Positions 1-64,000 of a stretch of DNA of 64,000 nucleotides are shown here, piece by piece. A program made the translations under genes and the position numbers. The DNA comes from Edaphocola flava. GTDB lineage: Bacteria > Bacteroidota > Bacteroidia > Chitinophagales > Chitinophagaceae. The stretch is from contig NZ_SAIQ01000002.1 of assembly GCF_004118155.1 (NCBI RefSeq), positions 372,001-436,000 of the forward strand. The letters run 5' to 3'. The notes beneath the pieces are model-generated. The model was not told the origin of the DNA. It did not search any database and worked only from the letters and a program-made list of their open reading frames with translations. Each line of letters opens with the position of its first letter. Positions within the stretch are counted from its first letter, which is position 1.

Positions 1-332
1 CGCTGCTGGATTGCAGTTACCTTCCGGGTACCAACAGTGCCCTGATGAGTGAGATTCTGCCTGAAGAAGTATACAATTCTATGGCCAAGGCATTTGTCAG
101 CTTCGGGAAAAAGATGAAAGGCTATTATACAGAAAATGCCATGATACTGGCTACAGAATCCCGTACCTCAAGCCCGGTGCGTATTCCAAGAAATGAGGAT
201 AGTCTGCAGCATCCACAGATCAAAGGATTATTTCCTTGTGCAGAAGGAGCTGGTTATGCCGGTGGTATTATCTCTGCTGCAATGGATGGAGAGAAGGTGG
301 CCGGCAAGGTCTGGGAATATTACCAGGATTAA
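1..332 (+). CDS. FAD-dependent oxidoreductase, COG2509-like (C-terminal part)
   Basis: The gene enters from the left edge; the open frame already runs from base 3, so the ATG at 45 is internal. The visible ~110 residues match the end of the COG2509 family of NAD(P)/FAD-dependent dehydrogenases: a conserved ESRTSSPVRIPR segment, then a GLFPCAEGAGYAGGI motif that closes the FAD-binding fold, and a short tail. The physiological substrate of the family is not well established, so no specific reaction is assigned. It ends in TAA at 330-332 and is followed 17 bases later by a very strong hairpin, so it is probably the last gene of its transcript. The family call rests on the C-terminal motifs alone. 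Confidence 0.75.
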   Translation, partial: LLDCSYLPGTNSALMSEILPEEVYNSMAKAFVSFGKKMKGYYTENAMILATESRTSSPVRIPRNEDSLQHPQIKGLFPCAEGAGYAGGIISAAMDGEKVAGKVWEYYQD

Positions 333-349
333 ACTATTGAAGCAACATA

Positions 350-388
350 AAACATTAGCGGCCCCAAACTTTGGGGCCGCTAATGTTT
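350..388. terminator. Perfect hairpin terminator after the FAD oxidoreductase
   Basis: Two 19-base arms (350-368 and 370-388) are perfect reverse complements around a single C. The GC-rich core GCGGCCCC is flanked by A and T runs, so it should terminate in both directions. Confidence 0.85.
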
Positions 389-700
389 TTATACAACCAT
401 TGCGGACAAAAACGGAACATTGTATTCCGGTATGGAGAATGTGTTTCCGGAAAATGGAATATATAATAGTGTTTTGTTGTTGTAAGGGTCTGATTTTCAA
501 TTGTTATTTGTTTTGGCACGCTATTGGCATATATCATAATTGTAATCAGTAGTGAACTTTACAGATTTTAGTATAAGGGTTAATTATAGTTATAGTATGA
601 AGTAATTTTTTTAGTATTCTTCTTTACAGAATCAGACGGAGCTGTATGATTTGTAACAAAATATTTTGGGAAAGACCATAACATAGAGGAGTAAATGCAA

Positions 701-736
701 AAAGCGCCGGAGTGTCTACTCCGGCGTTTATTTTTT
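701..736 (+). terminator. Hairpin plus T-tract without an obvious gene
   Basis: CGCCGGAGT (705-713) pairs with ACTCCGGCG (718-726), followed by TTTATTTTTTT. It lies over 300 bases past the previous terminator, so it may end an unannotated short RNA. It could also stop transcription arriving from the long minus-strand gene at 1301-5140. Confidence 0.7.
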
Positions 737-880
737 TGTACTGTCTGGGCTTCGTATTTCGGTTTTACCAGAACTTACTTAACTTATCCCGGTAAAGTCG
801 GATGAAACTTGAGGATATTAGTGGCCCTTAAAAAAAACAGGCATAAATTATTTCTTTGTTTTTCAATTATAGTTATTTGC

Positions 881-1216
881 TACCTTTTGCCTTGATGCAA
901 AAGGTACCGCCAAAAAATCAAGGCTGTATAAATCCCTGGCTAAAAATCAATGTGTCGGTCGGTCGCAAACCAGACTCGCTGCGCTCAGACAGTGGTTTCC
1001 GACTTTATCGACCGAGCCAATGATTTTCTTAACGCCGGATTTATAAGGCCATTTTGAGCGATCTGTACTTGTACGGATCGCTTGTTGTTTTCATCACAGC
1101 GATAGCCATTTTTGTTGGAGATGCGATCGTTGAGCACCGAACGCTTCACACGTTAAGCTCAAACGATCAGTGCACGCAACGATACAAAATGGTAGTGCTC
1201 TGGAATCGCATTTGAT
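881..1216. repeat. Structured, probably dispersed Bacteroidota intergenic element
   Basis: The segment opens with a 26-base palindrome (881-906; arms TACCTTTTGC/GCAAAAGGTA). It continues with GTCGGTCGG paired to a later CGACCGA, a segment reading CTCGCTGCGCTCAGACAG, a hairpin at about 1055-1082 (AGCGATC/GATCGCT), and nested partner pairs (ATGCGATCGTTGAGC with GCTCAAACGATC; GCCATTTTTGT with ACAAAATGGT; ATGCGAT with ATCGCAT near 1215). Similar CTGTCTGAGCGCAGCGAG words recur between genes in many Bacteroidota genomes as I remember them; that part is recollection, not something shown within this window. No intact protein is encoded. Confidence 0.5.
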
Positions 1217-1300
1217 AAAAACAAAGGCATTTGTTGTCCTATTGTTGCCGGACAAAAGGACGAATAAAATAGTAGCCTACATGCGGATAGTCCGTAAATA

Positions 1301-4300
1301 TTAATTGCTTTTTCTTAGTACAAAGATCAGGTTACTGGTACGTTTGGTATTATCAATCACCTGTACACTCATACCTTTTGCTACGGCCCATGCTTCGATA
1401 GATTGCTGGCTGAGGAAATGAAGTTCGTTCTGCGTTTTATTAAATCCGATAATCTGCGTAGAATATTTTTCAGTTTGTTCTGTTCCTTTATGTCGTTCCG
1501 ACAGTTCTGTTACCCCGTCGCGGATGATCAGCATACCCTCCGCATTCAGTGCGGCATAGCAGCGATCCAGTAAGGCCTCTTGCTGTTCTGGTAACAGGTA
1601 GTGCAGTACATCACTGATGATAATGCCATCACAAGCATTCAGTGTATACTGGTTCAGGTCTGCATGCTCGAAGCGGATGCGTTCTGGGTCACGTTTGTAA
1701 TTATGCTGCGCTGTTACGATTTTGTCCTCATCATAATCAACACCGGTAAATATTCTGTCATTGGCTGCCCAGTGCAGCATGTAGCTCATAAAACCATAGC
1801 CGCAGCCAAGGTCATAAAAGGTTCCGGTGCGAGGCAGTAAATTGTGAAATACCTCGTAATTGCCTTCCAGCTTGCTTTTAATGCGGCAGTACCATTCTAC
1901 TACAGGTCCTTTGTAGGTATAACTTCGGATCAGCTGTTCACGGAAGTAAGACGGTGTTTCGTTTTTGATTTTTTCCTGTTCAAATTCGGCTTTGAAAAAA
2001 CGAGAAATGCTTTTGCTGCGTTCTTTAACCGTTTCGCCCCAGCTTCGGTCTTCGTAACGGATAGGGGCCAGGCCCAGTACACGGCAGGTGCCATCTTTCA
2101 GCAGAAAATCACCTTTCTGCATGGAGTAATGCACTCCATGTAAAATGATCGGCACAATATCCAGTTTTAATTCCTCTGCAATGTAAAATGCTCCTTTATG
2201 GAAGCGGCCCATTTTATCCGTTTTTGAACGGGTGCCTTCGGGGAATACCACAATGCCGTAGCCCCTGTCAATAAGGCTTTGAAGCGGGGCAATACTCTCT
2301 TCGGCACCGTCTGCCACCGGGTAATACTCTGCCATACGCACCACTGCACCAAAAATAGGGGAGTGATAGGTCCATTTATTGGTCAGTAAAACCAGCTTAG
2401 GATGCAGCATGGTAGTGATCAGGATATCCAGGAAGGAGCTGTGGTTAGCGATATATACCGCAGGCTTGTCGAAATTGATATCCGGGTGAAAGCGAACAAT
2501 TTTTGTGAGATTGGTCATGATATACATGACACTGCGGGTATATTTACTCAGGAATGCATGGAATACATATTTACCCCGGCGTTTACCTATAATGTTCAAT
2601 TTGATCAGAAAGAAGCCGGAGATGCTCACAATAATACATCCCAGCACAAAATAAGAAAAGGAAAATACAGACTTGGCAAGGCTCCATAGCGTAAAAGGCA
2701 TAAAGCCTTTATCAGCCCGCTTCTGGATCAGGAAATTGAACAGGAAAGGTTGTAATACCTGTGCAATAAATACCACACAGACCAGCCCGACTACAGAGAT
2801 CAGCGCAATGGATTGCAGTGCCGGATGTTTTGCAAAAATCAGTGTGCCCAGTCCGGTAACGGTAGTGAGTACAGAGAGGTATACCGCAGAGCGGGCAGAA
2901 CGGATATGGTTCTTGCCGGTACGGTATTTTTCCATAAGGCTGTCCATCATGAAAATGCTGTAATCATCTCCCAGACCGAAGAGCAGGGTAGCGATGATGA
3001 TGTTGACAATATTGAAACTGATGCCCAGCAGCGACATGATGCCTAATATCCATACCCAGGAAATAGCCATAGGCAGGAAGGAGATCAGTGCCAGTTCTAT
3101 ACGTCCGTAAGCGATCAGCAGTGCCAGGAATACCAGGCTCCCGGAGATCAGCAGTATTTTATTAAAATCATTCTGGAGCAGATCCAGTAAGCGTTCTGAG
3201 ACAGACTGACGATCGGTTACCGTAATGTTTTTCTGCTGCCCTAATGTTTGAAGTACTTCTTTCCGGTGTTCCGGTGCCACTTTAAGGGTAGCGATGGTAA
3301 AGTATTTACCATTATCCTCGGCATAAGAACTGGGTAATATGCTTTTGAAGAAGCTGATCGTTGTGGTATCAAAAGGCGTATAGGTTTGGGTAAGGGTTTG
3401 CTCCAGTCCGTCAAATGCATCTGCACTGAAGCCTGCATTTGCGCTTTCTGTGCGTACCGTTTCCGTAACGGCTTTTACTTTTTCCGGTGTCCAGTATGCC
3501 TGCCAGCGGGCAATGCGTTTTTGTTGCTCTGCTTCAGAAGGCAGTATACTTACAGGGTTAATTGTTTTGCGGATAGCGCCTTTTTGCGCCAGTTGCTGCA
3601 GACTATTTACCTGTGCTTCCAGGGTACGGGAAGAGGCCTCCGCTGTTGCTCCTTCTGCCACCAGGAATACCGAACTCAGAGCAAAGGCATTGTCTTTATT
3701 CAGCGATTCCTGAGCCGCCTGTAATTTCGGGCTCATATAGTTCAGCTTCATCAGGTCTCCGTCAAACTGTACTTTCTTGGCAAAGATCCATAAGACCGGT
3801 GTCAGCAGGATCACCAGTGCCAGTAACCATTTATTGCCTTCCGGACGCAGGTTGGCCAGCTTGTCAATCAGGTTTTCTTTGGGAGCAGTTGCCGGTTTTT
3901 CTTTAGGACTAAGGTGCGGCAGGAAGATGAGGGTAAATAAAGAGGCGCCTAACAGGCTGAATGCAGCAAATGTACCCAGGTCTTTCAGAAGAGGGGCATG
4001 TGCAAAGCGCAGGGCAAAGAAAGCGCCTATGGTGGTAATCGCACCCAGTGTCAGCGGGGCGGTCAGGCTTTTTACATTCTCTCTCCGGTCCGGATGCGTA
4101 CGGGCATGGCTCATAAAGTGCACCGAGAAGTCGACGGCAATACCCAGTATAATGGCACCGGCACCAATCGCGATAATGGAAACCGTTCCCTGGATTAATG
4201 CTGTAGCCGCCAGTCCCAATAAGGCTCCGAAGGCTACCGGTATAATGATAATCAGCGGGGTACGCTTTCTGCGGAATACATAATAGGTGAGGGCGAGTAA

Positions 4301-5140
4301 GAGTATAATGGTAATGCTTAAAGTCAGTATCGTATCGCGCTGCATCTGGTCTGCATTGGCAGCGGCAACGGCCACACCCCCGAAATATTCGGTTTTAATA
4401 CCCGGATGCTGTTGTTGGAAACCAGATATGATTTTATCCAGCTCCCGGATGAACTGTTTATTCTTTCCGGTTTCGCCTGAAGCATATCGGGGGGTAAGGA
4501 AGAACGTTAGTTTGCTTAAGGTACTATTAAATATATATCCGTTGTACAATTCGTAATTGGGATCAAAGCTCAGGGCCTGCATTTTGGCAAAGGCCAGGGG
4601 CATCATGCCTACAGGATCGGCAGCAATCCAGTTTTTGGCCACCATGCCGGCAGGGGAGAGCAGGAGTTTGTGTTGCTGGTCCAGGCTGCTGCGCAATTGT
4701 GCCGGTTGTGTAAGGCTGTCTATTCTTTTATAGTCCTCCTCTGTCAGGAACAGGGGCAGGTACTGCATGGCCAGGTCAGAAAATTGTTGCTCCTTGTTAT
4801 CATCATTGCGGCTCTGGATGCTACTGATGTACTGCGGCTGTAATGCACTGAGTTTACTTTCCAATGCTTCCTGTAAGGCAATCAGGCTATCCGGGTTTTG
4901 CAGGCTTGTATCCGTAAAGTGCATGGTAAAGACCAGTTGCTCGCCGGTCTTTGTCTTATTCAGGATCTGGCTCATGGCCTCTATACGGGTATCATGAGGT
5001 ATCATTTTATTTATATCATTCTCAAAACGAATGCGGCTGGCACCGAAACCAATGAGTGTAAAACAAAAGCACAGCAATATCCAGTAGGCGCTGCGGTGCT
5101 TCTGGAAGTAGTCGAAAATATGTAGAAAAATGTTTTGCAT
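1301..5140 (-). CDS. Trifunctional MMPL transporter / lysophospholipid acyltransferase / SAM methyltransferase
   Basis: A 1279-residue fusion of three modules. Residues 1-~830 are an RND/MMPL-type exporter with the usual two clusters of membrane helices separated by periplasmic loops. Around 860-1060 lies a PlsC-type acyltransferase, with NHSSFLD near 897-903 (the HX4D catalytic motif) and FPEGTRS near 965-971 (acyl-acceptor binding). From about 1075 to the end is a class I SAM-dependent methyltransferase with DLGCGYG near 1110. Such fusions are known in Bacteroidota, often near aryl-polyene/flexirubin genes, where export and acylation of an aromatic polyene lipid is the usual guess. No polyene synthase genes lie nearby, so the substrate is unknown. 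It starts divergently from the deoxynucleoside kinase. Confidence 0.88.
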   Translation of the reverse strand: MQNIFLHIFDYFQKHRSAYWILLCFCFTLIGFGASRIRFENDINKMIPHDTRIEAMSQILNKTKTGEQLVFTMHFTDTSLQNPDSLIALQEALESKLSALQPQYISSIQSRNDDNKEQQFSDLAMQYLPLFLTEEDYKRIDSLTQPAQLRSSLDQQHKLLLSPAGMVAKNWIAADPVGMMPLAFAKMQALSFDPNYELYNGYIFNSTLSKLTFFLTPRYASGETGKNKQFIRELDKIISGFQQQHPGIKTEYFGGVAVAAANADQMQRDTILTLSITIILLLALTYYVFRRKRTPLIIIIPVAFGALLGLAATALIQGTVSIIAIGAGAIILGIAVDFSVHFMSHARTHPDRRENVKSLTAPLTLGAITTIGAFFALRFAHAPLLKDLGTFAAFSLLGASLFTLIFLPHLSPKEKPATAPKENLIDKLANLRPEGNKWLLALVILLTPVLWIFAKKVQFDGDLMKLNYMSPKLQAAQESLNKDNAFALSSVFLVAEGATAEASSRTLEAQVNSLQQLAQKGAIRKTINPVSILPSEAEQQKRIARWQAYWTPEKVKAVTETVRTESANAGFSADAFDGLEQTLTQTYTPFDTTTISFFKSILPSSYAEDNGKYFTIATLKVAPEHRKEVLQTLGQQKNITVTDRQSVSERLLDLLQNDFNKILLISGSLVFLALLIAYGRIELALISFLPMAISWVWILGIMSLLGISFNIVNIIIATLLFGLGDDYSIFMMDSLMEKYRTGKNHIRSARSAVYLSVLTTVTGLGTLIFAKHPALQSIALISVVGLVCVVFIAQVLQPFLFNFLIQKRADKGFMPFTLWSLAKSVFSFSYFVLGCIIVSISGFFLIKLNIIGKRRGKYVFHAFLSKYTRSVMYIMTNLTKIVRFHPDINFDKPAVYIANHSSFLDILITTMLHPKLVLLTNKWTYHSPIFGAVVRMAEYYPVADGAEESIAPLQSLIDRGYGIVVFPEGTRSKTDKMGRFHKGAFYIAEELKLDIVPIILHGVHYSMQKGDFLLKDGTCRVLGLAPIRYEDRSWGETVKERSKSISRFFKAEFEQEKIKNETPSYFREQLIRSYTYKGPVVEWYCRIKSKLEGNYEVFHNLLPRTGTFYDLGCGYGFMSYMLHWAANDRIFTGVDYDEDKIVTAQHNYKRDPERIRFEHADLNQYTLNACDGIIISDVLHYLLPEQQEALLDRCYAALNAEGMLIIRDGVTELSERHKGTEQTEKYSTQIIGFNKTQNELHFLSQQSIEAWAVAKGMSVQVIDNTKRTSNLIFVLRKSN

Positions 5141-5253
5141 GATGTCAAGGCGGCAAAAATAATTGTATTATCTGAAATCAATAAGTATTGATGCTTAATA
5201 ATTAAAATATGATAATGTGTACAACTATTTTTTTATCTGCTCGCCTGCTTTGT

Positions 5254-5261
5254 TACTTTTG
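5254..5261 (+). promoter_or_regulatory. -7 element of the deoxynucleoside kinase
   Basis: TACTTTTG matches the Bacteroidota -7 consensus TAnnTTTG and lies 27 bases before the ATG at 5288. A clear TTG -33 box is not seen, only a T-run near 5227-5234. Confidence 0.55.
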
Positions 5262-5287
5262 TGCTCCAAAATTCGGAAAATTAAGAG

Positions 5288-5905
5288 ATGTCGCATTATC
5301 GTTTTATTGCAGTTGAAGGGAATATAGGTTCGGGGAAAACGACACTGGCAAAACGCCTGGCCACACATTATAATGCCGAGCTGGTGCTGGAAACTTTTTC
5401 TGAAAATCCGTTTATCTCTTCCTTCTACGAAAATCAGGCACAATATGCATTGCCGGTTGAGCTGCACTTCCTGCTGGACCGATTTGAACAGTTACGTAAA
5501 CTGGACGCAGACGCGCCGATGATTGTTGCAGATTACTTATATGGAAAATCCAATCTGTTTGCCGGAGTGACGCTAACGCAACACGAGATGGAATTGTTTA
5601 AACGGGTAATGGATAACCTCAAACCACCGGTAATGAAACCGGATCTGCTCATCTACCTCCATGCTTCTATCAGTAAATTAAAGCAGAACATACAGAAACG
5701 CGGACGTAGTTACGAACAGCATATCAGTACTGAATACCTGGAGAAGGTACAGAATGCCTACCAGCCTTTCCTGAAGCAACATTCTAAAGTCCTGATGGTG
5801 GAGATGAACAATGTTGATTTTGAAAGTGATGAACATTTTAACGAGCTGGTGCAGTTCCTCGAAAAGGATTACGATTTCGAACACCACTTTTTCACTGTTC
5901 AGTAA
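5288..5905 (+). CDS. Deoxynucleoside kinase
   Basis: 205 residues, normal for the dCK/dGK family of deoxynucleoside kinases that phosphorylate salvaged deoxynucleosides in the cytoplasm. The P-loop GNIGSGKTT lies at residues ~11-19, the helix containing LLDRFEQ follows the strand that binds the base, and the arginine-rich lid KRGRSYEQ is near 136-143. The ATG sits close behind a good -7 box. A compact hairpin with T-tract closes the single-gene unit. Which base it prefers (A, G, C or T) cannot be read from the sequence. Confidence 0.88.
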   Translation: MSHYRFIAVEGNIGSGKTTLAKRLATHYNAELVLETFSENPFISSFYENQAQYALPVELHFLLDRFEQLRKLDADAPMIVADYLYGKSNLFAGVTLTQHEMELFKRVMDNLKPPVMKPDLLIYLHASISKLKQNIQKRGRSYEQHISTEYLEKVQNAYQPFLKQHSKVLMVEMNNVDFESDEHFNELVQFLEKDYDFEHHFFTVQ

Positions 5906-5915
5906 AAATATACTT

Positions 5916-5938
5916 ATCCCCCTTTCTGGGGGATTTTT
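5916..5938 (+). terminator. Terminator of deoxynucleoside kinase
   Basis: ATCCCCC and GGGGGAT around a TTTCT loop, followed by TTTTTG. Confidence 0.8.
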
Positions 5939-6011
5939 GTTTTAATGCTTTTATGCCTGCGAAAAGCGTTGTAAATTGCGTTGATTTCTATTTTAAATCT
6001 AATCAAGAATA

Positions 6012-8141
6012 ATGAAGAAAATTTTATTATCCTTTGCCGCTGCCTGTACTTTGTTCAGTGCGCGAGCTGATGAGGGGATGTGGATCCCTATGCTGATCGG
6101 TAAAAATATCGATTCTATGAAAGCTAAGGGTTTCCGTCTGTCTGCTGAAGACGTATACAGCATTAACCAGGCCAGCCTGAAAGATGCCATTGTGCATTTC
6201 GGAGGCGGTTGTACCGGAGAGATTATCTCTGCGAGTGGTTTGCTGATCACTAACCACCACTGTGGTTATGGTAATATTGCTGACCTGAGTACTGTTGATA
6301 AAAACTACCTGGAAGACGGTTTCTGGGCTAAGTCTATGGATCAGGAATTACCAGCTGCAGGGCTGAGTGTGAAATTCCTGGTACGCATGGAAGATGTGAC
6401 AGAGAAAGTTGTAGCTGCTCAGAAGAAAGCAAAGAAAACCGATAAAATCTTAGAAGATATCACTGCCGAAGCAAACGAAGGTGGTAAATATGCGTCACAA
6501 ATCTCTTCTTACTTTGGCGGTAACCAATACTTCCTGCTGGTGTATGAAGTATTTACTGATGTGCGCCTGGTAGGTACCCCTCCTAAATCTTTAGGTAAAT
6601 ATGGTGGTGATACCGATAACTGGATGTGGCCTCGCCATACTGCGGATTTCTCTATGTTCCGTGTGTATGCCAACAAGGATAACAAACCAGCTAAATACTC
6701 TAAAGATAACGTTCCATACAAGCCTAAAAAATTCTTACCGGTAAATATCCAGGGTGTAGAAAATACAGACTATGCTATGGTTATGGGTTATCCTGGTCGT
6801 ACGAACCGTTATGAAACTTCTTACGGTGTAGATATGTCGATCAATGAAGTGAACCCTTCTATCGTGGAGCTGCGTGATGCCCGTCTGGCTATTATGCGCA
6901 AATATATGCGTCAGGATAAAGCAATTAACCTGAAACTGGCTTCCAGCTATGCAAGCATTGCGAACTACTGGAAATATTATATCGGTCAGACAGAACAGCT
7001 TAAACGCCTGAATGTAATTGCAGACAAGCAAAAGAACGAAGCAGCATTCACCGAATGGGCTGCAAAAAACCGTCCGGGTTATAAAAATATCATGGCAGAT
7101 TTCGGTAAGATCTATGCGGCTTACCGCCCTTACGCGAAACAAAACGTATACCTGTCAGAAGGTATTTCAGCTCCGGTACTGGCTAAGCTGGCTGCCAGAG
7201 CAAACAGCGTACTGAAGGTGATTGAAACCGGTAAAAAAGAAGACATTACTAAAGCGGTAAATGGTCTGAAATCTTACCGTAACAGCCTGATGGAAGATTA
7301 TGTTGCTCAAGTTGACCAGGAGATCCTGGCTAAAACTATGGAGATGTATTATATGGAGATTCCTGCAAGCCAGCAGCCGACTATCTATAATTCGGTTATC
7401 TTCAAGAAATTTGACAGCAACAAGCCTGCTGAAGCATTCAAAAACTATGCGCAGTACCTGGCAGATAACACCATTTTACTGGACAACAAGAAATTTGATT
7501 TCTTCGTAACCAATCCGAATGCGGATGTGCTGAAAAATGATCCAGCTGTACAATACATGGGTAGCTTCATGGACAACCAAGATAAAAACTTTAAAGAGAA
7601 ACTGGAAACATACCAACTGGCTAAAGCTAAACTTGCTAAAGATTATATCGATGGCCTGATGAAAATGCAACCAGAAAAAGCATGGTCTCCGGATGCGAAC
7701 TCTACTATGCGTGTAACCTACGGTTCTGTTGGTGGTTATAACCCTCAGGATGCAGTTACCTATAATTACTATTCAACTATCGATGGTCTGATGGCTAAGT
7801 ACAAACCAAATGACTATGAGTTTGACCTGCCTAAAGAATTTATCAATTTATACAATGATAAAAACTACGGTGAGTATGCGAATGCGAATGGTACAATCGT
7901 AACCTGTTTTATTACTAATAATGATATTACCGGTGGTAACAGCGGTAGTCCGGTGATCAACAAGAACGGAGAGCTGATCGGTCTGGCATTTGACGGTAAC
8001 TGGGAAGCGATGAGCGGTGATATCGCTTTCGACAAACAATACAAAAGAACGATCGTTGTAGATTCACGTTTCGTACTGTTTATCATTGATAAACTGGGTG
8101 GCGCGAAAAACCTGATCGAAGAAATGCAGGTCGTAAAATAA
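6012..8141 (+). CDS. S46 family dipeptidyl peptidase, DPP7-like
   Basis: 709 residues with a signal peptide (cut expected after ARA, about residue 19). This is the periplasmic S46 exopeptidase family that removes dipeptides from peptide N-termini. The catalytic histidine lies in TNHHCGYG (His82/83), the aspartate in the GDTDNWMWPRHTADF region, and the nucleophile is Ser644 in GGNSGSP. The residue 18 positions after the serine is Gly662 (LAFDG). In the characterised pair that position is Gly in DPP7 (hydrophobic/aliphatic P1) and Arg in DPP11 (Asp/Glu P1), so DPP7-type specificity is inferred. An S9 exopeptidase follows after a terminator, and together they suggest dipeptide scavenging. Confidence 0.9.
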   Translation: MKKILLSFAAACTLFSARADEGMWIPMLIGKNIDSMKAKGFRLSAEDVYSINQASLKDAIVHFGGGCTGEIISASGLLITNHHCGYGNIADLSTVDKNYLEDGFWAKSMDQELPAAGLSVKFLVRMEDVTEKVVAAQKKAKKTDKILEDITAEANEGGKYASQISSYFGGNQYFLLVYEVFTDVRLVGTPPKSLGKYGGDTDNWMWPRHTADFSMFRVYANKDNKPAKYSKDNVPYKPKKFLPVNIQGVENTDYAMVMGYPGRTNRYETSYGVDMSINEVNPSIVELRDARLAIMRKYMRQDKAINLKLASSYASIANYWKYYIGQTEQLKRLNVIADKQKNEAAFTEWAAKNRPGYKNIMADFGKIYAAYRPYAKQNVYLSEGISAPVLAKLAARANSVLKVIETGKKEDITKAVNGLKSYRNSLMEDYVAQVDQEILAKTMEMYYMEIPASQQPTIYNSVIFKKFDSNKPAEAFKNYAQYLADNTILLDNKKFDFFVTNPNADVLKNDPAVQYMGSFMDNQDKNFKEKLETYQLAKAKLAKDYIDGLMKMQPEKAWSPDANSTMRVTYGSVGGYNPQDAVTYNYYSTIDGLMAKYKPNDYEFDLPKEFINLYNDKNYGEYANANGTIVTCFITNNDITGGNSGSPVINKNGELIGLAFDGNWEAMSGDIAFDKQYKRTIVVDSRFVLFIIDKLGGAKNLIEEMQVVK

Positions 8142-8157
8142 GCTTGCAGCCATATAC

Positions 8158-8187
8158 AATGCTACGATCATTATCGGTCGTAGCATT
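8158..8187 (+). terminator. Terminator between the S46 and S9 peptidase genes
   Basis: AATGCTACGA (8158-8167) pairs with TCGTAGCATT (8178-8187), followed by TTGTTTTT. It argues that the S9 gene starts at 8222 and not at the upstream ATG at 8144, which would place this hairpin inside the coding region. Confidence 0.8.
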
Positions 8188-8221
8188 TTGTTTTTATCAT
8201 TATTCAGAAAGATTTAGATAC

Positions 8222-10354
8222 ATGAAAAAATATTTATTACTCTTAAGTTTTGTCTCCGGAGCATTCAGTCTTTCGGCGCAGAACAAACAGTTCAGCATGA
8301 ATGATGCTGTACTGGGCTTACGCACCAATCTTGCGGTAGAAAACCTGAGCCAGCTGAGCTGGTTGCCGAATGAAGATGCCTATGTATTTACCAAAAACAA
8401 CCAGGTATTCAAAACGGCAGTGCCTTCTATGAAGGAGACACCCTGGATTTCTTTAAGCAGCTTTAACCAGCTGGTATTCGGGAAAGATAGTCTGCGTGCC
8501 ATTCCGGCCATACACTGGGATAATGAAGTGCCTTATTTTCAGCTGAAAAACGATCTGTATTTCTTAGGTAATGCCAGCAATAATTTACTGGTAGAAAGAC
8601 CTTTCTCTATCGATCGTGCAGCAGAAAACCTGAAAGTGAGCGGCCGTATGGTGGCGTATACTGTTGGTAATAACCTGCAGCTGGTAGATGCACAGAAGAA
8701 CAAACACGTGATCACCAACGATGCGGAGACCGCACATATTAAGAACGGTCAGAGTGTACACCGTAATGAATTTGGTATCGATGGTGGTATCTTCATTTCG
8801 CCTAAGCAGAATTTTGTTGCTTTCTATCGTATGGATGAAAGCATGGTGAATGACTACCCGGTAATCAACTGGGCCGTTACACCTGCAAAAAATGAAAACA
8901 TTAAATACCCGATGTCCGGTGGTAAATCACATGAGGTGACTATCGGCGTATATAATATTGCTACCCGTAAAACAGTATTCCTGAAAACCGGCACACCTAA
9001 GGACCAGTACCTGACTGCAGTAACCTGGAGTCCTGACGAGCAGTATATATATGTAGCTGTGCTGAACCGTGCGCAGAATCATATGTGGCTGAACCAGTAT
9101 GATGCCCGTACCGGTGATCTGGTAAAAACATTATTTGAAGAAAAGAATGATAAGTATGTAGAACCGCAGCATCCGCTGACTTTTATCCCGGGTAAGAACA
9201 ATGAGTTCCTGTGGTGGAGTGAGCGTGATGGTTTTGCCCATTTATACCGTTACAATACCAGCGGTAAATTACTGAATGCTGTTACTGCAGGATCATGGGT
9301 GGTGAATGAGTTGATCGGCTTCACTAAGTCTAATGAAGTGATCATCTCTTCAACAAAAGAGTCTGCAAAAGAAAAACATGCTTATGCCGTAAACCTGAGC
9401 ACTGGTGCCATGAAGCGTCTGGACCAGGGTAAGGGTGTGCATACGGTAGACCTGAGCCAATCGGGTAGTTACCTGATCGACCGTTACAGTAATGCCACTA
9501 CGCCGCGCAATATCAATGTAGTGCAAAGCAATGGTAAGCTGGTGAAGAACATTCTTACCGCTAAAGACCCACTGGTAAGCTACGAGCGCCCTAAGGTACA
9601 GGAAGTAACCCTGATGGCTGATGACGGTACACCGCTGTTTGGTAAACTGATCTACCCGACAAACTTTGATCCGGCTAAAAAATATCCGACAATTGTATAT
9701 TTATATAACGGCCCGCACGTACAACTGATCACGGATAACTATCCGGCCAGCGGTAACCTGTGGTACGAATATATGGCACAGCGCGGCTACGTGATCTTCA
9801 CTATGGATGGTCGCGGCAGTGGTAATCGTGGTCAGAAATTTGAGCAGGCTACCTTCCGTCAGTTAGGAACTGTAGAGATGAATGATCAGCTGGTGGGTGT
9901 AAACTACCTGAAAGGTTTATCATTTGTAGATGCTTCCCGTATGGGCGTGCATGGCTGGAGCTTCGGTGGCTTTATGACTACTTCTCTGATGCTGCGTCAT
10001 CCGGGTGTGTTTAAGGTAGCTGTAGCCGGTGGTCCGGTAATCGACTGGAGCATGTATGAGATCATGTACACAGAGCGTTATATGGACACTCCTCAGGAAA
10101 ATCCTAAAGGCTATGCAGATAATAATCTGCTTACTAAAGTAGAGAACCTAAAAGGCAAGTTATTGATGATTCATGGTGCGCAGGATGATGTAGTGGTATG
10201 GCAGCACTCTATGAAGTTTATCAAGGCTTGTGTAGATAAAAATGTACAGCTGGACTATTTCGTATACCCGGGTCACCCGCATAATGTTGGCGGTAAAGAC
10301 AGGGTACACCTGATGCAGAAGATCGCTGATTATTTTGATGATTATCTGAAGTAA
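8222..10354 (+). CDS. S9 family peptidase, DPP4-like
   Basis: From ATG 8222 the product is 710 residues and opens with a clean signal peptide (MKKYLLLLSFVSG, cut near LSAQ). The N-terminal half is a DPP4-type beta-propeller and the C-terminal ~260 residues an alpha/beta-hydrolase. The nucleophile is Ser580 in GWSFGGF, the aspartate is Asp655 in HGAQDD, and the histidine lies in YPGHPHN near residue 684. Members remove X-Pro or similar dipeptides from peptides in the periplasm. An earlier in-frame ATG at 8144 is rejected because the preceding terminator falls in that extension. It pairs functionally with the S46 enzyme just upstream. Confidence 0.9.
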   Translation: MKKYLLLLSFVSGAFSLSAQNKQFSMNDAVLGLRTNLAVENLSQLSWLPNEDAYVFTKNNQVFKTAVPSMKETPWISLSSFNQLVFGKDSLRAIPAIHWDNEVPYFQLKNDLYFLGNASNNLLVERPFSIDRAAENLKVSGRMVAYTVGNNLQLVDAQKNKHVITNDAETAHIKNGQSVHRNEFGIDGGIFISPKQNFVAFYRMDESMVNDYPVINWAVTPAKNENIKYPMSGGKSHEVTIGVYNIATRKTVFLKTGTPKDQYLTAVTWSPDEQYIYVAVLNRAQNHMWLNQYDARTGDLVKTLFEEKNDKYVEPQHPLTFIPGKNNEFLWWSERDGFAHLYRYNTSGKLLNAVTAGSWVVNELIGFTKSNEVIISSTKESAKEKHAYAVNLSTGAMKRLDQGKGVHTVDLSQSGSYLIDRYSNATTPRNINVVQSNGKLVKNILTAKDPLVSYERPKVQEVTLMADDGTPLFGKLIYPTNFDPAKKYPTIVYLYNGPHVQLITDNYPASGNLWYEYMAQRGYVIFTMDGRGSGNRGQKFEQATFRQLGTVEMNDQLVGVNYLKGLSFVDASRMGVHGWSFGGFMTTSLMLRHPGVFKVAVAGGPVIDWSMYEIMYTERYMDTPQENPKGYADNNLLTKVENLKGKLLMIHGAQDDVVVWQHSMKFIKACVDKNVQLDYFVYPGHPHNVGGKDRVHLMQKIADYFDDYLK

Positions 10355-10367
10355 TACAGGTTTTAAT

Positions 10368-10412
10368 AAAAAGACAAAAGGTACACAATAGCTGTGTACC
10401 TTTTGTCTTTTT
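10368..10412 (+). terminator. Terminator of the S9 peptidase
   Basis: A perfect 20-base stem (10368-10387 with 10393-10412) around ATAGC; A-run and T-run ends make it usable from both sides. Confidence 0.85.
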
Positions 10413-10724
10413 AGAGCGTGCTGTTGTGATTAAGATGATGGGCAATGTTGTCAATCGTAGTATTTCGTTAATGTTTTATGGCATATTTTTTTAGTGGTTT
10501 CGTTTGGATTTGTTACTGATTGCCGCTAAAAATATGTATTTTCATCACGGATTTGTGAGTCTTTTTTCGCTGTAGAATAGTTGATGAATGTAAGAAGATG
10601 ATATGTAGTTGTGTATGTTTTAATCTGAGATATAATATCAGATCCAATGTTTACAATAACATAATATGAATTATTTGTTAAGAGTCTTTAATATTGCCGT
10701 ACAATTTTAAAAATACAAATCCTG
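10413..10724. other. AT-rich leader before the orphan response regulator
   Basis: About 310 bases. No protein, hairpin or clear TAnnTTTG/TTG promoter pair was seen. It presumably carries the promoter of the following regulator. Confidence 0.5.
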
Positions 10725-11411
10725 ATGCTTCCAAAAGGTAAAATACTGGTTGTAGACGATGAACAACCCATTGTAGAATTCATTTGTTACAATTTAGAAA
10801 AAGCGGGTTACGAAGTATCCTCTTCTACCAACGGTAATGATGCGGTACGTGTGGCCAGACATTTTAATCCCGACCTGATCCTGCTCGATGTAATGATGCC
10901 GGGAAAAGACGGTTTTCAGACCATTAAAGAACTCAGACAGATCCCAAGCCTCGACAGTACTATCGTGATCTTCCTTACCGCGATGAGCGATGAGAAATCC
11001 GAGATCATGGGCCTGGAACTGGGTGCAGACGATTACATTACCAAACCGATCAAGCCTGACTTGCTGGTAACCCGTCTGAACATTGCCCTGCGTCGTGTAA
11101 AGAAAGATCGTGATGAAGAATCGGTGATCAGTTTCGGTGACCTGGTGATCAATAAAACCAAGTTTTCGGTTACGTATAAAGAAGAAGAAATCATCCTGGC
11201 TAAAAAAGAATTCGAATTACTGAACCTGCTGGCTTCCAAACCGGGCCGTGTGTTCCTGCGCAATGAGATACTGCAGAAAGTATGGGGTACAGATGTGATC
11301 GTAGGTGATCGTACGATTGACGTACACGTACGTAAGATCCGTCAGAAGATGGGTATAGACCTCATCACCACCGTAAAAGGAGTAGGGTACAAATTTGAAA
11401 TGTCAGAATAG
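10725..11411 (+). CDS. OmpR/PhoB-family response regulator (orphan)
   Basis: 228 residues. The receiver domain (1-~120) has the acidic pair in VVDDEQ, phospho-acceptor Asp55 in LLDVMMPG and the switch lysine in ITKPIKP near residue 107. A winged-helix DNA-binding domain follows, ending in the typical DVHVRKIRQKMG and TVKGVGYKFE segments. No histidine kinase is adjacent: the neighbours are a peptidase and a convergent secreted protease, each behind its own terminator. The partner kinase must therefore be elsewhere. Targets cannot be deduced. Confidence 0.92.
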   Translation: MLPKGKILVVDDEQPIVEFICYNLEKAGYEVSSSTNGNDAVRVARHFNPDLILLDVMMPGKDGFQTIKELRQIPSLDSTIVIFLTAMSDEKSEIMGLELGADDYITKPIKPDLLVTRLNIALRRVKKDRDEESVISFGDLVINKTKFSVTYKEEEIILAKKEFELLNLLASKPGRVFLRNEILQKVWGTDVIVGDRTIDVHVRKIRQKMGIDLITTVKGVGYKFEMSE

Positions 11412-11432
11412 ACAAAACGTTTTTACTATAAA

Positions 11433-11467
11433 AAAAAGTCCTGTACAAATAATGTACAGGACTTTTT
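11433..11467. terminator. Bidirectional terminator between regulator and secreted protease
   Basis: AAAAAGTCCTGTACA pairs with TGTACAGGACTTTTT around AATAA. It serves the convergent genes on both sides. Confidence 0.85.
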
Positions 11468-11483
11468 CATGTTTAGGGTATGA

Positions 11484-13124
11484 TTATTTTTTAATGAATT
11501 TAGCAGAAGACCTGCTTCCATTTTCGAAAATCACTTCTACATAATAGACACCGGCAGGCAAATGCTGTACCTCGATGTTCAGGGTACGATCACCGTTTAT
11601 CATCGGTTGTGGTGTCTGCAATACGGCTGCACCCAGAGTATTGATGACAGATACCGATTTCGGTTCCGGTTTATTATTGCCCAGTGCAATGTGCAGCATA
11701 TCTGTAACCGGTACAGGGTATACCGAAATAGAAGGCTGTGCTTCATTAGCTGACAGCAGGTTTGTTTTTGCAGAAATAGGATTATTTGTTCCGTCACTAT
11801 TACGGATATACCATTTCTGGTTGTTATTTCCGTTGAATGTCCATTGTATGATCCGGGCACCATTTGCATAAGAGGCACCTTCTACATCCAGGTACTTTCC
11901 GGAGCGTACATTCTGAATGTAATAGGAATCATCTCCATCTCCAGTAGGCAGGATGCGGAACCGCTGAAACGCGTCGTTGACTCCATTGGATGGGGCATTG
12001 GTTTTTAAAGATGCTCCGTCATTGAGTGAACCGTTTTCTATAGACAGGTTTTCTTCAGCCATCTGGTGGGTAAATTTATAGTAACCTTGTTCATCGGTCT
12101 GAATATAGAATCGGTTAGCACTCCTGGTTTGGTCATTCGGATAAGGTGTACATCCGATACAGCCAAATGTGTATTCAGTGTTTAGCGGAGCGGTGCTCTG
12201 CAGTACGGCACAATAGCAGCCCCCATTACCTATGGTAAAACCTGAATGTTTATTGACCAGGTATTTGGCACCACTCAGGATTCTTTTCAGCTCGCTCAGT
12301 TCCATCCCGTTAACAAATTCGATATCTGTATTGTAAGCATCCACAGCGTTTTTCATGGTATTTCCATTGGCAGCTACGGACCATAGAGAAGATATTTTTG
12401 AAATAACACCTATTGGGTTATAATTACCCGGCAATGGAGGGTTTTGATCCGTATTGTACGAACTAATAACGACTCCTACGGACCGATGATGTTGATCAAA
12501 AACAGAAGATCCTGACGATCCACCTTTTAACCCTTGGTAGCCATTAGGGGTACTATTAAACAGGATGTGCATGTTCAGATCATTTTGGTATATGAACGGA
12601 GGCTGGTTATAGGTGCCTATTTTTTTTGTAGTAATCCCGGGGAAACCAATATTAGTACCGGATGTAGGCGCAATCTCTCTTCGGTCCCAACCGGAAAGAT
12701 AGACATTGGGTATGGCAGAAATGTCTGATACGACTTCTGCCAGGGCAATGTCTAAGTTTCCCTGCGGGGCTCCTGCCTGAGGAGATCTGGCCACAACTTT
12801 AAGTGTGACGGGAATAGTTGTGGAACCGTTTGTGTTAGTACTACTGCATGTAGTATTTTCAACTCCAAAAGTTAAATTGCGGGAGACAGCTTGCCCTATC
12901 AGCTCATTAGGCATACAATGTCTCGCGGTTAGCAGGTATATTTTTCCATTTCCCCCATTTAATAGAGTAGCAGAACAATTGCCTTCTAAGGCTCTGAAAA
13001 TTACAACAGATCTTTTTTCTTTTTGCCAATTTGCCCCTTCGGAACAGTTAATGTTTACTTCTTGTGCAAATGTCGTCAGAGAGCAGATGCCAAGCGCCAT
13101 AGCGCTGATCATTTTTTTCATCAT
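11484..13124 (-). CDS. Secreted trypsin-like serine protease with ricin-type lectin domain and T9SS sorting signal
   Basis: 546 residues. A signal peptide (cut near TFAQ, residue ~21) precedes a chymotrypsin-fold protease with His69 in LTARHC, Asp125 in GNLDIAL and Ser204 in GGSSGSS. A ricin-B-like beta-trefoil fragment follows around residues 385-446 (GKYLDVEGASYANGARIIQW and NNQKWYI). The last ~80 residues form a T9SS C-terminal domain (VYPVPVTD ... LPAGVYYVEV ... KFIKK), so the protein is expected to be exported and released or anchored outside. Several cysteines suggest disulfides. The trefoil suggests binding of a glycan or polymer substrate; the natural target is unknown. Confidence 0.87.
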   Translation of the reverse strand: MMKKMISAMALGICSLTTFAQEVNINCSEGANWQKEKRSVVIFRALEGNCSATLLNGGNGKIYLLTARHCMPNELIGQAVSRNLTFGVENTTCSSTNTNGSTTIPVTLKVVARSPQAGAPQGNLDIALAEVVSDISAIPNVYLSGWDRREIAPTSGTNIGFPGITTKKIGTYNQPPFIYQNDLNMHILFNSTPNGYQGLKGGSSGSSVFDQHHRSVGVVISSYNTDQNPPLPGNYNPIGVISKISSLWSVAANGNTMKNAVDAYNTDIEFVNGMELSELKRILSGAKYLVNKHSGFTIGNGGCYCAVLQSTAPLNTEYTFGCIGCTPYPNDQTRSANRFYIQTDEQGYYKFTHQMAEENLSIENGSLNDGASLKTNAPSNGVNDAFQRFRILPTGDGDDSYYIQNVRSGKYLDVEGASYANGARIIQWTFNGNNNQKWYIRNSDGTNNPISAKTNLLSANEAQPSISVYPVPVTDMLHIALGNNKPEPKSVSVINTLGAAVLQTPQPMINGDRTLNIEVQHLPAGVYYVEVIFENGSRSSAKFIKK

Positions 13125-13473
13125 TTTTTTGATTTTAGTGAATAATATTTGATTGCTGCCTTGTGATATGTCACTAGGATTTCATAAGGTTTAAACAAAT
13201 GTATAGGCTTGGAGATGGAATTATTGTGCCGGTGTGACTAACTTAAGTAGTGTTTTTTTAGGTGATAATTTTATCTGTTTTAGTTATGTAGTTGATAATT
13301 TGCACACTGTAATGCCTAGACAATGGTAAGGCAGATATTAATATATTTTATTATTTTATTTACATAAAATCACAGTATTCACAAAAACAGGAAAAAGTAT
13401 TGTTTTTGACTAAAACATGCCAAGAGCTTATTAGTGATTATTGGAGTGATGTACACAATTTTGCTGGTTAAAA
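13125..13473. other. AT-rich intergenic region between divergent genes
   Basis: About 350 bases between the secreted protease and the small secreted protein. Apart from the promoter at 13474-13504 nothing is recognised: no hairpin with T-tract and no plausible small gene. Confidence 0.5.
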
Positions 13474-13504
13474 TTTGATATTTATTGATTTTTTTATATA
13501 TTTG
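13474..13504 (+). promoter_or_regulatory. Consensus Bacteroidota promoter
   Basis: TTTG (13474-13477), 19 bases, then TATATTTG (13497-13504): an exact match to the TTTG-N19/20-TAnnTTTG consensus. Transcription should start near 13511. That makes ATG 13522 a better start than the GTG at 13513. Confidence 0.8.
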
Positions 13505-13521
13505 TATGCAAAGTGTTCAAC

Positions 13522-13884
13522 ATGAAAAGAATGATTCTCCCTTTCGCCCTCTTGTTTGCTACAACCCTTAGCGTACAAGTATCCGCCCAGCAGGCAGGCA
13601 AAAACAGCCAGACTTACAACATTCATTACGCACAAGATGTGCCTTATGTTGAAGATCAGGTATCTAACCAGAAAATGGAACAGCTGGATCAGTACTTTAA
13701 GCAGTATGTTGTTGCTGCTAAAAAGAACGAAACCGCTAAGCTGGCCGATCTGAAAGCCAAGATCAGTACCTGGAAAACCGACAACCAGAGCTGGATCGCT
13801 GGCTTGAAAGAATTCGAGACCAAAAAAATTACTCAATGGCTGGAACAAGCCGATAAGTCATTAAGACTGTACGATCAGAAATAA
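13522..13884 (+). CDS. Small secreted protein of unknown function
   Basis: 120 residues from ATG 13522. A signal peptide (MKRMILPFALLFATTL, cut near VSAQ) is followed by a ~95-residue mature part rich in Lys, Gln and Asp that looks largely alpha-helical (MEQLDQYFKQYVVAAKKNE, then TAKLADLKAKISTWKTD). No known domain, cysteines or metal motif is visible. It has its own consensus promoter and a strong terminator, so it is a monocistronic, probably well expressed periplasmic or exported protein. I do not recognise the family. Confidence 0.8.
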   Translation: MKRMILPFALLFATTLSVQVSAQQAGKNSQTYNIHYAQDVPYVEDQVSNQKMEQLDQYFKQYVVAAKKNETAKLADLKAKISTWKTDNQSWIAGLKEFETKKITQWLEQADKSLRLYDQK

Positions 13885-13901
13885 TAATTCTGTTTGTATG
13901 C

Positions 13902-13948
13902 CATAATCAGGAAGGCCCCGGAACATTTCCGGGGCCTTCCTGATTATG
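13902..13948. terminator. Very long perfect hairpin terminator
   Basis: A 22-bp perfect stem (13902-13923 with 13927-13948) with a CAT loop, between the small secreted protein and the convergent murF-alr gene. The usual T-tract is short, but the stem is unusually stable. Confidence 0.8.
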
Positions 13949-14014
13949 GATCTTTATAGTTTCGTTATTGCTGTCCACATGTACTATGTCCAGCGAGAGC
14001 TCAGTATTTTCTAC

Positions 14015-16525
14015 TTACTCATTAGTGTACACCCTTTTTACCCTTTGAGACACAGAGGTCATGATCTCGTAAGGAATAGTATCGGCCCAGCCGGCCAGGC
14101 GGGTAACCGGTAGTCCGGTGCCGAATACCGTAACGGTATCGCCAACCTGCACATTAGGGATGCCTGTAATATCCAGCATGCACATATCCATGCAGATAGA
14201 GCCCAGTGTAGGGGCGAACTGTCCGTGAATGAGCATTCCCCCCTTGCCATTCCCGAAGTCCCGGAAATAGCCGTCTGCGTAGCCAATACGTACAGTTGCT
14301 ACCGTACTGTCCTGGTTGACTTGTCCTCTGCGGCTGTACCCAACTGTTTCCCCGGCCTTTAAAGTGCGTATCTGTGCTACGGTAGTCTTAAGCGATCCGA
14401 CAGGCTGTAAGAGGCTGCTGGTCGATGGATTGGGATCAATACCATACAAGCCGATCCCCAGGCGCACCATATCAAACTGCAAATCCGGGAATCGCGATAT
14501 GGCTGAAGTATTGCATAAGTGTCGTATAGGTCGGTAAGGCAGTGCTTCCAGCAGGTAATCACTCATGCAGGTATATCGTTCTGCCTGTAGTTGTGTAAAG
14601 TCGTCAAAACGGGCCTCATCGCTGCCCGCCAGGTGACTGAATATGCTTTTAACCTCGACCTGCGGATGGTTCAGTAAGGTTTGTACCAGTTGGGGTAATT
14701 CGCTTTCATTAAAGCCCAGCCGGTGCATGCCCGTATCCAGCTTAATGTGTATCGGATAGGCTTCTGCATCTTTTTGTGCGGCAACCTTAATAAATTGTTC
14801 CAGTGATAGCTGGCTGAAGATTTCCGGCTCTATCTTCCAGGAGATCATCTGCTCATAAGAGGCTAGCTCGGGGCTCATGACCATAATGGGCATGGTAATG
14901 CCCGATTTACGCAGGGCAATGCCCTCGTCCAGGTAGGCCACCGTAAGGTAGTCTACGCCGGCATATTGCAGCAGGTTGGCAATCTCAAAGCTACCGGTTC
15001 CGTAGGAGAAGGCCTTGACCATCGTCATCAGTTTTACACCCGGTTGCAGCATATTCTGGTAGACCTTCAGGTTATGGTGCATGGCAGATAAATCCACTTC
15101 CATTACGGTCTGGTGTTTCTTCTCTTCCAGCATAGCTTCTATCTGCTCAAAAGCAAACTCACGCGCGCCTTTCAGCAGAATGGTCTCTTCATGAAACATA
15201 GCAGTATTACTTTTGTTCAGGAAGTCATCCGTATCGGTATAGAACTGTTGCTCCATGTCCGGGTAAGCGGCAAATGCTGCTTTATGTTCATTTAGTCGTG
15301 GTCCGATCCCGATCATGCGGTTAATGCCTTTTTGTTGTAACAGGGCCGCTACCTTTTCATAAAAGGTATGATAGTCTTTTTTTACCTGCAGGATATCGGA
15401 TAGTATCAGCGTCTTGCGACCATGTTGCTGTTGCTGGTTAAGAAAGTCCAGGGCGATCTGCAAAGAGGTGTAGTCAGCGTTGTAAGAGTCATTGATCAGG
15501 GTACAGTTATTGATCCCCTCGACCAGTTGCAGGCGCATCGCTACCGGATGCAGCATTGGAATCAGCTGTGCTGCCCGTTCTGCGGCAATGCCCAGCTGCA
15601 GTAAAGTACACCAGCAATGAATAGCATCTTCTATATAAGCGCGGTCAGTATAGGGGATAGAGATCTGTAATTCCGTTCTCTGGTGTAAGGCTGTAATATG
15701 GGTTATATGGTCTTCTGTACGGGTATGGGTTATGCGGAGGGTTGCTTCTTTGTAATAAGACCAGGTAAATAGAGATAGAGGGTGGGTCTGGTGTCTTTGT
15801 GCTACCATTGCAGCCACCTCTGCATGTAGCTCATCATTGTCCGAACAATAGATCAGTACTTTGCTTTCGGCAAACAGCAATAACTTTTCGCGGATCTTTT
15901 CTGCCTTATTGCGGAAGTGTTCACTGTGCGCATCCCCAATATTGGTCAGCAGGCCAATCTCCGGACGTATCATCGCGGCCAAAGCAGCCATTTCTCCGGG
16001 TTCTGAGATGCCCGCCTCAAAGATGCCGATGGTATGCTCAGGCTGCATCATCCAGAGAGAAAGCGGTACCCCGATCTGCGAGTTATAACTCTTTGGACTG
16101 CGCACCGGTCCTGCATGCTGGTTATAAGGGGCACATTGAGATAATAATTCGTACAACCACTCTTTTACAATAGTCTTGCCATTGCTGCCTGTAATACCGA
16201 TCAGCGGGTACTGGTATTGCATCCGGTTATAGTGTCCGATTGCCTGCAGTGCAACCAGTGTATCCGGTACTGTAATCCACACCGCATCCGGGAAGGAAGT
16301 AGTGTCTATCTGTGCATCCGATACCAGGAAGTGGCGTATGCCTTTTGCATAGGCATTGTCCATGTACTCATGTCCGTCTCTTTTATGCCCTTTTAATGCC
16401 ACAAACAACGCATGTGCAGCATTAACAACCTTGCGGCTGTCAATGATCAGTTCCTGTATGTCTATATCCGTTTCGGAGTGTAGTGCAGGCAGGGACAGGG
16501 AGCGTATAATGGCGGAAAGTAACAT
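14015..16525 (-). CDS. Bifunctional MurF ligase / alanine racemase
   Basis: 836 residues. The N-terminal ~455 residues are UDP-MurNAc-tripeptide:D-Ala-D-Ala ligase, with ATP-binding motif GITGSNGKT and the NDSYNAD segment. The C-terminal ~370 residues are a PLP-dependent alanine racemase: the PLP lysine sits in MVKAFSYGTG, and the sequence ends with a TSVSQRVKR segment. The two enzymes are successive sources and users of D-alanine in peptidoglycan synthesis, and this fusion is common in Bacteroidota. The start at 16525 gives the expected N-terminus (MLLSAIIRSLSLP). It is divergent from the nucleotidase pair. Confidence 0.93.
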   Translation of the reverse strand: MLLSAIIRSLSLPALHSETDIDIQELIIDSRKVVNAAHALFVALKGHKRDGHEYMDNAYAKGIRHFLVSDAQIDTTSFPDAVWITVPDTLVALQAIGHYNRMQYQYPLIGITGSNGKTIVKEWLYELLSQCAPYNQHAGPVRSPKSYNSQIGVPLSLWMMQPEHTIGIFEAGISEPGEMAALAAMIRPEIGLLTNIGDAHSEHFRNKAEKIREKLLLFAESKVLIYCSDNDELHAEVAAMVAQRHQTHPLSLFTWSYYKEATLRITHTRTEDHITHITALHQRTELQISIPYTDRAYIEDAIHCWCTLLQLGIAAERAAQLIPMLHPVAMRLQLVEGINNCTLINDSYNADYTSLQIALDFLNQQQQHGRKTLILSDILQVKKDYHTFYEKVAALLQQKGINRMIGIGPRLNEHKAAFAAYPDMEQQFYTDTDDFLNKSNTAMFHEETILLKGAREFAFEQIEAMLEEKKHQTVMEVDLSAMHHNLKVYQNMLQPGVKLMTMVKAFSYGTGSFEIANLLQYAGVDYLTVAYLDEGIALRKSGITMPIMVMSPELASYEQMISWKIEPEIFSQLSLEQFIKVAAQKDAEAYPIHIKLDTGMHRLGFNESELPQLVQTLLNHPQVEVKSIFSHLAGSDEARFDDFTQLQAERYTCMSDYLLEALPYRPIRHLCNTSAISRFPDLQFDMVRLGIGLYGIDPNPSTSSLLQPVGSLKTTVAQIRTLKAGETVGYSRRGQVNQDSTVATVRIGYADGYFRDFGNGKGGMLIHGQFAPTLGSICMDMCMLDITGIPNVQVGDTVTVFGTGLPVTRLAGWADTIPYEIMTSVSQRVKRVYTNE

Positions 16526-16711
16526 GATGGTATTTTAAATGTAATGTATAATGTTCGGCTGTTCAAATATACGGAATGCCGCTATAGTAAACCAGCTTTT
16601 GGCCGGCCGGAATGCAAAGTTACGGTCTTGTTATTCCAAACAAAAAGTAAAAATTTTTTAATCCCTGTTAATATAAATTACTGCAATTTTACGATTATAA
16701 ATAAGCAGATC

Positions 16712-17464
16712 ATGCGCCAAAAAATCACACGTTTCCTGGGCCTGGCCGGAGTAGCGCTTATCGCTGCCTGCAGCCCGAAACAACAGTATCTGAATACCCA
16801 GCATCGGGCGGTAAATCTGACCATATCTGATACAATCCCTGCAGACACGGGCATGGTCAGGTTCCTGAGCCCTTACAAGCAAAAGATGGACAGTAATATG
16901 AACCAGGTGATTGGTTATTCAGATGTGAGCCTGACCAAGGCATTGCCCGAATGTAATATGGGCAATTTTGCAGCAGATGCACAGCTGGATGCAGCGCGAA
17001 AACTGCAGGATGGGGTAGAGGTTTCTGTAGTGAACTATGGTGGCTTACGCATTCCTTTTATCCCTAAAGGCGCGATTACCAAAGGCCGTATTTATGAGCT
17101 GATGCCCTTTGATAATATGGTAACTATACTGGAGGTGCCGGGCGATATATTGCTGCAGTTCTGCAACCATATGGCGAAGCGAAAAGGATGGCCGGTCAGC
17201 GGTATGACGTATGTAATCCGGAATGGGCAGGCAGAGCAGGTACTGGTACAGGGCAAATCTGTAAACCCGCACCTGGTCTATAAAGTAGCCGTTTCTGATT
17301 ATATAGCCAATGGGGGCGATGATTGTGATTTTCTGAAATCCTGCAAGAAATATCCTTCATCCGTTTTCCTGAGAGATGCGCTTATGGATAAGGTGCGCTC
17401 GGGCGCCCTGAGAGGAAATACAATTTACCAGGACCTTCAAAACAGAGTACGCAATGCAGAATAG
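16712..17464 (+). CDS. 5'-nucleotidase C-terminal-domain lipoprotein
   Basis: 250 residues from ATG 16712; an upstream in-frame ATG at 16544 is rejected because the product then loses its signal sequence at the N-terminus. It has a lipoprotein signal with lipobox IAAC, then a fold matching the C-terminal (substrate-recognition) domain of UshA-type 5'-nucleotidases, including PECNMGNFAADA, VVNYGGLR, LMPFDNMV and VSDYIANGGDD. It has no metallophosphoesterase domain of its own. That half is the next gene, which it overlaps by 11 bases. The two products are inferred to form one periplasmic nucleotidase. Confidence 0.88.
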   Translation: MRQKITRFLGLAGVALIAACSPKQQYLNTQHRAVNLTISDTIPADTGMVRFLSPYKQKMDSNMNQVIGYSDVSLTKALPECNMGNFAADAQLDAARKLQDGVEVSVVNYGGLRIPFIPKGAITKGRIYELMPFDNMVTILEVPGDILLQFCNHMAKRKGWPVSGMTYVIRNGQAEQVLVQGKSVNPHLVYKVAVSDYIANGGDDCDFLKSCKKYPSSVFLRDALMDKVRSGALRGNTIYQDLQNRVRNAE

Positions 17465-18371
17465 AAGAGATTTTATCAAGAAAGTGGCCATAGGCAGCGG
17501 CCTGCTGGCTACACAGAGCTTTCCTTTTGAGGCTTTGGCGGCGCAGGACATCAGCCTGACCATATTGCATACCAATGATACACATTCCCGCCTCGATCCT
17601 TTTCCGGAAGATGATCGCAATTATCCGGGGCAGGGTGGTATTGTAGCCCGCGCAACCGAGATCGCCCGCATTCGCAAAGAGCGGGAACATATACTACTGC
17701 TGGATGCCGGTGATATCTTTCAGGGCACGCCTTACTTTAATGAGTATAAAGGAGAGCCGGAGATAATGGCTATGAGTCGTATGGGCTATGATGCCAGCAC
17801 CATGGGTAATCACGACTTTGATATAGGCCTGGAGGGTTTTGCAGCGCAATTGCCGCATGCAAACTTTCCCTTCCTGGTAGCCAATTATAATTTTAAGCAT
17901 ACCCTGCTGGAGGGCAAGGTAAAACCATATAAAGTATTTCGCCGGGGACCGTTGAAAATAGGGGTATTCGGATTGGGTATTCAGCTTCATGGCCTGGTAG
18001 CCAGGGAGAATTACGGAAAGGTGTGGTATAATGATCCTGTAGTGACTGCAAAAGAGGTAGTGCACCTGTTGAAAAATAAAGAAGGTTGTGATATGATCAT
18101 ATGCTTATCACACCTGGGTTACAGGTATGAAAGTGACAAAGTCAGCGACCATGTTTTAGCTGCAGAAACAACCGATATTGATCTCATTATCGGGGGGCAT
18201 ACGCATACCTTTTTGCCAGAGCCAGTAAGCCTGAAAAACAAGGTGGGCAAGGATGTGCTGGTCAACCAGGTAGGCTGGGCAGGACTCCGTTTAGGCAGGA
18301 TAGATTTTGTTTTTAATCATAAGAATGAATTAAAAAACATGAAAGCCCACACTGTAATTCTGAGCAAATAA
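17454..18371 (+). CDS. Metallophosphatase, 5'-nucleotidase N-terminal half, Tat-exported
   Basis: 305 residues with a twin-arginine signal (NRRDFIKKVAIGSG). The metallophosphoesterase motifs are all present: HTNDTHSR, LLDAGDIFQG, MGNHDFDIG, CLSHLG and GGHTHTF. It lacks the C-terminal nucleotide-recognition domain, which is encoded by the overlapping gene just upstream, so the usual UshA order is split and reversed. The catalytic half has a Tat signal and its partner is a lipoprotein, which implies separate export routes and assembly in the periplasm. The role is hydrolysis of nucleotides or related phosphoesters for phosphate and nucleoside supply. Confidence 0.9.
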   Translation: MQNRRDFIKKVAIGSGLLATQSFPFEALAAQDISLTILHTNDTHSRLDPFPEDDRNYPGQGGIVARATEIARIRKEREHILLLDAGDIFQGTPYFNEYKGEPEIMAMSRMGYDASTMGNHDFDIGLEGFAAQLPHANFPFLVANYNFKHTLLEGKVKPYKVFRRGPLKIGVFGLGIQLHGLVARENYGKVWYNDPVVTAKEVVHLLKNKEGCDMIICLSHLGYRYESDKVSDHVLAAETTDIDLIIGGHTHTFLPEPVSLKNKVGKDVLVNQVGWAGLRLGRIDFVFNHKNELKNMKAHTVILSK

Positions 18372-18644
18372 ACAAGAGGAAAAAATTTTTTTTTTACACA
18401 TTTTGTTTAGAATTTTGAATTCCTAAATGCAGAGAGATTCGACAACTCTTCCGTGAAGACCGGCCCTTGTAGTGAGGGGTAAGTAGCGAAACAATTTACT
18501 AGTTTTAGTAAGCCAATTAACTGTTCAGTATGCAACTTTTTTTAAAAGTAATAGTCATACTGACGTGGATTTGTCGCCTCTGTAAATTAGGAATAGCATT
18601 GAAGACATATTTTTCTGAATATCAGCAACCTCTATTATAACTAA

Positions 18645-20117
18645 ATGAATCAACCTCAACCTACCGTTCAGCACGAGCACCTCGACCCTGCCATCGCTTG
18701 GGAGAGATGTTTGTCTATCATTGAAGATAATGTCAACAGAAGGGCTTATCAGACATGGTTCCTGCCGATCCGCGCGGTTGATTTAACCAATAATATCCTC
18801 ACCATACAGGTGCCAAGCCAGTTCTTCTACGAATGGCTGGAAGAGCACTATGTTGAGTTGCTGGCCAAAACCATCAAAAGAGTCTTAGGCCGTTCCGGTC
18901 AGCTGGCGTACCGCATACAGATGGAGAACAACTCTCAGAAGCAACCGGCTACTATGCAACTGCCTGCAAGCAGTCATGCAAGACCGAGCAAAGAGAGCAA
19001 TTATATAGACATGCCGCTGATGGTAGAGGATCCTTCCAAGATCAAGAATCCGTTTGCCATTCCGGGTATGAAGCGTATGCAGATTGATGCGCAGTTGAAT
19101 GTAAACCTGGTCTTTGATAACTTTATCGAAGGGGAGTGTAACATTCTTTGCCGCAACTCCGGTCTGCGTGTCGCGCAAAAACCAGGCGAAACTTCATTCA
19201 ATCCCCTGATGATCTTTGGTGGTACCGGTTGCGGTAAGACCCACCTGATGCAGGCTATTGGTAATGAAGTGCGCAAACAGCATCCGAACAAAACGGTGTT
19301 GTATGTAAGTGCCGAAAAATTTATCAATCAATATATCGAGCATTCCAAAAATCGTGAAGTAGGAGATTTTATTAATTTCTACCAACTGATCGACGTCTTG
19401 CTACTGGATGATATTCATATTTTCACCAATGCGCCTAAGGCACAGGATGCGCTGTTCGCGATCTTCAATCACCTGCACCAGAATGGTAAGCAGATTGTAC
19501 TGACGAGCGATACGGCACCTAAAGACCTGGATGGCATGCAGGAGCGCCTGCTGAGTCGTTTCCGCTGGGGACTGACGGCAGAGATGATGCAACCCGATTT
19601 TGAAACGCGTAAGGCTATCCTTGAGGTGATCATGCGCAATGAGGGTACAGAGATCTCTGAAGAGGTAGCGCAGTATATTGCCTTCAATATTCAGAACAAT
19701 ATCCGTGACCTGAGAGGGGCCGTTATTTCCATCCTGGCACAGTCTACTTTACTGAAGAAAGATATAGACCTGGAGCTGGCAAAACGTGTGGTGAAAAACC
19801 TGATCAAAACGCCGGAAAAAGAAATTGGTATAGGAGATATCCAGAAGATGGTTTGTACCTATTTCAAGATCGATTATGATAAGCTGCAATCGAAGACCCG
19901 AACGGGTGATGTGGTGAACGCCAGACAGATTGCGATGTACCTGGCGAAGAAGTTTACCAAGTGTTCTTTAAAGACAATAGGAGACCATTTTGGTAAGCGC
20001 GACCACACTACAGTGATTCACTCTGTACAGAAAGTAGAAGACTTCCTGAAGACAGATGAAAAGTATCGCGAGTCATTCCTTGAAATCCAGCATAAAGTGC
20101 AGCTGGCGGCGATGTAG
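18645..20117 (+). CDS. dnaA: Chromosomal replication initiator DnaA
   Basis: 490 residues, a normal length. Domain I (residues 1-~85, WERCLSIIEDNVN and QTWFLPI), a short linker, the AAA+ domain III with Walker A GGTGCGKTH and Walker B LLLDDIH, and the domain IV helix-turn-helix with GKRDHTTVIHSVQKVED, which reads the DnaA box. The start at 18645 gives the usual N-terminus. A 273-base leader precedes it and two tRNA genes follow. I saw no cluster of TTATCCACA-like boxes on either side, so the replication origin is probably not at this gene. Confidence 0.96.
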   Translation: MNQPQPTVQHEHLDPAIAWERCLSIIEDNVNRRAYQTWFLPIRAVDLTNNILTIQVPSQFFYEWLEEHYVELLAKTIKRVLGRSGQLAYRIQMENNSQKQPATMQLPASSHARPSKESNYIDMPLMVEDPSKIKNPFAIPGMKRMQIDAQLNVNLVFDNFIEGECNILCRNSGLRVAQKPGETSFNPLMIFGGTGCGKTHLMQAIGNEVRKQHPNKTVLYVSAEKFINQYIEHSKNREVGDFINFYQLIDVLLLDDIHIFTNAPKAQDALFAIFNHLHQNGKQIVLTSDTAPKDLDGMQERLLSRFRWGLTAEMMQPDFETRKAILEVIMRNEGTEISEEVAQYIAFNIQNNIRDLRGAVISILAQSTLLKKDIDLELAKRVVKNLIKTPEKEIGIGDIQKMVCTYFKIDYDKLQSKTRTGDVVNARQIAMYLAKKFTKCSLKTIGDHFGKRDHTTVIHSVQKVEDFLKTDEKYRESFLEIQHKVQLAAM

Positions 20118-20140
20118 GAGAAAAAAAAGTTCAATAAAAA

Positions 20141-20172
20141 TTTGTTTTTCTAAAAAGTAAAATATACCTTTG
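20141..20172 (+). promoter_or_regulatory. Promoter of the tRNA-Ser/tRNA-Pro unit
   Basis: TTTG (20141-20144), 20 bases, TACCTTTG (20165-20172): a textbook Bacteroidota promoter 42 bases before the first tRNA. Confidence 0.82.
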
Positions 20173-20214
20173 CACTCCTTTCGATAGCGAAAGAAACAAA
20201 GTTCTTAATGGTCT

Positions 20215-20303
20215 GGTGAGGTGGATGAGTGGCTGAAATCAGCAGTTTGCTAAACTGCCGTACGGGTCAAACTGTACCGGGGGTTCGAATCCCCCCCTCA
20301 CCG
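20215..20303 (+). tRNA. tRNA-Ser(GCU)
   Basis: An 89-base class II tRNA. The acceptor arms GGTGAGG and CCTCACC pair, the anticodon stem GCAGT/ACTGC encloses the loop TTGCTAA (anticodon GCT), a long variable arm is present, and the T-loop reads GGTTCGAATCC. It decodes AGC/AGU serine codons. Confidence 0.96.
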
Positions 20304-20332
20304 CACTTTTGATTAAGATTGAAAGACCGGAT

Positions 20333-20406
20333 AGGGAAGTAGCGCAGTCCGGTAGCGCACCTGGTTTGGGACCAGGGGGTCGCAGGTTCGAACCCTGTCT
20401 TCCCTA
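20333..20406 (+). tRNA. tRNA-Pro(UGG)
   Basis: 74 bases. The acceptor arms AGGGAAG and CTTCCCT pair, the anticodon stem CCTGG/CCAGG encloses TTTGGGA (anticodon TGG), and the T-arm reads GCAGGTTCGAACCCTGT. It lies 29 bases after the tRNA-Ser, so both are probably one transcript. Confidence 0.96.
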
Positions 20407-20409
20407 CAC

Positions 20410-20446
20410 AACAGGATAATTGATCATTTGCATCAGTTATCCTGTT
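20410..20446 (+). terminator. Terminator of the tRNA unit
   Basis: AACAGGATAA (20410-20419) pairs with TTATCCTGTT (20437-20446), followed by a T8 run. Confidence 0.82.
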
Positions 20447-20668
20447 TTTTTTGTCTTTATAAAATTCTGATATTGTACTTATTGCATCAAATATAGGGTT
20501 TACGTTTTCGGTTCGAACTACCCCTGAAATGCGATCATATATAATACCATTCGGAAATACAAGTTTTTGCAACCTCTCTTTTTGCTTAACATCTCCCAAA
20601 TCCCATATGGTATTGAGTTTGACAGAAATTTCAATCGCTTTTTTATGGATTAGATTCGCTGCCCACAC
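20430..20668 (-). pseudogene. Serine-recombinase C-terminal remnant
   Basis: The minus-strand frame keeps about 75 residues that look like the extreme C-terminus of large Bacteroidota serine recombinases: a segment LGDVKQKERLQKLVFPNGI followed by YDRISGVVRTENVNPIFDAI. An in-frame TGA lies just before it (20669-20671). There is no resolvase catalytic domain, and the frame runs on into the two tRNA genes with no proper stop. It is therefore a relic, not a gene. Its tail abuts the 3' end of tRNA-Pro, which suggests that a mobile element once sat at or near this tRNA. The family assignment is by memory of that C-terminal pattern. Confidence 0.6.
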
Positions 20669-20706
20669 TCATACAATTATCTAAAAAATGCACTTTGTTA
20701 GGAATA

Positions 20707-21213
20707 CTAACTTTCCATTGAAGTTGATAATACTGATCCATCAAGTTTTGTTTCACAAACAAGAATATATTGCGTTTTATCTGGATCAATAGTATAGTCA
20801 ATGACCACTGTAGGTTCGTGCTCTGTATCCTCTATGTCAATACTAATACGAACGGGTCTTAATGCTTTTATCAATGCTGTTTTGAGATCGGTATCCGGAT
20901 GGGAATATGCAAGTATTTCCTTTAATGTTTCATTGTTGAATTCCTGTAGATGATGATCGACATACATTTCAACACCTTCATCTGAACCATCTGCACTTGC
21001 ATGCTCAATATAAAATTTAGGCTTTTTAAGGATATGCTCTATGTTGTTTAAAAAGATTTTAATTGCATCTAACTGCTCTAAATCTATAGTATCATCCAAT
21101 AAGTTTAATTCCAGTTCAATCTGGTCATTACTTAATGTCATGTTGGCGTAATACTCGCTTTCCATGTTGTCAAAGTCTATTGTTCCGTAGTAGGGTAAGG
21201 TGTAGTTTTTCAT
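20707..21213 (-). CDS. DUF2004-like small acidic protein, possible immunity protein
   Basis: 168 residues, strongly acidic, no signal peptide. The N-terminus MKNYTLPYYGTIDFDN and the pattern of alternating strands resemble small cytoplasmic proteins of the DUF2004 type as I remember them. Some such families act as immunity proteins in polymorphic toxin systems, but nothing in this gene proves that and no toxin is next to it. It lies in an AT-rich patch beside a recombinase relic and a second small frameshifted gene, which fits an accessory island remnant. The start at 21213 is the only plausible one. Confidence 0.6.
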   Translation of the reverse strand: MKNYTLPYYGTIDFDNMESEYYANMTLSNDQIELELNLLDDTIDLEQLDAIKIFLNNIEHILKKPKFYIEHASADGSDEGVEMYVDHHLQEFNNETLKEILAYSHPDTDLKTALIKALRPVRISIDIEDTEHEPTVVIDYTIDPDKTQYILVCETKLDGSVLSTSMES

Positions 21214-21563
21214 TTTTGTTTATTTAATGATTAAAAATAGGTTATCTATTAAATGTCGCACCTTTTTTATTATTTATTTCTTGTTAATTACTAAGAGTGA
21301 GCATAATACTTGTTCTTTTTTATTTGTAGCTATCTGAATTACAGTGTATTTATATTTTCGAATATAGTAATTTGGTTCTTTATGGTCAGCAAATGTTCTG
21401 CTTTTAGTTGTTTGCAATTAGCTACTGCATTATGTTGCATGTTGCAATACTGCGTTACTGTTTGAAAAAATGAAATATATCTCTGTACCAATTGTGATAT
21501 TTGATCACTGTGCATCATATATTGAATAGCTGTTTGGATATAGCTTAAAATTTACTTTTTCTA
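21214..21563. other. AT-rich interval inside the accessory patch
   Basis: About 350 bases between divergent small genes. No hairpin terminator, promoter pair or coding frame could be supported. Confidence 0.45.
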
Positions 21564-21843
21564 ATGAAAAAAATAGAATGGTTTAAGGGGCAGTTAGCTG
21601 TTGCATTCCGCAATTATGAATTGAAATATAAATCCTTTAGTGAAGGAGATTTTGGTGCTTTGGATCAGGTGGAGTTTAATACAAAAAAAACGTGGAGGGA
21701 TAATTGATTTCTGGAGTATGGGGTGGTTGGGCATTTTTTTTTACGATTATGCTGAAGAGAAAGTATTGCTGAATACTTTTTTAGAACCACACCAGCATGA
21801 AGCGCAGGAGAAGGCGATATGCAAATTGATGGAATTGATATAA
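21564..21843 (+). pseudogene. Small hypothetical gene, frameshifted in an A8 run
   Basis: ATG 21564 opens MKKIEWFKGQLAVAFRNY and runs to an A8 run (21683-21690), then meets TGA at 21705-21707. From the same point the next frame continues as RGGIIDFWSMGWLGIFFYDY and ends at 21843. With seven A's instead of eight, the two halves form one continuous ~92-residue protein. The reconstructed protein resembles small uncharacterised Bacteroidota proteins with a GGxIDFWS core, possibly immunity-like. It may be a true pseudogene, a slippage-controlled gene or a sequencing error. Confidence 0.7.
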
Positions 21844-21849
21844 CATATT

Positions 21850-21879
21850 AAAGCCCCCACTAAGCATAGTGAGGGCTTT
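21850..21879. terminator. Hairpin between the frameshifted gene and the peroxidase operon
   Basis: AAAGCCCCCACTA pairs with TAGTGAGGGCTTT (one mismatch), followed by TTTTAT. It serves the plus-strand gene and possibly the end of the convergent operon. Confidence 0.75.
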
Positions 21880-21904
21880 TTATGATAAATAAAATTACTG
21901 TTAC

Positions 21905-22981
21905 TTAAAACGGACTGCTGTACTCAGGGTTAGTGGTCAGCTTGGTATCAGTTAGTGTCTTAAGAAAGGCCACCAGTGCAGCTTTGTCCGCAGCGGTTAA
22001 CTGTAAACCATTGGGCAATTGCTGCAGGAAAGACGGGTCCAGGGTTGCAGAATTGGTTACCAGGTTATAGTGATCCACCACCTGCTCCAGGGTTTTGAAA
22101 CGGCCGTCATGCATATACGGAGCGGTCAGTGCAATATTGCGTAAAGAAGGCACTTTAAACTTCGCACGATCATTGCTATTGTGCGTAACCTTTTCTCTTC
22201 CGAAATCTGTAATGGCACCATCAGCATCCAGGCCATTATTCATAAACTGATTATTCTCAAAATCAGCCCCGCTGTGGCAGTGTCGGCAGTCTGCACCGGA
22301 TGCATTAGGGAAGCCCGGATTGTATTCTGTAAAGAACAGGAAGCGGCCACGCTCTTCTTCAGCCGTCAGTGTGGCTTTGCCCGCCAGAAAATCATCGTAC
22401 TTGGAATTTTGGGAAACGATGGTCAGCATAAACTGTTCCAGGGCTTTAGACAGGAGCAGGGAATTGATATGCTCAGTGCCGAATGCTTTTTTGAACTGCT
22501 TGCGGTACGTCTCGCTGGCATTGAGCTTTGCCAGTACATTATCCAGGGTCTCATCCATTTCCAGTTCATCCTGTATCGGCATCAGCGACTGATCGCGCAG
22601 GAGATGCGCGCGGCCATCCCAGAAGAATTCATTGTTATGCCAGGCCATATTGAATACACTCATGGCCTGTCTCTTACCATGCAGTCCGCGTACCCCTATA
22701 GACAGGGTAGCCGTATCGGTAAAGGCAAACTGCTGCATATGGCAGGAAGCACAGGATATAGTATTGGTGCGGGAGAGGATCTTGTCGTAAAACAGCATCC
22801 GGCCCAGTTTTACGCCTTCTTTGGTCAGCGCATTGTCGGCAGGCAGGTTAGGCGGCGGAAAGTTTCCGTATGCCAGGGTATAGGGTTCATTTGCGGTATC
22901 ATCTCTGTCTTTGGTACAGGCATTAACCGATACAATGAAGGCCGACAGAATGATGAACAGCAGTACTTTAAGCTTATTCAT
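21905..22981 (-). CDS. Diheme cytochrome-c peroxidase / MbnH-like lipoprotein (second copy)
   Basis: 358 residues with a lipoprotein signal (lipobox VNAC) and two c-type heme sites, CASCH at 77-81 and CRHCH at 232-236. The FFWDGRA motif near 119-125 and the PYMHDGRF segment are typical of the MauG/MbnH branch of the diheme peroxidase family, which oxidises partner proteins using peroxide. It is the last gene of an operon that starts with an MbnP-like protein, and its start overlaps the preceding peroxidase gene by 8 bases. A role in oxidising the MbnP partner is inferred from this context. Confidence 0.87.
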   Translation of the reverse strand: MNKLKVLLFIILSAFIVSVNACTKDRDDTANEPYTLAYGNFPPPNLPADNALTKEGVKLGRMLFYDKILSRTNTISCASCHMQQFAFTDTATLSIGVRGLHGKRQAMSVFNMAWHNNEFFWDGRAHLLRDQSLMPIQDELEMDETLDNVLAKLNASETYRKQFKKAFGTEHINSLLLSKALEQFMLTIVSQNSKYDDFLAGKATLTAEEERGRFLFFTEYNPGFPNASGADCRHCHSGADFENNQFMNNGLDADGAITDFGREKVTHNSNDRAKFKVPSLRNIALTAPYMHDGRFKTLEQVVDHYNLVTNSATLDPSFLQQLPNGLQLTAADKAALVAFLKTLTDTKLTTNPEYSSPF

Positions 22982-24008
22982 TTTTGAATTTTTTATTACG
23001 GATAAATGTGTAATCAGATAAGGATTTGAGGAAAGCGACCAGACTTGCTTTTTCCTGCGGACTAAGTTGCAGGGGCCTGATCAGCGCACTCTTATTGGAA
23101 TGCGTGGCTCCTCCGGAATTATAATGCTCAATAACCGCTTCCAGGCTGCTGATGCTGCCATCATGCATATAAGGTGCTGTAAAGGCAATATTGCGCAGGG
23201 TAGGTACTTTGAATCGGGCGCGGTCACTTTCGAGATGGGTAAAACGCATACGGCCACTGTCACTGTACTGCTGATACAAACCATTATTCTCAAAACGATA
23301 GTTGGTAAAGTTGAAGTCACTATGACAGCCGGAACAGTTGGTCCTTTCAGAGAAAAACAATTGCATGCCCTGTAATTCCTCGGCAGACAATGCATTACTT
23401 TTCCCCTGGTAGTAATACTGGTCAAAACGGCTGTTGCCACTGATGAGGCTGCGCTCGAAACAAGCCAGCGCCCGGGTAATTACATAAGGATCTATACTGC
23501 GGCTATATGCTTCCTGTGCCATAGACTGGTAGGTAGCATCAGCAGAAAGTTTCTGTACAATATCCAGTATGGACGTATTGAATTCATTATGCTCCTGTAT
23601 AGGCACCAGTACCTGCATTTCCAGCGTAGGTACCCCTCCTGCACGGGTGTAGGAGGTTTGGTAACCGACATTGGACAGGGTAGGTGCATTACTGGTTCCT
23701 GCGGCTTCATTCACCCCATTACTGAGGGCTACGGAATCGCTGAACGCCAGCGAAGCTTTATGACAGGAACCACAGCTGATGGTATTATTTACTGAGAGTG
23801 CTTTGTCATAAAACAGCCGTTTGCCCAGTTGCCAGCGGCTCATTGAAAAGGCATTGTCTGAAGGAATGTTCATCTGCGTAAAACCCTTGGGAATAGCCAT
23901 CAGTGCCGGTTCCGGACCGACAGGTATAGACGTCTTACTACAGCTCACTGCAACAACAGTCAGCAAGAGGCCAGCACAAAATGTATATATAACAGACCGG
24001 GTATACAT
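22974..24008 (-). CDS. Diheme cytochrome-c peroxidase / MbnH-like lipoprotein (first copy)
   Basis: 344 residues with lipobox AVSC and heme sites CGSCH (79-83) and CSGCH (225-229). It is a diverged paralogue of the following gene: overall order and the PYMHDGS segment are kept, but where the sister has FFWDGRA this one reads SYTRAGG, so the conserved Trp-Asp-Gly-Arg group is missing. It lies 4 bases after the MbnP-like gene and overlaps its paralogue by 8 bases, so all three are surely co-translated. The missing motif suggests a different substrate or an electron-relay role. Confidence 0.86.
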   Translation of the reverse strand: MYTRSVIYTFCAGLLLTVVAVSCSKTSIPVGPEPALMAIPKGFTQMNIPSDNAFSMSRWQLGKRLFYDKALSVNNTISCGSCHKASLAFSDSVALSNGVNEAAGTSNAPTLSNVGYQTSYTRAGGVPTLEMQVLVPIQEHNEFNTSILDIVQKLSADATYQSMAQEAYSRSIDPYVITRALACFERSLISGNSRFDQYYYQGKSNALSAEELQGMQLFFSERTNCSGCHSDFNFTNYRFENNGLYQQYSDSGRMRFTHLESDRARFKVPTLRNIAFTAPYMHDGSISSLEAVIEHYNSGGATHSNKSALIRPLQLSPQEKASLVAFLKSLSDYTFIRNKKFKNE

Positions 24009-24012
24009 GTAA

Positions 24013-24969
24013 TTATTCCAGTACTACTTTTTTACCCCATACCGGTTGCGATTCCTGGAACAATACCAGGAAATAAGTGCCGGAATATTTTCCGGAAAGC
24101 GTAATCTGGTCCTGGTGGGACAGTTTATTGCTTTCGATCACTCGGCCATTCAGGTCCATTAACTGGTAGCTACCGGCTTTAATATTGGCTTGTGTGTAGT
24201 TGATGCGGAACTGACCTTTACTCGGATTAGGATATACAGTAACACCTTTGTCGAGCGTCATATCATATAATGCAGTAGGGCTGCCAGCGGTAAATACATG
24301 ATCTCTGAAGTTTTGAAGCACTGTCAGGTCAGCACCATTATGACCATGTTCTAATGGTCCCGTACTTACATTCACACCTTTCAGCGCCTGTGTATAATCT
24401 GCATCCAGGTAAATGTTGATATTATTACCACTGTTTACACCAGCTACGGTTACGGTCTGCTCAAAGTAATTGGCATTCCATAAGCCATGCAGCTCAAATA
24501 CAGTATTGAAGCCGGTTCCGGTCTTGCCTTCAAGTGCTACAAAACGATAGCCGGCAGACCAACCCCAATGCATGGAAGGAGACTGGAAAGACAAAGGGCT
24601 CAACGCAGGTTGCAAAGACGGATCGGCATTATTGGCAGGGCTGTCCACACCAATAGAGAAGCGGATGCCCTCAATATTGGTAATATTGAAAGTGCCCAGC
24701 AGCTCGCTTACCGTATTGCTGCCTTTGGCCAGGATGTAACGGTCCGGAACGGCTGTGGTCATTCCCCCGTCATGGATCAGGGTGATTTTGGAAATATAAT
24801 AATCAATACGGGTTATCTGAAACTGTTGATTAAGATCATTCTGTGCTGTCTGGTTAAAAGCAAAGCTATTGCTGCCCAGTTTGTGATTGATCTTTAAAGT
24901 GACATTTTTCTGAGCATTTCCAATCAGTGCGGTGCACAGGAAGCCCAGTATGAACAGTATATTTTTCAT
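24013..24969 (-). CDS. MbnP-family copper-associated protein with T9SS sorting domain
   Basis: 318 residues. A signal peptide (cut near IGNAQ) is followed by an MbnP-type beta-rich domain, recognised by FQITRIDYYISKITL, GVDSPANNADP and the conserved SMHWGWSAGYRF core, whose tryptophans are the residues modified by MbnH in the characterised system. The last ~80 residues are a T9SS sorting domain (VYPNPSKGQFRINY ... GTYFLVLF). Export past the outer membrane would separate it from periplasmic lipoprotein peroxidases unless those are surface-exposed. Copper binding is inferred from the family. Confidence 0.82.
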   Translation of the reverse strand: MKNILFILGFLCTALIGNAQKNVTLKINHKLGSNSFAFNQTAQNDLNQQFQITRIDYYISKITLIHDGGMTTAVPDRYILAKGSNTVSELLGTFNITNIEGIRFSIGVDSPANNADPSLQPALSPLSFQSPSMHWGWSAGYRFVALEGKTGTGFNTVFELHGLWNANYFEQTVTVAGVNSGNNINIYLDADYTQALKGVNVSTGPLEHGHNGADLTVLQNFRDHVFTAGSPTALYDMTLDKGVTVYPNPSKGQFRINYTQANIKAGSYQLMDLNGRVIESNKLSHQDQITLSGKYSGTYFLVLFQESQPVWGKKVVLE

Positions 24970-25116
24970 TTGAATAAGTGATATTTTATGTGAATATAGT
25001 ACAATTATCTGCCTGTCTGCAAGGCAGTATATAACAGCGTCAACAACGTATGCTGTACCTTATGTAGCTTGATGATTAATGAGTACAGAGCACAATGTGG
25101 GCTGTACAGGTACTGT

Positions 25117-25494
25117 TTAGCCTATTTTAGGCGGTGTCCAGATAAAAGAATAATCTGAAGAAAGGAATGTGTAGGTAAACAGGTTGAAGTTGTTTACATA
25201 AACAGGTTTGTAACTGTAGGTTTTAAAAGCACTATTGGTGAGCACAATAAACTGGTGGGCATAAGGAGCACAATGGCAGGTCTTTCCGCAACCAGAACGG
25301 GAGCACTGATGGCAACGCTTGTATGGGGCTGCCTTTTTACAGCATGATTTTTCTTTCTTTGTCGTCTGCGTTGCAGATAGCGCTTTGACCGGATCTGATT
25401 TTGCCTGATGCTTACCACAGGCTTGCATTAAAGAAGGGACACATGATAATATGATCATGAACAGAAAATATAATATGTGTTTTCTTGCAGGCAA
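25117..25494 (-). CDS. Secreted Cys-rich small protein, possible metal binder
   Basis: 125 residues. A hydrophobic leader (HILYFLFMIILSCVPSLM) is followed by a basic, Cys-rich core with KSCCKKAAPYKRCHQCSRSG and CGKTCHC motifs, then an aromatic tail ending WTPPKIG. The paired CC, CxxC and CxC spacings are those of metal-chelating proteins. It lies 147 bases upstream of the MbnP-like gene on the same strand with no terminator between, so it may lead that operon. Copper handling is an inference from the motif and the neighbours; no family is recognised. Confidence 0.68.
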   Translation of the reverse strand: MPARKHILYFLFMIILSCVPSLMQACGKHQAKSDPVKALSATQTTKKEKSCCKKAAPYKRCHQCSRSGCGKTCHCAPYAHQFIVLTNSAFKTYSYKPVYVNNFNLFTYTFLSSDYSFIWTPPKIG

Positions 25495-25838
25495 TAGTTC
25501 CGTTTTTGCTTATTCTGTCAAAAATAAGTAAAAAATTACAGATTTTAATATACGCATATTTCATTTTGGTGTAAACCGCATGAACTTATTTGTCAAACCA
25601 GCGTAGCTATCGTTACACCTCAGGGTAAAAATAAAGGCAATCTTAGAAAAGATCGCCTCTTGAGCTGTAATGAAGAGATTGAGTTGAACTCAACGAGTTT
25701 TAAATAATTATCGATGGTTAACTCCATACAAAAGTAGAATATGTATTACAGTTAACGTCATCGTCGGAACAATCTTAAGTATGGTTTATCTGCTAAAAAC
25801 ACAGATCTTTCTTCAAAAAGTATGGGAAAAGTATTGTA
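25495..25838. other. Interval with one terminator and a -7-like box
   Basis: About 340 bases. It contains the terminator of the minus-strand gene at 25839-26426 and, on the minus strand at about 25727-25734, a TACTTTTG box that could drive the Cys-rich/MbnP operon. No gene is seen. Confidence 0.45.
25635..25658 (-). terminator. Terminator of the 25.8-kb hypothetical gene
   Basis: AGGCAATCTT pairs with AAGATCGCCT (one mismatch), followed on the minus strand by TTTATTTTT. Confidence 0.65.
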
Positions 25839-26426
25839 TTATACTGCTCGCCTGATTTCGAGTATGGGTGTCTCTTTTTTCGTAAGCCCATGGAAAGAGG
25901 AGATACAGGTATCGCCTATATTCAACTGATCAAACATTTTTTCATTGGCATATGAATGCCGGTATGCAATACCGATTACAGATCCCGATTTCCAATCAGT
26001 GTACATGCCAAGATCAATAATCAGGTATTGGGGTGTTTTATGAAGTATAACACCTTTGTACGATATTTTTCTGGCCAGCCGGGGTTTGGTGGGCTCACCC
26101 TTGTCAATAGACACACGGATACTCAGTGGTTTAGATGATAACTCGGCGATCTTTCCCCTGAATCTTTTCTGGGTAAGGTGTGGCGCTGCTGATTTCCAGA
26201 ATGACCTCTTGTCATACTCCCAGGGCATATCCTCAATGGATATAAAACCATAAAGGCCACCAATCTTTACCTGGAAGCCGCTTTTGAGCGGAAGGTATCT
26301 GACGATGTTAAATGCTGTAAGCTTCTCACTGATTCTCGCTTCTTCGAGTTTATAATACAATTTTAATAATGCCCCGTCCAGGACTTTAGCTTTCTTTTCT
26401 GTTGAATTAATGGTAAGCATTTTCAT
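25839..26426 (-). CDS. Hypothetical protein with S1/OB-fold-like segments
   Basis: 195 residues from the ATG at 26426 (MKMLTINSTEKKAK); a further upstream start at 26447 adds only MLIFIIF. The protein is basic, without signal or membrane segments. Two stretches look like half-repeats of an OB/S1-type beta-barrel: GFQVKIGGLYGFISIEDMPW and, later, KGVILHKTPQYLIIDLG followed by WKSGSVIGIAYRHS. The VKIGGLYGFI pattern is reminiscent of S1 RNA-binding domains, but the match is weak and I would not assign RNA binding. It lies in the AT-rich accessory patch, flanked by gene-free DNA on both sides. Confidence 0.6.
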   Translation of the reverse strand: MKMLTINSTEKKAKVLDGALLKLYYKLEEARISEKLTAFNIVRYLPLKSGFQVKIGGLYGFISIEDMPWEYDKRSFWKSAAPHLTQKRFRGKIAELSSKPLSIRVSIDKGEPTKPRLARKISYKGVILHKTPQYLIIDLGMYTDWKSGSVIGIAYRHSYANEKMFDQLNIGDTCISSFHGLTKKETPILEIRRAV

Positions 26427-26794
26427 GAAAATTATAAAAATCAACAATGTGTTTGACTTAATAAATACACAGTGTAGGTTGTAATGAGTAAGTCTCTAGT
26501 TTGGTTGTAGTATAGATTTTTGACGTATTTGAACAAAAGTATATCAATAAGGAGTACATCCTTAATTGGATAGGCAAAAACAGTACATAAGTTAGTTGCA
26601 GAATAGACTGTTTGAACCCTTTATTTTTCCTTTGTTCTTACGTAATGCAGTGTGGTATTATGTTTTGTTGATTTTGCATCCACTGTTGTGCTTACTTTTT
26701 AGTTCAGCTTATGGATGTTGGTATGGGAAAAAACAGTACAAAAGTTAGTGCCGTTCATGCAAACTTTTGCAGACTGCTGAATAGCTTTGTAATA

Positions 26795-26877
26795 TCAGTA
26801 ATAGTTAGTTCGTTACCCGACTTAAAGGGTATAATTTAGAGGAGATAGCAGTTCTTTTTAGGACTGCTTTTTTTTAT
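26795..26877 (+). ncRNA. Candidate small RNA
   Basis: A TAGCTTTG box (26782-26789) would start a transcript near 26795. The ~80-base product contains a small ACCC/GGGT hairpin around 26815-26830 and ends in a proper terminator (AGCAGTTCT/AGGACTGCT, 26847-26868, then T8). No upstream plus-strand gene exists that this terminator could serve. The -33 spacing is poor and no RNA family is recognised. Confidence 0.35.
26847..26877 (+). terminator. Terminator with no assigned gene
   Basis: A 9-bp stem with one G-U pair, TTTT loop, then a run of T's. The only plus-strand candidate upstream is the small RNA above. Confidence 0.75.
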
Positions 26878-27213
26878 GCCTGCACATTAAACCTATTGCT
26901 GGCTTATATTGTAGCGGGTTATGCACGCCAGTGCGTCCTATTGTTGTAGCGTAAAAGCTTGTGTAGCGGTATACTGCGTATAAGTGATTTCTTTACGGAT
27001 TCTTCTGGGCAATATCTTTCTTGCATGTGTGGGGCACCAGTACAAAAGTATGGGGTATTTTCCGTTTTTGCAGAAAAGTATGGGTAGGGTATGGTTTTGG
27101 AAGAATAAACAGTACAAAAGTTAGGGGTAGTCCTAATCCATACACTATATAATGCTTCTATTTTTGTTGCCGGATGTTCATAATGGGATATGAATCCGGA
27201 TTAGTCAGTTAAT

Positions 27214-27235
27214 ATAGCGGCCGTAAGGCCGCTAT
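27214..27235. terminator. Perfect GC-rich hairpin
   Basis: ATAGCGGCC and GGCCGCTAT around GTAA. No long T-tract follows, so terminator function is only probable. Confidence 0.5.
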
Positions 27236-27726
27236 TATTATAGTGTAACACGTTTCTAATTAGATACATTTTAAAGTGCAGGCTAGTTGCAGGATGATCA
27301 GTTAAAGAAATAGTATTTACCATTATGTTTGTATAATTCAACTGAGATGTGTAATTTGAATACAGAAGGCTGTTTTGTTGAAATGGTTTTCCTGGCTTTG
27401 AGCAAAGGATCTGCAAACCTGCCTGCCATCTGATGGCACAAAGGAAGCTCTTTAATGTACAGCAATTTTTTTTAATATCAGAGATAAAGCGGTTCAGATT
27501 GATGAATCGCTTTTGTAGTTTTTTGGTGGCTTTAATTTATCTCTCAGTAGGGAATTTTTTTCTTATGTTCCATATGATTCATTTTAGCTACAGTGTTGGA
27601 ATTGTGTTTATATTGCATAAATTTAGTTGCGTTTTGTATGCTTGTATTGTTATGATACACTTATGGGTAGAGCTCCTATATGGCATGACAGAGCGGTAAT
27701 AATGTAAAATCAGTAATGAAGACTGT

Positions 27727-28368
27727 ATGATAAATGTAGCAATTGTAGCTGTCAATGAGGCGAACCGGCTGCTCTTGGAAACCATTGCACAAAGTGACCC
27801 CGAGTTTAGTTATATCGGTTGCTTCAGCAATGAACAAGAGACCATTGAGATGATTGGATTGCAGCAGGTGAACGTTGTGCTTATTGACATTGATGTAATC
27901 GAGTCTGTGGGACTGGAAAGTATTGAGCGGATAAAGGCGGAATCTGAAGAGGTTAAGTTTATGGTGTGCTCCAGGTATAAATCAAATGAAAATTCACTGG
28001 AAGCCATTAAAGCCGGTGCGGATGCCTATTTCGTGCTGGAAAATAGTAAGGCTTATCAGTTTATTGATGCTATTAAGGACCTGCACGCAGGAGAAAGGCC
28101 CATAAGCAGCAGCATCGTTAAAAATATATGGGAATATCTGCATGATCAAACAGCAGATCAAAATGTAAAAGTTGTTGATTTTCAGCTTTCTAAGCGACAG
28201 ATACAAATTATGGAATTGTTGCACGAGGGGCTGAATTATCGCGAGATGTCTAAACTCTTATTTATAAGTGTGTATACCCTCAAGTGGCATGTACATAATA
28301 TATACCAGAAGCTAAATGTTTCCAACAGAACAGAGGCGATCAATGTTTATTTCAAGCGGAATAAGTAA
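27727..28368 (+). CDS. NarL/FixJ-type response regulator with degenerate receiver
   Basis: 213 residues. The receiver keeps Asp54 (VLIDIDV), but the acidic pair that binds magnesium is replaced: residues 8-9 are Ala-Val where the paralogue at 30465 has Glu-Asp. The switch lysine is also gone (AYFVLENS against SYIVKKS). A LuxR-type helix-turn-helix with LSKRQIQIMELLHEGLNYREM and TLKWHVHNIYQKL is intact. Normal phosphorylation is therefore unlikely, and it may act constitutively or as a dimer partner of its paralogue. It lies 146 bases before the histidine kinase. Confidence 0.88.
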   Translation: MINVAIVAVNEANRLLLETIAQSDPEFSYIGCFSNEQETIEMIGLQQVNVVLIDIDVIESVGLESIERIKAESEEVKFMVCSRYKSNENSLEAIKAGADAYFVLENSKAYQFIDAIKDLHAGERPISSSIVKNIWEYLHDQTADQNVKVVDFQLSKRQIQIMELLHEGLNYREMSKLLFISVYTLKWHVHNIYQKLNVSNRTEAINVYFKRNK

Positions 28369-28475
28369 TTCCTGAATAGGCTATCAGTCCGTATTGCGCG
28401 GCAGCTGATGACATACATGGGTGCTTTGGTGCCTGAATGGCTTTGTGGTATGGAGCTTCACTGACTTTTCAGCTG

Positions 28476-28483
28476 TATCTTTG
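28476..28483 (+). promoter_or_regulatory. -7 element before the histidine kinase
   Basis: TATCTTTG matches TAnnTTTG exactly. Transcription from it would begin near 28490, which favours ATG 28515 over ATG 28497 as the start. Confidence 0.55.
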
Positions 28484-28514
28484 TGGTTGACCGATAATGC
28501 TTCAGGGAAAATAT

Positions 28515-30455
28515 ATGCGCAGCGGATTTTTACTTTTATTGATAAGTATCACAATGGCTTTCGGGAGCTGTCGTTCCTGTTCGCCACAGACAAGAATACT
28601 TGATCTTTCTTATAATGACTCCTTGGCTAAGGATTCCTTGGTCCGTAAAATATTTGAGATCAGGTATAATGAACCTGATCAAGTGCCTTCCCTCCTGGAG
28701 CAAGTCCGTAGAATAGAGCAAAAGTATGATCCTGCTATTGCAAACCAGAACTACTATAGCTCTCAGGTATTCCTGCTTTCGAATATTAAGAAAAATCCCG
28801 ATTCGGCAAGAATGTTCCTCGATAGCCAATTTCTGATGCTTAAACGAGGGGAACTAGATGCTGATAATCTTAAAGCAAAAACCGCCTTCTCCAAAGCCAT
28901 TTATTTCCAGGGAAGTGAGCGGTACGATTCTGCTGTTAATAATGCATTGTCTGCACTGGATCTATTGCAGCATACAACTGATTCTGCCCTGTTATACAAC
29001 ATATATGGTACCATCTCTGATCTGTACGCTTACCAGGGCAATCTGAAAAAGGCATCGGAATACTATAAATATTTTATCCGGCAGGCACTACAACTGAAGA
29101 ATCCTGCAAGAGATGCTGTTATTCTTCTGAATGGTTACTGCAGGTTTGCAGAAGCCTCAGATTCCATTAAAAATATTGCGACCACCTACCTGTTTGCTGC
29201 AAAACATGCTGTGGATTCGCTGCACCTGGATGGTTTGAAACCCATTCTGTATACCAACCTGGCCAGTTATTATTACGATAAACAACAGAGCGATAGTGGT
29301 AGATTGTATGCACAATTATCCATAAAGGAGATGGAGGAGCATCCGTCACCGAATAATCAGCCAGAATTGTCCTGCCTCATGCTGATTAACCATTACATAA
29401 AACAGGATCAGACAGATAGTGCTGCGCTATTACTGCAGCAATTACTTACCTCTACAGATACGGCCAAATATTTCAGGCGGGACCTGAGAACCTATTACAA
29501 ATACGCGTATTTACTGGCCAAGAAACAGCATCGCCTGGAGCATGCAGTAGCGTATCAGGAGCGATATGCTGCGCTGACAGATGAAATGCACCAGGCAGAG
29601 AATAATAAACTGCTGCTTGATTATGAAGCGAAGATGACATATATGGCCAACGAGCTGGAGATCAAATCGAAAGAATATGATATGAAGCGGCAGAAAAATT
29701 ATGTTATTTTTTCTACCATTATCACCATTCTGATGTTTGGCTTTACCATTTCTATTCTTTACTATAAGAAAAAGAAAAGAGTGATCGAGCAACAGTACTG
29801 GATGCAGTTGCAAATGCGCCGCGATTCAGAATACCGTAACCGGCTTTGGGAAGAGCGTAACCGTATATCCAGGGAGATGCATGATGATCTGGGCTCTACG
29901 CTGACCTCTACATTAATGGCTGTGGAAATCGCAGAGCAGTTTCCGGAACAGAAAGAACATTTAAATATAGTCAAAGAACGCTCACAGAGCCTGCACCAGC
30001 AGATCAATGAAATTATCTGGAACCTGAATGTACAGAACGACAATCTGCGTAGTTTGAATCATTACATGATCAGGTTTGCAAAGAACTTTCTGGAACAGGC
30101 TGGTATTGAATTCATCTGGGAAGAGCAGGTTAGCGATGAAGATACCGTGATCCAATCATTTCAGCGCAGAGCATTATATCTTTCGTTTAAAGAGATCATT
30201 CATAATATTGTTAAGCATTCCATGGCTACAAAAGTTGTGCTGGAGATCAATTGTGCAGATAAAATGTATTATTTTGCTGTTAGTGATAATGGAATAGGAT
30301 TAAAGAGGAAGAAGAATTCACCTGAAAGCAGTCATGGGTATGGAATGACCAATATTCACCGGAATATTTCAAACCTCTATGGTACTGTGAACTGGACCGA
30401 TGGAGCAAATGGGATTGGGACCAGGGTGGAGGTTCGCATAGAAATGTTAACTTAG
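28515..30455 (+). CDS. TPR-containing sensor histidine kinase (HisKA_3/HATPase)
   Basis: 646 residues from ATG 28515. A hydrophobic leader ends in a lipobox-like GSC, then come ~350 residues of TPR-like helical repeats, a membrane helix near 396-417 (STIITILMFGFTISILYY), and a coiled linker. The HisKA_3 dimerisation helix with His456 in ISREMHDDLGSTLTS and a HATPase domain with DNGIGLKRK and GYGMTNI complete the protein. This is the common Bacteroidota layout, with periplasmic TPR sensing and a cytoplasmic NarL-type kinase. The next gene starts 9 bases later and is the likely cognate regulator. Confidence 0.9.
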   Translation: MRSGFLLLLISITMAFGSCRSCSPQTRILDLSYNDSLAKDSLVRKIFEIRYNEPDQVPSLLEQVRRIEQKYDPAIANQNYYSSQVFLLSNIKKNPDSARMFLDSQFLMLKRGELDADNLKAKTAFSKAIYFQGSERYDSAVNNALSALDLLQHTTDSALLYNIYGTISDLYAYQGNLKKASEYYKYFIRQALQLKNPARDAVILLNGYCRFAEASDSIKNIATTYLFAAKHAVDSLHLDGLKPILYTNLASYYYDKQQSDSGRLYAQLSIKEMEEHPSPNNQPELSCLMLINHYIKQDQTDSAALLLQQLLTSTDTAKYFRRDLRTYYKYAYLLAKKQHRLEHAVAYQERYAALTDEMHQAENNKLLLDYEAKMTYMANELEIKSKEYDMKRQKNYVIFSTIITILMFGFTISILYYKKKKRVIEQQYWMQLQMRRDSEYRNRLWEERNRISREMHDDLGSTLTSTLMAVEIAEQFPEQKEHLNIVKERSQSLHQQINEIIWNLNVQNDNLRSLNHYMIRFAKNFLEQAGIEFIWEEQVSDEDTVIQSFQRRALYLSFKEIIHNIVKHSMATKVVLEINCADKMYYFAVSDNGIGLKRKKNSPESSHGYGMTNIHRNISNLYGTVNWTDGANGIGTRVEVRIEMLT

Positions 30456-30464
30456 ACTACACAT

Positions 30465-31100
30465 ATGATAAAAATTCTTATTGTCGAGGATCAGCCAGAA
30501 CATCAGCAGTACTTTAAAAGCATTGTGCTGAGCAATGAAAAATTTAAGTATCTCGGTATTGTACGTAATGGAAAGGAAGCTGTTAAGGTAATCAAAGAGC
30601 AGCAACCTGATGTAGTTATAATGGACCTGGGCCTTCCGGATATTTCCGGTATTGAATGCATCCGGCAGCTGAAGCCTTTGGGGCTGGACACTAAATTTAT
30701 GGTATGCACCATTAATGAAGAAGACGACAGCATATTTGAGGCACTGAAAGCCGGTGCGAATTCCTATATAGTCAAGAAGAGTAAACCTTACCAGATCATT
30801 GATGCCATCATGGAAGTTTTTGATGGAGAAATGCCTATAAGCAGTTGTATTGCTACCAAAATACTGAACTATATGCCTCAGTCCACCGAGGAAGAGGATA
30901 AGCCGGAGGAGGAAGTTTCCTATTCTATTACTTTGAAAGAAGCTGAATTACTGGAACTTCTGGCCAAAGGACATAGTTATAAAGAGATTTCTAATGAAAT
31001 GACGATCAAGATAACGACGATCAAGTGGCATGTGTATAATATATACAAGAAGTTACAGGCCAAGAATCGTACAGAGGCGATTAATAAATACTTTAAATAG
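30465..31100 (+). CDS. NarL/FixJ-family response regulator (canonical)
   Basis: 211 residues. The receiver has a complete active site: Glu8-Asp9, Asp54 in IMDLGLPD and Lys104 in YIVKKS. The LuxR-type DNA-binding domain ends with KWHVYNIYKKLQAKNRTEAI. It is co-transcribed with the kinase just upstream (9-base gap) and followed by a strong terminator. It is clearly paralogous to the degenerate regulator at 27727 and shares the NRTEAIN.YF tail, so the trio arose by local duplication. Confidence 0.92.
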   Translation: MIKILIVEDQPEHQQYFKSIVLSNEKFKYLGIVRNGKEAVKVIKEQQPDVVIMDLGLPDISGIECIRQLKPLGLDTKFMVCTINEEDDSIFEALKAGANSYIVKKSKPYQIIDAIMEVFDGEMPISSCIATKILNYMPQSTEEEDKPEEEVSYSITLKEAELLELLAKGHSYKEISNEMTIKITTIKWHVYNIYKKLQAKNRTEAINKYFK

Positions 31101-31137
31101 AACGTACTTATTCCGTACGGGATAGCACCACCGATAA

Positions 31138-31170
31138 CAGAAAGAGCAGACCTTAGGTCTGCTCTTTCTG
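31138..31170 (+). terminator. Terminator of the kinase/regulator operon
   Basis: CAGAAAGAGCAGACC pairs perfectly with GGTCTGCTCTTTCTG around a TTA loop. Confidence 0.85.
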
Positions 31171-31206
31171 TTGGCTCAAGATTAGTATTCTTAAAATGTT
31201 GTGAAT

Positions 31207-31241
31207 AAATTGGAATATTCATTCCAATTTGTATACCTTTG
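31207..31241 (+). promoter_or_regulatory. TetR operator overlapping the tetR promoter
   Basis: A 10-bp inverted repeat (AAATTGGAAT at 31207-31216, ATTCCAATTT at 31221-31230, spacer ATTC) fills the space between a TTG -33 (31210-31212) and the -7 box TACCTTTG (31234-31241). Binding here would block RNA polymerase, which suggests autoregulation. Confidence 0.75.
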
Positions 31242-31245
31242 TCCT

Positions 31246-31803
31246 GTGGATAAGAAAGAACAAATTATCGTAGCAGCCATGAAACTGCTGGCTGAGCATG
31301 GCGCACAGGCTACGCCCATGTCAGCTATTGCAAAAGCAGCCGGTACCGGTATGGGCACCATCTATAATTATTTCGCCACCAAAGAAGAGCTGATCAATGC
31401 CATATACCTGTACATTAAAGGTTCGGAAATAAACCTGGTATCCAAAAGTATTGATGAAGCAACACCCTTAAAAACCCGCTTCCTGTTTTACTATACCGCA
31501 TTTATCAATTTCTACCTGAAACATCCGGAGGGCTTTGCTTTCATGGATCAATTCCAGCATTCTCCATTGATACTGGACAGTACCAAAGAGCAAGGTAAAG
31601 CTGGGTTTATACCCGTTTTTGCCTTGATTGAACAGGGACAGAAAGAGGGTATTATCAAAAATATAGATATGGAAGCTATCCTGTATTTCCTGGCGGGCAC
31701 CGTAACTACATATGTGCGCTGGATGATCAGCGCAGGTAAAGACAAGCACAAACAACACCTGGAGCAGCAACTGCGCCTGGTTTGGGATGCTATTAAAGAA
31801 TAA
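31246..31803 (+). CDS. TetR/AcrR-family transcriptional repressor
   Basis: 185 residues from GTG 31246 (DKKEQIIVAAMKLL). An upstream GTG at 31201 is rejected because it would lie before the promoter and operator. The N-terminal helix-turn-helix reads TPMSAIAKAAGTGMGTIYNYF, and the rest is a helical ligand-binding domain with DQFQHSPLILD. An inverted repeat lies in its own promoter and a related site precedes the next gene, so it likely represses both. The ligand is unknown; the controlled genes are a Rossmann oxidoreductase and a metallo-beta-lactamase-fold hydrolase. Confidence 0.87.
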   Translation: MDKKEQIIVAAMKLLAEHGAQATPMSAIAKAAGTGMGTIYNYFATKEELINAIYLYIKGSEINLVSKSIDEATPLKTRFLFYYTAFINFYLKHPEGFAFMDQFQHSPLILDSTKEQGKAGFIPVFALIEQGQKEGIIKNIDMEAILYFLAGTVTTYVRWMISAGKDKHKQHLEQQLRLVWDAIKE

Positions 31804-31820
31804 ATATTTAATCATTTTTT

Positions 31821-31840
31821 TGGAATGAATATTCAGTCCA
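31821..31840 (+). promoter_or_regulatory. Second TetR-type operator
   Basis: TGGAATGAATATTCAGTCCA is a 20-base palindrome with one mismatched pair. Its first 14 bases are identical to the minus-strand reading of the operator in front of tetR. Confidence 0.7.
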
Positions 31841-31855
31841 TTTGAATCAGACAAT

Positions 31856-32503
31856 ATGAAAAAGATAAAAGTTATTATAACAGGTGCTACCGGAATGGTA
31901 GGAGAGGGTGTACTGTTGCATTGCCTGCAGAGCGAAGCCGTATCGGAAGTACTAATGGTCAATCGCAGAAATTATGATATGCAGCACCCTAAGCTGAAAG
32001 AACTGCTGGTAAAAGACTTTAAACATTTGGGAGCACATGCCACCGCCCTTGCAGATTATGATGCCTGTTTCTTCTGTGCCGGCATCAGTTCTGTAGGTAT
32101 GAATGAAGCAGACTATACCAGCATTACTTATGATACAACGGTAAGTTTTGCCACAGCACTGCAGCAGGTCGCACCGCATATGGTCTTCAACTATATTACC
32201 GGTGCACATACCGATAGTAATGGGAAACAGATGTGGCAGAAAGTAAAAGGACGCACCGAAGAGGCCCTGATGCAACTGGGCTTTGCCGGACAGTACAACT
32301 TCCGTCCTGGATTTATGAAACCCGTAAAGGGACAGCGCAATGTACGCTGGTTCTTTAAACCTGTAATCGCATTATTTCCTTTATTACTGCCTAAGCAATC
32401 GCTGACCCTGCACCAGGTAGGGCAAGCCATGATTCATGCGGTAACCAAAGGCTATTCAAAACAGATACTGGAAATAAAAGACATTAAAATACTGGCCCGC
32501 TAA
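31856..32503 (+). CDS. NAD(P)-binding epimerase/dehydratase-like oxidoreductase
   Basis: 215 residues. The N-terminal Rossmann motif ITGATGMVGEGVL is followed by an NRR segment that could bind the NADP phosphate. The family is the atypical short-chain/NAD-dependent epimerase group, at a short length typical of the variants without a full substrate domain. It sits 52 bases after tetR with a TetR-type operator in the gap, and 29 bases before an MBL-fold hydrolase gene. The natural substrate cannot be stated. Confidence 0.8.
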   Translation: MKKIKVIITGATGMVGEGVLLHCLQSEAVSEVLMVNRRNYDMQHPKLKELLVKDFKHLGAHATALADYDACFFCAGISSVGMNEADYTSITYDTTVSFATALQQVAPHMVFNYITGAHTDSNGKQMWQKVKGRTEEALMQLGFAGQYNFRPGFMKPVKGQRNVRWFFKPVIALFPLLLPKQSLTLHQVGQAMIHAVTKGYSKQILEIKDIKILAR

Positions 32504-32532
32504 GCATAGCCAGCCAAAGCCCTGAAATAATA

Positions 32533-33660
32533 ATGAAGAGATTTTTTAAAATAGTAAAACGTATGATCGCAATTATAGGAGTAATACTACTGTTACTGGT
32601 ATTGACTGTATTATTATATATGCAACAACCAAAGTTCGGTAAAGCACCATCTGGCGCAAGACTGGAGCGAATGAAGCAGTCCCCGAATTTTAAAAACGGG
32701 ATTTTTGAAAACAAAACCCATACCCCTTCACTTACCGAAGGTTATTCTATGGCAAAGATAATGTGGGAGTTCTTTTTCTCTAAAAATCCAAATCAGAAAC
32801 CACACCAGGATATCCCTTCTGTACATACCGATCTGAAGCACCTGCCTGCAGACAGTAATATAGTGGTATGGTTCGGACACTCTTCCTATTTCCTGCAAAT
32901 GGACGGAGTAAAATTCCTGGTAGATCCGGTGTTCAGCGGCAATGCCTCGCCCGTACCAGGTTCTACAAAGGCCTTTAAAGGCTCAGATGCCTATACAGTA
33001 GCCGATCTGCCGGAGATAGATTACTTACTCATTAGTCACGATCACTACGATCACCTCGATTATGAAACCATCAAGGCGCTTAAAGACAAGGTGAAGAAAG
33101 TAGTATGCGGTCTTGGTGTCGGCGCCCACTTCGAATATTGGGGCTATGCCACAGATAAGATCATAGAAAGAGATTGGGAGGAAACCATACCGCTGGAGCA
33201 TGGTATGAAATTGCATACCCTCAGCTCACGCCACTTTTCCGGCCGCACCTTCAAACGCAACAATACCTTATGGTTATCCTTCCTGCTGGAAACACCGAAG
33301 GCAAAGATATTTCTGGGTGGTGATGGCGGATATGATGATCGCTTTAAGGCCATTGGCCAGCGATTTGGTACCATAGACCTGGCTATACTGGAAAACGGTC
33401 AGTATAATGTGGCCTGGCAGGCTATACACTGTCTGCCCGAAGAAACGCTGAAGGCCGCGAAAGAATTGAATGCGAAAAGAATTATGCCGGTACACTCCGG
33501 TAAGTTCTCCCTGGCTCTGCATGACTGGAACGAGCCGCTGCGGGAGATATCCAGGCTCAATGCCGGACAGATACCATTGGTTACGCCCCGTATAGGCGAG
33601 CCGGTTCACCTGGGCGATACGGCACAAGTATTTACCGAATGGTGGAATGATATAAAATAG
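32533..33660 (+). CDS. MBL-fold metallo-hydrolase, UlaG/NAPE-PLD-like, membrane-anchored
   Basis: 375 residues. One N-terminal membrane helix (AIIGVILLLLVLTVLLYM) is followed by a metallo-beta-lactamase fold with GHSSYFLQMDG, the metal motif SHDHYDHLD near residue 168, HFSGRTF, and GGDGGYDDRF as later ligands. This layout resembles the NAPE-phospholipase D / UlaG branch, whose members cut phosphodiester or lactone bonds in lipids or sugars. As the last gene of the TetR-controlled operon it ends at a strong terminator. The specific substrate is unknown. Confidence 0.86.
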   Translation: MKRFFKIVKRMIAIIGVILLLLVLTVLLYMQQPKFGKAPSGARLERMKQSPNFKNGIFENKTHTPSLTEGYSMAKIMWEFFFSKNPNQKPHQDIPSVHTDLKHLPADSNIVVWFGHSSYFLQMDGVKFLVDPVFSGNASPVPGSTKAFKGSDAYTVADLPEIDYLLISHDHYDHLDYETIKALKDKVKKVVCGLGVGAHFEYWGYATDKIIERDWEETIPLEHGMKLHTLSSRHFSGRTFKRNNTLWLSFLLETPKAKIFLGGDGGYDDRFKAIGQRFGTIDLAILENGQYNVAWQAIHCLPEETLKAAKELNAKRIMPVHSGKFSLALHDWNEPLREISRLNAGQIPLVTPRIGEPVHLGDTAQVFTEWWNDIK

Positions 33661-33672
33661 ACTATAAAAGCA

Positions 33673-33696
33673 GGGCTGTGGTAGACACCACAGCCC
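33673..33696. terminator. Terminator after the MBL-fold gene
   Basis: GGGCTGTGGT pairs perfectly with ACCACAGCCC around AGAC, followed by GTTTTG. It lies between convergent genes. Confidence 0.82.
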
Positions 33697-33730
33697 GTTT
33701 TGATTAATGAAACTATAAGGGTACTTTATA

Positions 33731-34432
33731 TTATTTTACAGTAGCCAGCTCATACTCGCTGATCAGGCCCGTGAAGTCAGTAATAGAGTCTATAATATGG
33801 GTATGCGGGTATTGCTCCAGCACCTCTTTATTATTGGCTCCGCTCAATACGCCTACCACCAGAGCACAACCGGCACGGTGACCTTCTTCCAGGTCTACTG
33901 GTGTATCGCCTACCTTAGCTACCTGTTGGGCTTCCTGTATGCCGGTCAGTTCCATAGCTTTCAGGATCATATCCGGGTAGGGGCGACCGTGAGTCACTTC
34001 ATCGCTGGCCACACTTACATCCAGGATACTATCCCATCCCAGTCTGTTGATGATAATATCGGTAATGTCTCTGCTGAAACCCGTATCCAGTCCTACTTTT
34101 ATGCCTTTGGCCTGTAATGTTCTAAAGGTATCTGTAGCACCTTCAATCTCACAGATATCCGGGGCATTGCGGTAAAAGTCTTTCATGATCTGCAGGAAAG
34201 AAGCATGCAGCGTATCAATGGAAATATGGTCCGTGTCGGGATAAAAGCGGTCCAGCAACATTTTGATGGCAACTGGTTTGGCAATGCCCATTACTTCATT
34301 GGCAGCAGACAGCGGAACAATATATTCATGTGTTTCCAGGGCTTTGCATAAGGCTTTGGTTACAAAATCATCATCATAGACAGTAGTGCCGGCCATGTCA
34401 AAAATGGCGAGCTTAATAGATTCGTTGTGCAT
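33731..34432 (-). CDS. Phosphonatase-like HAD hydrolase (TIGR03351 type)
   Basis: 233 residues. The nucleophile motif reads FDMAGTT (Asp12) instead of the usual DxDx(T/V), which is the signature of phosphonoacetaldehyde hydrolase and its close relatives. A cap-domain lysine occurs at Lys52 in MGIAKPVAIK, near but not exactly where PhnX has its Schiff-base lysine. The third-motif basic residue is Arg150 (THGRPYPD), and GDTPVDL carries the acidic metal ligands. The family is expected to cleave the C-P bond of a phosphonoacetaldehyde-like aldehyde. The FAD oxidoreductase family that usually accompanies it (TIGR03364) is encoded at 45.2 kb, which supports a phosphonate role. Confidence 0.85.
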   Translation of the reverse strand: MHNESIKLAIFDMAGTTVYDDDFVTKALCKALETHEYIVPLSAANEVMGIAKPVAIKMLLDRFYPDTDHISIDTLHASFLQIMKDFYRNAPDICEIEGATDTFRTLQAKGIKVGLDTGFSRDITDIIINRLGWDSILDVSVASDEVTHGRPYPDMILKAMELTGIQEAQQVAKVGDTPVDLEEGHRAGCALVVGVLSGANNKEVLEQYPHTHIIDSITDFTGLISEYELATVK

Positions 34433-34459
34433 ATTAAATTTTTAAATTGATATGGTATA

Positions 34460-34504
34460 CAAAGGTAAAACAAATATTTATTTATACTAAACTTTTATTT
34501 AGTA
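34460..34504 (-). promoter_or_regulatory. Promoter and operator of the phosphonatase-like gene
   Basis: On the minus strand TACCTTTG (34460-34467) is a consensus -7 box 28 bases before the ATG. Upstream lies the inverted repeat TACTAAA-N6-TTTAGTA (34485-34504), which overlaps the -33 position and the last codons of the preceding gene. Confidence 0.68.
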
Positions 34505-35786
34505 ATTGTAAACTGTTGGTTTTGCGTTCGGCTCTTGCTTTTCGCAGGAAATACAGTGCAGAAGCGGTTTGGCTGATCAGGAGCAGTACGGCAATGAAAA
34601 TGGTGGTATGGTAGAAAAAATCGACATAGCTCATTTTGCTGTCATAAAAATTCTTGTAAAACAACACGCCTATGCTGCCGCAATAGCCAAAGAAATCGGC
34701 CATTACCCCAATGAAACCTGCATTGCCCGGGTAGCGGAACACCGCCAGCATACGTTCAAAGAATATAGTATTGGCAGGTACATAAGCGATGTATAATCCG
34801 ATACCCGTTGCACAGATCCAAACCTGTGGACTGATCATATGTGCCCCGTAGGCCAGGGTTCCGGCCAGCATAATAATGGCGCCCATAAAACTGATGGCAT
34901 GTATAAACATAAATGCTTTCAGGTTTTCACGAATGCGCTGCATTACAATCATGAGCAGGAGTATGATAATAGATACCGGAATCTCACTGATCGTGAAAAT
35001 AGAAGCATTCCCTTCAAATCCAAGCCCACGCCATATCTCCGGCGCAAAATTGTCCCTGAAGTCGCGGTAGCTGGTCATGAGGATATAGCTTACCATGAAT
35101 ATAGCCAGCCCCATAAAGAAGAAGCGGAAAAAAGCCTGGCGTTCCTTTTTGCTCATCGGCACCCGTTCCGATTTCAAGGCAATATCTTCTGCGGTCTGGC
35201 GGGGCAGCTGCTCTAGCATCCATACTGCCAGTAATAATACCGGCAGGAAGCAGATGCCAACCAGGAAAGGCATCCAGATATCGGCTACACCTAATGTATG
35301 GATGAAATATTGCCCGATACTTTTAATAAAACCAGAGGAGACAATTTGTGTAATGGTCAATCCGACAACCAGGATCTCTGTACTTCTGCGCCCTTCCAGG
35401 TAATTGAAAATTAAACCGAAGATCATACCAATAGGCAGCCCATTCAGGAATAAGGCCAGTATATTATATGGCGCCGGAATGAGGGCAAACAATGCCAGGG
35501 CGAGTACCGAGGTCAAGATGAGCCCTATAATATACCGGGGACGCTGCCTGGGTGTGTTCTCCGCAACGATTTTGATGCCGAAATATTTAGATAAAGTATA
35601 ACCGATAGTCTGTGCACTCACCAGCCATATCTTATAATCAACACCGAGAAAAGCTTGTCCGTCGTAAGTACCGGCTGCAAAAGCCTTGCGTACCGCGTAC
35701 ATAGCGGTATAGGTCAGGAAAGAGGCCAGTGTGGCAAAGCATATAAATAATAGGGAGTTTGCTTCCAGTCTGCGCTTGATATTCAT
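34482..35786 (-). CDS. DUF5690-family MFS-like membrane transporter
   Basis: 434 residues with about 12 membrane helices and the MFS-like cytoplasmic loop between helices 6 and 7 (LPRQTAEDIALKSERVPMSK). It matches the DUF5690 family as I know it, a Bacteroidota major-facilitator-like family often placed beside phosphonate-type genes. The motif NYLEGRRSTE after helix 4 is characteristic. It is the first gene downstream of the XRE regulator, and the phosphonatase-like gene begins 50 bases after it. Uptake of an aminophosphonate is inferred from neighbours, not from the sequence itself. Confidence 0.8.
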   Translation of the reverse strand: MNIKRRLEANSLLFICFATLASFLTYTAMYAVRKAFAAGTYDGQAFLGVDYKIWLVSAQTIGYTLSKYFGIKIVAENTPRQRPRYIIGLILTSVLALALFALIPAPYNILALFLNGLPIGMIFGLIFNYLEGRRSTEILVVGLTITQIVSSGFIKSIGQYFIHTLGVADIWMPFLVGICFLPVLLLAVWMLEQLPRQTAEDIALKSERVPMSKKERQAFFRFFFMGLAIFMVSYILMTSYRDFRDNFAPEIWRGLGFEGNASIFTISEIPVSIIILLLMIVMQRIRENLKAFMFIHAISFMGAIIMLAGTLAYGAHMISPQVWICATGIGLYIAYVPANTIFFERMLAVFRYPGNAGFIGVMADFFGYCGSIGVLFYKNFYDSKMSYVDFFYHTTIFIAVLLLISQTASALYFLRKARAERKTNSLQLLNKSLV

Positions 35787-35896
35787 TAAACTAAAGTTTA
35801 GTATTTGTATCTCGCTGCGAAGGTAAAAACCCTATGTTATCTTAATGCTAAATTTATGTTTAGTATTTGTTTACTTTTGGGTGAAGAAGTAAACAA
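35787..35896 (-). promoter_or_regulatory. Operator cluster in front of the transporter gene
   Basis: Three candidate sites: TAAACTAAAGTTTA (35787-35800, touching the start codon), TGCTAAA-N6-TTTAGTA (35846-35865, overlapping the -33 region), and the pair TTGTTTAC (35867-35874) and GTAAACAA (35889-35896). All share the half-site (G/C)TAAAC. A -7-like TACCTTCG lies on the minus strand near 35817-35824. Confidence 0.65.
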
Positions 35897-36440
35897 TGAG
35901 CATAATACATTTATCAGTACCTGTATTTTTAGGTAAGTGAGGCAGTCGTCCGTCAAAAAATAAGGAGTCTCCTTCTGATAAAGAATACGTTTCACCATTG
36001 ATCATATACTCACATTCGCCCTGTATAATATATTTATATTCGAAGGCATCTGTGGTCACTTCTTCTCTTTTTGCATTTTTACTCAGCTCCAGGATCACAA
36101 AGTCTACCGTAGAAGCAGCAAGGCTTTTGACAAATATGCGTTTATATAAAAATCCCTTGGCATCCTCTTTGGTAAAGGATTCGTAGTCTTTTTTACGTTG
36201 TACGATTACATTAGGCGTCTGCAGGTTTATGCCGCTGAAGAAATGACTTACCGCCATCTCCAGAGATTGTATAATGCTGAACAGTACCGGCAGGGAGGGG
36301 ATGCTTCTTCCGTTCTCAATCTGGGAGATCAGGCCCTTGCTCACACCTGAACGATCGGCCAGCTGCTGTATCGTTAATCGTTTCTCGTATCGGAATTCTT
36401 TAATCCTCCGGCTTACTTCAAGTAGAAATGCTCCTTCCAT
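35871..36440 (-). CDS. XRE-family regulator with C-terminal cupin
   Basis: 189 residues. The N-terminal helix-turn-helix reads TIQQLADRSGVSKGLISQIENGRSIPSL (residues ~23-50). A C-terminal cupin barrel, with EYKYIIQGECEYMING and DSLFFDGRLPH, is the usual ligand-sensing domain of this regulator class. Its own promoter carries a consensus -7 box (36460-36467) with a GTAAACA half-site immediately downstream. Related half-sites surround the divergent receptor operon and the transporter and hydrolase promoters. It is the likely local regulator of the whole phosphonate-type locus, with an aminophosphonate or related small molecule as inferred effector. Confidence 0.88.
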   Translation of the reverse strand: MEGAFLLEVSRRIKEFRYEKRLTIQQLADRSGVSKGLISQIENGRSIPSLPVLFSIIQSLEMAVSHFFSGINLQTPNVIVQRKKDYESFTKEDAKGFLYKRIFVKSLAASTVDFVILELSKNAKREEVTTDAFEYKYIIQGECEYMINGETYSLSEGDSLFFDGRLPHLPKNTGTDKCIMLIVYFFTQK

Positions 36441-36451
36441 GTATAGTATCT

Positions 36452-36467
36452 GTAAACATCAAAGATA
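36452..36467 (-). promoter_or_regulatory. Promoter and operator of the XRE regulator
   Basis: TATCTTTG on the minus strand (36460-36467) is an exact -7 match. The half-site GTAAACA at 36452-36458 falls at the expected transcription start, consistent with autorepression. Confidence 0.62.
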
Positions 36468-36508
36468 TTATGTCTTTTTAACTTGGCATAATACCATTGT
36501 GTAAATAT

Positions 36509-36580
36509 TTGTTTACTTCTTTTATTAACAATTTGGTAAACAAGAGTTAAGCATATGTAAACATGTGTTTATTAATTTTG
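36509..36580 (+). promoter_or_regulatory. Promoter and operators of the receptor operon
   Basis: Half-sites TTGTTTAC (36509-36516) and GTAAACAA (36536-36543), then a palindrome TAAACATGTGTTTA (36558-36571) placed directly before the -7 box TAATTTTG (36573-36580). The first gene starts at 36610. Confidence 0.7.
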
Positions 36581-36609
36581 CGCTATCAAAACAATAATTC
36601 AAACGTGTT

Positions 36610-37047
36610 ATGAAGAAGTTGGTATACCTGCTGGGTTTTACAGTATTAGGTGTTCAGGTGGCTGCTCAGGAAAAGCGGAGTAACCGGGAGCAAATGGCCA
36701 TTGAGGTGCAGGTAGATATGCTGCAACACCGTTTGGGTATTGCCGGTAATCTGTATAAAGTGCAGAAGTATCAATTGCCTGTACAGGTTACAGAAAAGGC
36801 CGAAACAGTATTTGCATCCTGCATGGAAACCTATAAACAATTATATACTTCACTGCCGGAAGCGGAAAGAGCCTCCTTCTTTAAAGAAGACTTTTATATC
36901 AGTGTAATCCCGGTAGTACAGTATTTCAGAACACCGGAATATGCCAGCATGATGATTGCACATAAAAATGCCCTGCATCCCAGACCGGAAGCGCCGGACC
37001 CGAAGCATCATGAAGCAGACGGAGACGGAGACCATACACATAATTAA
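36610..37047 (+). CDS. Small secreted protein with His/Asp-rich tail
   Basis: 145 residues with a clear signal peptide (cut near VAAQE). The mature part is mainly helical, and the last 16 residues form a His/Asp-rich tail (DPKHHEADGDGDHTHN) that looks like a metal-binding peptide. No known domain is seen. It is the first gene of the operon that continues 25 bases later with the TonB-dependent receptor, directly behind the XRE-type operators. A periplasmic metal or ligand accessory for the receptor or for the zinc-type phosphatase is possible but unproven. Confidence 0.75.
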   Translation: MKKLVYLLGFTVLGVQVAAQEKRSNREQMAIEVQVDMLQHRLGIAGNLYKVQKYQLPVQVTEKAETVFASCMETYKQLYTSLPEAERASFFKEDFYISVIPVVQYFRTPEYASMMIAHKNALHPRPEAPDPKHHEADGDGDHTHN

Positions 37048-37072
37048 TACATCAATAATATAATCTGTAATA

Positions 37073-40012
37073 ATGAAAAATATAGCTACATATATTGTTT
37101 GTAGTATTTTACCCGGAGCAGCTATCGCACAGACCGCTACCATTAAGGGTGTGGTGAAAGATAAGCAGGAGACCCTGCCCGGTATTATTATATCACTGGC
37201 CGGTAAGCAATACCATACGGTTACAGAACTGGATGGCTCCTTCGCACTGGTAGGTGTACCCCTGGGACAGTATACACTAAAGGTATCATCCATGGGATAT
37301 AATGAATATTCGAAAGACATTGTACTGACTGCAGATACAGACCTGGGCAGCATTGAACTGAGTGAAAAAGAGCTGAATGAAGTTACGGTTGTTGCAGACA
37401 TGAAAGGCACCGAAACCAAGGCTTTGAATATGATGAAGTCTTCAATGGTATTTTCCAATATCGTATCGGCAGAGGGTGTGGCAAAACTGCCGGATCGTAA
37501 TGTGGCTGAGGCGGTACAACGCCTGCCCGGTGTGGTTATGGAATCAGATCAGGGAGAGGGGCGTTTTATCTCTTTCCGTGGTACACCTTCTGACTGGAGT
37601 GCAGCACTGGTCAATGGTGATCGTATGCCGGTGGCAGATGAGGAGTCTAAAACCCGTGCGATGAACTTCGATATTTTTCCTTCCAGCCTGGTTGATTATA
37701 TTGTAGTGTCCAAAACCCTGTCTCCCGATATGGAAGCGGATGCAATCGGTGGTAGTGCCAACTTTATTACTAAAAATGCACCGGCTAAAAAAGCGGTACA
37801 AGCTTCTATAGGCGCCGGTTTTAATGCACAGGCACAGAAGCCAGTATATAATGCAGCACTGTCTTTTGGGAACCGGAGTAAGAATGGAAAATTCGGGTAC
37901 TTCGCCGGAGGTTCATTATACAGCCGTAACTGGGCTACAGATAATTACCAGGTGTTTTATGGCTCCAATATAGACCAGTCTTTATCGCGCCTGGAGCTGA
38001 GAGATTATGAAGGACAGCGAAATACACTGGGTGCTAATGCTGCACTGGAGTATAAATTTAATGATCGTGCCAGGATATATGCCAAAGGGGTGTATGGTCA
38101 TATGAAAGATGAGGAATACAACCGCAAGACCATGTATAACTGGAGCACCGGCTGGGGACAGTCGATCAAGCTGCAGAATATTCACAATATCATGCTTACC
38201 GATTTCTGGGGAGCAGAGCTGGGCGGGGAGCTGAAGCCCTCTGCAAAGCTATCGGCCAACTGGCGCATCGCCAGCTACAGTAACCATTTCCAGTACGGAC
38301 CGGTGCCTTTTGAAAAAGGAGATCCCCGTAACGGTTATCATGTAGTGGAGTTTGAAAAGTCTGTCAATTTTAAAGATTTTATCTACCTCGATGAGAACGG
38401 AAAAGTAACGGATGAGCGCAATGCCTATGACCGCTTGAAACTCCTGGATATTGATAGTCCTGAGCCGGGTTATGGAGATCATTACCGCAACATACAACCG
38501 GTTTATGAAAATGTGCCCCTGGTCAATCCTTCGGACACCTCTTTTGCCTTTACCCGCGCCTACTCAGAAACCAATAATACCTGGGAGAAAGATCCTATTA
38601 CCGCACAGATCGATCTGCAATACGCTGCAAAGAATAACCTGAAAATAAAATTCGGCGGAAAAATGCGTATGAAAGAAGGTCGCCGTAATGTAGGCCTGGA
38701 GCTGTGGGAGCGCAATAAAGATCTGAGTTCGTCTATTCTCTACAATACATTTAAACCGGCACAATTCAACGAGCGTGGTGGTTTCCTTGCAGAGCTGGGT
38801 AGCCCGTATACCGGTAAGCTGTTGCCTTTCCTGAGCGGAGACCAGATCGATAATTTCGTGTCCGGCCTGGGCGATACCTTGCGCCATATTCCTTTCGGTA
38901 CACAAACGCCTTACTTCCAGCAGATGGTAGGATCGAGCTATAGATACAAAGAGACCGTGTATGCAGGCTATGCTATGGCAGAATGGAGTCCTGTGGCGAA
39001 GCTGACACTGGTGCCTGGTGTAAGGGTAGAGTATACCAGTCCTACTGTTGAGGCAGATAGCATTATTACCATAGATCCGGCACTGGGTAGGGTTGCGTTG
39101 ACACCGGTTCGTTCCGGCAAAAGCTACTGGTCTGTATTACCTATGCTGAATGCAAAATATACTCTTAGTAATAAGCAGAACCTGCGACTGGCGGTAACCC
39201 GCACATTCCGGAGACCTAACTTTAACGAGATCAAACCTGGTGCTGCTGCCATTAATTACTCCAATAATGACCTGGTATATGGCAACCCCAATCTGAAACC
39301 GACTTATTCATGGAACTATGACCTCGCCTATGAACGTTACCTGAGCGCCACCAGTATGCTGAGTGTTTCAGGTTTCTATAAACAGGTTAAAGACCACATC
39401 TACACTGCATTTGAAAGCAGTAGTGCGGACAATAACGGTGTATCGAATGAATTCCAGATTCCGGGTGGGGTAATCGCCAAGAAGTTTCAGAATGCACCGC
39501 AGGCCTTTGCAACAGGTATAGAAGCATCGCTGATGAGTAAGCTGCGTTTCCTGCCCGGCATATGGAAGAACCTGGGGGTGAATATCAACTACTCATATAC
39601 CTATTCTCAGATGCGCATTGAAGCCAGAGACAAGCCACAGGCTTTGCCACGACAATCTCCTAATGTGTTGAATGTAGCCCTGTACTTCGAGAACCAGCAC
39701 ATCACTACCCGTATAGGGCTTAACTACCGCGATCCTTATCTGTATGAGCTGAATCTGTATGCTGTAAAAGATCCTGCTTCTGAAAAGATGCTGATCCTGC
39801 ACCAGAACAATGACTATGATGTATATGTAGGTCGCAGCCTTACGCTGGATTACTCCTTCGCGTACAGTTTTAAAGATCATTTTTCCGTATTCGCAGAGAT
39901 CAATAACCTGACCAATACACCATACACCATGTATCGCGGGCAAAAGGAGCGTCCCTTAAAAACAGAGTACTATTCTGTGAGAGGATTGGTAGGGCTGCGA
40001 TATAGTTTCTAA
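37073..40012 (+). CDS. TonB-dependent receptor
   Basis: 979 residues. A short signal peptide precedes a carboxypeptidase-regulatory-like domain (TATIKGVVKDKQETLPGIII, residues ~22-100), then the plug (RLPGVVMESDQGEGRFISFRG region) and a 22-strand barrel ending in the aromatic-terminal ...GLRYSF. Motifs such as GTPSDWSAALVNGDRMP and SPDMEADAIGGSANF match the TonB-Xanth-Caul branch rather than SusC. No SusD partner follows, so the ligand is probably not a glycan handled by a SusCD pair. Its position between a regulator and a phosphatase-superfamily enzyme suggests import of a phosphonate-containing molecule. Confidence 0.9.
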   Translation: MKNIATYIVCSILPGAAIAQTATIKGVVKDKQETLPGIIISLAGKQYHTVTELDGSFALVGVPLGQYTLKVSSMGYNEYSKDIVLTADTDLGSIELSEKELNEVTVVADMKGTETKALNMMKSSMVFSNIVSAEGVAKLPDRNVAEAVQRLPGVVMESDQGEGRFISFRGTPSDWSAALVNGDRMPVADEESKTRAMNFDIFPSSLVDYIVVSKTLSPDMEADAIGGSANFITKNAPAKKAVQASIGAGFNAQAQKPVYNAALSFGNRSKNGKFGYFAGGSLYSRNWATDNYQVFYGSNIDQSLSRLELRDYEGQRNTLGANAALEYKFNDRARIYAKGVYGHMKDEEYNRKTMYNWSTGWGQSIKLQNIHNIMLTDFWGAELGGELKPSAKLSANWRIASYSNHFQYGPVPFEKGDPRNGYHVVEFEKSVNFKDFIYLDENGKVTDERNAYDRLKLLDIDSPEPGYGDHYRNIQPVYENVPLVNPSDTSFAFTRAYSETNNTWEKDPITAQIDLQYAAKNNLKIKFGGKMRMKEGRRNVGLELWERNKDLSSSILYNTFKPAQFNERGGFLAELGSPYTGKLLPFLSGDQIDNFVSGLGDTLRHIPFGTQTPYFQQMVGSSYRYKETVYAGYAMAEWSPVAKLTLVPGVRVEYTSPTVEADSIITIDPALGRVALTPVRSGKSYWSVLPMLNAKYTLSNKQNLRLAVTRTFRRPNFNEIKPGAAAINYSNNDLVYGNPNLKPTYSWNYDLAYERYLSATSMLSVSGFYKQVKDHIYTAFESSSADNNGVSNEFQIPGGVIAKKFQNAPQAFATGIEASLMSKLRFLPGIWKNLGVNINYSYTYSQMRIEARDKPQALPRQSPNVLNVALYFENQHITTRIGLNYRDPYLYELNLYAVKDPASEKMLILHQNNDYDVYVGRSLTLDYSFAYSFKDHFSVFAEINNLTNTPYTMYRGQKERPLKTEYYSVRGLVGLRYSF

Positions 40013-40075
40013 ATCAATCTTTATTCATTAATCCATTCAATATAAAATAGTAACAACTTATACAATCAAACAGAA

Positions 40076-41377
40076 ATGAAAATGATTAAAAAATTACTAA
40101 CCGGCGCTTTACTGATCGGTTCCACAGTAACCGTATCGGCACAAACAGGCACGCCTAAAAAGCCTAAAGTATTATTTATCGGTATCGACGGTGTACGCGC
40201 AGATGCTTTACTGCAGGCCAATACACCAAATATTGATACCCTGATGGCACATGGTTTGTATACCTTCGACTCCTGGCATTGTGGTGCGACCTCCAGCGGT
40301 GCATCATGGTCTACGATGATGACCGGTGTGTGGGAAGCCAAACACCAGGTGACCAACAATAGTTATACCAATCCTAACTATGCCAACTATCCGTATTTTC
40401 CTAAGAGAGCCAAGGAATGTCTGCCGAACCTGAAAGCAGTACAGATCATTACCTGGGACCCGATGAATGATCCGACCAATAGTAATAACAGCGCAGGATT
40501 CGTATTCAACAGCGGTTTCAACCAATCTATCGATGCCGGTACACACGGGCAGGGTGCGGTAACTGCAGCGGCAAAGATTCAGCTGAACGATCCTAACCTG
40601 GACATCCTGTTCATTCACTATGATGAATGTGACGCAGCGGGCCACTCTTCAGGCTTCAACCCTGCCAATCCGCAGTATATGAATGCTATCCAGACCGTAG
40701 ATGCTGAGATTGGTGAAGTGATCGCGAAATTATACCAGCGTCCTACCTACAACCAGGAAGACTGGCTCATCCTGCTGACTACAGATCATGGTGGTATCGG
40801 TACTACACATGGCGGACAATCCAACACAGAGCGTCATATCTGGTGGGTAGCTTCCGGACCAAGTGTACCGCACCTGCAGATCACCGGACCAGATCCGGGC
40901 AGCTATTACATGCCGACCAATCCTGTAGATACAACTTTACTGAACAATACTCCCGTACTGACCGACATCGCAGTTACCGCACTGGCACACATCATGAAAG
41001 GATCTGCCTGCGAGAGCCCGGAAACCAATCCTGCATGGAATCTTGACGGTAAGTCATGGTTACTGCCGGTAACCGATACTACAGATACCACCGGTAATCC
41101 TACTTATGTAGAAGATGTACGCAATGCGGCTATTGAATTCGGTATTTTCCCTAACCCGAACAATGGTGTATTCAAAGTAGCCTTTAAAGATGTTGCCGGT
41201 AAGATCGACATCCGCATCCAGAATATGAATGGTGTAGCGGTGCAGAGCAAAACCACACAAGGTACTGCAGGCTTAACGGTTGTACCGTTCGATCTTACTG
41301 CTCTGCCAAGAGGTATTTACTTCATGCACGTAATGAATAATGGTAAACAGACCGTAAGAAAAATCGTATTGCAATAA
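40076..41377 (+). CDS. Alkaline-phosphatase-superfamily hydrolase with T9SS sorting domain
   Basis: 433 residues. A signal peptide (cut near VSAQ) is followed by a phosphodiesterase/phosphonohydrolase-type fold: metal ligands around Asp38 (IGIDGVRAD), nucleophile region SSGASWST with Ser74 at the nucleophile position, Asp186/His190 (DAAGH), Asp237/His238 (TTDHGG) and His245. The last ~80 residues are a T9SS domain (IFPNPNNGVFKVAF ... LPRGIYFMHV). The enzyme should act outside the cell or on the surface. Candidate substrates are phosphonate esters or phospho(no)diesters, whose product the receptor would import. The exact substrate is not deducible. Confidence 0.84.
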   Translation: MKMIKKLLTGALLIGSTVTVSAQTGTPKKPKVLFIGIDGVRADALLQANTPNIDTLMAHGLYTFDSWHCGATSSGASWSTMMTGVWEAKHQVTNNSYTNPNYANYPYFPKRAKECLPNLKAVQIITWDPMNDPTNSNNSAGFVFNSGFNQSIDAGTHGQGAVTAAAKIQLNDPNLDILFIHYDECDAAGHSSGFNPANPQYMNAIQTVDAEIGEVIAKLYQRPTYNQEDWLILLTTDHGGIGTTHGGQSNTERHIWWVASGPSVPHLQITGPDPGSYYMPTNPVDTTLLNNTPVLTDIAVTALAHIMKGSACESPETNPAWNLDGKSWLLPVTDTTDTTGNPTYVEDVRNAAIEFGIFPNPNNGVFKVAFKDVAGKIDIRIQNMNGVAVQSKTTQGTAGLTVVPFDLTALPRGIYFMHVMNNGKQTVRKIVLQ

Positions 41378-41385
41378 CATTTTAT

Positions 41386-41409
41386 AGCGGATGTCGCAGG
41401 GCATCCGCT
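41386..41409 (+). terminator. Terminator after the phosphatase gene
   Basis: AGCGGATG and CATCCGCT form a stem, followed by TTTTCTTT. It may be partly read through into the LamG gene 53 bases on. Confidence 0.7.
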
Positions 41410-41439
41410 TTTCTTTAAGCTCATTTCAAATAAATCATA

Positions 41440-44400
41440 ATGAACACAAAATTACTGGTACGCGTACTGGCCTTGCTGTTTATGAGCATAGGTCTGGGGC
41501 AAAGCTTGTCTTCGTACGGGCAGGGTGCTGCAAAGGCCCTGAGTTTTAATGGCAGCAGCCATGTGAATATGGGCGACTCCTTATCCCGCTCCCTGTCACA
41601 ATCTGACTTTACCATAGAGATGTGGGTAAAAGTCAGAAGCAATAGTTCTGACCCGGTATTCCTGGGCAATAAAAACTGGGCCAGTGGGGCCAATACTGGT
41701 ATCGTCTGGTGTCGTTATGCCACGAACACCCTTCGCTTTAACTTCCGCGCTGCGGGTCGTACCCGTAAGGATATGAATATGACCCTGGATTATGGTAAAT
41801 GGAATCATATTGCCGTTACCGTAAAACGTAATGGAAACATCACGGGTTATGTAAATGGTGTACAGAACGGTACAGCCGTAAGCATTGCCGCAGATTCCGG
41901 TTTCGCTATTGATGCAGGTTTGCCTTTACGCCTGGGTGCAGATGGTAATGCTGCTTTCGGTATCGATGGGGATATGGATGAGGTACGCATCTGGAATACT
42001 GTACGCACCGTGGCCGATATCCGCAATGATATGTGTCATAAACTGACCGGAGCAGAAACCGGGCTGATGGCTTACTACCGTATGGATGAGACTACCGGCA
42101 CCACGGTAACAAACTCCGCGGCAACAAGCACCGGATTTTTCAACGGTACCTTTGTTAATACACCGGCAAGAATAGCCAGCGGTGCATCTGTCGGAGATGA
42201 ATCGGTACAACTGTATGCTGCAACGTACACCGGACAGACATTAAGCCTGACCTCTCCTGCGAACGGAACCGTACAGCTGGATAATATCAGCAATAATACT
42301 AGCGGTATACACCTGTTCAAAGTGAATGCCGTACCGAATACGACTTCCGGTATTGCCAATCCGGGTACAAATAATGTGTACTACGGTGTATTCCCGGTAT
42401 CAGATACCAGCAGTTATAACCTGGTGTATAATTATACCAACTATCCGGCAGCCAATACATTTGAAGGTGGTATAGACCTGTTTAAGCGCTACAGCATGGA
42501 TTCTGTATGGAGCTTATGGGCAGCGACTAAAAATATAACCAATAATACCCTGAGCAAAACGGGTGTTTCGGGCAGACAGGAATTAATCATCGGTAGCTTC
42601 GTTACCTCTGTGACCTGTAATACACCTACTGCATTAAATGCACAGAATATCACCACCAGTGCGGCACAGCTGAGCTGGATCACTGGCGGTTCTAATGCCT
42701 GGAACCTGGCATACGGTCAAGGAACCTTTACTCCGGGTAATGGCGGTACTGTAGTGAACAATCTTTCTGCTGCAAACTATACCGTAAATAACCTGCAAAG
42801 CAATACTACTTACCGATTCTATGTACGTGATACCTGTGCCACTATTAATAGTGCCAGTGCATGGGCCGGACCGTATACGTTTACGACGGCTATGGACTAC
42901 AGCACTTATGGCAGTGGTTATGCAATGAACTTTCAGGGTACGGGCGCTAATGAGCATGTAAACCTGGGTGATTCTTTATCCGGTGCTATGGCAAAAGGCA
43001 GCTATACTTTAGAGACATGGGTTAAGTTCAATAACCCTTCCAGCGATCCTTCCTTTATTGGTAACAAAGACTGGAACAGTGGTGCCAATACCGGTATTCT
43101 CTGGTGCTGGAACGGTGGCGGTAACCTGCGTTTCAATTTCAAGCCTGCTGGCGGTACCCGAAAAGATTATGACATCAATTTACCGGACCCGGCAGAGTGG
43201 AATCATATTGCTATGGTGGTAGACCGTAAAGGAAGCCTAACTGCATACCTGAATGGGGTACAGGCTGGCAGCCCGATCAATATCGCTGCAGATTCTTTAC
43301 TAAGCCTTGATGGTGCATTACCGATGCGTATCGGTCAGGATGGTACCGGTGTGTACGGTCCTAAATTTAAAGGAGCAATGGATGAACTGCGCGTCTGGAA
43401 GAAAGCAATGACGGTTGAAGAAATCAGGGCAAATATGTGTCATAAGATCAATACTACTGATACCAATTTACTGGCCTATTATCGTATGGATGAAGCCAGT
43501 GGTACGGTACTGACCAACCTTGCGGCAACCGGTACGGTGTTTAACGGTACGCTGCTGAACAATCCGCAACGCGTGATCAGTGGTGCTGCTATCGGAGATA
43601 CCAGTATACAAGTGTATCCTAACGGATGGAACGGGGTAAGCCTTTCATTAGGCAGTAATGCTATGGGACAGATCACGATCGATTCTGTAGAAGCCAATAC
43701 TAAAGGGCTACAGTTATACCGCATCAATACTGTGCCGAATATGGTGAATGGTATTGTGCAATTAGGTACAACCAATCAATACTTCGGTGTGTATACCCCG
43801 GGCAATAAAACAGCTCAGTATAAAACAGTGTATAATTACAGCAGTTATCCTAATGCCGTAAGCAATAATGCAAACCTGCACCTGTATAACCGTAAAGCGA
43901 ATGATGATACTTTGTGGACACAGAGTGTAGCGGCCAACAATACAACTGCACAGCAACTGAGCTTAATGCAGGCTTCGGGTGTGAAGCAATTTGTCCTGGC
44001 AGACTTCTCTGCTCCGGCCTGCGCTACACCGCAGAACATTACGATTACTAATATCGACACCGGCAATGCTACTATCAGCTGGACTTCCGCTGCGGGCAAA
44101 CACCTGATAGAATACGGTAATACCGCTTTCTCGCCAGGCACCGGTACTGCCGTAACGAGCACAACTGCTTCGCTGACCTTAACGAACCTGAATGCTTCGC
44201 AGACATATAAGTTTTATATGAAAGACTCCTGTAGCGCAACAAGCGCAAGTACTTGGGTTGGACCATTCTACTTCACTACGCTGAACCCTTGTCCGCAACC
44301 GTTCAATGTACATGCAGATAGTATTACAGCTGCTGCTATGGTCCTGAAGTGGGAAGATAACGGTATCGTTACCCAGGATTATATCGTAAGCTGGGGCACA

Positions 44401-45099
44401 CAAGGATTTGGTAATCCGGCATTTGGTATCCAAACCAATGTTGTGGACAAACGTTTTGAGCTGACTGCGGCAACACCGAATACTACTTATGATTTTTATG
44501 TAAGAGCTAACTGTAATTCCAGTGTGACGAACAGCGGATGGGTTGGGCCATTCTCCTACACCACGCTGCCATGTGAGCCGGCACATAATGTTGTAGTGAG
44601 CAACATTAATGCAAGCGGTGCAAAAGCTACCTGGACCAGCACTGCGGGTTTATGGAACCTGAGCTATGGTACGACTGGTTTCGTTCCGGCTAATGGTACC
44701 ATCGTTGCGAACCTGAGTGCTGCACAGTATACTTTCTCCGGACTGACCAACAATACGGATTATGAGTTCTACATACAGGATAGCTGTACATTAGGACTGA
44801 ATCCATGGCAGGGACCATTTACCTTCTCTACAGCAGATCCAAACAGCATTAAGGAATTGGGTGCAGATGATTTCAGACTGTATCCTAACCCGGCTGCGGA
44901 TCAGCTGCAGGTAGTCCTGAATGGTACTGCACAGGCCAAACTGGTGATGCATAACCAGATCGGTACAGTAGTACTGCAACAGGTAATCAACAACAGATTG
45001 ACAAGTCTGGATGTACAGACCTTACCGGCAGGCGTATATTTCATTACCGTAAATAATGGTAAAGCATCAGGAACACAGAAAGTAGTGATCCAACATTAA
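41440..45099 (+). CDS. Large secreted LamG/fibronectin type III protein with T9SS sorting domain
   Basis: 1219 residues. A signal peptide is followed by a LamG-like jelly roll (~45-225; FTIEMWVKVRSN, MDEVRIWNTVRT), an intervening beta-rich stretch, and an FN3 module (~395-485). A second LamG (~505-680; YTLETWVKFNNP, MDELRVWKKAMT) repeats the first closely. Three more FN3 modules follow (~855-1130), and the protein ends in a T9SS domain (LYPNPAADQLQVVL ... LPAGVYFITV). The two LamG-spacer-FN3 halves form an internal duplication. This is a binding or scaffold protein on the cell surface, and its position suggests that it captures the substrate of the neighbouring enzyme or receptor. Confidence 0.85.
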   Translation: MNTKLLVRVLALLFMSIGLGQSLSSYGQGAAKALSFNGSSHVNMGDSLSRSLSQSDFTIEMWVKVRSNSSDPVFLGNKNWASGANTGIVWCRYATNTLRFNFRAAGRTRKDMNMTLDYGKWNHIAVTVKRNGNITGYVNGVQNGTAVSIAADSGFAIDAGLPLRLGADGNAAFGIDGDMDEVRIWNTVRTVADIRNDMCHKLTGAETGLMAYYRMDETTGTTVTNSAATSTGFFNGTFVNTPARIASGASVGDESVQLYAATYTGQTLSLTSPANGTVQLDNISNNTSGIHLFKVNAVPNTTSGIANPGTNNVYYGVFPVSDTSSYNLVYNYTNYPAANTFEGGIDLFKRYSMDSVWSLWAATKNITNNTLSKTGVSGRQELIIGSFVTSVTCNTPTALNAQNITTSAAQLSWITGGSNAWNLAYGQGTFTPGNGGTVVNNLSAANYTVNNLQSNTTYRFYVRDTCATINSASAWAGPYTFTTAMDYSTYGSGYAMNFQGTGANEHVNLGDSLSGAMAKGSYTLETWVKFNNPSSDPSFIGNKDWNSGANTGILWCWNGGGNLRFNFKPAGGTRKDYDINLPDPAEWNHIAMVVDRKGSLTAYLNGVQAGSPINIAADSLLSLDGALPMRIGQDGTGVYGPKFKGAMDELRVWKKAMTVEEIRANMCHKINTTDTNLLAYYRMDEASGTVLTNLAATGTVFNGTLLNNPQRVISGAAIGDTSIQVYPNGWNGVSLSLGSNAMGQITIDSVEANTKGLQLYRINTVPNMVNGIVQLGTTNQYFGVYTPGNKTAQYKTVYNYSSYPNAVSNNANLHLYNRKANDDTLWTQSVAANNTTAQQLSLMQASGVKQFVLADFSAPACATPQNITITNIDTGNATISWTSAAGKHLIEYGNTAFSPGTGTAVTSTTASLTLTNLNASQTYKFYMKDSCSATSASTWVGPFYFTTLNPCPQPFNVHADSITAAAMVLKWEDNGIVTQDYIVSWGTQGFGNPAFGIQTNVVDKRFELTAATPNTTYDFYVRANCNSSVTNSGWVGPFSYTTLPCEPAHNVVVSNINASGAKATWTSTAGLWNLSYGTTGFVPANGTIVANLSAAQYTFSGLTNNTDYEFYIQDSCTLGLNPWQGPFTFSTADPNSIKELGADDFRLYPNPAADQLQVVLNGTAQAKLVMHNQIGTVVLQQVINNRLTSLDVQTLPAGVYFITVNNGKASGTQKVVIQH

Positions 45100-45115
45100 T
45101 TTAAATATAATACCC

Positions 45116-45145
45116 ATATTGTCTCCGGCTAGCCGGAGACAATAT
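45116..45145. terminator. 30-base perfect palindrome, likely terminator
   Basis: Two 15-base arms meet with no spacer (centre GCTAGC). It lies 16 bases after the LamG gene stop. The start of the next gene is placed after it, at 45176. Confidence 0.75.
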
Positions 45146-45175
45146 ATTTTGCACTTAGAGACACAAAATAGACAC

Positions 45176-46342
45176 ATGACAAAACAGTTTGACGTAATCA
45201 TTATCGGAGCCGGAGCCCTCGGCGTATTTCATGCTTATCATGCCCTGAAGGCAGGCAAGACGGTAATGTTACTGGAGAAGGATAAGCGTGCCCAGGAAGC
45301 CACTGTACGCAATTTCGGACAGGTCGTGCCTTCTGGTCTGATACCAGGCAGTGAATGGCATGAATACGGTCGCATCGCTACAGAATTATACAAAGAAATA
45401 CAAAGTGAATTCCATATTGGTATCCGCAACAATGGTTCCTGTTATATAGCCAATACCGCGTCTGAAATGGCCGTACTGGAAGAGTTGCAGGCAAAGTTCC
45501 ATGCAGTAGATTACACAGCTGAATTATGGACCGCTGCACAGTTGCTGGAGCGCTACCCGATGGTGCAGACCGGTTATGCTAAGGGGGCACTATTCTTTCC
45601 GCAGGAAGTATCTGCCGAGCCGGAGATCCTGGTGCATCGTGTACTGGAATACCTGTCTGTTAAATTTCCGCAGCGGTTCCGCCACCGGAATAATTGCCCT
45701 GTAGTGGGTACAGAAACTGCCGGAGATACCGTAAGGGTAAGCACTGCTGACAAGCAGGAGTATGCGGCAGCTCATTGTTTTATCTGCTCTGGCAGAGAGT
45801 TTAAACTACTATTCCCGGAAGTGTTTGCCACAAGCGGGCTCATCGTATCTAAACTAAATATGATGGCGACTTACCCGCAACAGCATACGGTGTTGCCAGG
45901 CAATATCCTTACCGGGCTTACCATAAGACGCTATGAGAGCTTCACGGCCTGTGACAGTTACCAGCAGCTGGATGCAGCAGATGTACCACAGGATTGTGTG
46001 GATTACGGCATTCATATCCTGTTTAAACAAAGGGTAGACGGTAGTGTGATCATCGGAGATTCTCATCTCTATGCACCCATAGAGGATCAGGATGACCTGA
46101 GCATATTCTATAATGATATGCACATTAATGAGATCATGCTGAGGGAAGCAAAGAAGATCATGCAACTGGACAACTGGAATATAGCCCAGAACTGGACCGG
46201 TTTTTATGCCCAGCATGAAGATGAGATCTTCTGTCATACCATAGACAAGCGCATTCATATTGTTACGGGTATCGGCGGCAAGGGCATGACCACCTCTGCC
46301 GGTTTTGCACAACACAATATCAGCAAAGTATTGAACAGTTAG
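45176..46342 (+). CDS. FAD-dependent amine oxidoreductase, TIGR03364-like
   Basis: 388 residues from ATG 45176; an earlier in-frame start at 45119 would include the palindromic terminator and is rejected. The N-terminal FAD motif reads VIIIGAGALGVFHAYHAL. The rest is a DAO-fold oxidoreductase of the glycine/sarcosine oxidase type, with ATVRNFGQVVPSGLIPG near residue 40 and a closing TGIGGKGMTTSAGFA. This pattern fits the TIGR03364 family, which is known to co-occur with phosphonatase-like enzymes and is proposed to deaminate an aminophosphonate to an aldehyde. The phosphonatase-like partner is encoded at 33.7 kb. Confidence 0.85.
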   Translation: MTKQFDVIIIGAGALGVFHAYHALKAGKTVMLLEKDKRAQEATVRNFGQVVPSGLIPGSEWHEYGRIATELYKEIQSEFHIGIRNNGSCYIANTASEMAVLEELQAKFHAVDYTAELWTAAQLLERYPMVQTGYAKGALFFPQEVSAEPEILVHRVLEYLSVKFPQRFRHRNNCPVVGTETAGDTVRVSTADKQEYAAAHCFICSGREFKLLFPEVFATSGLIVSKLNMMATYPQQHTVLPGNILTGLTIRRYESFTACDSYQQLDAADVPQDCVDYGIHILFKQRVDGSVIIGDSHLYAPIEDQDDLSIFYNDMHINEIMLREAKKIMQLDNWNIAQNWTGFYAQHEDEIFCHTIDKRIHIVTGIGGKGMTTSAGFAQHNISKVLNS

Positions 46343-46362
46343 TGGAATTTCTGTTCAATGTA

Positions 46363-46388
46363 AAAGGAGCATCGTAAGATGCTCCTTT
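46363..46388. terminator. Terminator between the FAD oxidoreductase and kynU
   Basis: AAAGGAGCATC pairs with GATGCTCCTTT around GTAA; it serves convergent genes. Confidence 0.82.
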
Positions 46389-46409
46389 CTTTATATAATT
46401 CAGGTTCAA

Positions 46410-47690
46410 TTAATGACCCTTCAGGAATTGCTGTAACAGGTCTGCAAAGCGATATACATCTTCAAAGCTGTTGTACATGGGCACCGGTGCGATGCGGATT
46501 ACATTTGGCTCGCGCCAGTCTGCAACTACACCATGAGCAGTCAGGTGATCAAATGCAGCTCTGCCTTTGTCTTTGAATAACAGGGACAGCTGCGCTCCAC
46601 GGCGATGCGGTTCTTTTGGTGTAATAATTTCAAAAATACCGGCTGCTTCCAATGGTTGCAACAGGAATTCTGCATAAGCAGTCAGCTTCAGACTCTTTTC
46701 TCTGAGTTGTGCTACAGATGTTTTGTCAAAAATATCCAGGGAAGATTTGTGCGCGATCATATTGAAGACCGGCGCATTACTCATCTGCCAGCTGGCAGCA
46801 CCCTTAGCAGGGATAAAGCCTTTCTTCATTTTGAAACGGGTAGACTCATCATTGCCCCACCAACCGGCAAGACGCAGGGTATCCGGGTTATTGCCATGTT
46901 TTTCATGAACAAAAATACCCGCTACACCACCAGGGCCAGAGTTTAAGTATTTGTAAGAACACCAGCAGGCGAAGTCTACATCCCAGTCATGCAATTGCAT
47001 CGGCACATTACCCATAGCATGTGCGAGGTCAAAACCGCACAGAGCGCCAACTTCATGCGCTGCTTTAGTAATTGCCGGCATGTCAAATAACTGACCGGTA
47101 TAATAGTTTACACCACCCATCATCACACAAGCCAGCTGATCGCCGGTGTCTTTGATGGCCTGTAAAATATCTTCATCTCTCAGGCAATACTCCCCATCTC
47201 TCGGAGTCAGTTCTATAATGGCTTCATTAGGATCAAATCCGTGCATTTTTACCTGCGTTTCCATTGCATACTGATCAGAAGGGAATGCACCTGCCTCCAT
47301 AATGATTTTATAGCGCTGCTGGGTAGGACGGTAAAACGAGATCATCAGTAAATGCAGGTTCACCGTCAGCGTATTCATGGCCACAACTTCTGAAGTATCG
47401 GCTCCTACGATTCTGGCCAGGGAGGTGCTGAACTGATGGTGGTAATGCATCCATGGGTTCTCTGCCTGGAAGTGACCTTCTACACCATACTTAGCCCAGT
47501 CAGCCAGCTCTTTCTGAAACAGCCAGGAAGCACTTCTTGGCTGTAAACCCAATGAGTTGCCGCAGAAATAAAGCACATCATTTCCATCATGCTGAGGGAA
47601 ATGGAAGCGCTCACGGAAAGAATGTAATATATCTACATCATCTAGTGATAATGCATATTCAAGATTGTTTTCGAACGTGTACGTAGTCAT
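46410..47690 (-). CDS. kynU: Kynureninase
   Basis: 426 residues, the usual size for this PLP enzyme, which splits kynurenine to anthranilate and alanine (and 3-hydroxykynurenine similarly) in tryptophan breakdown. Family hallmarks: FCGNSLGLQP near the N-terminus, DFACWCSYKYLNSGPGG with the PLP lysine near 247, and the C-terminal RIAPVPMYNSFEDVYRF. No other kynurenine-pathway gene is adjacent. lspA follows 43 bases upstream on the same strand, so shared transcription with lspA is possible. Convergent to the phosphonate-type locus and probably unrelated to it. Confidence 0.93.
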   Translation of the reverse strand: MTTYTFENNLEYALSLDDVDILHSFRERFHFPQHDGNDVLYFCGNSLGLQPRSASWLFQKELADWAKYGVEGHFQAENPWMHYHHQFSTSLARIVGADTSEVVAMNTLTVNLHLLMISFYRPTQQRYKIIMEAGAFPSDQYAMETQVKMHGFDPNEAIIELTPRDGEYCLRDEDILQAIKDTGDQLACVMMGGVNYYTGQLFDMPAITKAAHEVGALCGFDLAHAMGNVPMQLHDWDVDFACWCSYKYLNSGPGGVAGIFVHEKHGNNPDTLRLAGWWGNDESTRFKMKKGFIPAKGAASWQMSNAPVFNMIAHKSSLDIFDKTSVAQLREKSLKLTAYAEFLLQPLEAAGIFEIITPKEPHRRGAQLSLLFKDKGRAAFDHLTAHGVVADWREPNVIRIAPVPMYNSFEDVYRFADLLQQFLKGH

Positions 47691-47733
47691 GTCGAATGAG
47701 TAATGTTATGTAATGAATGAAGTGAAATAAAAT

Positions 47734-48417
47734 TTAAGATGCATGCTCAGCAGCATTGGCCTTTTCGGTAACGGCTTTATTCATGTCTGTCTTCAAGGCT
47801 TTTTGTTGGAACAGTAACAGGATAATTACGCCCAGTGAGATAGAAGCATCTGCAAAGTTGAAGATCGGATCAAAGAAGGTAAAGCGTTGTCCGCCCACCA
47901 TGGGCATCCATTTCGGCCATTGGGTATCGATTACCGGGAAGTAGAACATATCTACCACACTGCCATGCAGCAGCCCGGAATAACCCTTGCCGAATTTGGC
48001 TACGCCAAGATAACTTACATAGTCATTTACAGCAGGATCGAATGCCAGGCCGCGATCAAACATCATTCCGTAGAACATACTGTCGATCAGGTTGCCCGCT
48101 GCGCCTGCCAGGATCATAGCCGCACATATTTTTACGCCATTGCTCAGACCACGTTTCACCAGGGTCTTTACCCAGTAAAAACCGAAACCTACTGCTACCA
48201 GGCGGAAGAGGGTCAGGATTACTTTACCGGTGGTAGAATCCATGATCTTCATCCCGAAGGCCATTCCGGAGTTCTCGATAAAGTACAACTGGAACCATTT
48301 CTGGCCCATGACGTTGATACTGTCACCGTAATTGAAATTAAGTTTAACGTATATCTTGATGAACTGGTCTATGAGGATAATCAGGAAGACGAGGAGTAAA
48401 ATATGTTTATACTTCAT
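47734..48417 (-). CDS. lspA: Lipoprotein signal peptidase (signal peptidase II)
   Basis: 227 residues with four membrane helices. The two catalytic aspartates are in the conserved boxes AGAAGNLID (Asp112) and FNFADASIS (Asp190), and the region between them carries the VVDMFYFP signature. It cleaves diacylglyceryl-modified prolipoproteins, several of which are encoded in this window. It is longer than E. coli LspA (about 165 residues) because of insertions, as is usual in Bacteroidota. It shares a strand and a short gap with kynU. Confidence 0.92.
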   Translation of the reverse strand: MKYKHILLLVFLIILIDQFIKIYVKLNFNYGDSINVMGQKWFQLYFIENSGMAFGMKIMDSTTGKVILTLFRLVAVGFGFYWVKTLVKRGLSNGVKICAAMILAGAAGNLIDSMFYGMMFDRGLAFDPAVNDYVSYLGVAKFGKGYSGLLHGSVVDMFYFPVIDTQWPKWMPMVGGQRFTFFDPIFNFADASISLGVIILLLFQQKALKTDMNKAVTEKANAAEHAS

Positions 48418-48532
48418 ATAATTTGCAGCAATGCTTCGCCGGTTTTGATGCGGGCGAATAAATAAATACAGGTTTTTTTTAAAAACGAAACAAAAATAAG
48501 GTAATCCGTGTGAATTGCCTGTTATACATAAT

Positions 48533-48561
48533 AAAAAAGCAGCCTTTCGGGCTGCTTTTTT
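48533..48561. terminator. Bidirectional terminator downstream of the TPR gene
   Basis: AAAAAAGCAGCC pairs with GGCTGCTTTTTT around TTTCG. Confidence 0.82.
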
Positions 48562-48576
48562 ATTGATTGTGTTATT

Positions 48577-49230
48577 TTATCCCGGTATGCGGGCAATTTG
48601 TTTGTTCATTTCTTTCAGTTGCTCTACAATCTCTGCATTTTTAGGCTTAGCAGCCTTTGCTTTTGCAAAGTAAAATTTACAACCGCGGTAATCTCTTCTC
48701 TGTGCGCAGATAGAAGATAACTGCATATAAGCTCTTGCTGTAGTATCTGCATCCGGTAAGCCCAGTTGCACTGCTTTACGCAATTGCTCATAAGATTCTT
48801 TCAGATTTCCTTTCTGAGCAGAGATAAAGCCTAACTGCAGTAAAGCCATCCCTTCAGCATCCTTATCTGTAGCACCTGAAGCCAGTCCTTTTCTCAGTTG
48901 CTCTTCAGCAGCATCCAGGTCATTATTCATGGTAGATAAGTTTGCCTTCAGCATATAAAAGCCGGATCTTACCTGTTTGAACAGCCATTCTGGTTTTTTT
49001 ACAGAATTAATTAATTTCTGAGCTTCTTCTACATCGCCACTTTCAATATAATGCGGGAGAATAGTCATCGGGCCGATCAGGAAATGTGCGGCAGCGGTCA
49101 GTAAACCGATGAGGATAGGCAACCAGCCCAGCCACCAGGTTACTTTGATACCTGAAAATATACCTAATGCGATAAATAGCACTGCCAGCAGCAGACGGTT
49201 CTTGACTAAAAATCTACGTAATGCAAACAT
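48577..49230 (-). CDS. Membrane-anchored TPR protein
   Basis: 217 residues. Two membrane helices near the N-terminus (LLLAVLFIALGIFSGI and GWLPILIGLLTAAAHFLIG) are followed by about four TPR-like helical repeats (DLDAAEEQLRKGLASGA, NLKESYEQLRKAVQLG, DYRGCKFYFAKAKAAKP). No enzyme motif is visible. TPRs normally hold protein partners, so a scaffold or assembly role at the inner membrane is likely, with the partners unknown. Confidence 0.75.
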   Translation of the reverse strand: MFALRRFLVKNRLLLAVLFIALGIFSGIKVTWWLGWLPILIGLLTAAAHFLIGPMTILPHYIESGDVEEAQKLINSVKKPEWLFKQVRSGFYMLKANLSTMNNDLDAAEEQLRKGLASGATDKDAEGMALLQLGFISAQKGNLKESYEQLRKAVQLGLPDADTTARAYMQLSSICAQRRDYRGCKFYFAKAKAAKPKNAEIVEQLKEMNKQIARIPG

Positions 49231-49424
49231 GTTGTTCTTTCTGATTTGAGCCGCAAAGTTAATTGAAAATATTCCTTTTGTAAAACATATTTGTAACCTT
49301 TACCTGAAGCGCATATGCGGGGAATGGACGCCATTTTACTTGTATGTACAGGCAATTTATTAACATTCTGTATCTCAATAGCTTAGATTATTGTATTAAT
49401 ATTGGGGTAACCAAAAACGATTTT

Positions 49425-49652
49425 ATGAAAAGAATAGCATCAATCACCGCAGCCTTAGCCATTTTTGGCGGTGCCATTGCATTTGGTACCTCGTGTAACA
49501 AACCTAAAGACTGGAACTGTGAATGTACCGTAAATGGCAATACCAGTACTTCTATCATCCGTGATAAAACGTATAAGGAAGCAAAAGCAGAATGTAATCG
49601 CTCCGGAAGTGTATTGGGAGTTGATTATAATTGTAAAATAACTGTATTCTAA
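49425..49652 (+). CDS. Small putative lipoprotein
   Basis: 75 residues from ATG 49425 (MKRIASITAALAIFGGAIAF); an upstream in-frame ATG at 49344 is rejected because it would bury the signal sequence. The lipobox FGTSC suggests lipidation at the cysteine. The mature ~50 residues contain Cys-x-Cys and two further cysteines and read DWNCECTVNGNTST..., consistent with a small disulfide-bonded beta structure. Function unknown. It is followed by a strong terminator. Confidence 0.65.
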   Translation: MKRIASITAALAIFGGAIAFGTSCNKPKDWNCECTVNGNTSTSIIRDKTYKEAKAECNRSGSVLGVDYNCKITVF

Positions 49653-49670
49653 AACAAAACAAGTAATGTA

Positions 49671-49708
49671 AATAAGCCCGTGGTGCAACAATGCATCACG
49701 GGCTTATT
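49671..49708 (+). terminator. Terminator of the small lipoprotein
   Basis: A 17-bp stem with one G-U pair, AATAAGCCCGTGGTGCA against TGCATCACGGGCTTATT, then TTTTTT. Confidence 0.82.
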
Positions 49709-49808
49709 TTTTTGCATCAGGTTTAAAACAGCATTACGCTGACCGGTATTGTGCCGGAACCCTGTTACTTTGATACCAGACTGTGGCTCATTAAATATGT
49801 TGTAAGTG

Positions 49809-50876
49809 TTATGGATACAGACTGATCTTAGGTTTGCCATCCCGTTCCCATTCATATACTTTTTTGGAGATAAGGCGATAGCTACCAATGCCTTGTTTCA
49901 GTCCACGGTTCTGAAGGTACCAGTGGTATACATCTATAGATAATCCGCGGAAGCTGCTTTTGTATTGCTTTCTCAGCTTTTTCAGGGCTTCGATATCTTC
50001 CCGCACCGTGGCATTGAGGGTTTCGTATTTTGCCTTGCCCATAGTGGAGTCGATTTCAAACAGCTCCCTGTTGGCATACAGGAACAGGTTCAGGTAACCC
50101 GAGTATTGCATACCGGGCATACTATCCTGCACGCAGATCATATAGGCAATAAAATTGGCATCTCCTTCGGAAGCGATACCCGCCTGGTGGGCCATTTCGT
50201 GCGCAACCACGAAGCCCCACATAAACGGGGGCAGGGAAGTGGCAAACTGGCCTTCTCCCGTCAGTGGATTGTAATAACCCTGTATGCCGAAATAATGCAG
50301 GCTGCTGCCAAAAAGCGTGGGCTTTACATTTAAGAGCGGCACCTTTGGCCCAAACATATTCTGGTAGTCGATATTGATACGCTTGTTGAGCTGCGCAAGG
50401 TTAAGCGGATTGTCCGTATTCGGTAATCGATTAAGCTCTGCCACAAGTGTATCATTGAGGGCAATAAGGGTAGCCGTATCCAGGGTGCTGCGGCTTTCCG
50501 GTATCAGGGGCTCGCGTTTATAATTGGCCCCCCAGAGTATGATAAAGCTTGCGTAGAGAAACACAAGGGTTGCCGCAAAGCGTAACAGCTGGTTGCCGAC
50601 AATATGCTTGCCTAAACGATGGCTGAGTATAATATTCCGTACAAAGCGGAACAAGGAAATCAGCAGCCAGATCAATAAACCGATATAGATAAGGTCTCCT
50701 AGGCTAAAGGGCAGGTACTGCAGGATTTGGCTGCGTATATTTTGTAAAGGCAGGTATATATAAGGTACATAGTAAGGCATGCCATAAGAAGACTGCAGCC
50801 ATAGCGCTGTGATCAGGTAGATCGCCAGTGCCAGGAATAAGATCAGTCCTCTTTTATGTTTCCGCAATATGGTCAT
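49809..50876 (-). CDS. DUF3810-family membrane protein with HExxH motif
   Basis: 355 residues with N-terminal membrane helices (FLALAIYLITALWL and the segments around 45-120) and a long extracytoplasmic C-terminal part. The conserved motif VAHEMAHQAGI near residue 225 has the HExxH form of zinc metallopeptidases, with a downstream glutamate (EGDANFIAY). The DUF3810 family has no established function, so proteolysis is only inferred from the motif. Confidence 0.8.
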   Translation of the reverse strand: MTILRKHKRGLILFLALAIYLITALWLQSSYGMPYYVPYIYLPLQNIRSQILQYLPFSLGDLIYIGLLIWLLISLFRFVRNIILSHRLGKHIVGNQLLRFAATLVFLYASFIILWGANYKREPLIPESRSTLDTATLIALNDTLVAELNRLPNTDNPLNLAQLNKRINIDYQNMFGPKVPLLNVKPTLFGSSLHYFGIQGYYNPLTGEGQFATSLPPFMWGFVVAHEMAHQAGIASEGDANFIAYMICVQDSMPGMQYSGYLNLFLYANRELFEIDSTMGKAKYETLNATVREDIEALKKLRKQYKSSFRGLSIDVYHWYLQNRGLKQGIGSYRLISKKVYEWERDGKPKISLYP

Positions 50877-51025
50877 TAATGTATGTTTCCGTAATGTTAC
50901 TAGCTAAAATACGGCAATAAACATTGTTTGTCAATAGATTGAAGCCTAAGACTCTGTTATTATTTTATGAACATACTCTAATGCTAAGCTCAATGAAGCA
51001 TTGCATAGTGGGCAGTAGATAAAAA

Positions 51026-51052
51026 AGCGACTAACCATGCTGGTCAGTCGCT
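51026..51052 (-). terminator. Terminator of the RNase P RNA gene
   Basis: AGCGACTAACC and GGTCAGTCGCT (one mismatch), followed on the minus strand by TTTTTT, just past the RNase P RNA 3' end. Confidence 0.75.
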
Positions 51053-51069
51053 GTATGGATAAAATTAAA

Positions 51070-51430
51070 CTACAAACCCTGTAAGCCGGATTTTGTACCC
51101 TCCGTTGCCGGAGTGCCGCTATCATTTATCTACGCGGTACATCACTGTACAACTGTATCTGCCTACCCGCAAGCATCGGACGTGCCGCCCTTAATCGCTT
51201 GCCTATTGGGCATTTCAGCACGCAAGGTTTACCCGTAAAGACAGTTGCCTGCTCTTACCGTGCGCTCTTACCGCACATTTTCACCCTTACCCTTTGCAGG
51301 GCGGTTATTTTCTGTGGCACTTGCTGTTATGCGTTGCCGCATACCCACCCGTTAGGTGGTGCATTGCACTATGCTGTCCGGACTTTCCTCTCGGGCATTG
51401 AGCCCCAGCGATAGCGCGGATTTGTAGTCG
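51070..51430 (-). ncRNA. rnpB: RNase P RNA (bacterial type A)
   Basis: On the minus strand the universally conserved GAGGAAAGTCCGGACA appears at 51377-51392, followed later by ACAGAAAATAACCGCC, AAGGGTGAAA and the 3' pairing partner GGCTTACAG near 51080. The order of conserved blocks and the length of about 360 bases fit the ancestral type A ribozyme that matures tRNA 5' ends. The 5' end is set from the -7 promoter box at 51434-51441; both ends are accurate to a few bases. Confidence 0.93.
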
Positions 51431-51433
51431 CGG

Positions 51434-51441
51434 CAAAGGTA
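51434..51441 (-). promoter_or_regulatory. -7 element of rnpB
   Basis: TACCTTTG on the minus strand, an exact TAnnTTTG match directly before the RNA start. No clear TTG -33 is seen. Confidence 0.65.
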
Positions 51442-51471
51442 CGTCTTATTTGACGGATATTTAGTGTCGGT

Positions 51472-53598
51472 TTACTCCTCTGTCTTCTTTTTACGGGGTT
51501 GAGGCTTTTTGGCTTCTACCGTAATCCATTCATCCATTGTAATGGTAAAGGGCATATGACCGATACGGACAATCGCCTTTTTACCTTTCACTTCTACCAG
51601 GCGTCCGATCTGGTGATTATCTTTATTCCGCATCAGGTCACCTACCTCCGGTTGCTTCGCGGTGATCACATAGTTCTTATCTGCTTTGGTCGCTGCAGCC
51701 TGGTTCTGGATTATATGCTTTTTCTTAAAGAGTATTTTTTCGGCAGATTCAATGACCTCCTGCTTGTTATCGGTACGCTTCCAGTCAAACACAATCTGTT
51801 TGAATTTACGTTCCATATCCCGCAGGTAATCCAGTTCTTCTTTCTTTATCTTGTTCTGTAATTTCAGCGTCTGGTAATGCTGCTCCAGGCGCTCCTTATC
51901 GATCAGCTCTTCGTATTTAGATTTCAATTTCTCATTTTCCTTTACCAGCTGATCCAGGTGTCGCTCCTTACTGGTCATGCGCACCGATTGCTGCTCCGTC
52001 TGGTGCAGCATCTTGTCCAGCTTAAAGTGGCCCTTGTCTGTGATCTGGCGGGCCCGGTTGATCACATGCTCTGGCAGGCCGCTGCGTTGCGCTATCGAGA
52101 AAGTGTAAGAACTACCCGGTTTGCCCAGTACCAGTTGGTACAAGGGTAATAGTTTCTCTTCATCAAAAGCCATGGCGCCATTAAAAATACCAGGTACTTT
52201 GCCCGCCATGACCTTCAGGTTGAGGTAGTGAGTGGTAATGATACCCATGGCTTTTTTATTGGCCAGCTGCTCCACAATTGCTTCGGCAAATGCTCCGCCG
52301 AGATTAGGATCAGAACCGCTACCCAGCTCATCTACGAAGAACAGGGTCTTGCCATTGGCCTGTTCCAGGAAATATTTCATATCCCTCAGGTGGGCACTGT
52401 AGGTACTCAGTTCATTTTCGATACTTTGGGTATCCCCGATATGAATCATGATCTGTTTGAAAATACCGATCTCAGAAGTATCATCTGCCGGAATCAGTAA
52501 ACCTGCCTGACACATGGTCTGCAACAGGCCGATCGTTTTCATCGATACCGTTTTACCGCCCGCATTCGGACCGCTGATCACCAGGATGCGGTTGTCCTTA
52601 TCCATAGAGATGGTGAGCGGATATGTAGGTTTACCCAGCGTCTTGTTGTGTAAGAGCAGCAGGGGGTGGTATGCTTTGATCAGGTGTGTGCCGGGATTGG
52701 AACTCAGCCTTGGCATATGGGCATTCATATCCTGCGCCAGCAAAGCCTTGGCACGGATAAAGTCATATACACCACATAATTTAAGATAAGACTCCAGGTT
52801 GGGATGATATACCTGCAATGATGCGGTGAGGTCTTTCAGGATGCGGTAGACCTCACGGCCTTCTTCTCTTTCCAGGCTGGAAATATCATTGTTCAGTTCG
52901 ATGGTCTCTTCGGGTTCTATAAATACGGTCTTGCCCGATTCACTTTCACCATGCATGATTCCTTTTACAATACGCTTTTGCTCCGCCACAACCGCTACAG
53001 TTCTGCGACCGTTCATAAAGCTCTCTGAAATATCGGCCAGGTAACCCTGTTTGTTCAGCTTACGCAGGATGCCCTCAAATACTTTACGGAGTTGCTGTCT
53101 TTTCTTTTCAATATCATGACGCAGGCGCATCAGTTCTGTAGAGGCGGAATCTCTTACTACACCTGCATCGTCGATCATTTCATTGATGATCTTTGGAATT
53201 TCTTTCTGATAGGTAACTGTAATGGCAATCTCTTCCAGGCTGGGGTAGAGGTTGTTCTGGCGCTTTAGCCACAGGAGTATATCCCTTACGGTAAGCGTCA
53301 GTTTATTGATCGACAGAAAATCCTCTCCTTTCAGTACCGCACCGGGTACGCGCAGGAGTTTGAGTTCACCGGTAATATCCTTAGTGAAATCATTAGGGAA
53401 ATAATCGCTGCCGCCCAGCGTTTGTTTGTATTCATACACCTGTTGCAGGGCCTCCTCGAGGTACTCCTTTTTGGTGTGAAACTTTATATTCAGTGCTGCT
53501 TGCTTCGCATAATTAGTTCTGCATTTTGCTAAAAGCAGCTGTCTTATTTTTTCGAATTCCAATCGCTCTAAAGCCTGTTCCGGATAAAACTGTAACAT
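51472..53598 (-). CDS. MutS2-family ATPase lacking the Smr nuclease domain
   Basis: 708 residues. The N-terminal MutS-core clamp region is followed by the MutS ATPase with Walker A GPNAGGKTVSMKTIG, FVDELGSGSDP as Walker B, and THYLNLKVMA. A charged coiled coil (residues ~515-605) leads into a small KOW/SH3-like domain (VGDLMRNKDNHQIGRLVEVKG). Standard MutS2 proteins are ~780-800 residues and end with an Smr endonuclease domain; here the protein stops after PQPRKKKTEE with no Smr motif. It may act in recombination control or ribosome rescue as an ATPase-clamp only. Confidence 0.88.
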   Translation of the reverse strand: MLQFYPEQALERLEFEKIRQLLLAKCRTNYAKQAALNIKFHTKKEYLEEALQQVYEYKQTLGGSDYFPNDFTKDITGELKLLRVPGAVLKGEDFLSINKLTLTVRDILLWLKRQNNLYPSLEEIAITVTYQKEIPKIINEMIDDAGVVRDSASTELMRLRHDIEKKRQQLRKVFEGILRKLNKQGYLADISESFMNGRRTVAVVAEQKRIVKGIMHGESESGKTVFIEPEETIELNNDISSLEREEGREVYRILKDLTASLQVYHPNLESYLKLCGVYDFIRAKALLAQDMNAHMPRLSSNPGTHLIKAYHPLLLLHNKTLGKPTYPLTISMDKDNRILVISGPNAGGKTVSMKTIGLLQTMCQAGLLIPADDTSEIGIFKQIMIHIGDTQSIENELSTYSAHLRDMKYFLEQANGKTLFFVDELGSGSDPNLGGAFAEAIVEQLANKKAMGIITTHYLNLKVMAGKVPGIFNGAMAFDEEKLLPLYQLVLGKPGSSYTFSIAQRSGLPEHVINRARQITDKGHFKLDKMLHQTEQQSVRMTSKERHLDQLVKENEKLKSKYEELIDKERLEQHYQTLKLQNKIKKEELDYLRDMERKFKQIVFDWKRTDNKQEVIESAEKILFKKKHIIQNQAAATKADKNYVITAKQPEVGDLMRNKDNHQIGRLVEVKGKKAIVRIGHMPFTITMDEWITVEAKKPQPRKKKTEE

Positions 53599-53684
53599 AA
53601 TATGAAATCTAAATAAATGGTATCCGCAAAGTATGGTGTTAATACTTACGCGGTCTTTTCATGTGATAATATGGTGCAAAAATA

Positions 53685-53724
53685 AACAATCAAAACGGTA
53701 CCTGCGGTACACGTTTTGATTGTT
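53685..53724 (-). terminator. Terminator of the mscS-type gene
   Basis: AACAATCAAAACG pairs with CGTTTTGATTGTT, with an inner GTACC/GGTAC stem and one bulged A. Confidence 0.78.
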
Positions 53725-53746
53725 CTTAATATGGAATAGAGATTCT

Positions 53747-54919
53747 TTAAGAGGCCTGGTCTGTCAGTACATTGTTGATTTCCTGCGTGTTGACCTGTGC
53801 CTGTGTCGGATAAGGGAATCCGGCACCATAGCGGTACATGATCTCGTAAATCTCGTAATTGATCTGTTCTTTTATCTTATCAAAAGGTGTAGCAGATTGT
53901 GTTTTTACAAAATAAGCCACACTGATATTGATGGCAGAATCGCCGAAGCTTTCTAAAAATACATTTGGTTTTTCGACAATATCGGGGTGTTGCTGTATGC
54001 GGCTGGAGATCTGCTCTACAATGGTATTCAGCTGCGTTTTAGATAAACCGTAGGTGGCGCCCACCACCATTCTTACCCTGCGTGCGCCTCTTTCCGAAAA
54101 GTTTTCCAGGCTGTTGCTGATAAGGTTACGGTTGGGTAGAGAAACCAGTGTTTTCTCCGGGGTGCGGATATGGGTACTCCGGAATCCGATCTTTTCTACA
54201 TTACCTTCCACACCATCAATCTTGATCAGGTCTCCGATCACAAATGGCTTGTCCAGCAGGATCATGAAAGAGGATAATAAGTTCTCCAGGCTGTCTTTCA
54301 GTGCAAAAGCAACTGCAATACCACCCATACCCAGGCCCGCGATCAGCGTCGCTACATTGACCTGGAAGACGACACCGAGTATGACGAAGAACATAAAGGC
54401 CCAGATCACTACCCGCAATACATCTCTCAGCAGTGGCAGCAATTGTTGCCGTTCACGATCGCCATTCTTGACCGCCTTGTCGGTCAGCATCCTGAAGATA
54501 AAACTGATCACTTTAACCAGCAAGCCGGTTGCCGTAAAGATGATGATAAAGAAAAAAATGCGATCGGTAAGGTCCATCAGTGTGAACGCTTTAACCGCAA
54601 TCATGTTCTTGGTATCCGTTGCCAGTGCTGCACTACCTCGTTTGAACAGCCACACACGCTCCAGCAAAGGGGCTATCTGGTTGATGCCGATATAGGCAAA
54701 AATCGTAAACAGCAGGTTGCCAAAGGGTTTGTTGATATGCGCAGAAAAACGCTCATAATACTGTTCTCCGGAAGTGTTCCGGAATAAACGATAGGCAAGC
54801 CGTGCCAGTATTTTAGAAAGCACACCTTTGAGCAGCCAGGCAAATAATATAATTAAAACCAGGCGTAGGTAAGCGTATAAAGAAAGTCCCAGGAAAGTCT
54901 GTTCCAGTATTTGCGTCAT
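53747..54919 (-). CDS. Mechanosensitive ion channel, MscS family
   Basis: 390 residues. The N-terminal part has several membrane helices, then the pore-forming TM3 region with GLGMGGIAVAFALKDSLENL (glycine/alanine packing typical of MscS), the beta domain (FVIGDLIKIDGVEGNVEKIG), and the alpha/beta cytoplasmic vestibule. It relieves turgor during osmotic downshift. It begins 9 bases after a secreted GldM-like gene, so both share a transcript, but a functional link is not evident. Confidence 0.92.
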   Translation of the reverse strand: MTQILEQTFLGLSLYAYLRLVLIILFAWLLKGVLSKILARLAYRLFRNTSGEQYYERFSAHINKPFGNLLFTIFAYIGINQIAPLLERVWLFKRGSAALATDTKNMIAVKAFTLMDLTDRIFFFIIIFTATGLLVKVISFIFRMLTDKAVKNGDRERQQLLPLLRDVLRVVIWAFMFFVILGVVFQVNVATLIAGLGMGGIAVAFALKDSLENLLSSFMILLDKPFVIGDLIKIDGVEGNVEKIGFRSTHIRTPEKTLVSLPNRNLISNSLENFSERGARRVRMVVGATYGLSKTQLNTIVEQISSRIQQHPDIVEKPNVFLESFGDSAINISVAYFVKTQSATPFDKIKEQINYEIYEIMYRYGAGFPYPTQAQVNTQEINNVLTDQAS

Positions 54920-54928
54920 AGTATTTGT

Positions 54929-55639
54929 CTAGTTTTTGAGATCAAAGATAAGATCATCAAGCTTTATGGTCTTATTATCGTACTGACATTTAACATTGAT
55001 AAACAGTAACATATACCCAGGCTTTAACTGTTTGAATGCAGCAATGATGTCTGTGTCAAATTCGGGATCTGTCATTTTCTTACTGAAAATGCGCTCATCA
55101 TTTTCCAGGATCAGCACTTCATAGGAATTCAGCTTCAGCTTGCCGCTTTTGACCTCCGGAGTTTCCTCCAGGTTCAGGCCTTTCTGTTTTTGCAGGATCA
55201 GTTTGCGTATGTCGCCTCCTTTAAGGCCGCCCAGCATAAGCTTAGGTTTGGTAATAGGAGGTGCATCATCCTTTTGTTTCGCAGTTTTATTGCCCTTCTC
55301 GGAAGCCATGTTCCCTGCATTTTTTTCGCTAACCACTTTAAACGCGCGGGTACCCAGGTCAATGATATTGCCATTTACTACTTTGCTGATGGCAATATTA
55401 CACTCACCGGCGCGCAACGGAATGAGGATATAGGTACAGTCGCCGATCTTCTTCAGCTTACCATTGTCGGTTCGAACCAGTATATTATTACAGGAAATAT
55501 TGTCTACCCGTGTCTGGATAATATTTTCTGTTGTAGCGACCACATAGTTGCGGGGGCAGGTTACTTTAAAGTCCTGTGCCCATATTGTTGTTATGCTGCA
55601 GCACAACATGCATATAATACTGTTAATATATTTTAACAT
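54929..55639 (-). CDS. Secreted protein resembling the GldM C-terminal domains
   Basis: 236 residues with a signal peptide (cut near IWAQD). The first mature ~80 residues (ENIIQTRVDNISCNNILV ... GTRAFKVV) look like a GldM/PorM immunoglobulin-like domain. After a Lys-rich linker, the last ~100 residues (LKGGDIRKLILQKQKGL ... VKCQYDNKTIKLDDLIFDL) resemble the terminal GldM domain that contacts the T9SS ring. The transmembrane N-terminus of true GldM is absent. The match is by eye and moderate. If correct, this is a free-standing periplasmic relative of a T9SS motor subunit. Confidence 0.5.
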   Translation of the reverse strand: MLKYINSIICMLCCSITTIWAQDFKVTCPRNYVVATTENIIQTRVDNISCNNILVRTDNGKLKKIGDCTYILIPLRAGECNIAISKVVNGNIIDLGTRAFKVVSEKNAGNMASEKGNKTAKQKDDAPPITKPKLMLGGLKGGDIRKLILQKQKGLNLEETPEVKSGKLKLNSYEVLILENDERIFSKKMTDPEFDTDIIAAFKQLKPGYMLLFINVKCQYDNKTIKLDDLIFDLKN

Positions 55640-55648
55640 ATATAATCA

Positions 55649-55702
55649 AAGCCTTAGGAACCCGGCAGACCAACGGTCTGCACAACGTATTTCCTAAGGC
55701 TT
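55649..55702. terminator. Nested double hairpin after dapD
   Basis: An outer 12-bp stem, AAGCCTTAGGAA (55649-55660) with TTCCTAAGGCTT (55691-55702), encloses an inner 7-bp hairpin, GCAGACC-AAC-GGTCTGC (55665-55681). Confidence 0.75.
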
Positions 55703-55729
55703 GGGTTTTATAAGTGTAACAAAAACGGT

Positions 55730-56536
55730 TTATACCGCTACATTAAAATCTCTCAGAGCATCGTTAAGTGATGTTTTAAGATCGGTGCTTTCTTTGCGCT
55801 GACCAATAATCAGTGCACAGCTCACCTGGTAGTCTCCGGCAGGGAATGATTTGGTATAGCTACCCGGAATCACTACACTGCGGGCCGGCACACGACCTCT
55901 GTATTCTACCGGTTCTGCACCGCTTACATCAATAATCTTGGTACTTTTGGTCAATACTACATTGGCGCCCAGTACCGCTTCTTTCTCTACATGCACCCCT
56001 TCTACAACAATACAACGGGAGCCGATAAAGCAACCGTCTTCTATAATTACCGGAGAAGCCTGTAATGGCTCCAGTACACCACCGATACCCACGCCACCGG
56101 AAAGGTGTACGTTCTTACCGATTTGCGCACAGCTGCCCACTGTAGCCCATGTATCTACCATAGCGCCTTCATCTACGAATGCACCGATATTTACATAACT
56201 GGGCATCAGCACTACATTCTTAGCAATATAGGCACCATAACGAGCCACTGCATGAGGTACCGCACGTACGCCCAATGCTGCATAATCTTTCTTCAGTTCC
56301 ATCTTGTCATGGAATTCAAATGGTTCCAGTGTCCAGGTTTTCATCTTCTGGATACCGAAATACATCAGGATTGCCTGCTTCACCCATTCATTCACTTTCC
56401 ATCCGTCTGCAGTTGGTTCTGCTACACGCAGGGTGCCCTTATCTACCGCTTCGATTACAGATCTTACGGCTTCTTCATAGTTTGGTTGTTGCAGTAATGA
56501 GCGGTCTGCAAATGCCTGTTCAATTAATTGTTGCAT
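55730..56536 (-). CDS. dapD: Tetrahydrodipicolinate N-succinyltransferase
   Basis: 268 residues, a normal size. It succinylates tetrahydrodipicolinate in the lysine/diaminopimelate pathway. The N-terminal helical domain is followed by a left-handed beta-helix of hexapeptide repeats (IGKNVHLSGGVGIGGVLE, IIEDGCFIGSRCIVVEGV, KEAVLGANVVLTKSTKI), ending with GSYTKSFPAG. The product feeds peptidoglycan cross-linking, in line with murF-alr elsewhere in the window. Confidence 0.93.
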   Translation of the reverse strand: MQQLIEQAFADRSLLQQPNYEEAVRSVIEAVDKGTLRVAEPTADGWKVNEWVKQAILMYFGIQKMKTWTLEPFEFHDKMELKKDYAALGVRAVPHAVARYGAYIAKNVVLMPSYVNIGAFVDEGAMVDTWATVGSCAQIGKNVHLSGGVGIGGVLEPLQASPVIIEDGCFIGSRCIVVEGVHVEKEAVLGANVVLTKSTKIIDVSGAEPVEYRGRVPARSVVIPGSYTKSFPAGDYQVSCALIIGQRKESTDLKTSLNDALRDFNVAV

Positions 56537-56736
56537 GTTTAGTTAATATATGTGTATATAGTTGAATGTATTGTTGTAGTATAAAGTTGACCGCCTACAC
56601 AACGCGCCCTTAAAGGGAGACGATGTCGTGTTTCGGGTTCCTGCATTCCGCTGAAGGACAGATAAGTCGCCAGAGCAGAAAAATATAATTCAGGAATGAT
56701 TCGAAACAACAGAAACGGGTCCGTAAGGTAAATAAA

Positions 56737-57381
56737 TTATTGCTCCAGCAATTGGTTGCCTTGTTCTTTGTACTGATCATTCAATTCCTGTACATAGGCC
56801 AGTATTTCCCTTCTCCCGTTTTTCTTGACGGTAGAGGTGATGAAGGTACGGGGGATGTATTCCCACTCTTCTTTCATCTTATTGATGAACATTTTGGTAT
56901 TTTTTGAAGTGTCGGCCTGTGTATTTTTGTCGGACTTGGTAAATACTATGTTGAACGGAACTCCGATTTCGCCTAAGTGCCCCAGGAATTCAAGGTCAAT
57001 GGCCTGAGGAGATAAACGACTATCTACCAGTACAAATACCGTAACCAGGTTCTCTCTTTTGGAGAAATAATCAGTCATTGTCTTCTTCCATTGCTCTCTC
57101 TGCGTTTTAGAACGCTTGGCATAGCCATATCCCGGAAGATCGACCAGGTACCAGCCCCCTTCATCTTTTGCATTAGCATTAATCAGGAAATGATTGATCA
57201 TTACTGTTTTACCAGGACTGGCCGATACTTTGGCCAGCGCATTCTGGTTAGTCAGCAGGTTGATCAATGATGATTTACCTACATTGGAACGGCCGATAAA
57301 TGCATACTCCGGACGATCTGGTGTCGGACACTTAGATACGCTCGGGCTGCTGATGAGATATTTTGCTTTATTTACTTCCAA
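56737..57381 (-). CDS. engB: Ribosome biogenesis GTPase YsxC/EngB
   Basis: 214 residues. GTPase motifs: G1 GRSNVGKSS, G3 DLPGYGYA, G4 TKSD, and the G5-like TSTVKKNGR. The N-terminus YLISSPSVSKCPTPDRPEYAF is the family entry. It assists assembly of the large ribosomal subunit. The gene lies 15 bases from pdxA on the same strand, so the two are probably transcribed together. Confidence 0.92.
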   Translation of the reverse strand: MEVNKAKYLISSPSVSKCPTPDRPEYAFIGRSNVGKSSLINLLTNQNALAKVSASPGKTVMINHFLINANAKDEGGWYLVDLPGYGYAKRSKTQREQWKKTMTDYFSKRENLVTVFVLVDSRLSPQAIDLEFLGHLGEIGVPFNIVFTKSDKNTQADTSKNTKMFINKMKEEWEYIPRTFITSTVKKNGRREILAYVQELNDQYKEQGNQLLEQ

Positions 57382-57396
57382 AACTATTATATTAAT

Positions 57397-58446
57397 TTAT
57401 CGTTCTTTGGCAATATGGTTTCTTTTTAATGGATTGGTCGTATTGGCAGCATACTCTGCTCTTTGTTGCAGGATCTGCACCGCCTGGAATACGGCCTCAC
57501 GCAAGCTGTCCGGGCTGGCAATACCTTGTCCGGCTATGTCAAATGCCGTGCCATGATCAGGAGAGGTACGCACGGCTGGTAAGCCGCAGGTATAATTCAC
57601 ACCTTCACTGGCTGCCAGCGATTTGAACGGGATCAGGCCCTGGTCATGATACATGGCCACTACTACATCAAACTTATGGTGTTGTGCATGAGCAAAGAAG
57701 CCATCGGCACTGTATGGTCCGAATACCTGCATGCCTTTTTGCTGCAGTGCATCAATTGCCGGTTTGATCACCAGTTCTTCTTCTTTCCCGATCAGGCCGT
57801 TATCACCGGCGTGCGGGTTCAGACCCAGCACCGCAATTTTAGGTATATTGATGCCGAAGTCTTTTTGCAAAGAGTCTTTTATGATACCAATCCTGCTCAT
57901 GATCAGTTCTTTAGTGATGTGTTTGCTCACTTCAGCAACCGGCAGGTGTTCTGTGATCAATGCTACACGGAAATTATCGGCATACAGCATCATCACCACA
58001 TCTTTAGCGCCGAACTCTGCTTTGAAAAAAGGAGTATGACCGGTAAAGTTAAACTCTGCAGACTGGGTATTCTTTTTATGTATAGGAGCAGTTACAATGG
58101 CATCAATAAGTCCTTCTTTCAGGCTTTGTGTTGCCACCTGCAGAGAACGTACGGCATATTTGCCGGCGATCTCCGTCAGTTCTCCCGGTTGTATCATTAC
58201 TTCTTCTTCCCAGCAGTTGAAAATATTGACCTGCTTAGGATTGATCGCATCAAAACTCTTGATGCTGGCAAACTTAAGTTCAAATTCAGGAAGCAGTTTA
58301 CGGTAAAAGTTAATCACTTTATTAGAACCGAATATGACCGGAGTACAGAACTCTATCATCCGGTTGTCCGATAATGTTTTAATAATCGTTTCCACACCTA
58401 CACCATTCAAATCACCTGTAGTAATACCGATAATGGGTTTTTCCAT
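57397..58446 (-). CDS. pdxA: 4-hydroxythreonine-4-phosphate dehydrogenase
   Basis: 349 residues from the ATG at 58446 (MEKPIIGITTGDLNGVG); a longer frame reaching 58551 has no signal or family match and runs into the promoter region of the next gene. The enzyme belongs to pyridoxal-phosphate biosynthesis. Hallmarks: GDLNGVGVE at the start, the metal histidines in TGHTPFF and AMYHDQGLIPFK, and the HAGDNGLIG and TSPDHGTAFDIAG segments. Confidence 0.93.
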   Translation of the reverse strand: MEKPIIGITTGDLNGVGVETIIKTLSDNRMIEFCTPVIFGSNKVINFYRKLLPEFELKFASIKSFDAINPKQVNIFNCWEEEVMIQPGELTEIAGKYAVRSLQVATQSLKEGLIDAIVTAPIHKKNTQSAEFNFTGHTPFFKAEFGAKDVVMMLYADNFRVALITEHLPVAEVSKHITKELIMSRIGIIKDSLQKDFGINIPKIAVLGLNPHAGDNGLIGKEEELVIKPAIDALQQKGMQVFGPYSADGFFAHAQHHKFDVVVAMYHDQGLIPFKSLAASEGVNYTCGLPAVRTSPDHGTAFDIAGQGIASPDSLREAVFQAVQILQQRAEYAANTTNPLKRNHIAKER

Positions 58447-58524
58447 TTTGATTATGCTTGTATTGACAATAATGTTGCAAGTTAAGAAATGATTTGGTAT
58501 TAATGCTGATAAGCAATTAAACAT

Positions 58525-58532
58525 TACCTTTG
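58525..58532 (+). promoter_or_regulatory. -7 element of the cysteine/cystathionine enzyme
   Basis: TACCTTTG is an exact -7 match 45 bases before ATG 58578. The TTTG at 58493 is too far upstream for a standard -33. Confidence 0.55.
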
Positions 58533-58577
58533 CAGATTCTGACAACATCATTAAACATCATAAAAATCAGACTGATA

Positions 58578-59951
58578 ATGGATGCATCCAAAAAAGTATA
58601 TGATAATATTTTACAAACTATAGGAGACACGCCTTTAGTGAAATTAAATAAAACAGTGGCCGATTTACCTTGCCCTGTTTATGCTAAAGTGGAGTTTTTT
58701 AATCCGGGAAACAGTATTAAGGACCGTATGGCCCTGAAAATGCTGGAAGTGGCTGAACAGGAAGGCAAAATTAAACCAGGTGGTACTATTATCGAAGGTA
58801 CCAGCGGAAATACCGGTATGGGTCTGGCATTAGCAGCCATCCAAAAAGGCTACCGTTGTATCTTTACTACTACAGATAAACAATCTAAAGAAAAAGCAGA
58901 TATCCTGAAGGCTCTGGGTGCAGAAGTAATCATCTGCCCGACCAATGTAGAGCCGGAAGATCCGCAATCATACTACTCTGTATCGAAGCGTCTGGCAACA
59001 GAAGTGCCGAACAGCTGGTATGTAAACCAATATGATAACCTGGCCAACCGACTGGCGCACTATGAGCAGACTGGTCCGGAAATCTGGGAACAGACCGAAG
59101 GCAAAATTACACATCTGGTAGTCGCTACCGGTACAGGTGGTACCATTACCGGTACAGGTAAATACCTGAAAGAAAAGAATCCTAACATTAAAGTCTGGGC
59201 TATTGATAGCTATGGCTCTCTGCTGACCAAATGGTTTAAAACCGGTGAGCTGGATATGAACGAGGTACACCCTTATATTACAGAAGGTATCGGGGAAGAT
59301 TTTCTGCCTGAAAACTATGCCAAAGATGCAATTGACCACTTTGAGCAGGTAACTGATAAAGACGGTGCGGTTATGGCTCGTCGTATTACTAAAGAAGAAG
59401 GTATTTTCGTAGGTTACTCTGCAGGCTCTGCAGTAGCAGGTCTGAGACAATTAAAAGACCAGCTGACTAAAGATGATGTAGTTGTAGTGATCTTCCATGA
59501 CCATGGCAGCCGTTATGTAGCGAAAATCTATAATGATGAGTGGATGCTGGATCGTGGCTTCCTGGATGTAAATACCGTACAGGATCTGATCGGTGGTCTG
59601 GGCAGAAGAAGACTGGTTACCGTAGAGGCAGGCGATAAAGTTTCGCAGGCAATGGAACTGATGCAGAAATATGATATTGAGCAGATACCGGTAATGAAAG
59701 CAGGCGAAATCGTAGGAGCCCTGTCGCAGAACGGACTGTTCAAGAAATTAATGGCTGATGTACAGGTAAAAGAACAGGAAATAGAAACCGTTATGGAAGC
59801 AGCTATACCGCTTGTAGCCATGAACACACCTCTGGAGCGCCTGACCAGCTATATCAATAAAGATAACAATTCAGTACTGGCCAAGGATGAAAGCGGTAAC
59901 GTACATATCCTTACCCAATATGATGTACTGAATGCCCTGTCTAAAGGCTAA
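58578..59951 (+). CDS. Cystathionine beta-synthase / cysteine-synthase-like PLP enzyme with CBS pair
   Basis: 457 residues from ATG 58578 (MDASKKVYDNILQTIGDTPL). The PLP fold II core holds the lysine in SIKDRMALK, the substrate-binding loop EGTSGNTGMGLA and the glycine loop TGTGGTITGTG. A C-terminal CBS-domain pair (~340-457) follows. The ordering matches the bacterial cystathionine beta-synthase/cysteine-synthase-CBS fusions of sulfur amino acid metabolism. Whether the acceptor is O-acetylserine or serine plus homocysteine cannot be decided from the sequence. Confidence 0.87.
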   Translation: MDASKKVYDNILQTIGDTPLVKLNKTVADLPCPVYAKVEFFNPGNSIKDRMALKMLEVAEQEGKIKPGGTIIEGTSGNTGMGLALAAIQKGYRCIFTTTDKQSKEKADILKALGAEVIICPTNVEPEDPQSYYSVSKRLATEVPNSWYVNQYDNLANRLAHYEQTGPEIWEQTEGKITHLVVATGTGGTITGTGKYLKEKNPNIKVWAIDSYGSLLTKWFKTGELDMNEVHPYITEGIGEDFLPENYAKDAIDHFEQVTDKDGAVMARRITKEEGIFVGYSAGSAVAGLRQLKDQLTKDDVVVVIFHDHGSRYVAKIYNDEWMLDRGFLDVNTVQDLIGGLGRRRLVTVEAGDKVSQAMELMQKYDIEQIPVMKAGEIVGALSQNGLFKKLMADVQVKEQEIETVMEAAIPLVAMNTPLERLTSYINKDNNSVLAKDESGNVHILTQYDVLNALSKG

Positions 59952-59998
59952 AAAAGGCGAAAGAAAATAAATATTATGGTTATTTAAAATAAATATCC

Positions 59999-60006
59999 TA
60001 CCTTTG
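59999..60006 (+). promoter_or_regulatory. -7 element of rpsO
   Basis: TACCTTTG, an exact -7 match, 40 bases before the rpsO ATG. Confidence 0.65.
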
Positions 60007-60046
60007 CCAACCAATTTTGTGACAAAGTATAAATAATTACAATAAA

Positions 60047-60325
60047 ATGGCTAACGCAACAATCGACGCTAAAAAAGCAAACATTTTTAAAACATACGGT
60101 GGTTCTGAAAAAAACACTGGTTCTGTAGAAGCACAAGTTGCTTTGTTGACAGAGCGTATCAACCACATTTCAGCTCATATCAAAGGTGGTAACAAGAAAG
60201 ACCACTCTAGTAACCTGAGCCTGATCAAGATGGTAGGTCAACGTAAACGTTTATTACAATACATGAGCCGTACTAATCTGAACGGTTATCGTGAATTAAT
60301 CGCGAAATTAGGTTTACGTAAATAA
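60047..60325 (+). CDS. rpsO: 30S ribosomal protein S15
   Basis: 92 residues. The core [24 protein letters not shown], followed by [19 protein letters not shown], is diagnostic of S15, which binds 16S rRNA early in 30S assembly. It stands alone between a sulfur enzyme and a stress-type cluster, with its own promoter and terminator; no pnp gene follows as it does in many bacteria. Confidence 0.96.
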
Positions 60326-60352
60326 TCTTAGCAATCTTTGCCTACAATATTG

Positions 60353-60379
60353 AAGCTACCTTCCATCGGAAGGTAGCTT
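60353..60379 (+). terminator. Terminator of rpsO
   Basis: AAGCTACCTTCC and GGAAGGTAGCTT around ATC, then TTTG. Confidence 0.82.
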
Positions 60380-60440
60380 TTTGTGTATCTGCATTATGCT
60401 ATCTACATACAGGTAATCTGCACTGATGCGAATTGATACT

Positions 60441-60482
60441 AATGCAAAAGGTCTGGCTGATATCAGCCAGACCTTTTGCATT
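60441..60482. terminator. Perfect 42-base palindromic terminator
   Basis: Arms of 21 bases (60441-60461 and 60462-60482), with TTTTTT beyond. It closes the minus-strand sigma cluster. Confidence 0.82.
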
Positions 60483-60494
60483 TTTTTGTAAGAA

Positions 60495-60899
60495 TTATTT
60501 TTTGAGTTGCTTGAGCAGGAGATCTTTGAATTCTGCCTCTGCCAGGTACATATTGTTCAGTTGTGTTGCAGATACAATATTCAGAAATTCATTTTTGTAT
60601 TTCGCTTTGATCGCTAATTTCCTTTCATCCAGTTTTTGTCTTTCATCTATAATTTCCTCGGCAGTCATACCCCTTTGGGTTCTCAACGCACCGGAAGCTT
60701 TCCAGATTACACGCATTTCATTTTCGTACTGGTTGTATACAGGCCAGAACTTGGTAGCCTGCTCTGAACTCAATCTCATTTTGTCTGTCAGCAGTGAAAT
60801 TTTAATCGCCCTTATTTTGGCATCGCTCGTGCTCTGAGCATAGATAGGGGCCACACTAAAACTCAGTGAGAGCAGTAAAAGAATCAAGTAACGTTTCAT
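60495..60899 (-). CDS. Spy/CpxP-like periplasmic protein
   Basis: 134 residues. A signal peptide (cut near IYAQS) precedes an almost wholly helical, Lys/Glu-rich mature part with an LTDKMRLSSEQATKFWPVYNQ segment, which matches small Bacteroidota proteins that look like Spy/CpxP chaperones. It sits at the end of a cluster of an ECF sigma factor and a membrane anti-sigma-like protein. An envelope-stress output is inferred from that context. Confidence 0.7.
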   Translation of the reverse strand: MKRYLILLLLSLSFSVAPIYAQSTSDAKIRAIKISLLTDKMRLSSEQATKFWPVYNQYENEMRVIWKASGALRTQRGMTAEEIIDERQKLDERKLAIKAKYKNEFLNIVSATQLNNMYLAEAEFKDLLLKQLKK

Positions 60900-60955
60900 A
60901 ATGGGTCAAATTTAAGGTATAATACTGATTAATCATAATACACCAAAATAGTTTC

Positions 60956-61822
60956 TTAGTATGTATTCAGGTATGCCTGTATGTCTTCGTCAGAAATATC
61001 TCCGATGGCAGCTTCCAGGTTTTTTGTCTGTTCTGTAGCCGGTACACTGGCCAGGTTTGCTTCTAAAATAAACTCATCAAATTCCTCTGAATGCTGCTCT
61101 ACATATTCTGCCAATGCCTGGTCAGGTATGTTCGCCAATAATTTACTCGCCTTCACATTCACATTTTCACTAGCCAGAGATTGAGTAGGCACGCTGTTCA
61201 TTTTATTGGTTTGTAACCACATGGCGCCCAATACAAAGAAGATGGCTATAGAAGCAGCTGCAGACCACTGAGCAAAAGAAAGGCGTCTTCTTATTGCAAA
61301 CATCGGACTTTCCTTTTTGGTTTTGACTTCAGGTTCCGGTTTTACGGTGCTGAAAATCTGCTCCATATTGACACTGATTTCCGGTGTGCTGAATGGATTT
61401 GATTGCTTCAGTGAAGCCAGCAGGGGAGAGATACTCAGTTCTTCTTCCGGTGCTACTTCTGCATGAATCTTGTGCATCAGCTGGTCGGCCAGCTGATCAA
61501 AATACTGTGGGGCAGGGGCTTCGAAAGGATTCTGTTTACTCAGTCCTTCTATAGAAGTATTACGGGTTACCGATTCGAATGCCTGTGCCTGTTGCAGTAA
61601 TTGCAGCGGCAATGCTTCAAAATAACCGGGCGGTACCGAGTAAGCTTCTTCCGTAACGGGAAATCCGGCTTTCGTATCCGGGGCAGAAACCAGGCTTAGC
61701 ATGGTTTCCGGGAAGGTGTCGAAATAATTGTCTGGAATCTTGAAAGATGGCAAGGCAATTTGGCTGTCGAATTTCGCTCCGATAGCTTCCCACTCTTTTT
61801 GTATGTCAATATTCCTTTTCAT
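60956..61822 (-). CDS. Membrane anti-sigma-like protein
   Basis: 288 residues. The N-terminal ~170 residues contain three to four repeats of an IPDNYFDTFP / VPPGYFEALP / APQYFDQLAD type, each carrying a short aromatic-proline motif, typical of Bacteroidota proteins next to ECF sigma factors. One membrane helix follows (WSAAASIAIFFVLGAMWL), then a short acidic periplasmic tail (EYVEQHSEEFDEFILEANL ... EDIQAYLNTY). The gene starts 34 bases after the sigma factor. Anti-sigma action is inferred from position and layout. Confidence 0.72.
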   Translation of the reverse strand: MKRNIDIQKEWEAIGAKFDSQIALPSFKIPDNYFDTFPETMLSLVSAPDTKAGFPVTEEAYSVPPGYFEALPLQLLQQAQAFESVTRNTSIEGLSKQNPFEAPAPQYFDQLADQLMHKIHAEVAPEEELSISPLLASLKQSNPFSTPEISVNMEQIFSTVKPEPEVKTKKESPMFAIRRRLSFAQWSAAASIAIFFVLGAMWLQTNKMNSVPTQSLASENVNVKASKLLANIPDQALAEYVEQHSEEFDEFILEANLASVPATEQTKNLEAAIGDISDEDIQAYLNTY

Positions 61823-61856
61823 AACACTTTTATAGACATTGGCCCGTGTTAAAAGT

Positions 61857-62417
61857 TTAATCCTTCTTTAAAAATTCTTCTACTTTTTTCACCGCATGAT
61901 GATATGATGCTTTTAAAGCACCTGTAGAAGTCTCCAGGACTTTTGACATTTCTTCGTAAGGCATTTCATCGTAATAACGGAGCAGGAAAACCTGCTTTTG
62001 CTTATCGGGAAGGGATTGTATGGCCTGTTGCAAACGCCATTCCAGCTTATTTGCATCGAAACCTTTTTCTGCCTGTAGTTTATTGGACAAGCCGCTTTCG
62101 TGATCGCTGAAAGAAAGGGAGCTGCGCTTTTTCTCTTTTTCAAGAAACGTCAGTGTTTCATTGGTAGCGATCCGGTACATCCAGGTATATAGATTGGACT
62201 CCTCACGGAAGTTCTCCAGGTAGGTCCATATTTTAATAAATACATTCTGCAGCACATCATTGGCATCCTCATGATTGATCACCATGCGGCGGATGTGCCA
62301 GTACAGACGCTCCTGGTATTTTTTGACGATGCGGGTATAGGCACGTTCTCTGGTCGCTTCAACTTTAAAAGCTGCCAGTAAGTCTTTGTCATCTTCCATC
62401 GGAATATCCTGTGCCAT
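61857..62417 (-). CDS. ECF RNA polymerase sigma factor
   Basis: 186 residues from ATG 62417 (MAQDIPMEDDKD); a longer start at 62462 adds only MAIFVTFHSYTLTRR. Region 2 has DANDVLQNVFIKIWTYLENF and TWMYRIATNETL; region 4 has LPDKQKQVFLLRYYDEMPYEEMSKVL with a TGALKASYHHAVKK helix. It directs polymerase to a stress-type regulon. The next genes are its likely regulator and a Spy-like target. Confidence 0.9.
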   Translation of the reverse strand: MAQDIPMEDDKDLLAAFKVEATRERAYTRIVKKYQERLYWHIRRMVINHEDANDVLQNVFIKIWTYLENFREESNLYTWMYRIATNETLTFLEKEKKRSSLSFSDHESGLSNKLQAEKGFDANKLEWRLQQAIQSLPDKQKQVFLLRYYDEMPYEEMSKVLETSTGALKASYHHAVKKVEEFLKKD

Positions 62418-62502
62418 ACGTCTCGTTAAAGTATAAGAATGAAATGTAACAAAAATAGCCATTTATAGGCAAACGCCAAATTTTGTTCCTGGCTCCTGAA
62501 TG

Positions 62503-63390
62503 CTATCTTTTATATCCTAAATTGACCAGGTAAACACCCAATGCAATACAGAGGAAAGACAGGAGCGTATACATAGTCAGCGGCTCGCCAGCCAGTTGCC
62601 AGCCCAGCAGTACCGCTACCAGCGGATTGATATAGGCATAAATCATTACGACACCTACAGGCAGGTGTTTTAAGGCGTACATATATGCGGTATAAGCCAG
62701 TACCGAGCCAATTGTGATCAGGTACACGATCGCCATTAAGGCATGGGTATTCTGCAGATTGATTTTATTATAGTCATCAACCAGCGGGCTGAACAGCAAT
62801 AAGAAGATACCTCCACTGAATACCTGTATCGCACTGTTGAAGACAGGATTAGCATCTGACTTGTTGCGTTTGCCCATAATACTACCGTATGCCCAGCTGG
62901 TGGTAGCTACTAATGTAGCAATAATACCCATCAGGTATTTGGTATTGGACAAGTCGCTTACACTATCCTTGAAGTTGATGGCTACACCGGCAAATCCCAG
63001 GAGCATACCTATAATAATGAATGCATTAACGCGCTCCTGTTTGTGCCTGATCAGGGTGATGAGTACAGACATTACCGGCATGGTGGCACATACCAGGGCG
63101 GCTACACCACTGGGTATATATGCTTCTGCCCAGCTCACTAGGCCATTACCAAGGGTAATCAGCAGGAAACCGATCAGCGCTTGTCTGCCGATGTTGGCCA
63201 TAGACCAGTCATTTGCTTTGCGGTTGCTCAAGGCCATCAGACCTATGATCAGACCGGCAATGGTTTGCCTTACACCAGCCATCAGAAAGGGAGGGAGGGC
63301 CTCCAGTCCGTATTTTATACCCAGATAGGTAGTGCCCCAGGCAATACAGATGAAGACGAGTGCAATCCAGGCCTTAGTGTTTTGTTGCAT
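62503..63390 (-). CDS. EamA/DMT-family permease
   Basis: 295 residues with ten membrane helices arranged as two EamA repeats (residues ~8-140 and ~150-290). The start AWIALVFICIAWGTTYLGIKYGLEALPPFL is the classic entry. These carriers export metabolites or amino acids; the substrate is not predictable. It is followed by its own terminator-separated neighbour and shows no operon ties. Confidence 0.88.
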   Translation of the reverse strand: MQQNTKAWIALVFICIAWGTTYLGIKYGLEALPPFLMAGVRQTIAGLIIGLMALSNRKANDWSMANIGRQALIGFLLITLGNGLVSWAEAYIPSGVAALVCATMPVMSVLITLIRHKQERVNAFIIIGMLLGFAGVAINFKDSVSDLSNTKYLMGIIATLVATTSWAYGSIMGKRNKSDANPVFNSAIQVFSGGIFLLLFSPLVDDYNKINLQNTHALMAIVYLITIGSVLAYTAYMYALKHLPVGVVMIYAYINPLVAVLLGWQLAGEPLTMYTLLSFLCIALGVYLVNLGYKR

Positions 63391-63426
63391 AAGTTTAAAG
63401 GTTACAGTTATTATAGGTATATAACG

Positions 63427-63454
63427 CGAAAACGCGCCGGAAGGCGCGTTTTCG
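63427..63454. terminator. Hairpin between transketolase and permease genes
   Basis: CGAAAACGCGCC pairs perfectly with GGCGCGTTTTCG around GGAA. It terminates the transketolase gene on the minus strand. Confidence 0.8.
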
Positions 63455-63476
63455 AAGATAATATTTCTGTTACAGA

Positions 63477-64000
63477 TTATTTCTGTTTACGCGCGATTAC
63501 TTTTTCTACTGCAGCAATAATATTGGTTTGGCCTAAACCATATTTTTCCAATAATTGTACTGGCTTGCCGCTTTCGCCGAAAGTATCATTTACAGCTACA
63601 TATTCGTGCGGTACAGGACAGTTACGGGAAGCCACATTAGCAATAGCATCACCCAGACCACCATTAATCTGGTGTTCTTCTGCGGTAACTACACAACCGG
63701 TTTTGGTCAGTGATTTGATTACTGCTTCCTCATCCAGAGGTTTGATCGTGTGCATATTGATTACTTCAACACTCAGGCCTTTCGCTTCCAGTGTTCTTGC
63801 CGCTTCCAGGGCAGTCCATACCAGGTGTCCGCAAGCAATGATGGTTACATCAGTACCTTCATTCAGTACCTGTGCTTTACCGATTACGAAGTCAGAACCG
63901 TCTTCTTTAGTGAAGTTAGCCCATTTTACTCTTCCGAATCTCAGGTATACCGGAGATTCTATTTTACTGATGGCAATAGTTGCCGCTTTAGTTTGGTTAT
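63477..64000 (-). CDS. Transketolase C-terminal subunit (partial)
   Basis: The minus-strand frame is open from the right edge to the TAA at 63477-63479, about 174 residues; the ATG at 63755 is internal. Visible parts match the pyrimidine-binding/C-terminal half of a split transketolase: a segment PVYLRFGR, GTDVTIIACGHLVWTALEAA, INMHTIKPLDEEAV and TAEEHQINGGLGDAIA. Split TktA/TktB subunits are common in Bacteroidota. It belongs to the non-oxidative pentose phosphate pathway. The start lies outside the window. Confidence 0.9.
   Translation of the reverse strand, partial: NQTKAATIAISKIESPVYLRFGRVKWANFTKEDGSDFVIGKAQVLNEGTDVTIIACGHLVWTALEAARTLEAKGLSVEVINMHTIKPLDEEAVIKSLTKTGCVVTAEEHQINGGLGDAIANVASRNCPVPHEYVAVNDTFGESGKPVQLLEKYGLGQTNIIAAVEKVIARKQK

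Follow-up and report, generated by a model that had tools for sequence, protein, structure and literature searches.

We describe a locus in Edaphocola flava that is probably an aminophosphonate utilisation system, spanning the path from the cell exterior, through the outer membrane, into the cytosol and serving the supply of phosphate. It occupies positions 33731 to 46342 of the 64,000-nucleotide stretch of DNA that was analysed (the window), in which all eight open reading frames listed by an earlier sequence-only reading were recovered. In the proposed mechanism, a T9SS-sorted enzyme, which a LamG protein may keep close to its target, would free 2-aminoethylphosphonate (AEP) or N-methyl-AEP from a larger ester, for instance a glycan or lipid that bears AEP. 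A TonB receptor, to judge from synteny, would carry the compound across the outer membrane, and DUF5690, which comparison supports as a single-component inner-membrane carrier, maybe of the organophosphate-antiporter type, would take it across the inner one. A TIGR03364 FAD oxidase, by the activity shown elsewhere for its family, would deaminate it to phosphonoacetaldehyde, and a HAD enzyme would then cut the C-P bond via a lysine Schiff base, yielding acetaldehyde and phosphate. Both divergent units may be controlled by an XRE-cupin protein, probably substrate-sensing, through GTAAACA-type operators.

The sequence-only reading had described the locus as lacking C-P lyase and an ABC importer. 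In agreement, searches of the whole E. flava genome with a single marker family for each gave no match to PhnJ (PF06007), to a PhnD-type binding protein (PF12974) or to an AepX/AepS-type binding protein (PF13343). The whole genome likewise gave no match to PhnW (TIGR02326 at E 1e-60) or to Phn-HD.

Co-occurrence and synteny in relatives

Co-occurrence was scored in 195 genomes of the family and synteny in 60 fetched family loci, some of which end at contig ends. All 66 genomes with the TIGR03364 FAD gene also carry DUF5690, and 63 of the 66 carry a TIGR03351 HAD, which bears out the suggested co-occurrence of the two enzyme families; HAD and DUF5690 go together in 66/67. Fisher p values for these associations range from 1e-30 to 1e-42, uncorrected for the shared ancestry of the genomes. 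Phn-HD (TIGR03276, E 1e-30) was found in 52/195 genomes, all 52 with DUF5690, and outside the family DUF5690 is present in 23 of 26 TIGR03364-positive genomes.

The FAD and HAD genes flank one gene set in the window, and pieces of this gene order recur in relatives. DUF5690, HAD and FAD genes are clustered in 38 of the 60 loci, the synteny that the earlier reading had proposed to check, with the HAD gene at most 9 kb from the FAD gene in 40; in 33 the three are joined by a gene for outer-membrane uptake together with one for a secreted phosphatase-type enzyme. The uptake gene is missing in 11 loci and the phosphatase-type neighbour in 12. SusD homologues occur in 41 loci, and many relatives rely on SusC/SusD and have an additional Phn-HD oxygenase. 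No SusD family match was obtained among the scanned genes of the window, whose receptor is of the TIGR01782 TonB type, so by profile scans its locus is without the SusC-with-SusD pairing by which PUL and PusCD systems are recognised. The window holds a rarer version, with a TonB receptor, a T9SS phosphodiesterase-like enzyme, a LamG protein and a divergent GTAAACA promoter.

Cytosolic enzymes

The HAD protein (33731..34432, minus strand) ranks TIGR03351 first among NCBIfam models, ahead of any unrelated HAD family, at 215.0 bits, about 4 bits below the curated cut-off of 218.9. The second-best model, TIGR01422 (PhnX phosphonatase), reaches 107.5 bits, far below its cut-off of 220, and the protein is not assigned to PhnX proper. 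Same-genus HADs fall on both sides of the TIGR03351 cut-off (G031, 231.1, and G192, 219.9, above; G125, 213.8, below). The phosphonatase-like motifs first picked out from the sequence, FDMAGTT, Lys52 and THGRPYPD, are all there. D12, G15, T16 and K52 are invariant in 39/39 aligned sequences and A14 is at least 90% conserved among them, and the protein follows the PhnX pattern of an Asp nucleophile (D12), an Ala two residues on (A14) and a cap-domain Lys (K52), residues whose roles we take to be those of their PhnX-type counterparts. The Asp and cap Lys are also named in PMC12632274. By phmmer, the MGIAK segment aligns on MGLLK of the PhnX structure 2iof. TIGR03351 HADs above the cut-off adjoin PhnW, the product of which is phosphonoacetaldehyde, in G194 (locus L124, 241 bits) and G019 (245 bits). 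Together, the active-site residues and this pairing suggest that the HAD enzyme would cleave the C-P bond of phosphonoacetaldehyde.

The FAD protein (45176..46342, plus strand; an alternative TTG start at 45119 is possible) scores 351.3 bits against TIGR03364, above the curated cut-off of 285.1 and with no unrelated family fitting better, as the sequence-only reading had expected. It forms a divergent branch, at 27-32% identity to most family relatives and 41-61% to a few. For the TIGR03364 enzymes called PbfD, oxidation of N-methyl-AEP (M1AEP) and AEP to phosphonoacetaldehyde was demonstrated in 2023 (PMC10590968), and the window enzyme may by analogy deaminate an aminophosphonate to the same product.

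It is conceivable, if rather unlikely, that the substrate is another phosphonate, such as a hydroxylated or substituted aminophosphonate, and that the HAD enzyme cuts a different phosphono-aldehyde. Such a reading would fit the separateness of the TIGR03351 and TIGR01422 families, which the two HAD scores reflect, the divergence of the FAD protein within TIGR03364, and the Phn-HD oxygenase added in 36 of the 60 loci, a relative of TmpB and PhnZ, which have names that refer to hydroxylated phosphonates. However, the PhnW neighbours in G194 and G019 place TIGR03351 HADs on a route through phosphonoacetaldehyde, and loci L103 and L119 join the same module to PhnW-PhnY-PhnA, a route that also passes through it. 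Phosphonoacetaldehyde is the intermediate that we favour.

DUF5690 and import

The DUF5690 carrier (34482..35786, minus strand; PF18943, 482 bits) occurs in 42 of the 395 genomes sampled from the phylum. Comparison supports a role in aminophosphonate import, and the best evidence for it is that cytosolic routes swap while DUF5690 stays, a pattern that strengthens the role suggested earlier from sequence. Besides the FAD-containing loci, DUF5690 accompanies the PhnW-PhnY-PhnA and PhnX-PhnW routes for AEP. In L103 and L119, which are without the FAD family, SusD, a secreted phosphatase, HD and DUF5690 are kept next to PhnW, PhnA and a PhnY-type gene, the last scored with TIGR03250 in L103, while L175 and L182 have the order DUF5690-PhnX-PhnW. 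All 11 PhnW-positive family genomes contain DUF5690, with PhnW at most 250 bp away in six and one gene away in a seventh.

DUF5690 weakly resembles GlpT/UhpT: hhalign against GlpT/UhpT/UhpC gave E 5.3e-4 over 288 columns at a probability of only 30.6, and the two control comparisons, with other MFS groups, gave E 0.13 and 0.15. In this weak alignment the invariant R33 aligns with GlpT R45 and the invariant R241 falls one column off R269, the two arginines that presumably bind phosphate in GlpT. The window protein was unmatched by the GlpT-family model TIGR00881 at E 0.001, and no PDB chain matched it at E 10.

That DUF5690 instead serves the phosphate regulon as a general carrier of organophosphates, phosphonate entering otherwise, we consider unlikely, although several observations lean that way. 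In these searches 16 of 90 DUF5690-positive family genomes were without FAD, HAD or PhnW, and DUF5690 adjoins a PhoBR-like pair in 7 of 15 loci fetched from those 16, so that the DUF5690 family may also carry other phosphorus compounds. One branch of the DUF5690 tree, of 13 rows (SH-aLRT 89), has no phosphonate genes linked to it, and 10 of the 34 DUF5690 loci scored outside the family are without a nearby phosphonate gene (two of these genomes, G374 and G433, have TIGR03364 elsewhere). The resemblance to GlpT/UhpT would suit such a carrier too, and because TIGR00881 matches ten other places in the genome, all below its cut-off, other MFS proteins could act in uptake. Against this stand the three separate aminophosphonate routes with which DUF5690 goes, its presence in every PhnW- and every TIGR03364-positive family genome, and the GlpT relative AepP, a proven AEP permease (PMC8316502). 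We favour DUF5690 as the probable aminophosphonate importer.

Putative operators

The XRE-cupin regulator (35871..36440, minus strand; HTH_3 and Cupin_2) has relatives at most 9 kb from the FAD gene in 14/60 family loci. Upstream of it, the divergent promoter (36441..36609) holds four GTAAACA sites within 169 bp; in 300 simulations with a first-order Markov model of the window the count never exceeded two. It also contains two operator-like 24-nt repeats (36500-36523 and 36556-36579, 79% alike), and its blocks are conserved across 6 aligned loci. The region upstream of the DUF5690-HAD unit (35787..35895) carries GTTTAC/GTAAAC sites, and the GTTTAC site of its GTTTAGTATTTGTTTACTT block is kept in 5/5 orthologous loci inspected; as this site overlaps the 3' end of the XRE gene, coding constraint may partly explain its conservation.

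Surface components

The small secreted protein (36610..37047, plus strand), whose tail is rich in His, matched no Pfam family at E 0.01, and its sole NCBIfam hit, at E 0.008, is without significance. It is present in 3/60 family loci, being 97% identical in L001 and 41-57% in L002, L003 and L006, with no match in L004; a role in metal delivery would be a guess. The TonB-dependent receptor (37073..40012, plus strand; TIGR01782, 425 bits, cut-off 310) has counterparts in matching position in L001-L004, L006 and L085, and outside the family relatives at 34-35% stand beside DUF5690-FAD-HAD in L153, L154, L162 and L179.

The T9SS-sorted alkaline-phosphatase-superfamily enzyme (40076..41377, plus strand) matches PF01663 at 75.2 bits (cut-off 23) and bears a TIGR04183 tail (44 bits). 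D38, D186, H190, D237, H238 and H245 are invariant in six orthologues, and we assume the metal ligands to be among them. Its closest solved chains are NPP phosphodiesterases, and it shares homology with the enzyme secreted in the SusCD version (hhalign probability 97.4, E 1.3e-11). NPP-like enzymes act on many phosphodiesters; here the enzyme may be a phosphonate-ester hydrolase. The secreted LamG/fn3 protein (41440..45099, plus strand) comprises two Laminin_G_3 stretches, four fn3 stretches and a Por_Secre_tail (T9SS tail), and could capture the ligand. It has a matching position in L001-L004 and L006, is present in 4/60 fetched family loci, and turned up solely in the window and its near relatives. 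We infer that enzyme and LamG protein would release or capture a phosphonate-bearing molecule, and the natural substrate and the parts played by the LamG and His-tailed proteins are proposed in the same spirit.

It is improbable that a separate system for the use of glycans or phosphodiesters, made up of receptor, T9SS enzyme and LamG protein, lies by chance between DUF5690-HAD and FAD. In its favour, LamG and fn3 are domains that hint at binding to glycans, 56/60 family loci are without LamG and the enzyme is kin to NPP phosphodiesterases. Against it, a receptor-phosphatase pair beside HAD-DUF5690-FAD recurs in L085 and also in L162, which belongs to another family; that position is often taken by SusC/SusD and a homologous phosphatase; uptake and phosphatase genes are both present in 43/60 loci; and both upstream regions have similar GTAAACA sites.

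Relation to known systems

The sequence-only reading was right about the HAD and FAD families and their co-occurrence, and its DUF5690 import gained support; the chemistry is less new than it had supposed. With PbfD activity on record since 2023, the cytosolic steps follow an established route, and the same paper mentions that PbfD homologues occur in the AEP clusters of FCB-group bacteria (PMC10590968). The PbfD-PhnX pathway described there likewise combines a TIGR03364 FAD oxidase with a phosphonatase-type HAD, in some organisms without PhnW, whereas the window HAD is TIGR03351-like rather than PhnX proper, and the portion available mentions neither DUF5690 nor outer-membrane uptake genes. 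An assembly from outer membrane to C-P cleavage with T9SS parts had been called little described; SusCD clusters with 'phosphonate-degrading enzymes' are touched on in one sentence of a 2020 Flavobacterium paper on PusCD-type phosphate utilisation systems. The text consulted names no TIGR03364, TIGR03351, DUF5690 or T9SS/TonB version, and the window differs in its TonB receptor without SusD (PMC8115612).

The AEP importers known so far are either ABC systems or AepP (PMC8316502). Like the proposed DUF5690 carrier, the Pseudomonas putida permease AepP is a single-component MFS protein, encoded beside PhnWAY or PhnWX, and it is reported in one Bacteroidetes, Kriegella aquimaris (PMC8316502); AepP is related to GlpT at 28% identity, however, while DUF5690 is a separate Pfam family, barely GlpT-like and missed by TIGR00881. 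The Achromobacter HpnW-PhnHD-PhnX operons resemble the Phn-HD-bearing Chitinophagaceae version in their TIGR03364, Phn-HD and PhnX proteins but belong to a glyphosate-degrading host, SusCD and DUF5690 being unmentioned in the text available (PMC11203657). The newer part of the locus is uptake, and the rebuilt versions of the gene set in relatives point to a hardly studied uptake protein.

A wider generalisation is quite possible, though we would hesitate to rely on it: Bacteroidota may share a modular phosphonate utilisation locus, with a DUF5690 importer, at least three interchangeable routes, and a secreted phosphatase with SusCD/TonB harvesting glycan- or lipid-bound phosphonate, of which the window would be a T9SS version with a LamG adhesin holding the enzyme on its target. 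If DUF5690 imports phosphonate, a domain of unknown function would acquire a role open to testing, and these bacteria would escape surveys based on counts of phnD, aepX or C-P lyase. Uptake by SusCD/TonB together with a phosphatase at the surface would further suggest that bound phosphonate, besides free, serves as a nutrient.

Locus content and conservation

All eight genes that the sequence-only reading had assigned to an aminophosphonate uptake and C-P cleavage locus are present at 33731-46342, and profile searches bore out the identities of the XRE-cupin regulator, the DUF5690 protein, the TonB receptor, the PF01663 enzyme with its T9SS tail and the LamG/fn3 protein, likewise T9SS-tailed. 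The proposed family assignments of the two cytosolic enzymes also stood. In this Edaphocola-like member of the Chitinophagaceae (Bacteroidota) the FAD protein, 97% identical to its counterpart in Edaphocola aurantiacus H2, falls within TIGR03364 (351.3 bits, cut-off 285.1), and the HAD protein is nearest to TIGR03351 at 215.0 bits, below the cut-off of 218.9, with 107.5 bits for the PhnX model TIGR01422. An alignment of 39 HAD sequences shows no variation at D12, G15, T16 and K52 and very little at A14; phmmer aligned the MGIAK segment on MGLLK of the PhnX structure 2iof. The PcrP/PA2803-like group lacks the catalytic residues, according to excerpts of PMC12632274; since the window HAD retains them, we rejected an inactive phosphonatase of this kind. 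For the FAD family (PbfD), the portions available of PMC10590968 report conversion of N-methyl-AEP and AEP (2-aminoethylphosphonate) to phosphonoacetaldehyde. A phosphonate operon in another genome (L050:11437-13925) carries two TIGR03351-type HAD genes.

Gene order was conserved in close relatives. The layout DUF5690-XRE on the minus strand and HisT (the His-tailed protein)-TonB-ALP-LamG-FAD on the plus strand is identical in four related loci (L001, L002, L003 and L006). It recurs in Taibaiella koreensis (L004), where the receptor, phosphatase and LamG protein are just 37-42% identical to those of the window and no His-tailed gene was detected; order kept at such divergence indicates that more than recent descent holds these genes together. 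The sixth relative (L005) has FAD and DUF5690 genes without this layout. The HAD gene lies outside the fetched stretches of the close-relative loci, and adjoins DUF5690 in three genomes of the same genus (G031, G125, G192) and in one other of the family (G101). We rejected the kynureninase gene (46410-47690) as a member because it adjoins the FAD gene in L001 alone of the six related loci. In Edaphocola aurantiacus an additional gene with LamG (L001:14856-15470, ~855 aa), absent from the window, lies between a TPR gene and one that we take to be DUF3810-like. Upstream of the locus, 27727-31100 appears to encode a sensor histidine kinase between two NarL/LuxR-type response regulators.

Among solved chains, NPP phosphodiesterases from bacteria and animals come closest to the T9SS-sorted enzyme, which also shares homology with the secreted phosphatase found in relatives that have SusC/SusD in place of the lone TonB receptor; an HMM of that phosphatase found no PDB chain at E 0.01. 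A structure predicted for the T9SS enzyme from a 6-sequence alignment (mean pLDDT 53.8) was too poor for use. A further protein, with a beta-propeller and a phosphoesterase domain (PF04185, scanned in L091), occurs in or near the phosphonate operon of L091, L059, L067, L074 and L177; some of these loci showed no secreted phosphatase of the usual type.

Co-occurrence and clustering

Among 195 Chitinophagaceae genomes, TIGR03364 exceeded its cut-off in 66, DUF5690 was found in 90 (E 1e-20), TIGR03351 in 67 (E 1e-30; 12 over cut-off), the Phn-HD oxygenase model TIGR03276 in 52 (E 1e-30; 11 over cut-off) and the C-P lyase component PhnJ in 2. PhnW was present in 11 genomes, with every match above its cut-off. 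The co-occurrence expected in relatives was evident: FAD with DUF5690 in 66/66 genomes, FAD with HAD in 63/66, HAD with DUF5690 in 66/67 and all three in 63, with Fisher values that ignore shared ancestry. Every genome with HD (52) or PhnW (11) has DUF5690 as well.

Loci were fetched from 60 of the 65 other TIGR03364-positive genomes of the family (G043, G095, G128, G137 and G142 were left out); neighbour counts are lower bounds, owing to a simple ORF caller with BLAST clusters and to contig ends that clip several loci. Within 9 kb of the FAD gene, DUF5690 was present in at least 52, HAD in at least 40 and HD in at least 36 of these 60 loci; an outer-membrane uptake gene in at least 49, a phosphatase-type gene in at least 48 and both in at least 43; and XRE-cupin in at least 14, a PhoB-like gene in at least 20 and PhoB- plus PhoR-like genes in at least 14. 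DUF5690, HAD and FAD stand together in at least 38, joined by uptake and phosphatase-type genes in at least 33. The full SusCD-type set (SusC or SusD, secreted phosphatase, HD, HAD, DUF5690 and FAD) is found in at least 20, with the exact order SusD-phosphatase-HD-HAD-DUF5690-FAD in at least 17. The HD protein of one locus (L075), kin of TmpB and PhnZ, scored 215.4 bits with Phn-HD (cut-off 214.6). In L085 a window-type receptor and T9SS phosphatase immediately precede HAD-DUF5690-FAD.

Candidate regulatory sites

The 169-bp divergent promoter contains four GTAAACA sites, and two more lie in the region preceding DUF5690, where the XRE gene ends, together 6 of the 16 in the 64-kb window; 300 simulations never placed more than two in 169 bp. 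Both regions contain sequence blocks conserved in five related loci. GTAAACA itself is not rare across the window (16 observed versus 9.6 expected, a count reached by 8 of 100 shuffles); what stands out is the clustering alone. Allowing 3 mismatches, the 16-nt pattern TGTAAACATGTGTTTA gave 2 matches versus 1.1 expected. GTAAAC/GTTTAC precedes the XRE gene in 3/3 window-type loci and in just 3/13 others (two of these incomplete); we therefore claim the motif for the window's near relatives only and rejected XRE operators in distant loci.

DUF5690 as a proposed carrier

Several comparisons bear on the fold of DUF5690. MFS_1 was reached by 12 of 50 members at E <1 (best 6e-7), and the DUF5690 profile matched GlpT/UhpT/UhpC at E 5.3e-4 over 288 columns (probability 30.6), against E 0.13 and 0.15 for control profiles of three sugar porters and three drug exporters. 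The invariant R33 aligns with R45 of GlpT. Single-sequence hhalign values (GlpT 0.041, UhpT 0.0034, EmrD 0.14, LacY 0.34) are too weak alone. Weighing against kinship with GlpT, the GlpT-family model TIGR00881 matched ten other places in the genome and not the window DUF5690. A PDB search with an HMM of 50 sequences gave no match at E 10, and a structure predicted from a 6-sequence alignment (mean pLDDT 40.6) was too poor for use. The likeness to GlpT/UhpT/UhpC is suggestive only. AepP, a GlpT relative, is described as a proven AEP permease in the sections available of PMC8316502.

DUF5690 remains constant while the cytosolic route varies. Two loci without the FAD family (L103, L119) retain SusD, phosphatase, HD and DUF5690 and add PhnA (TIGR02335), PhnW, a PhnY-type gene (assigned by TIGR03250 scan in L103 and through clustering in L119) and an FAD enzyme of a different kind. 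PhnW adjoins DUF5690 in L117 and lies within 250 bp of it in 6 of the 11 PhnW-positive family genomes (G008, G028, G059, G064, G123, G162); a single gene separates them in G070, and in G019, G076, G152 and G194 they are more distant or on separate contigs. Outside the family, L175 and L182 read DUF5690-PhnX-PhnW, and their PhnX proteins are canonical (350 and 328 bits, cut-off 220). Over-cut-off TIGR03351 HADs neighbour PhnW in G194 (L124, 241 bits) and G019 (245 bits), which argues that TIGR03351 enzymes can act after a known phosphonoacetaldehyde-making step.

In 395 Bacteroidota genomes, DUF5690 was found in 42 and TIGR03364 (E 1e-60) in 33, of which 30 have DUF5690 (23/26 outside the family). 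Among 34 non-family DUF5690 loci scored of 35 (in L165 the ORF caller did not recover the gene), FAD is nearby in 18, PhnW in 4 more, an L103-type FAD homologue in 1 and HAD in 1; the other 10 had none of these nearby, and 2 of those genomes have TIGR03364 elsewhere. L162, from another family, has the order XRE-TonB-DUF5690-FAD-HAD-phosphatase, with a phosphatase 43% identical to a window-type one, and so gives the window's version a second instance. A match above cut-off in Caulobacter vibrioides extends DUF5690 past Bacteroidota.

Profile searches found no FAD, HAD or PhnW in 16 of the 90 DUF5690-positive family genomes. Loci were fetched from 20 of the 24 that lack TIGR03364; among the 15 fetched from those 16 genomes, DUF5690 stands beside a PhoBR-like pair in 7 (L101, L104, L108, L109, L110, L114, L118), and one scanned pair fell below both the PhoB and PhoR cut-offs. 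Other organophosphates may be the cargo there. A quick-method tree of 107 rows, with the window sequence in twice, includes one 13-row branch made up of unlinked genes (SH-aLRT 89), and its linkage labels change 23 times versus a shuffled mean of 36.1. On this evidence the DUF5690 family probably carries organophosphates as well as phosphonates, with some branches linked to phosphonates.

Conclusion

The claim that such an assembly is little described stood for the uptake side and failed for the chemistry, which is already known from the accessible text of PMC10590968. No uptake architecture of this kind is described in the excerpts available of that paper, PMC11203657 or PMC12366243, and one close precedent among the matches listed is a sentence-long mention of PusCD clusters in Flavobacterium, in an extract of PMC8115612. 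What is little described is the modular uptake side. The literature searched, subscription papers and supplementary files lying outside it, yielded no mention of DUF5690, a DUF family that hereby gains a strong candidate function.
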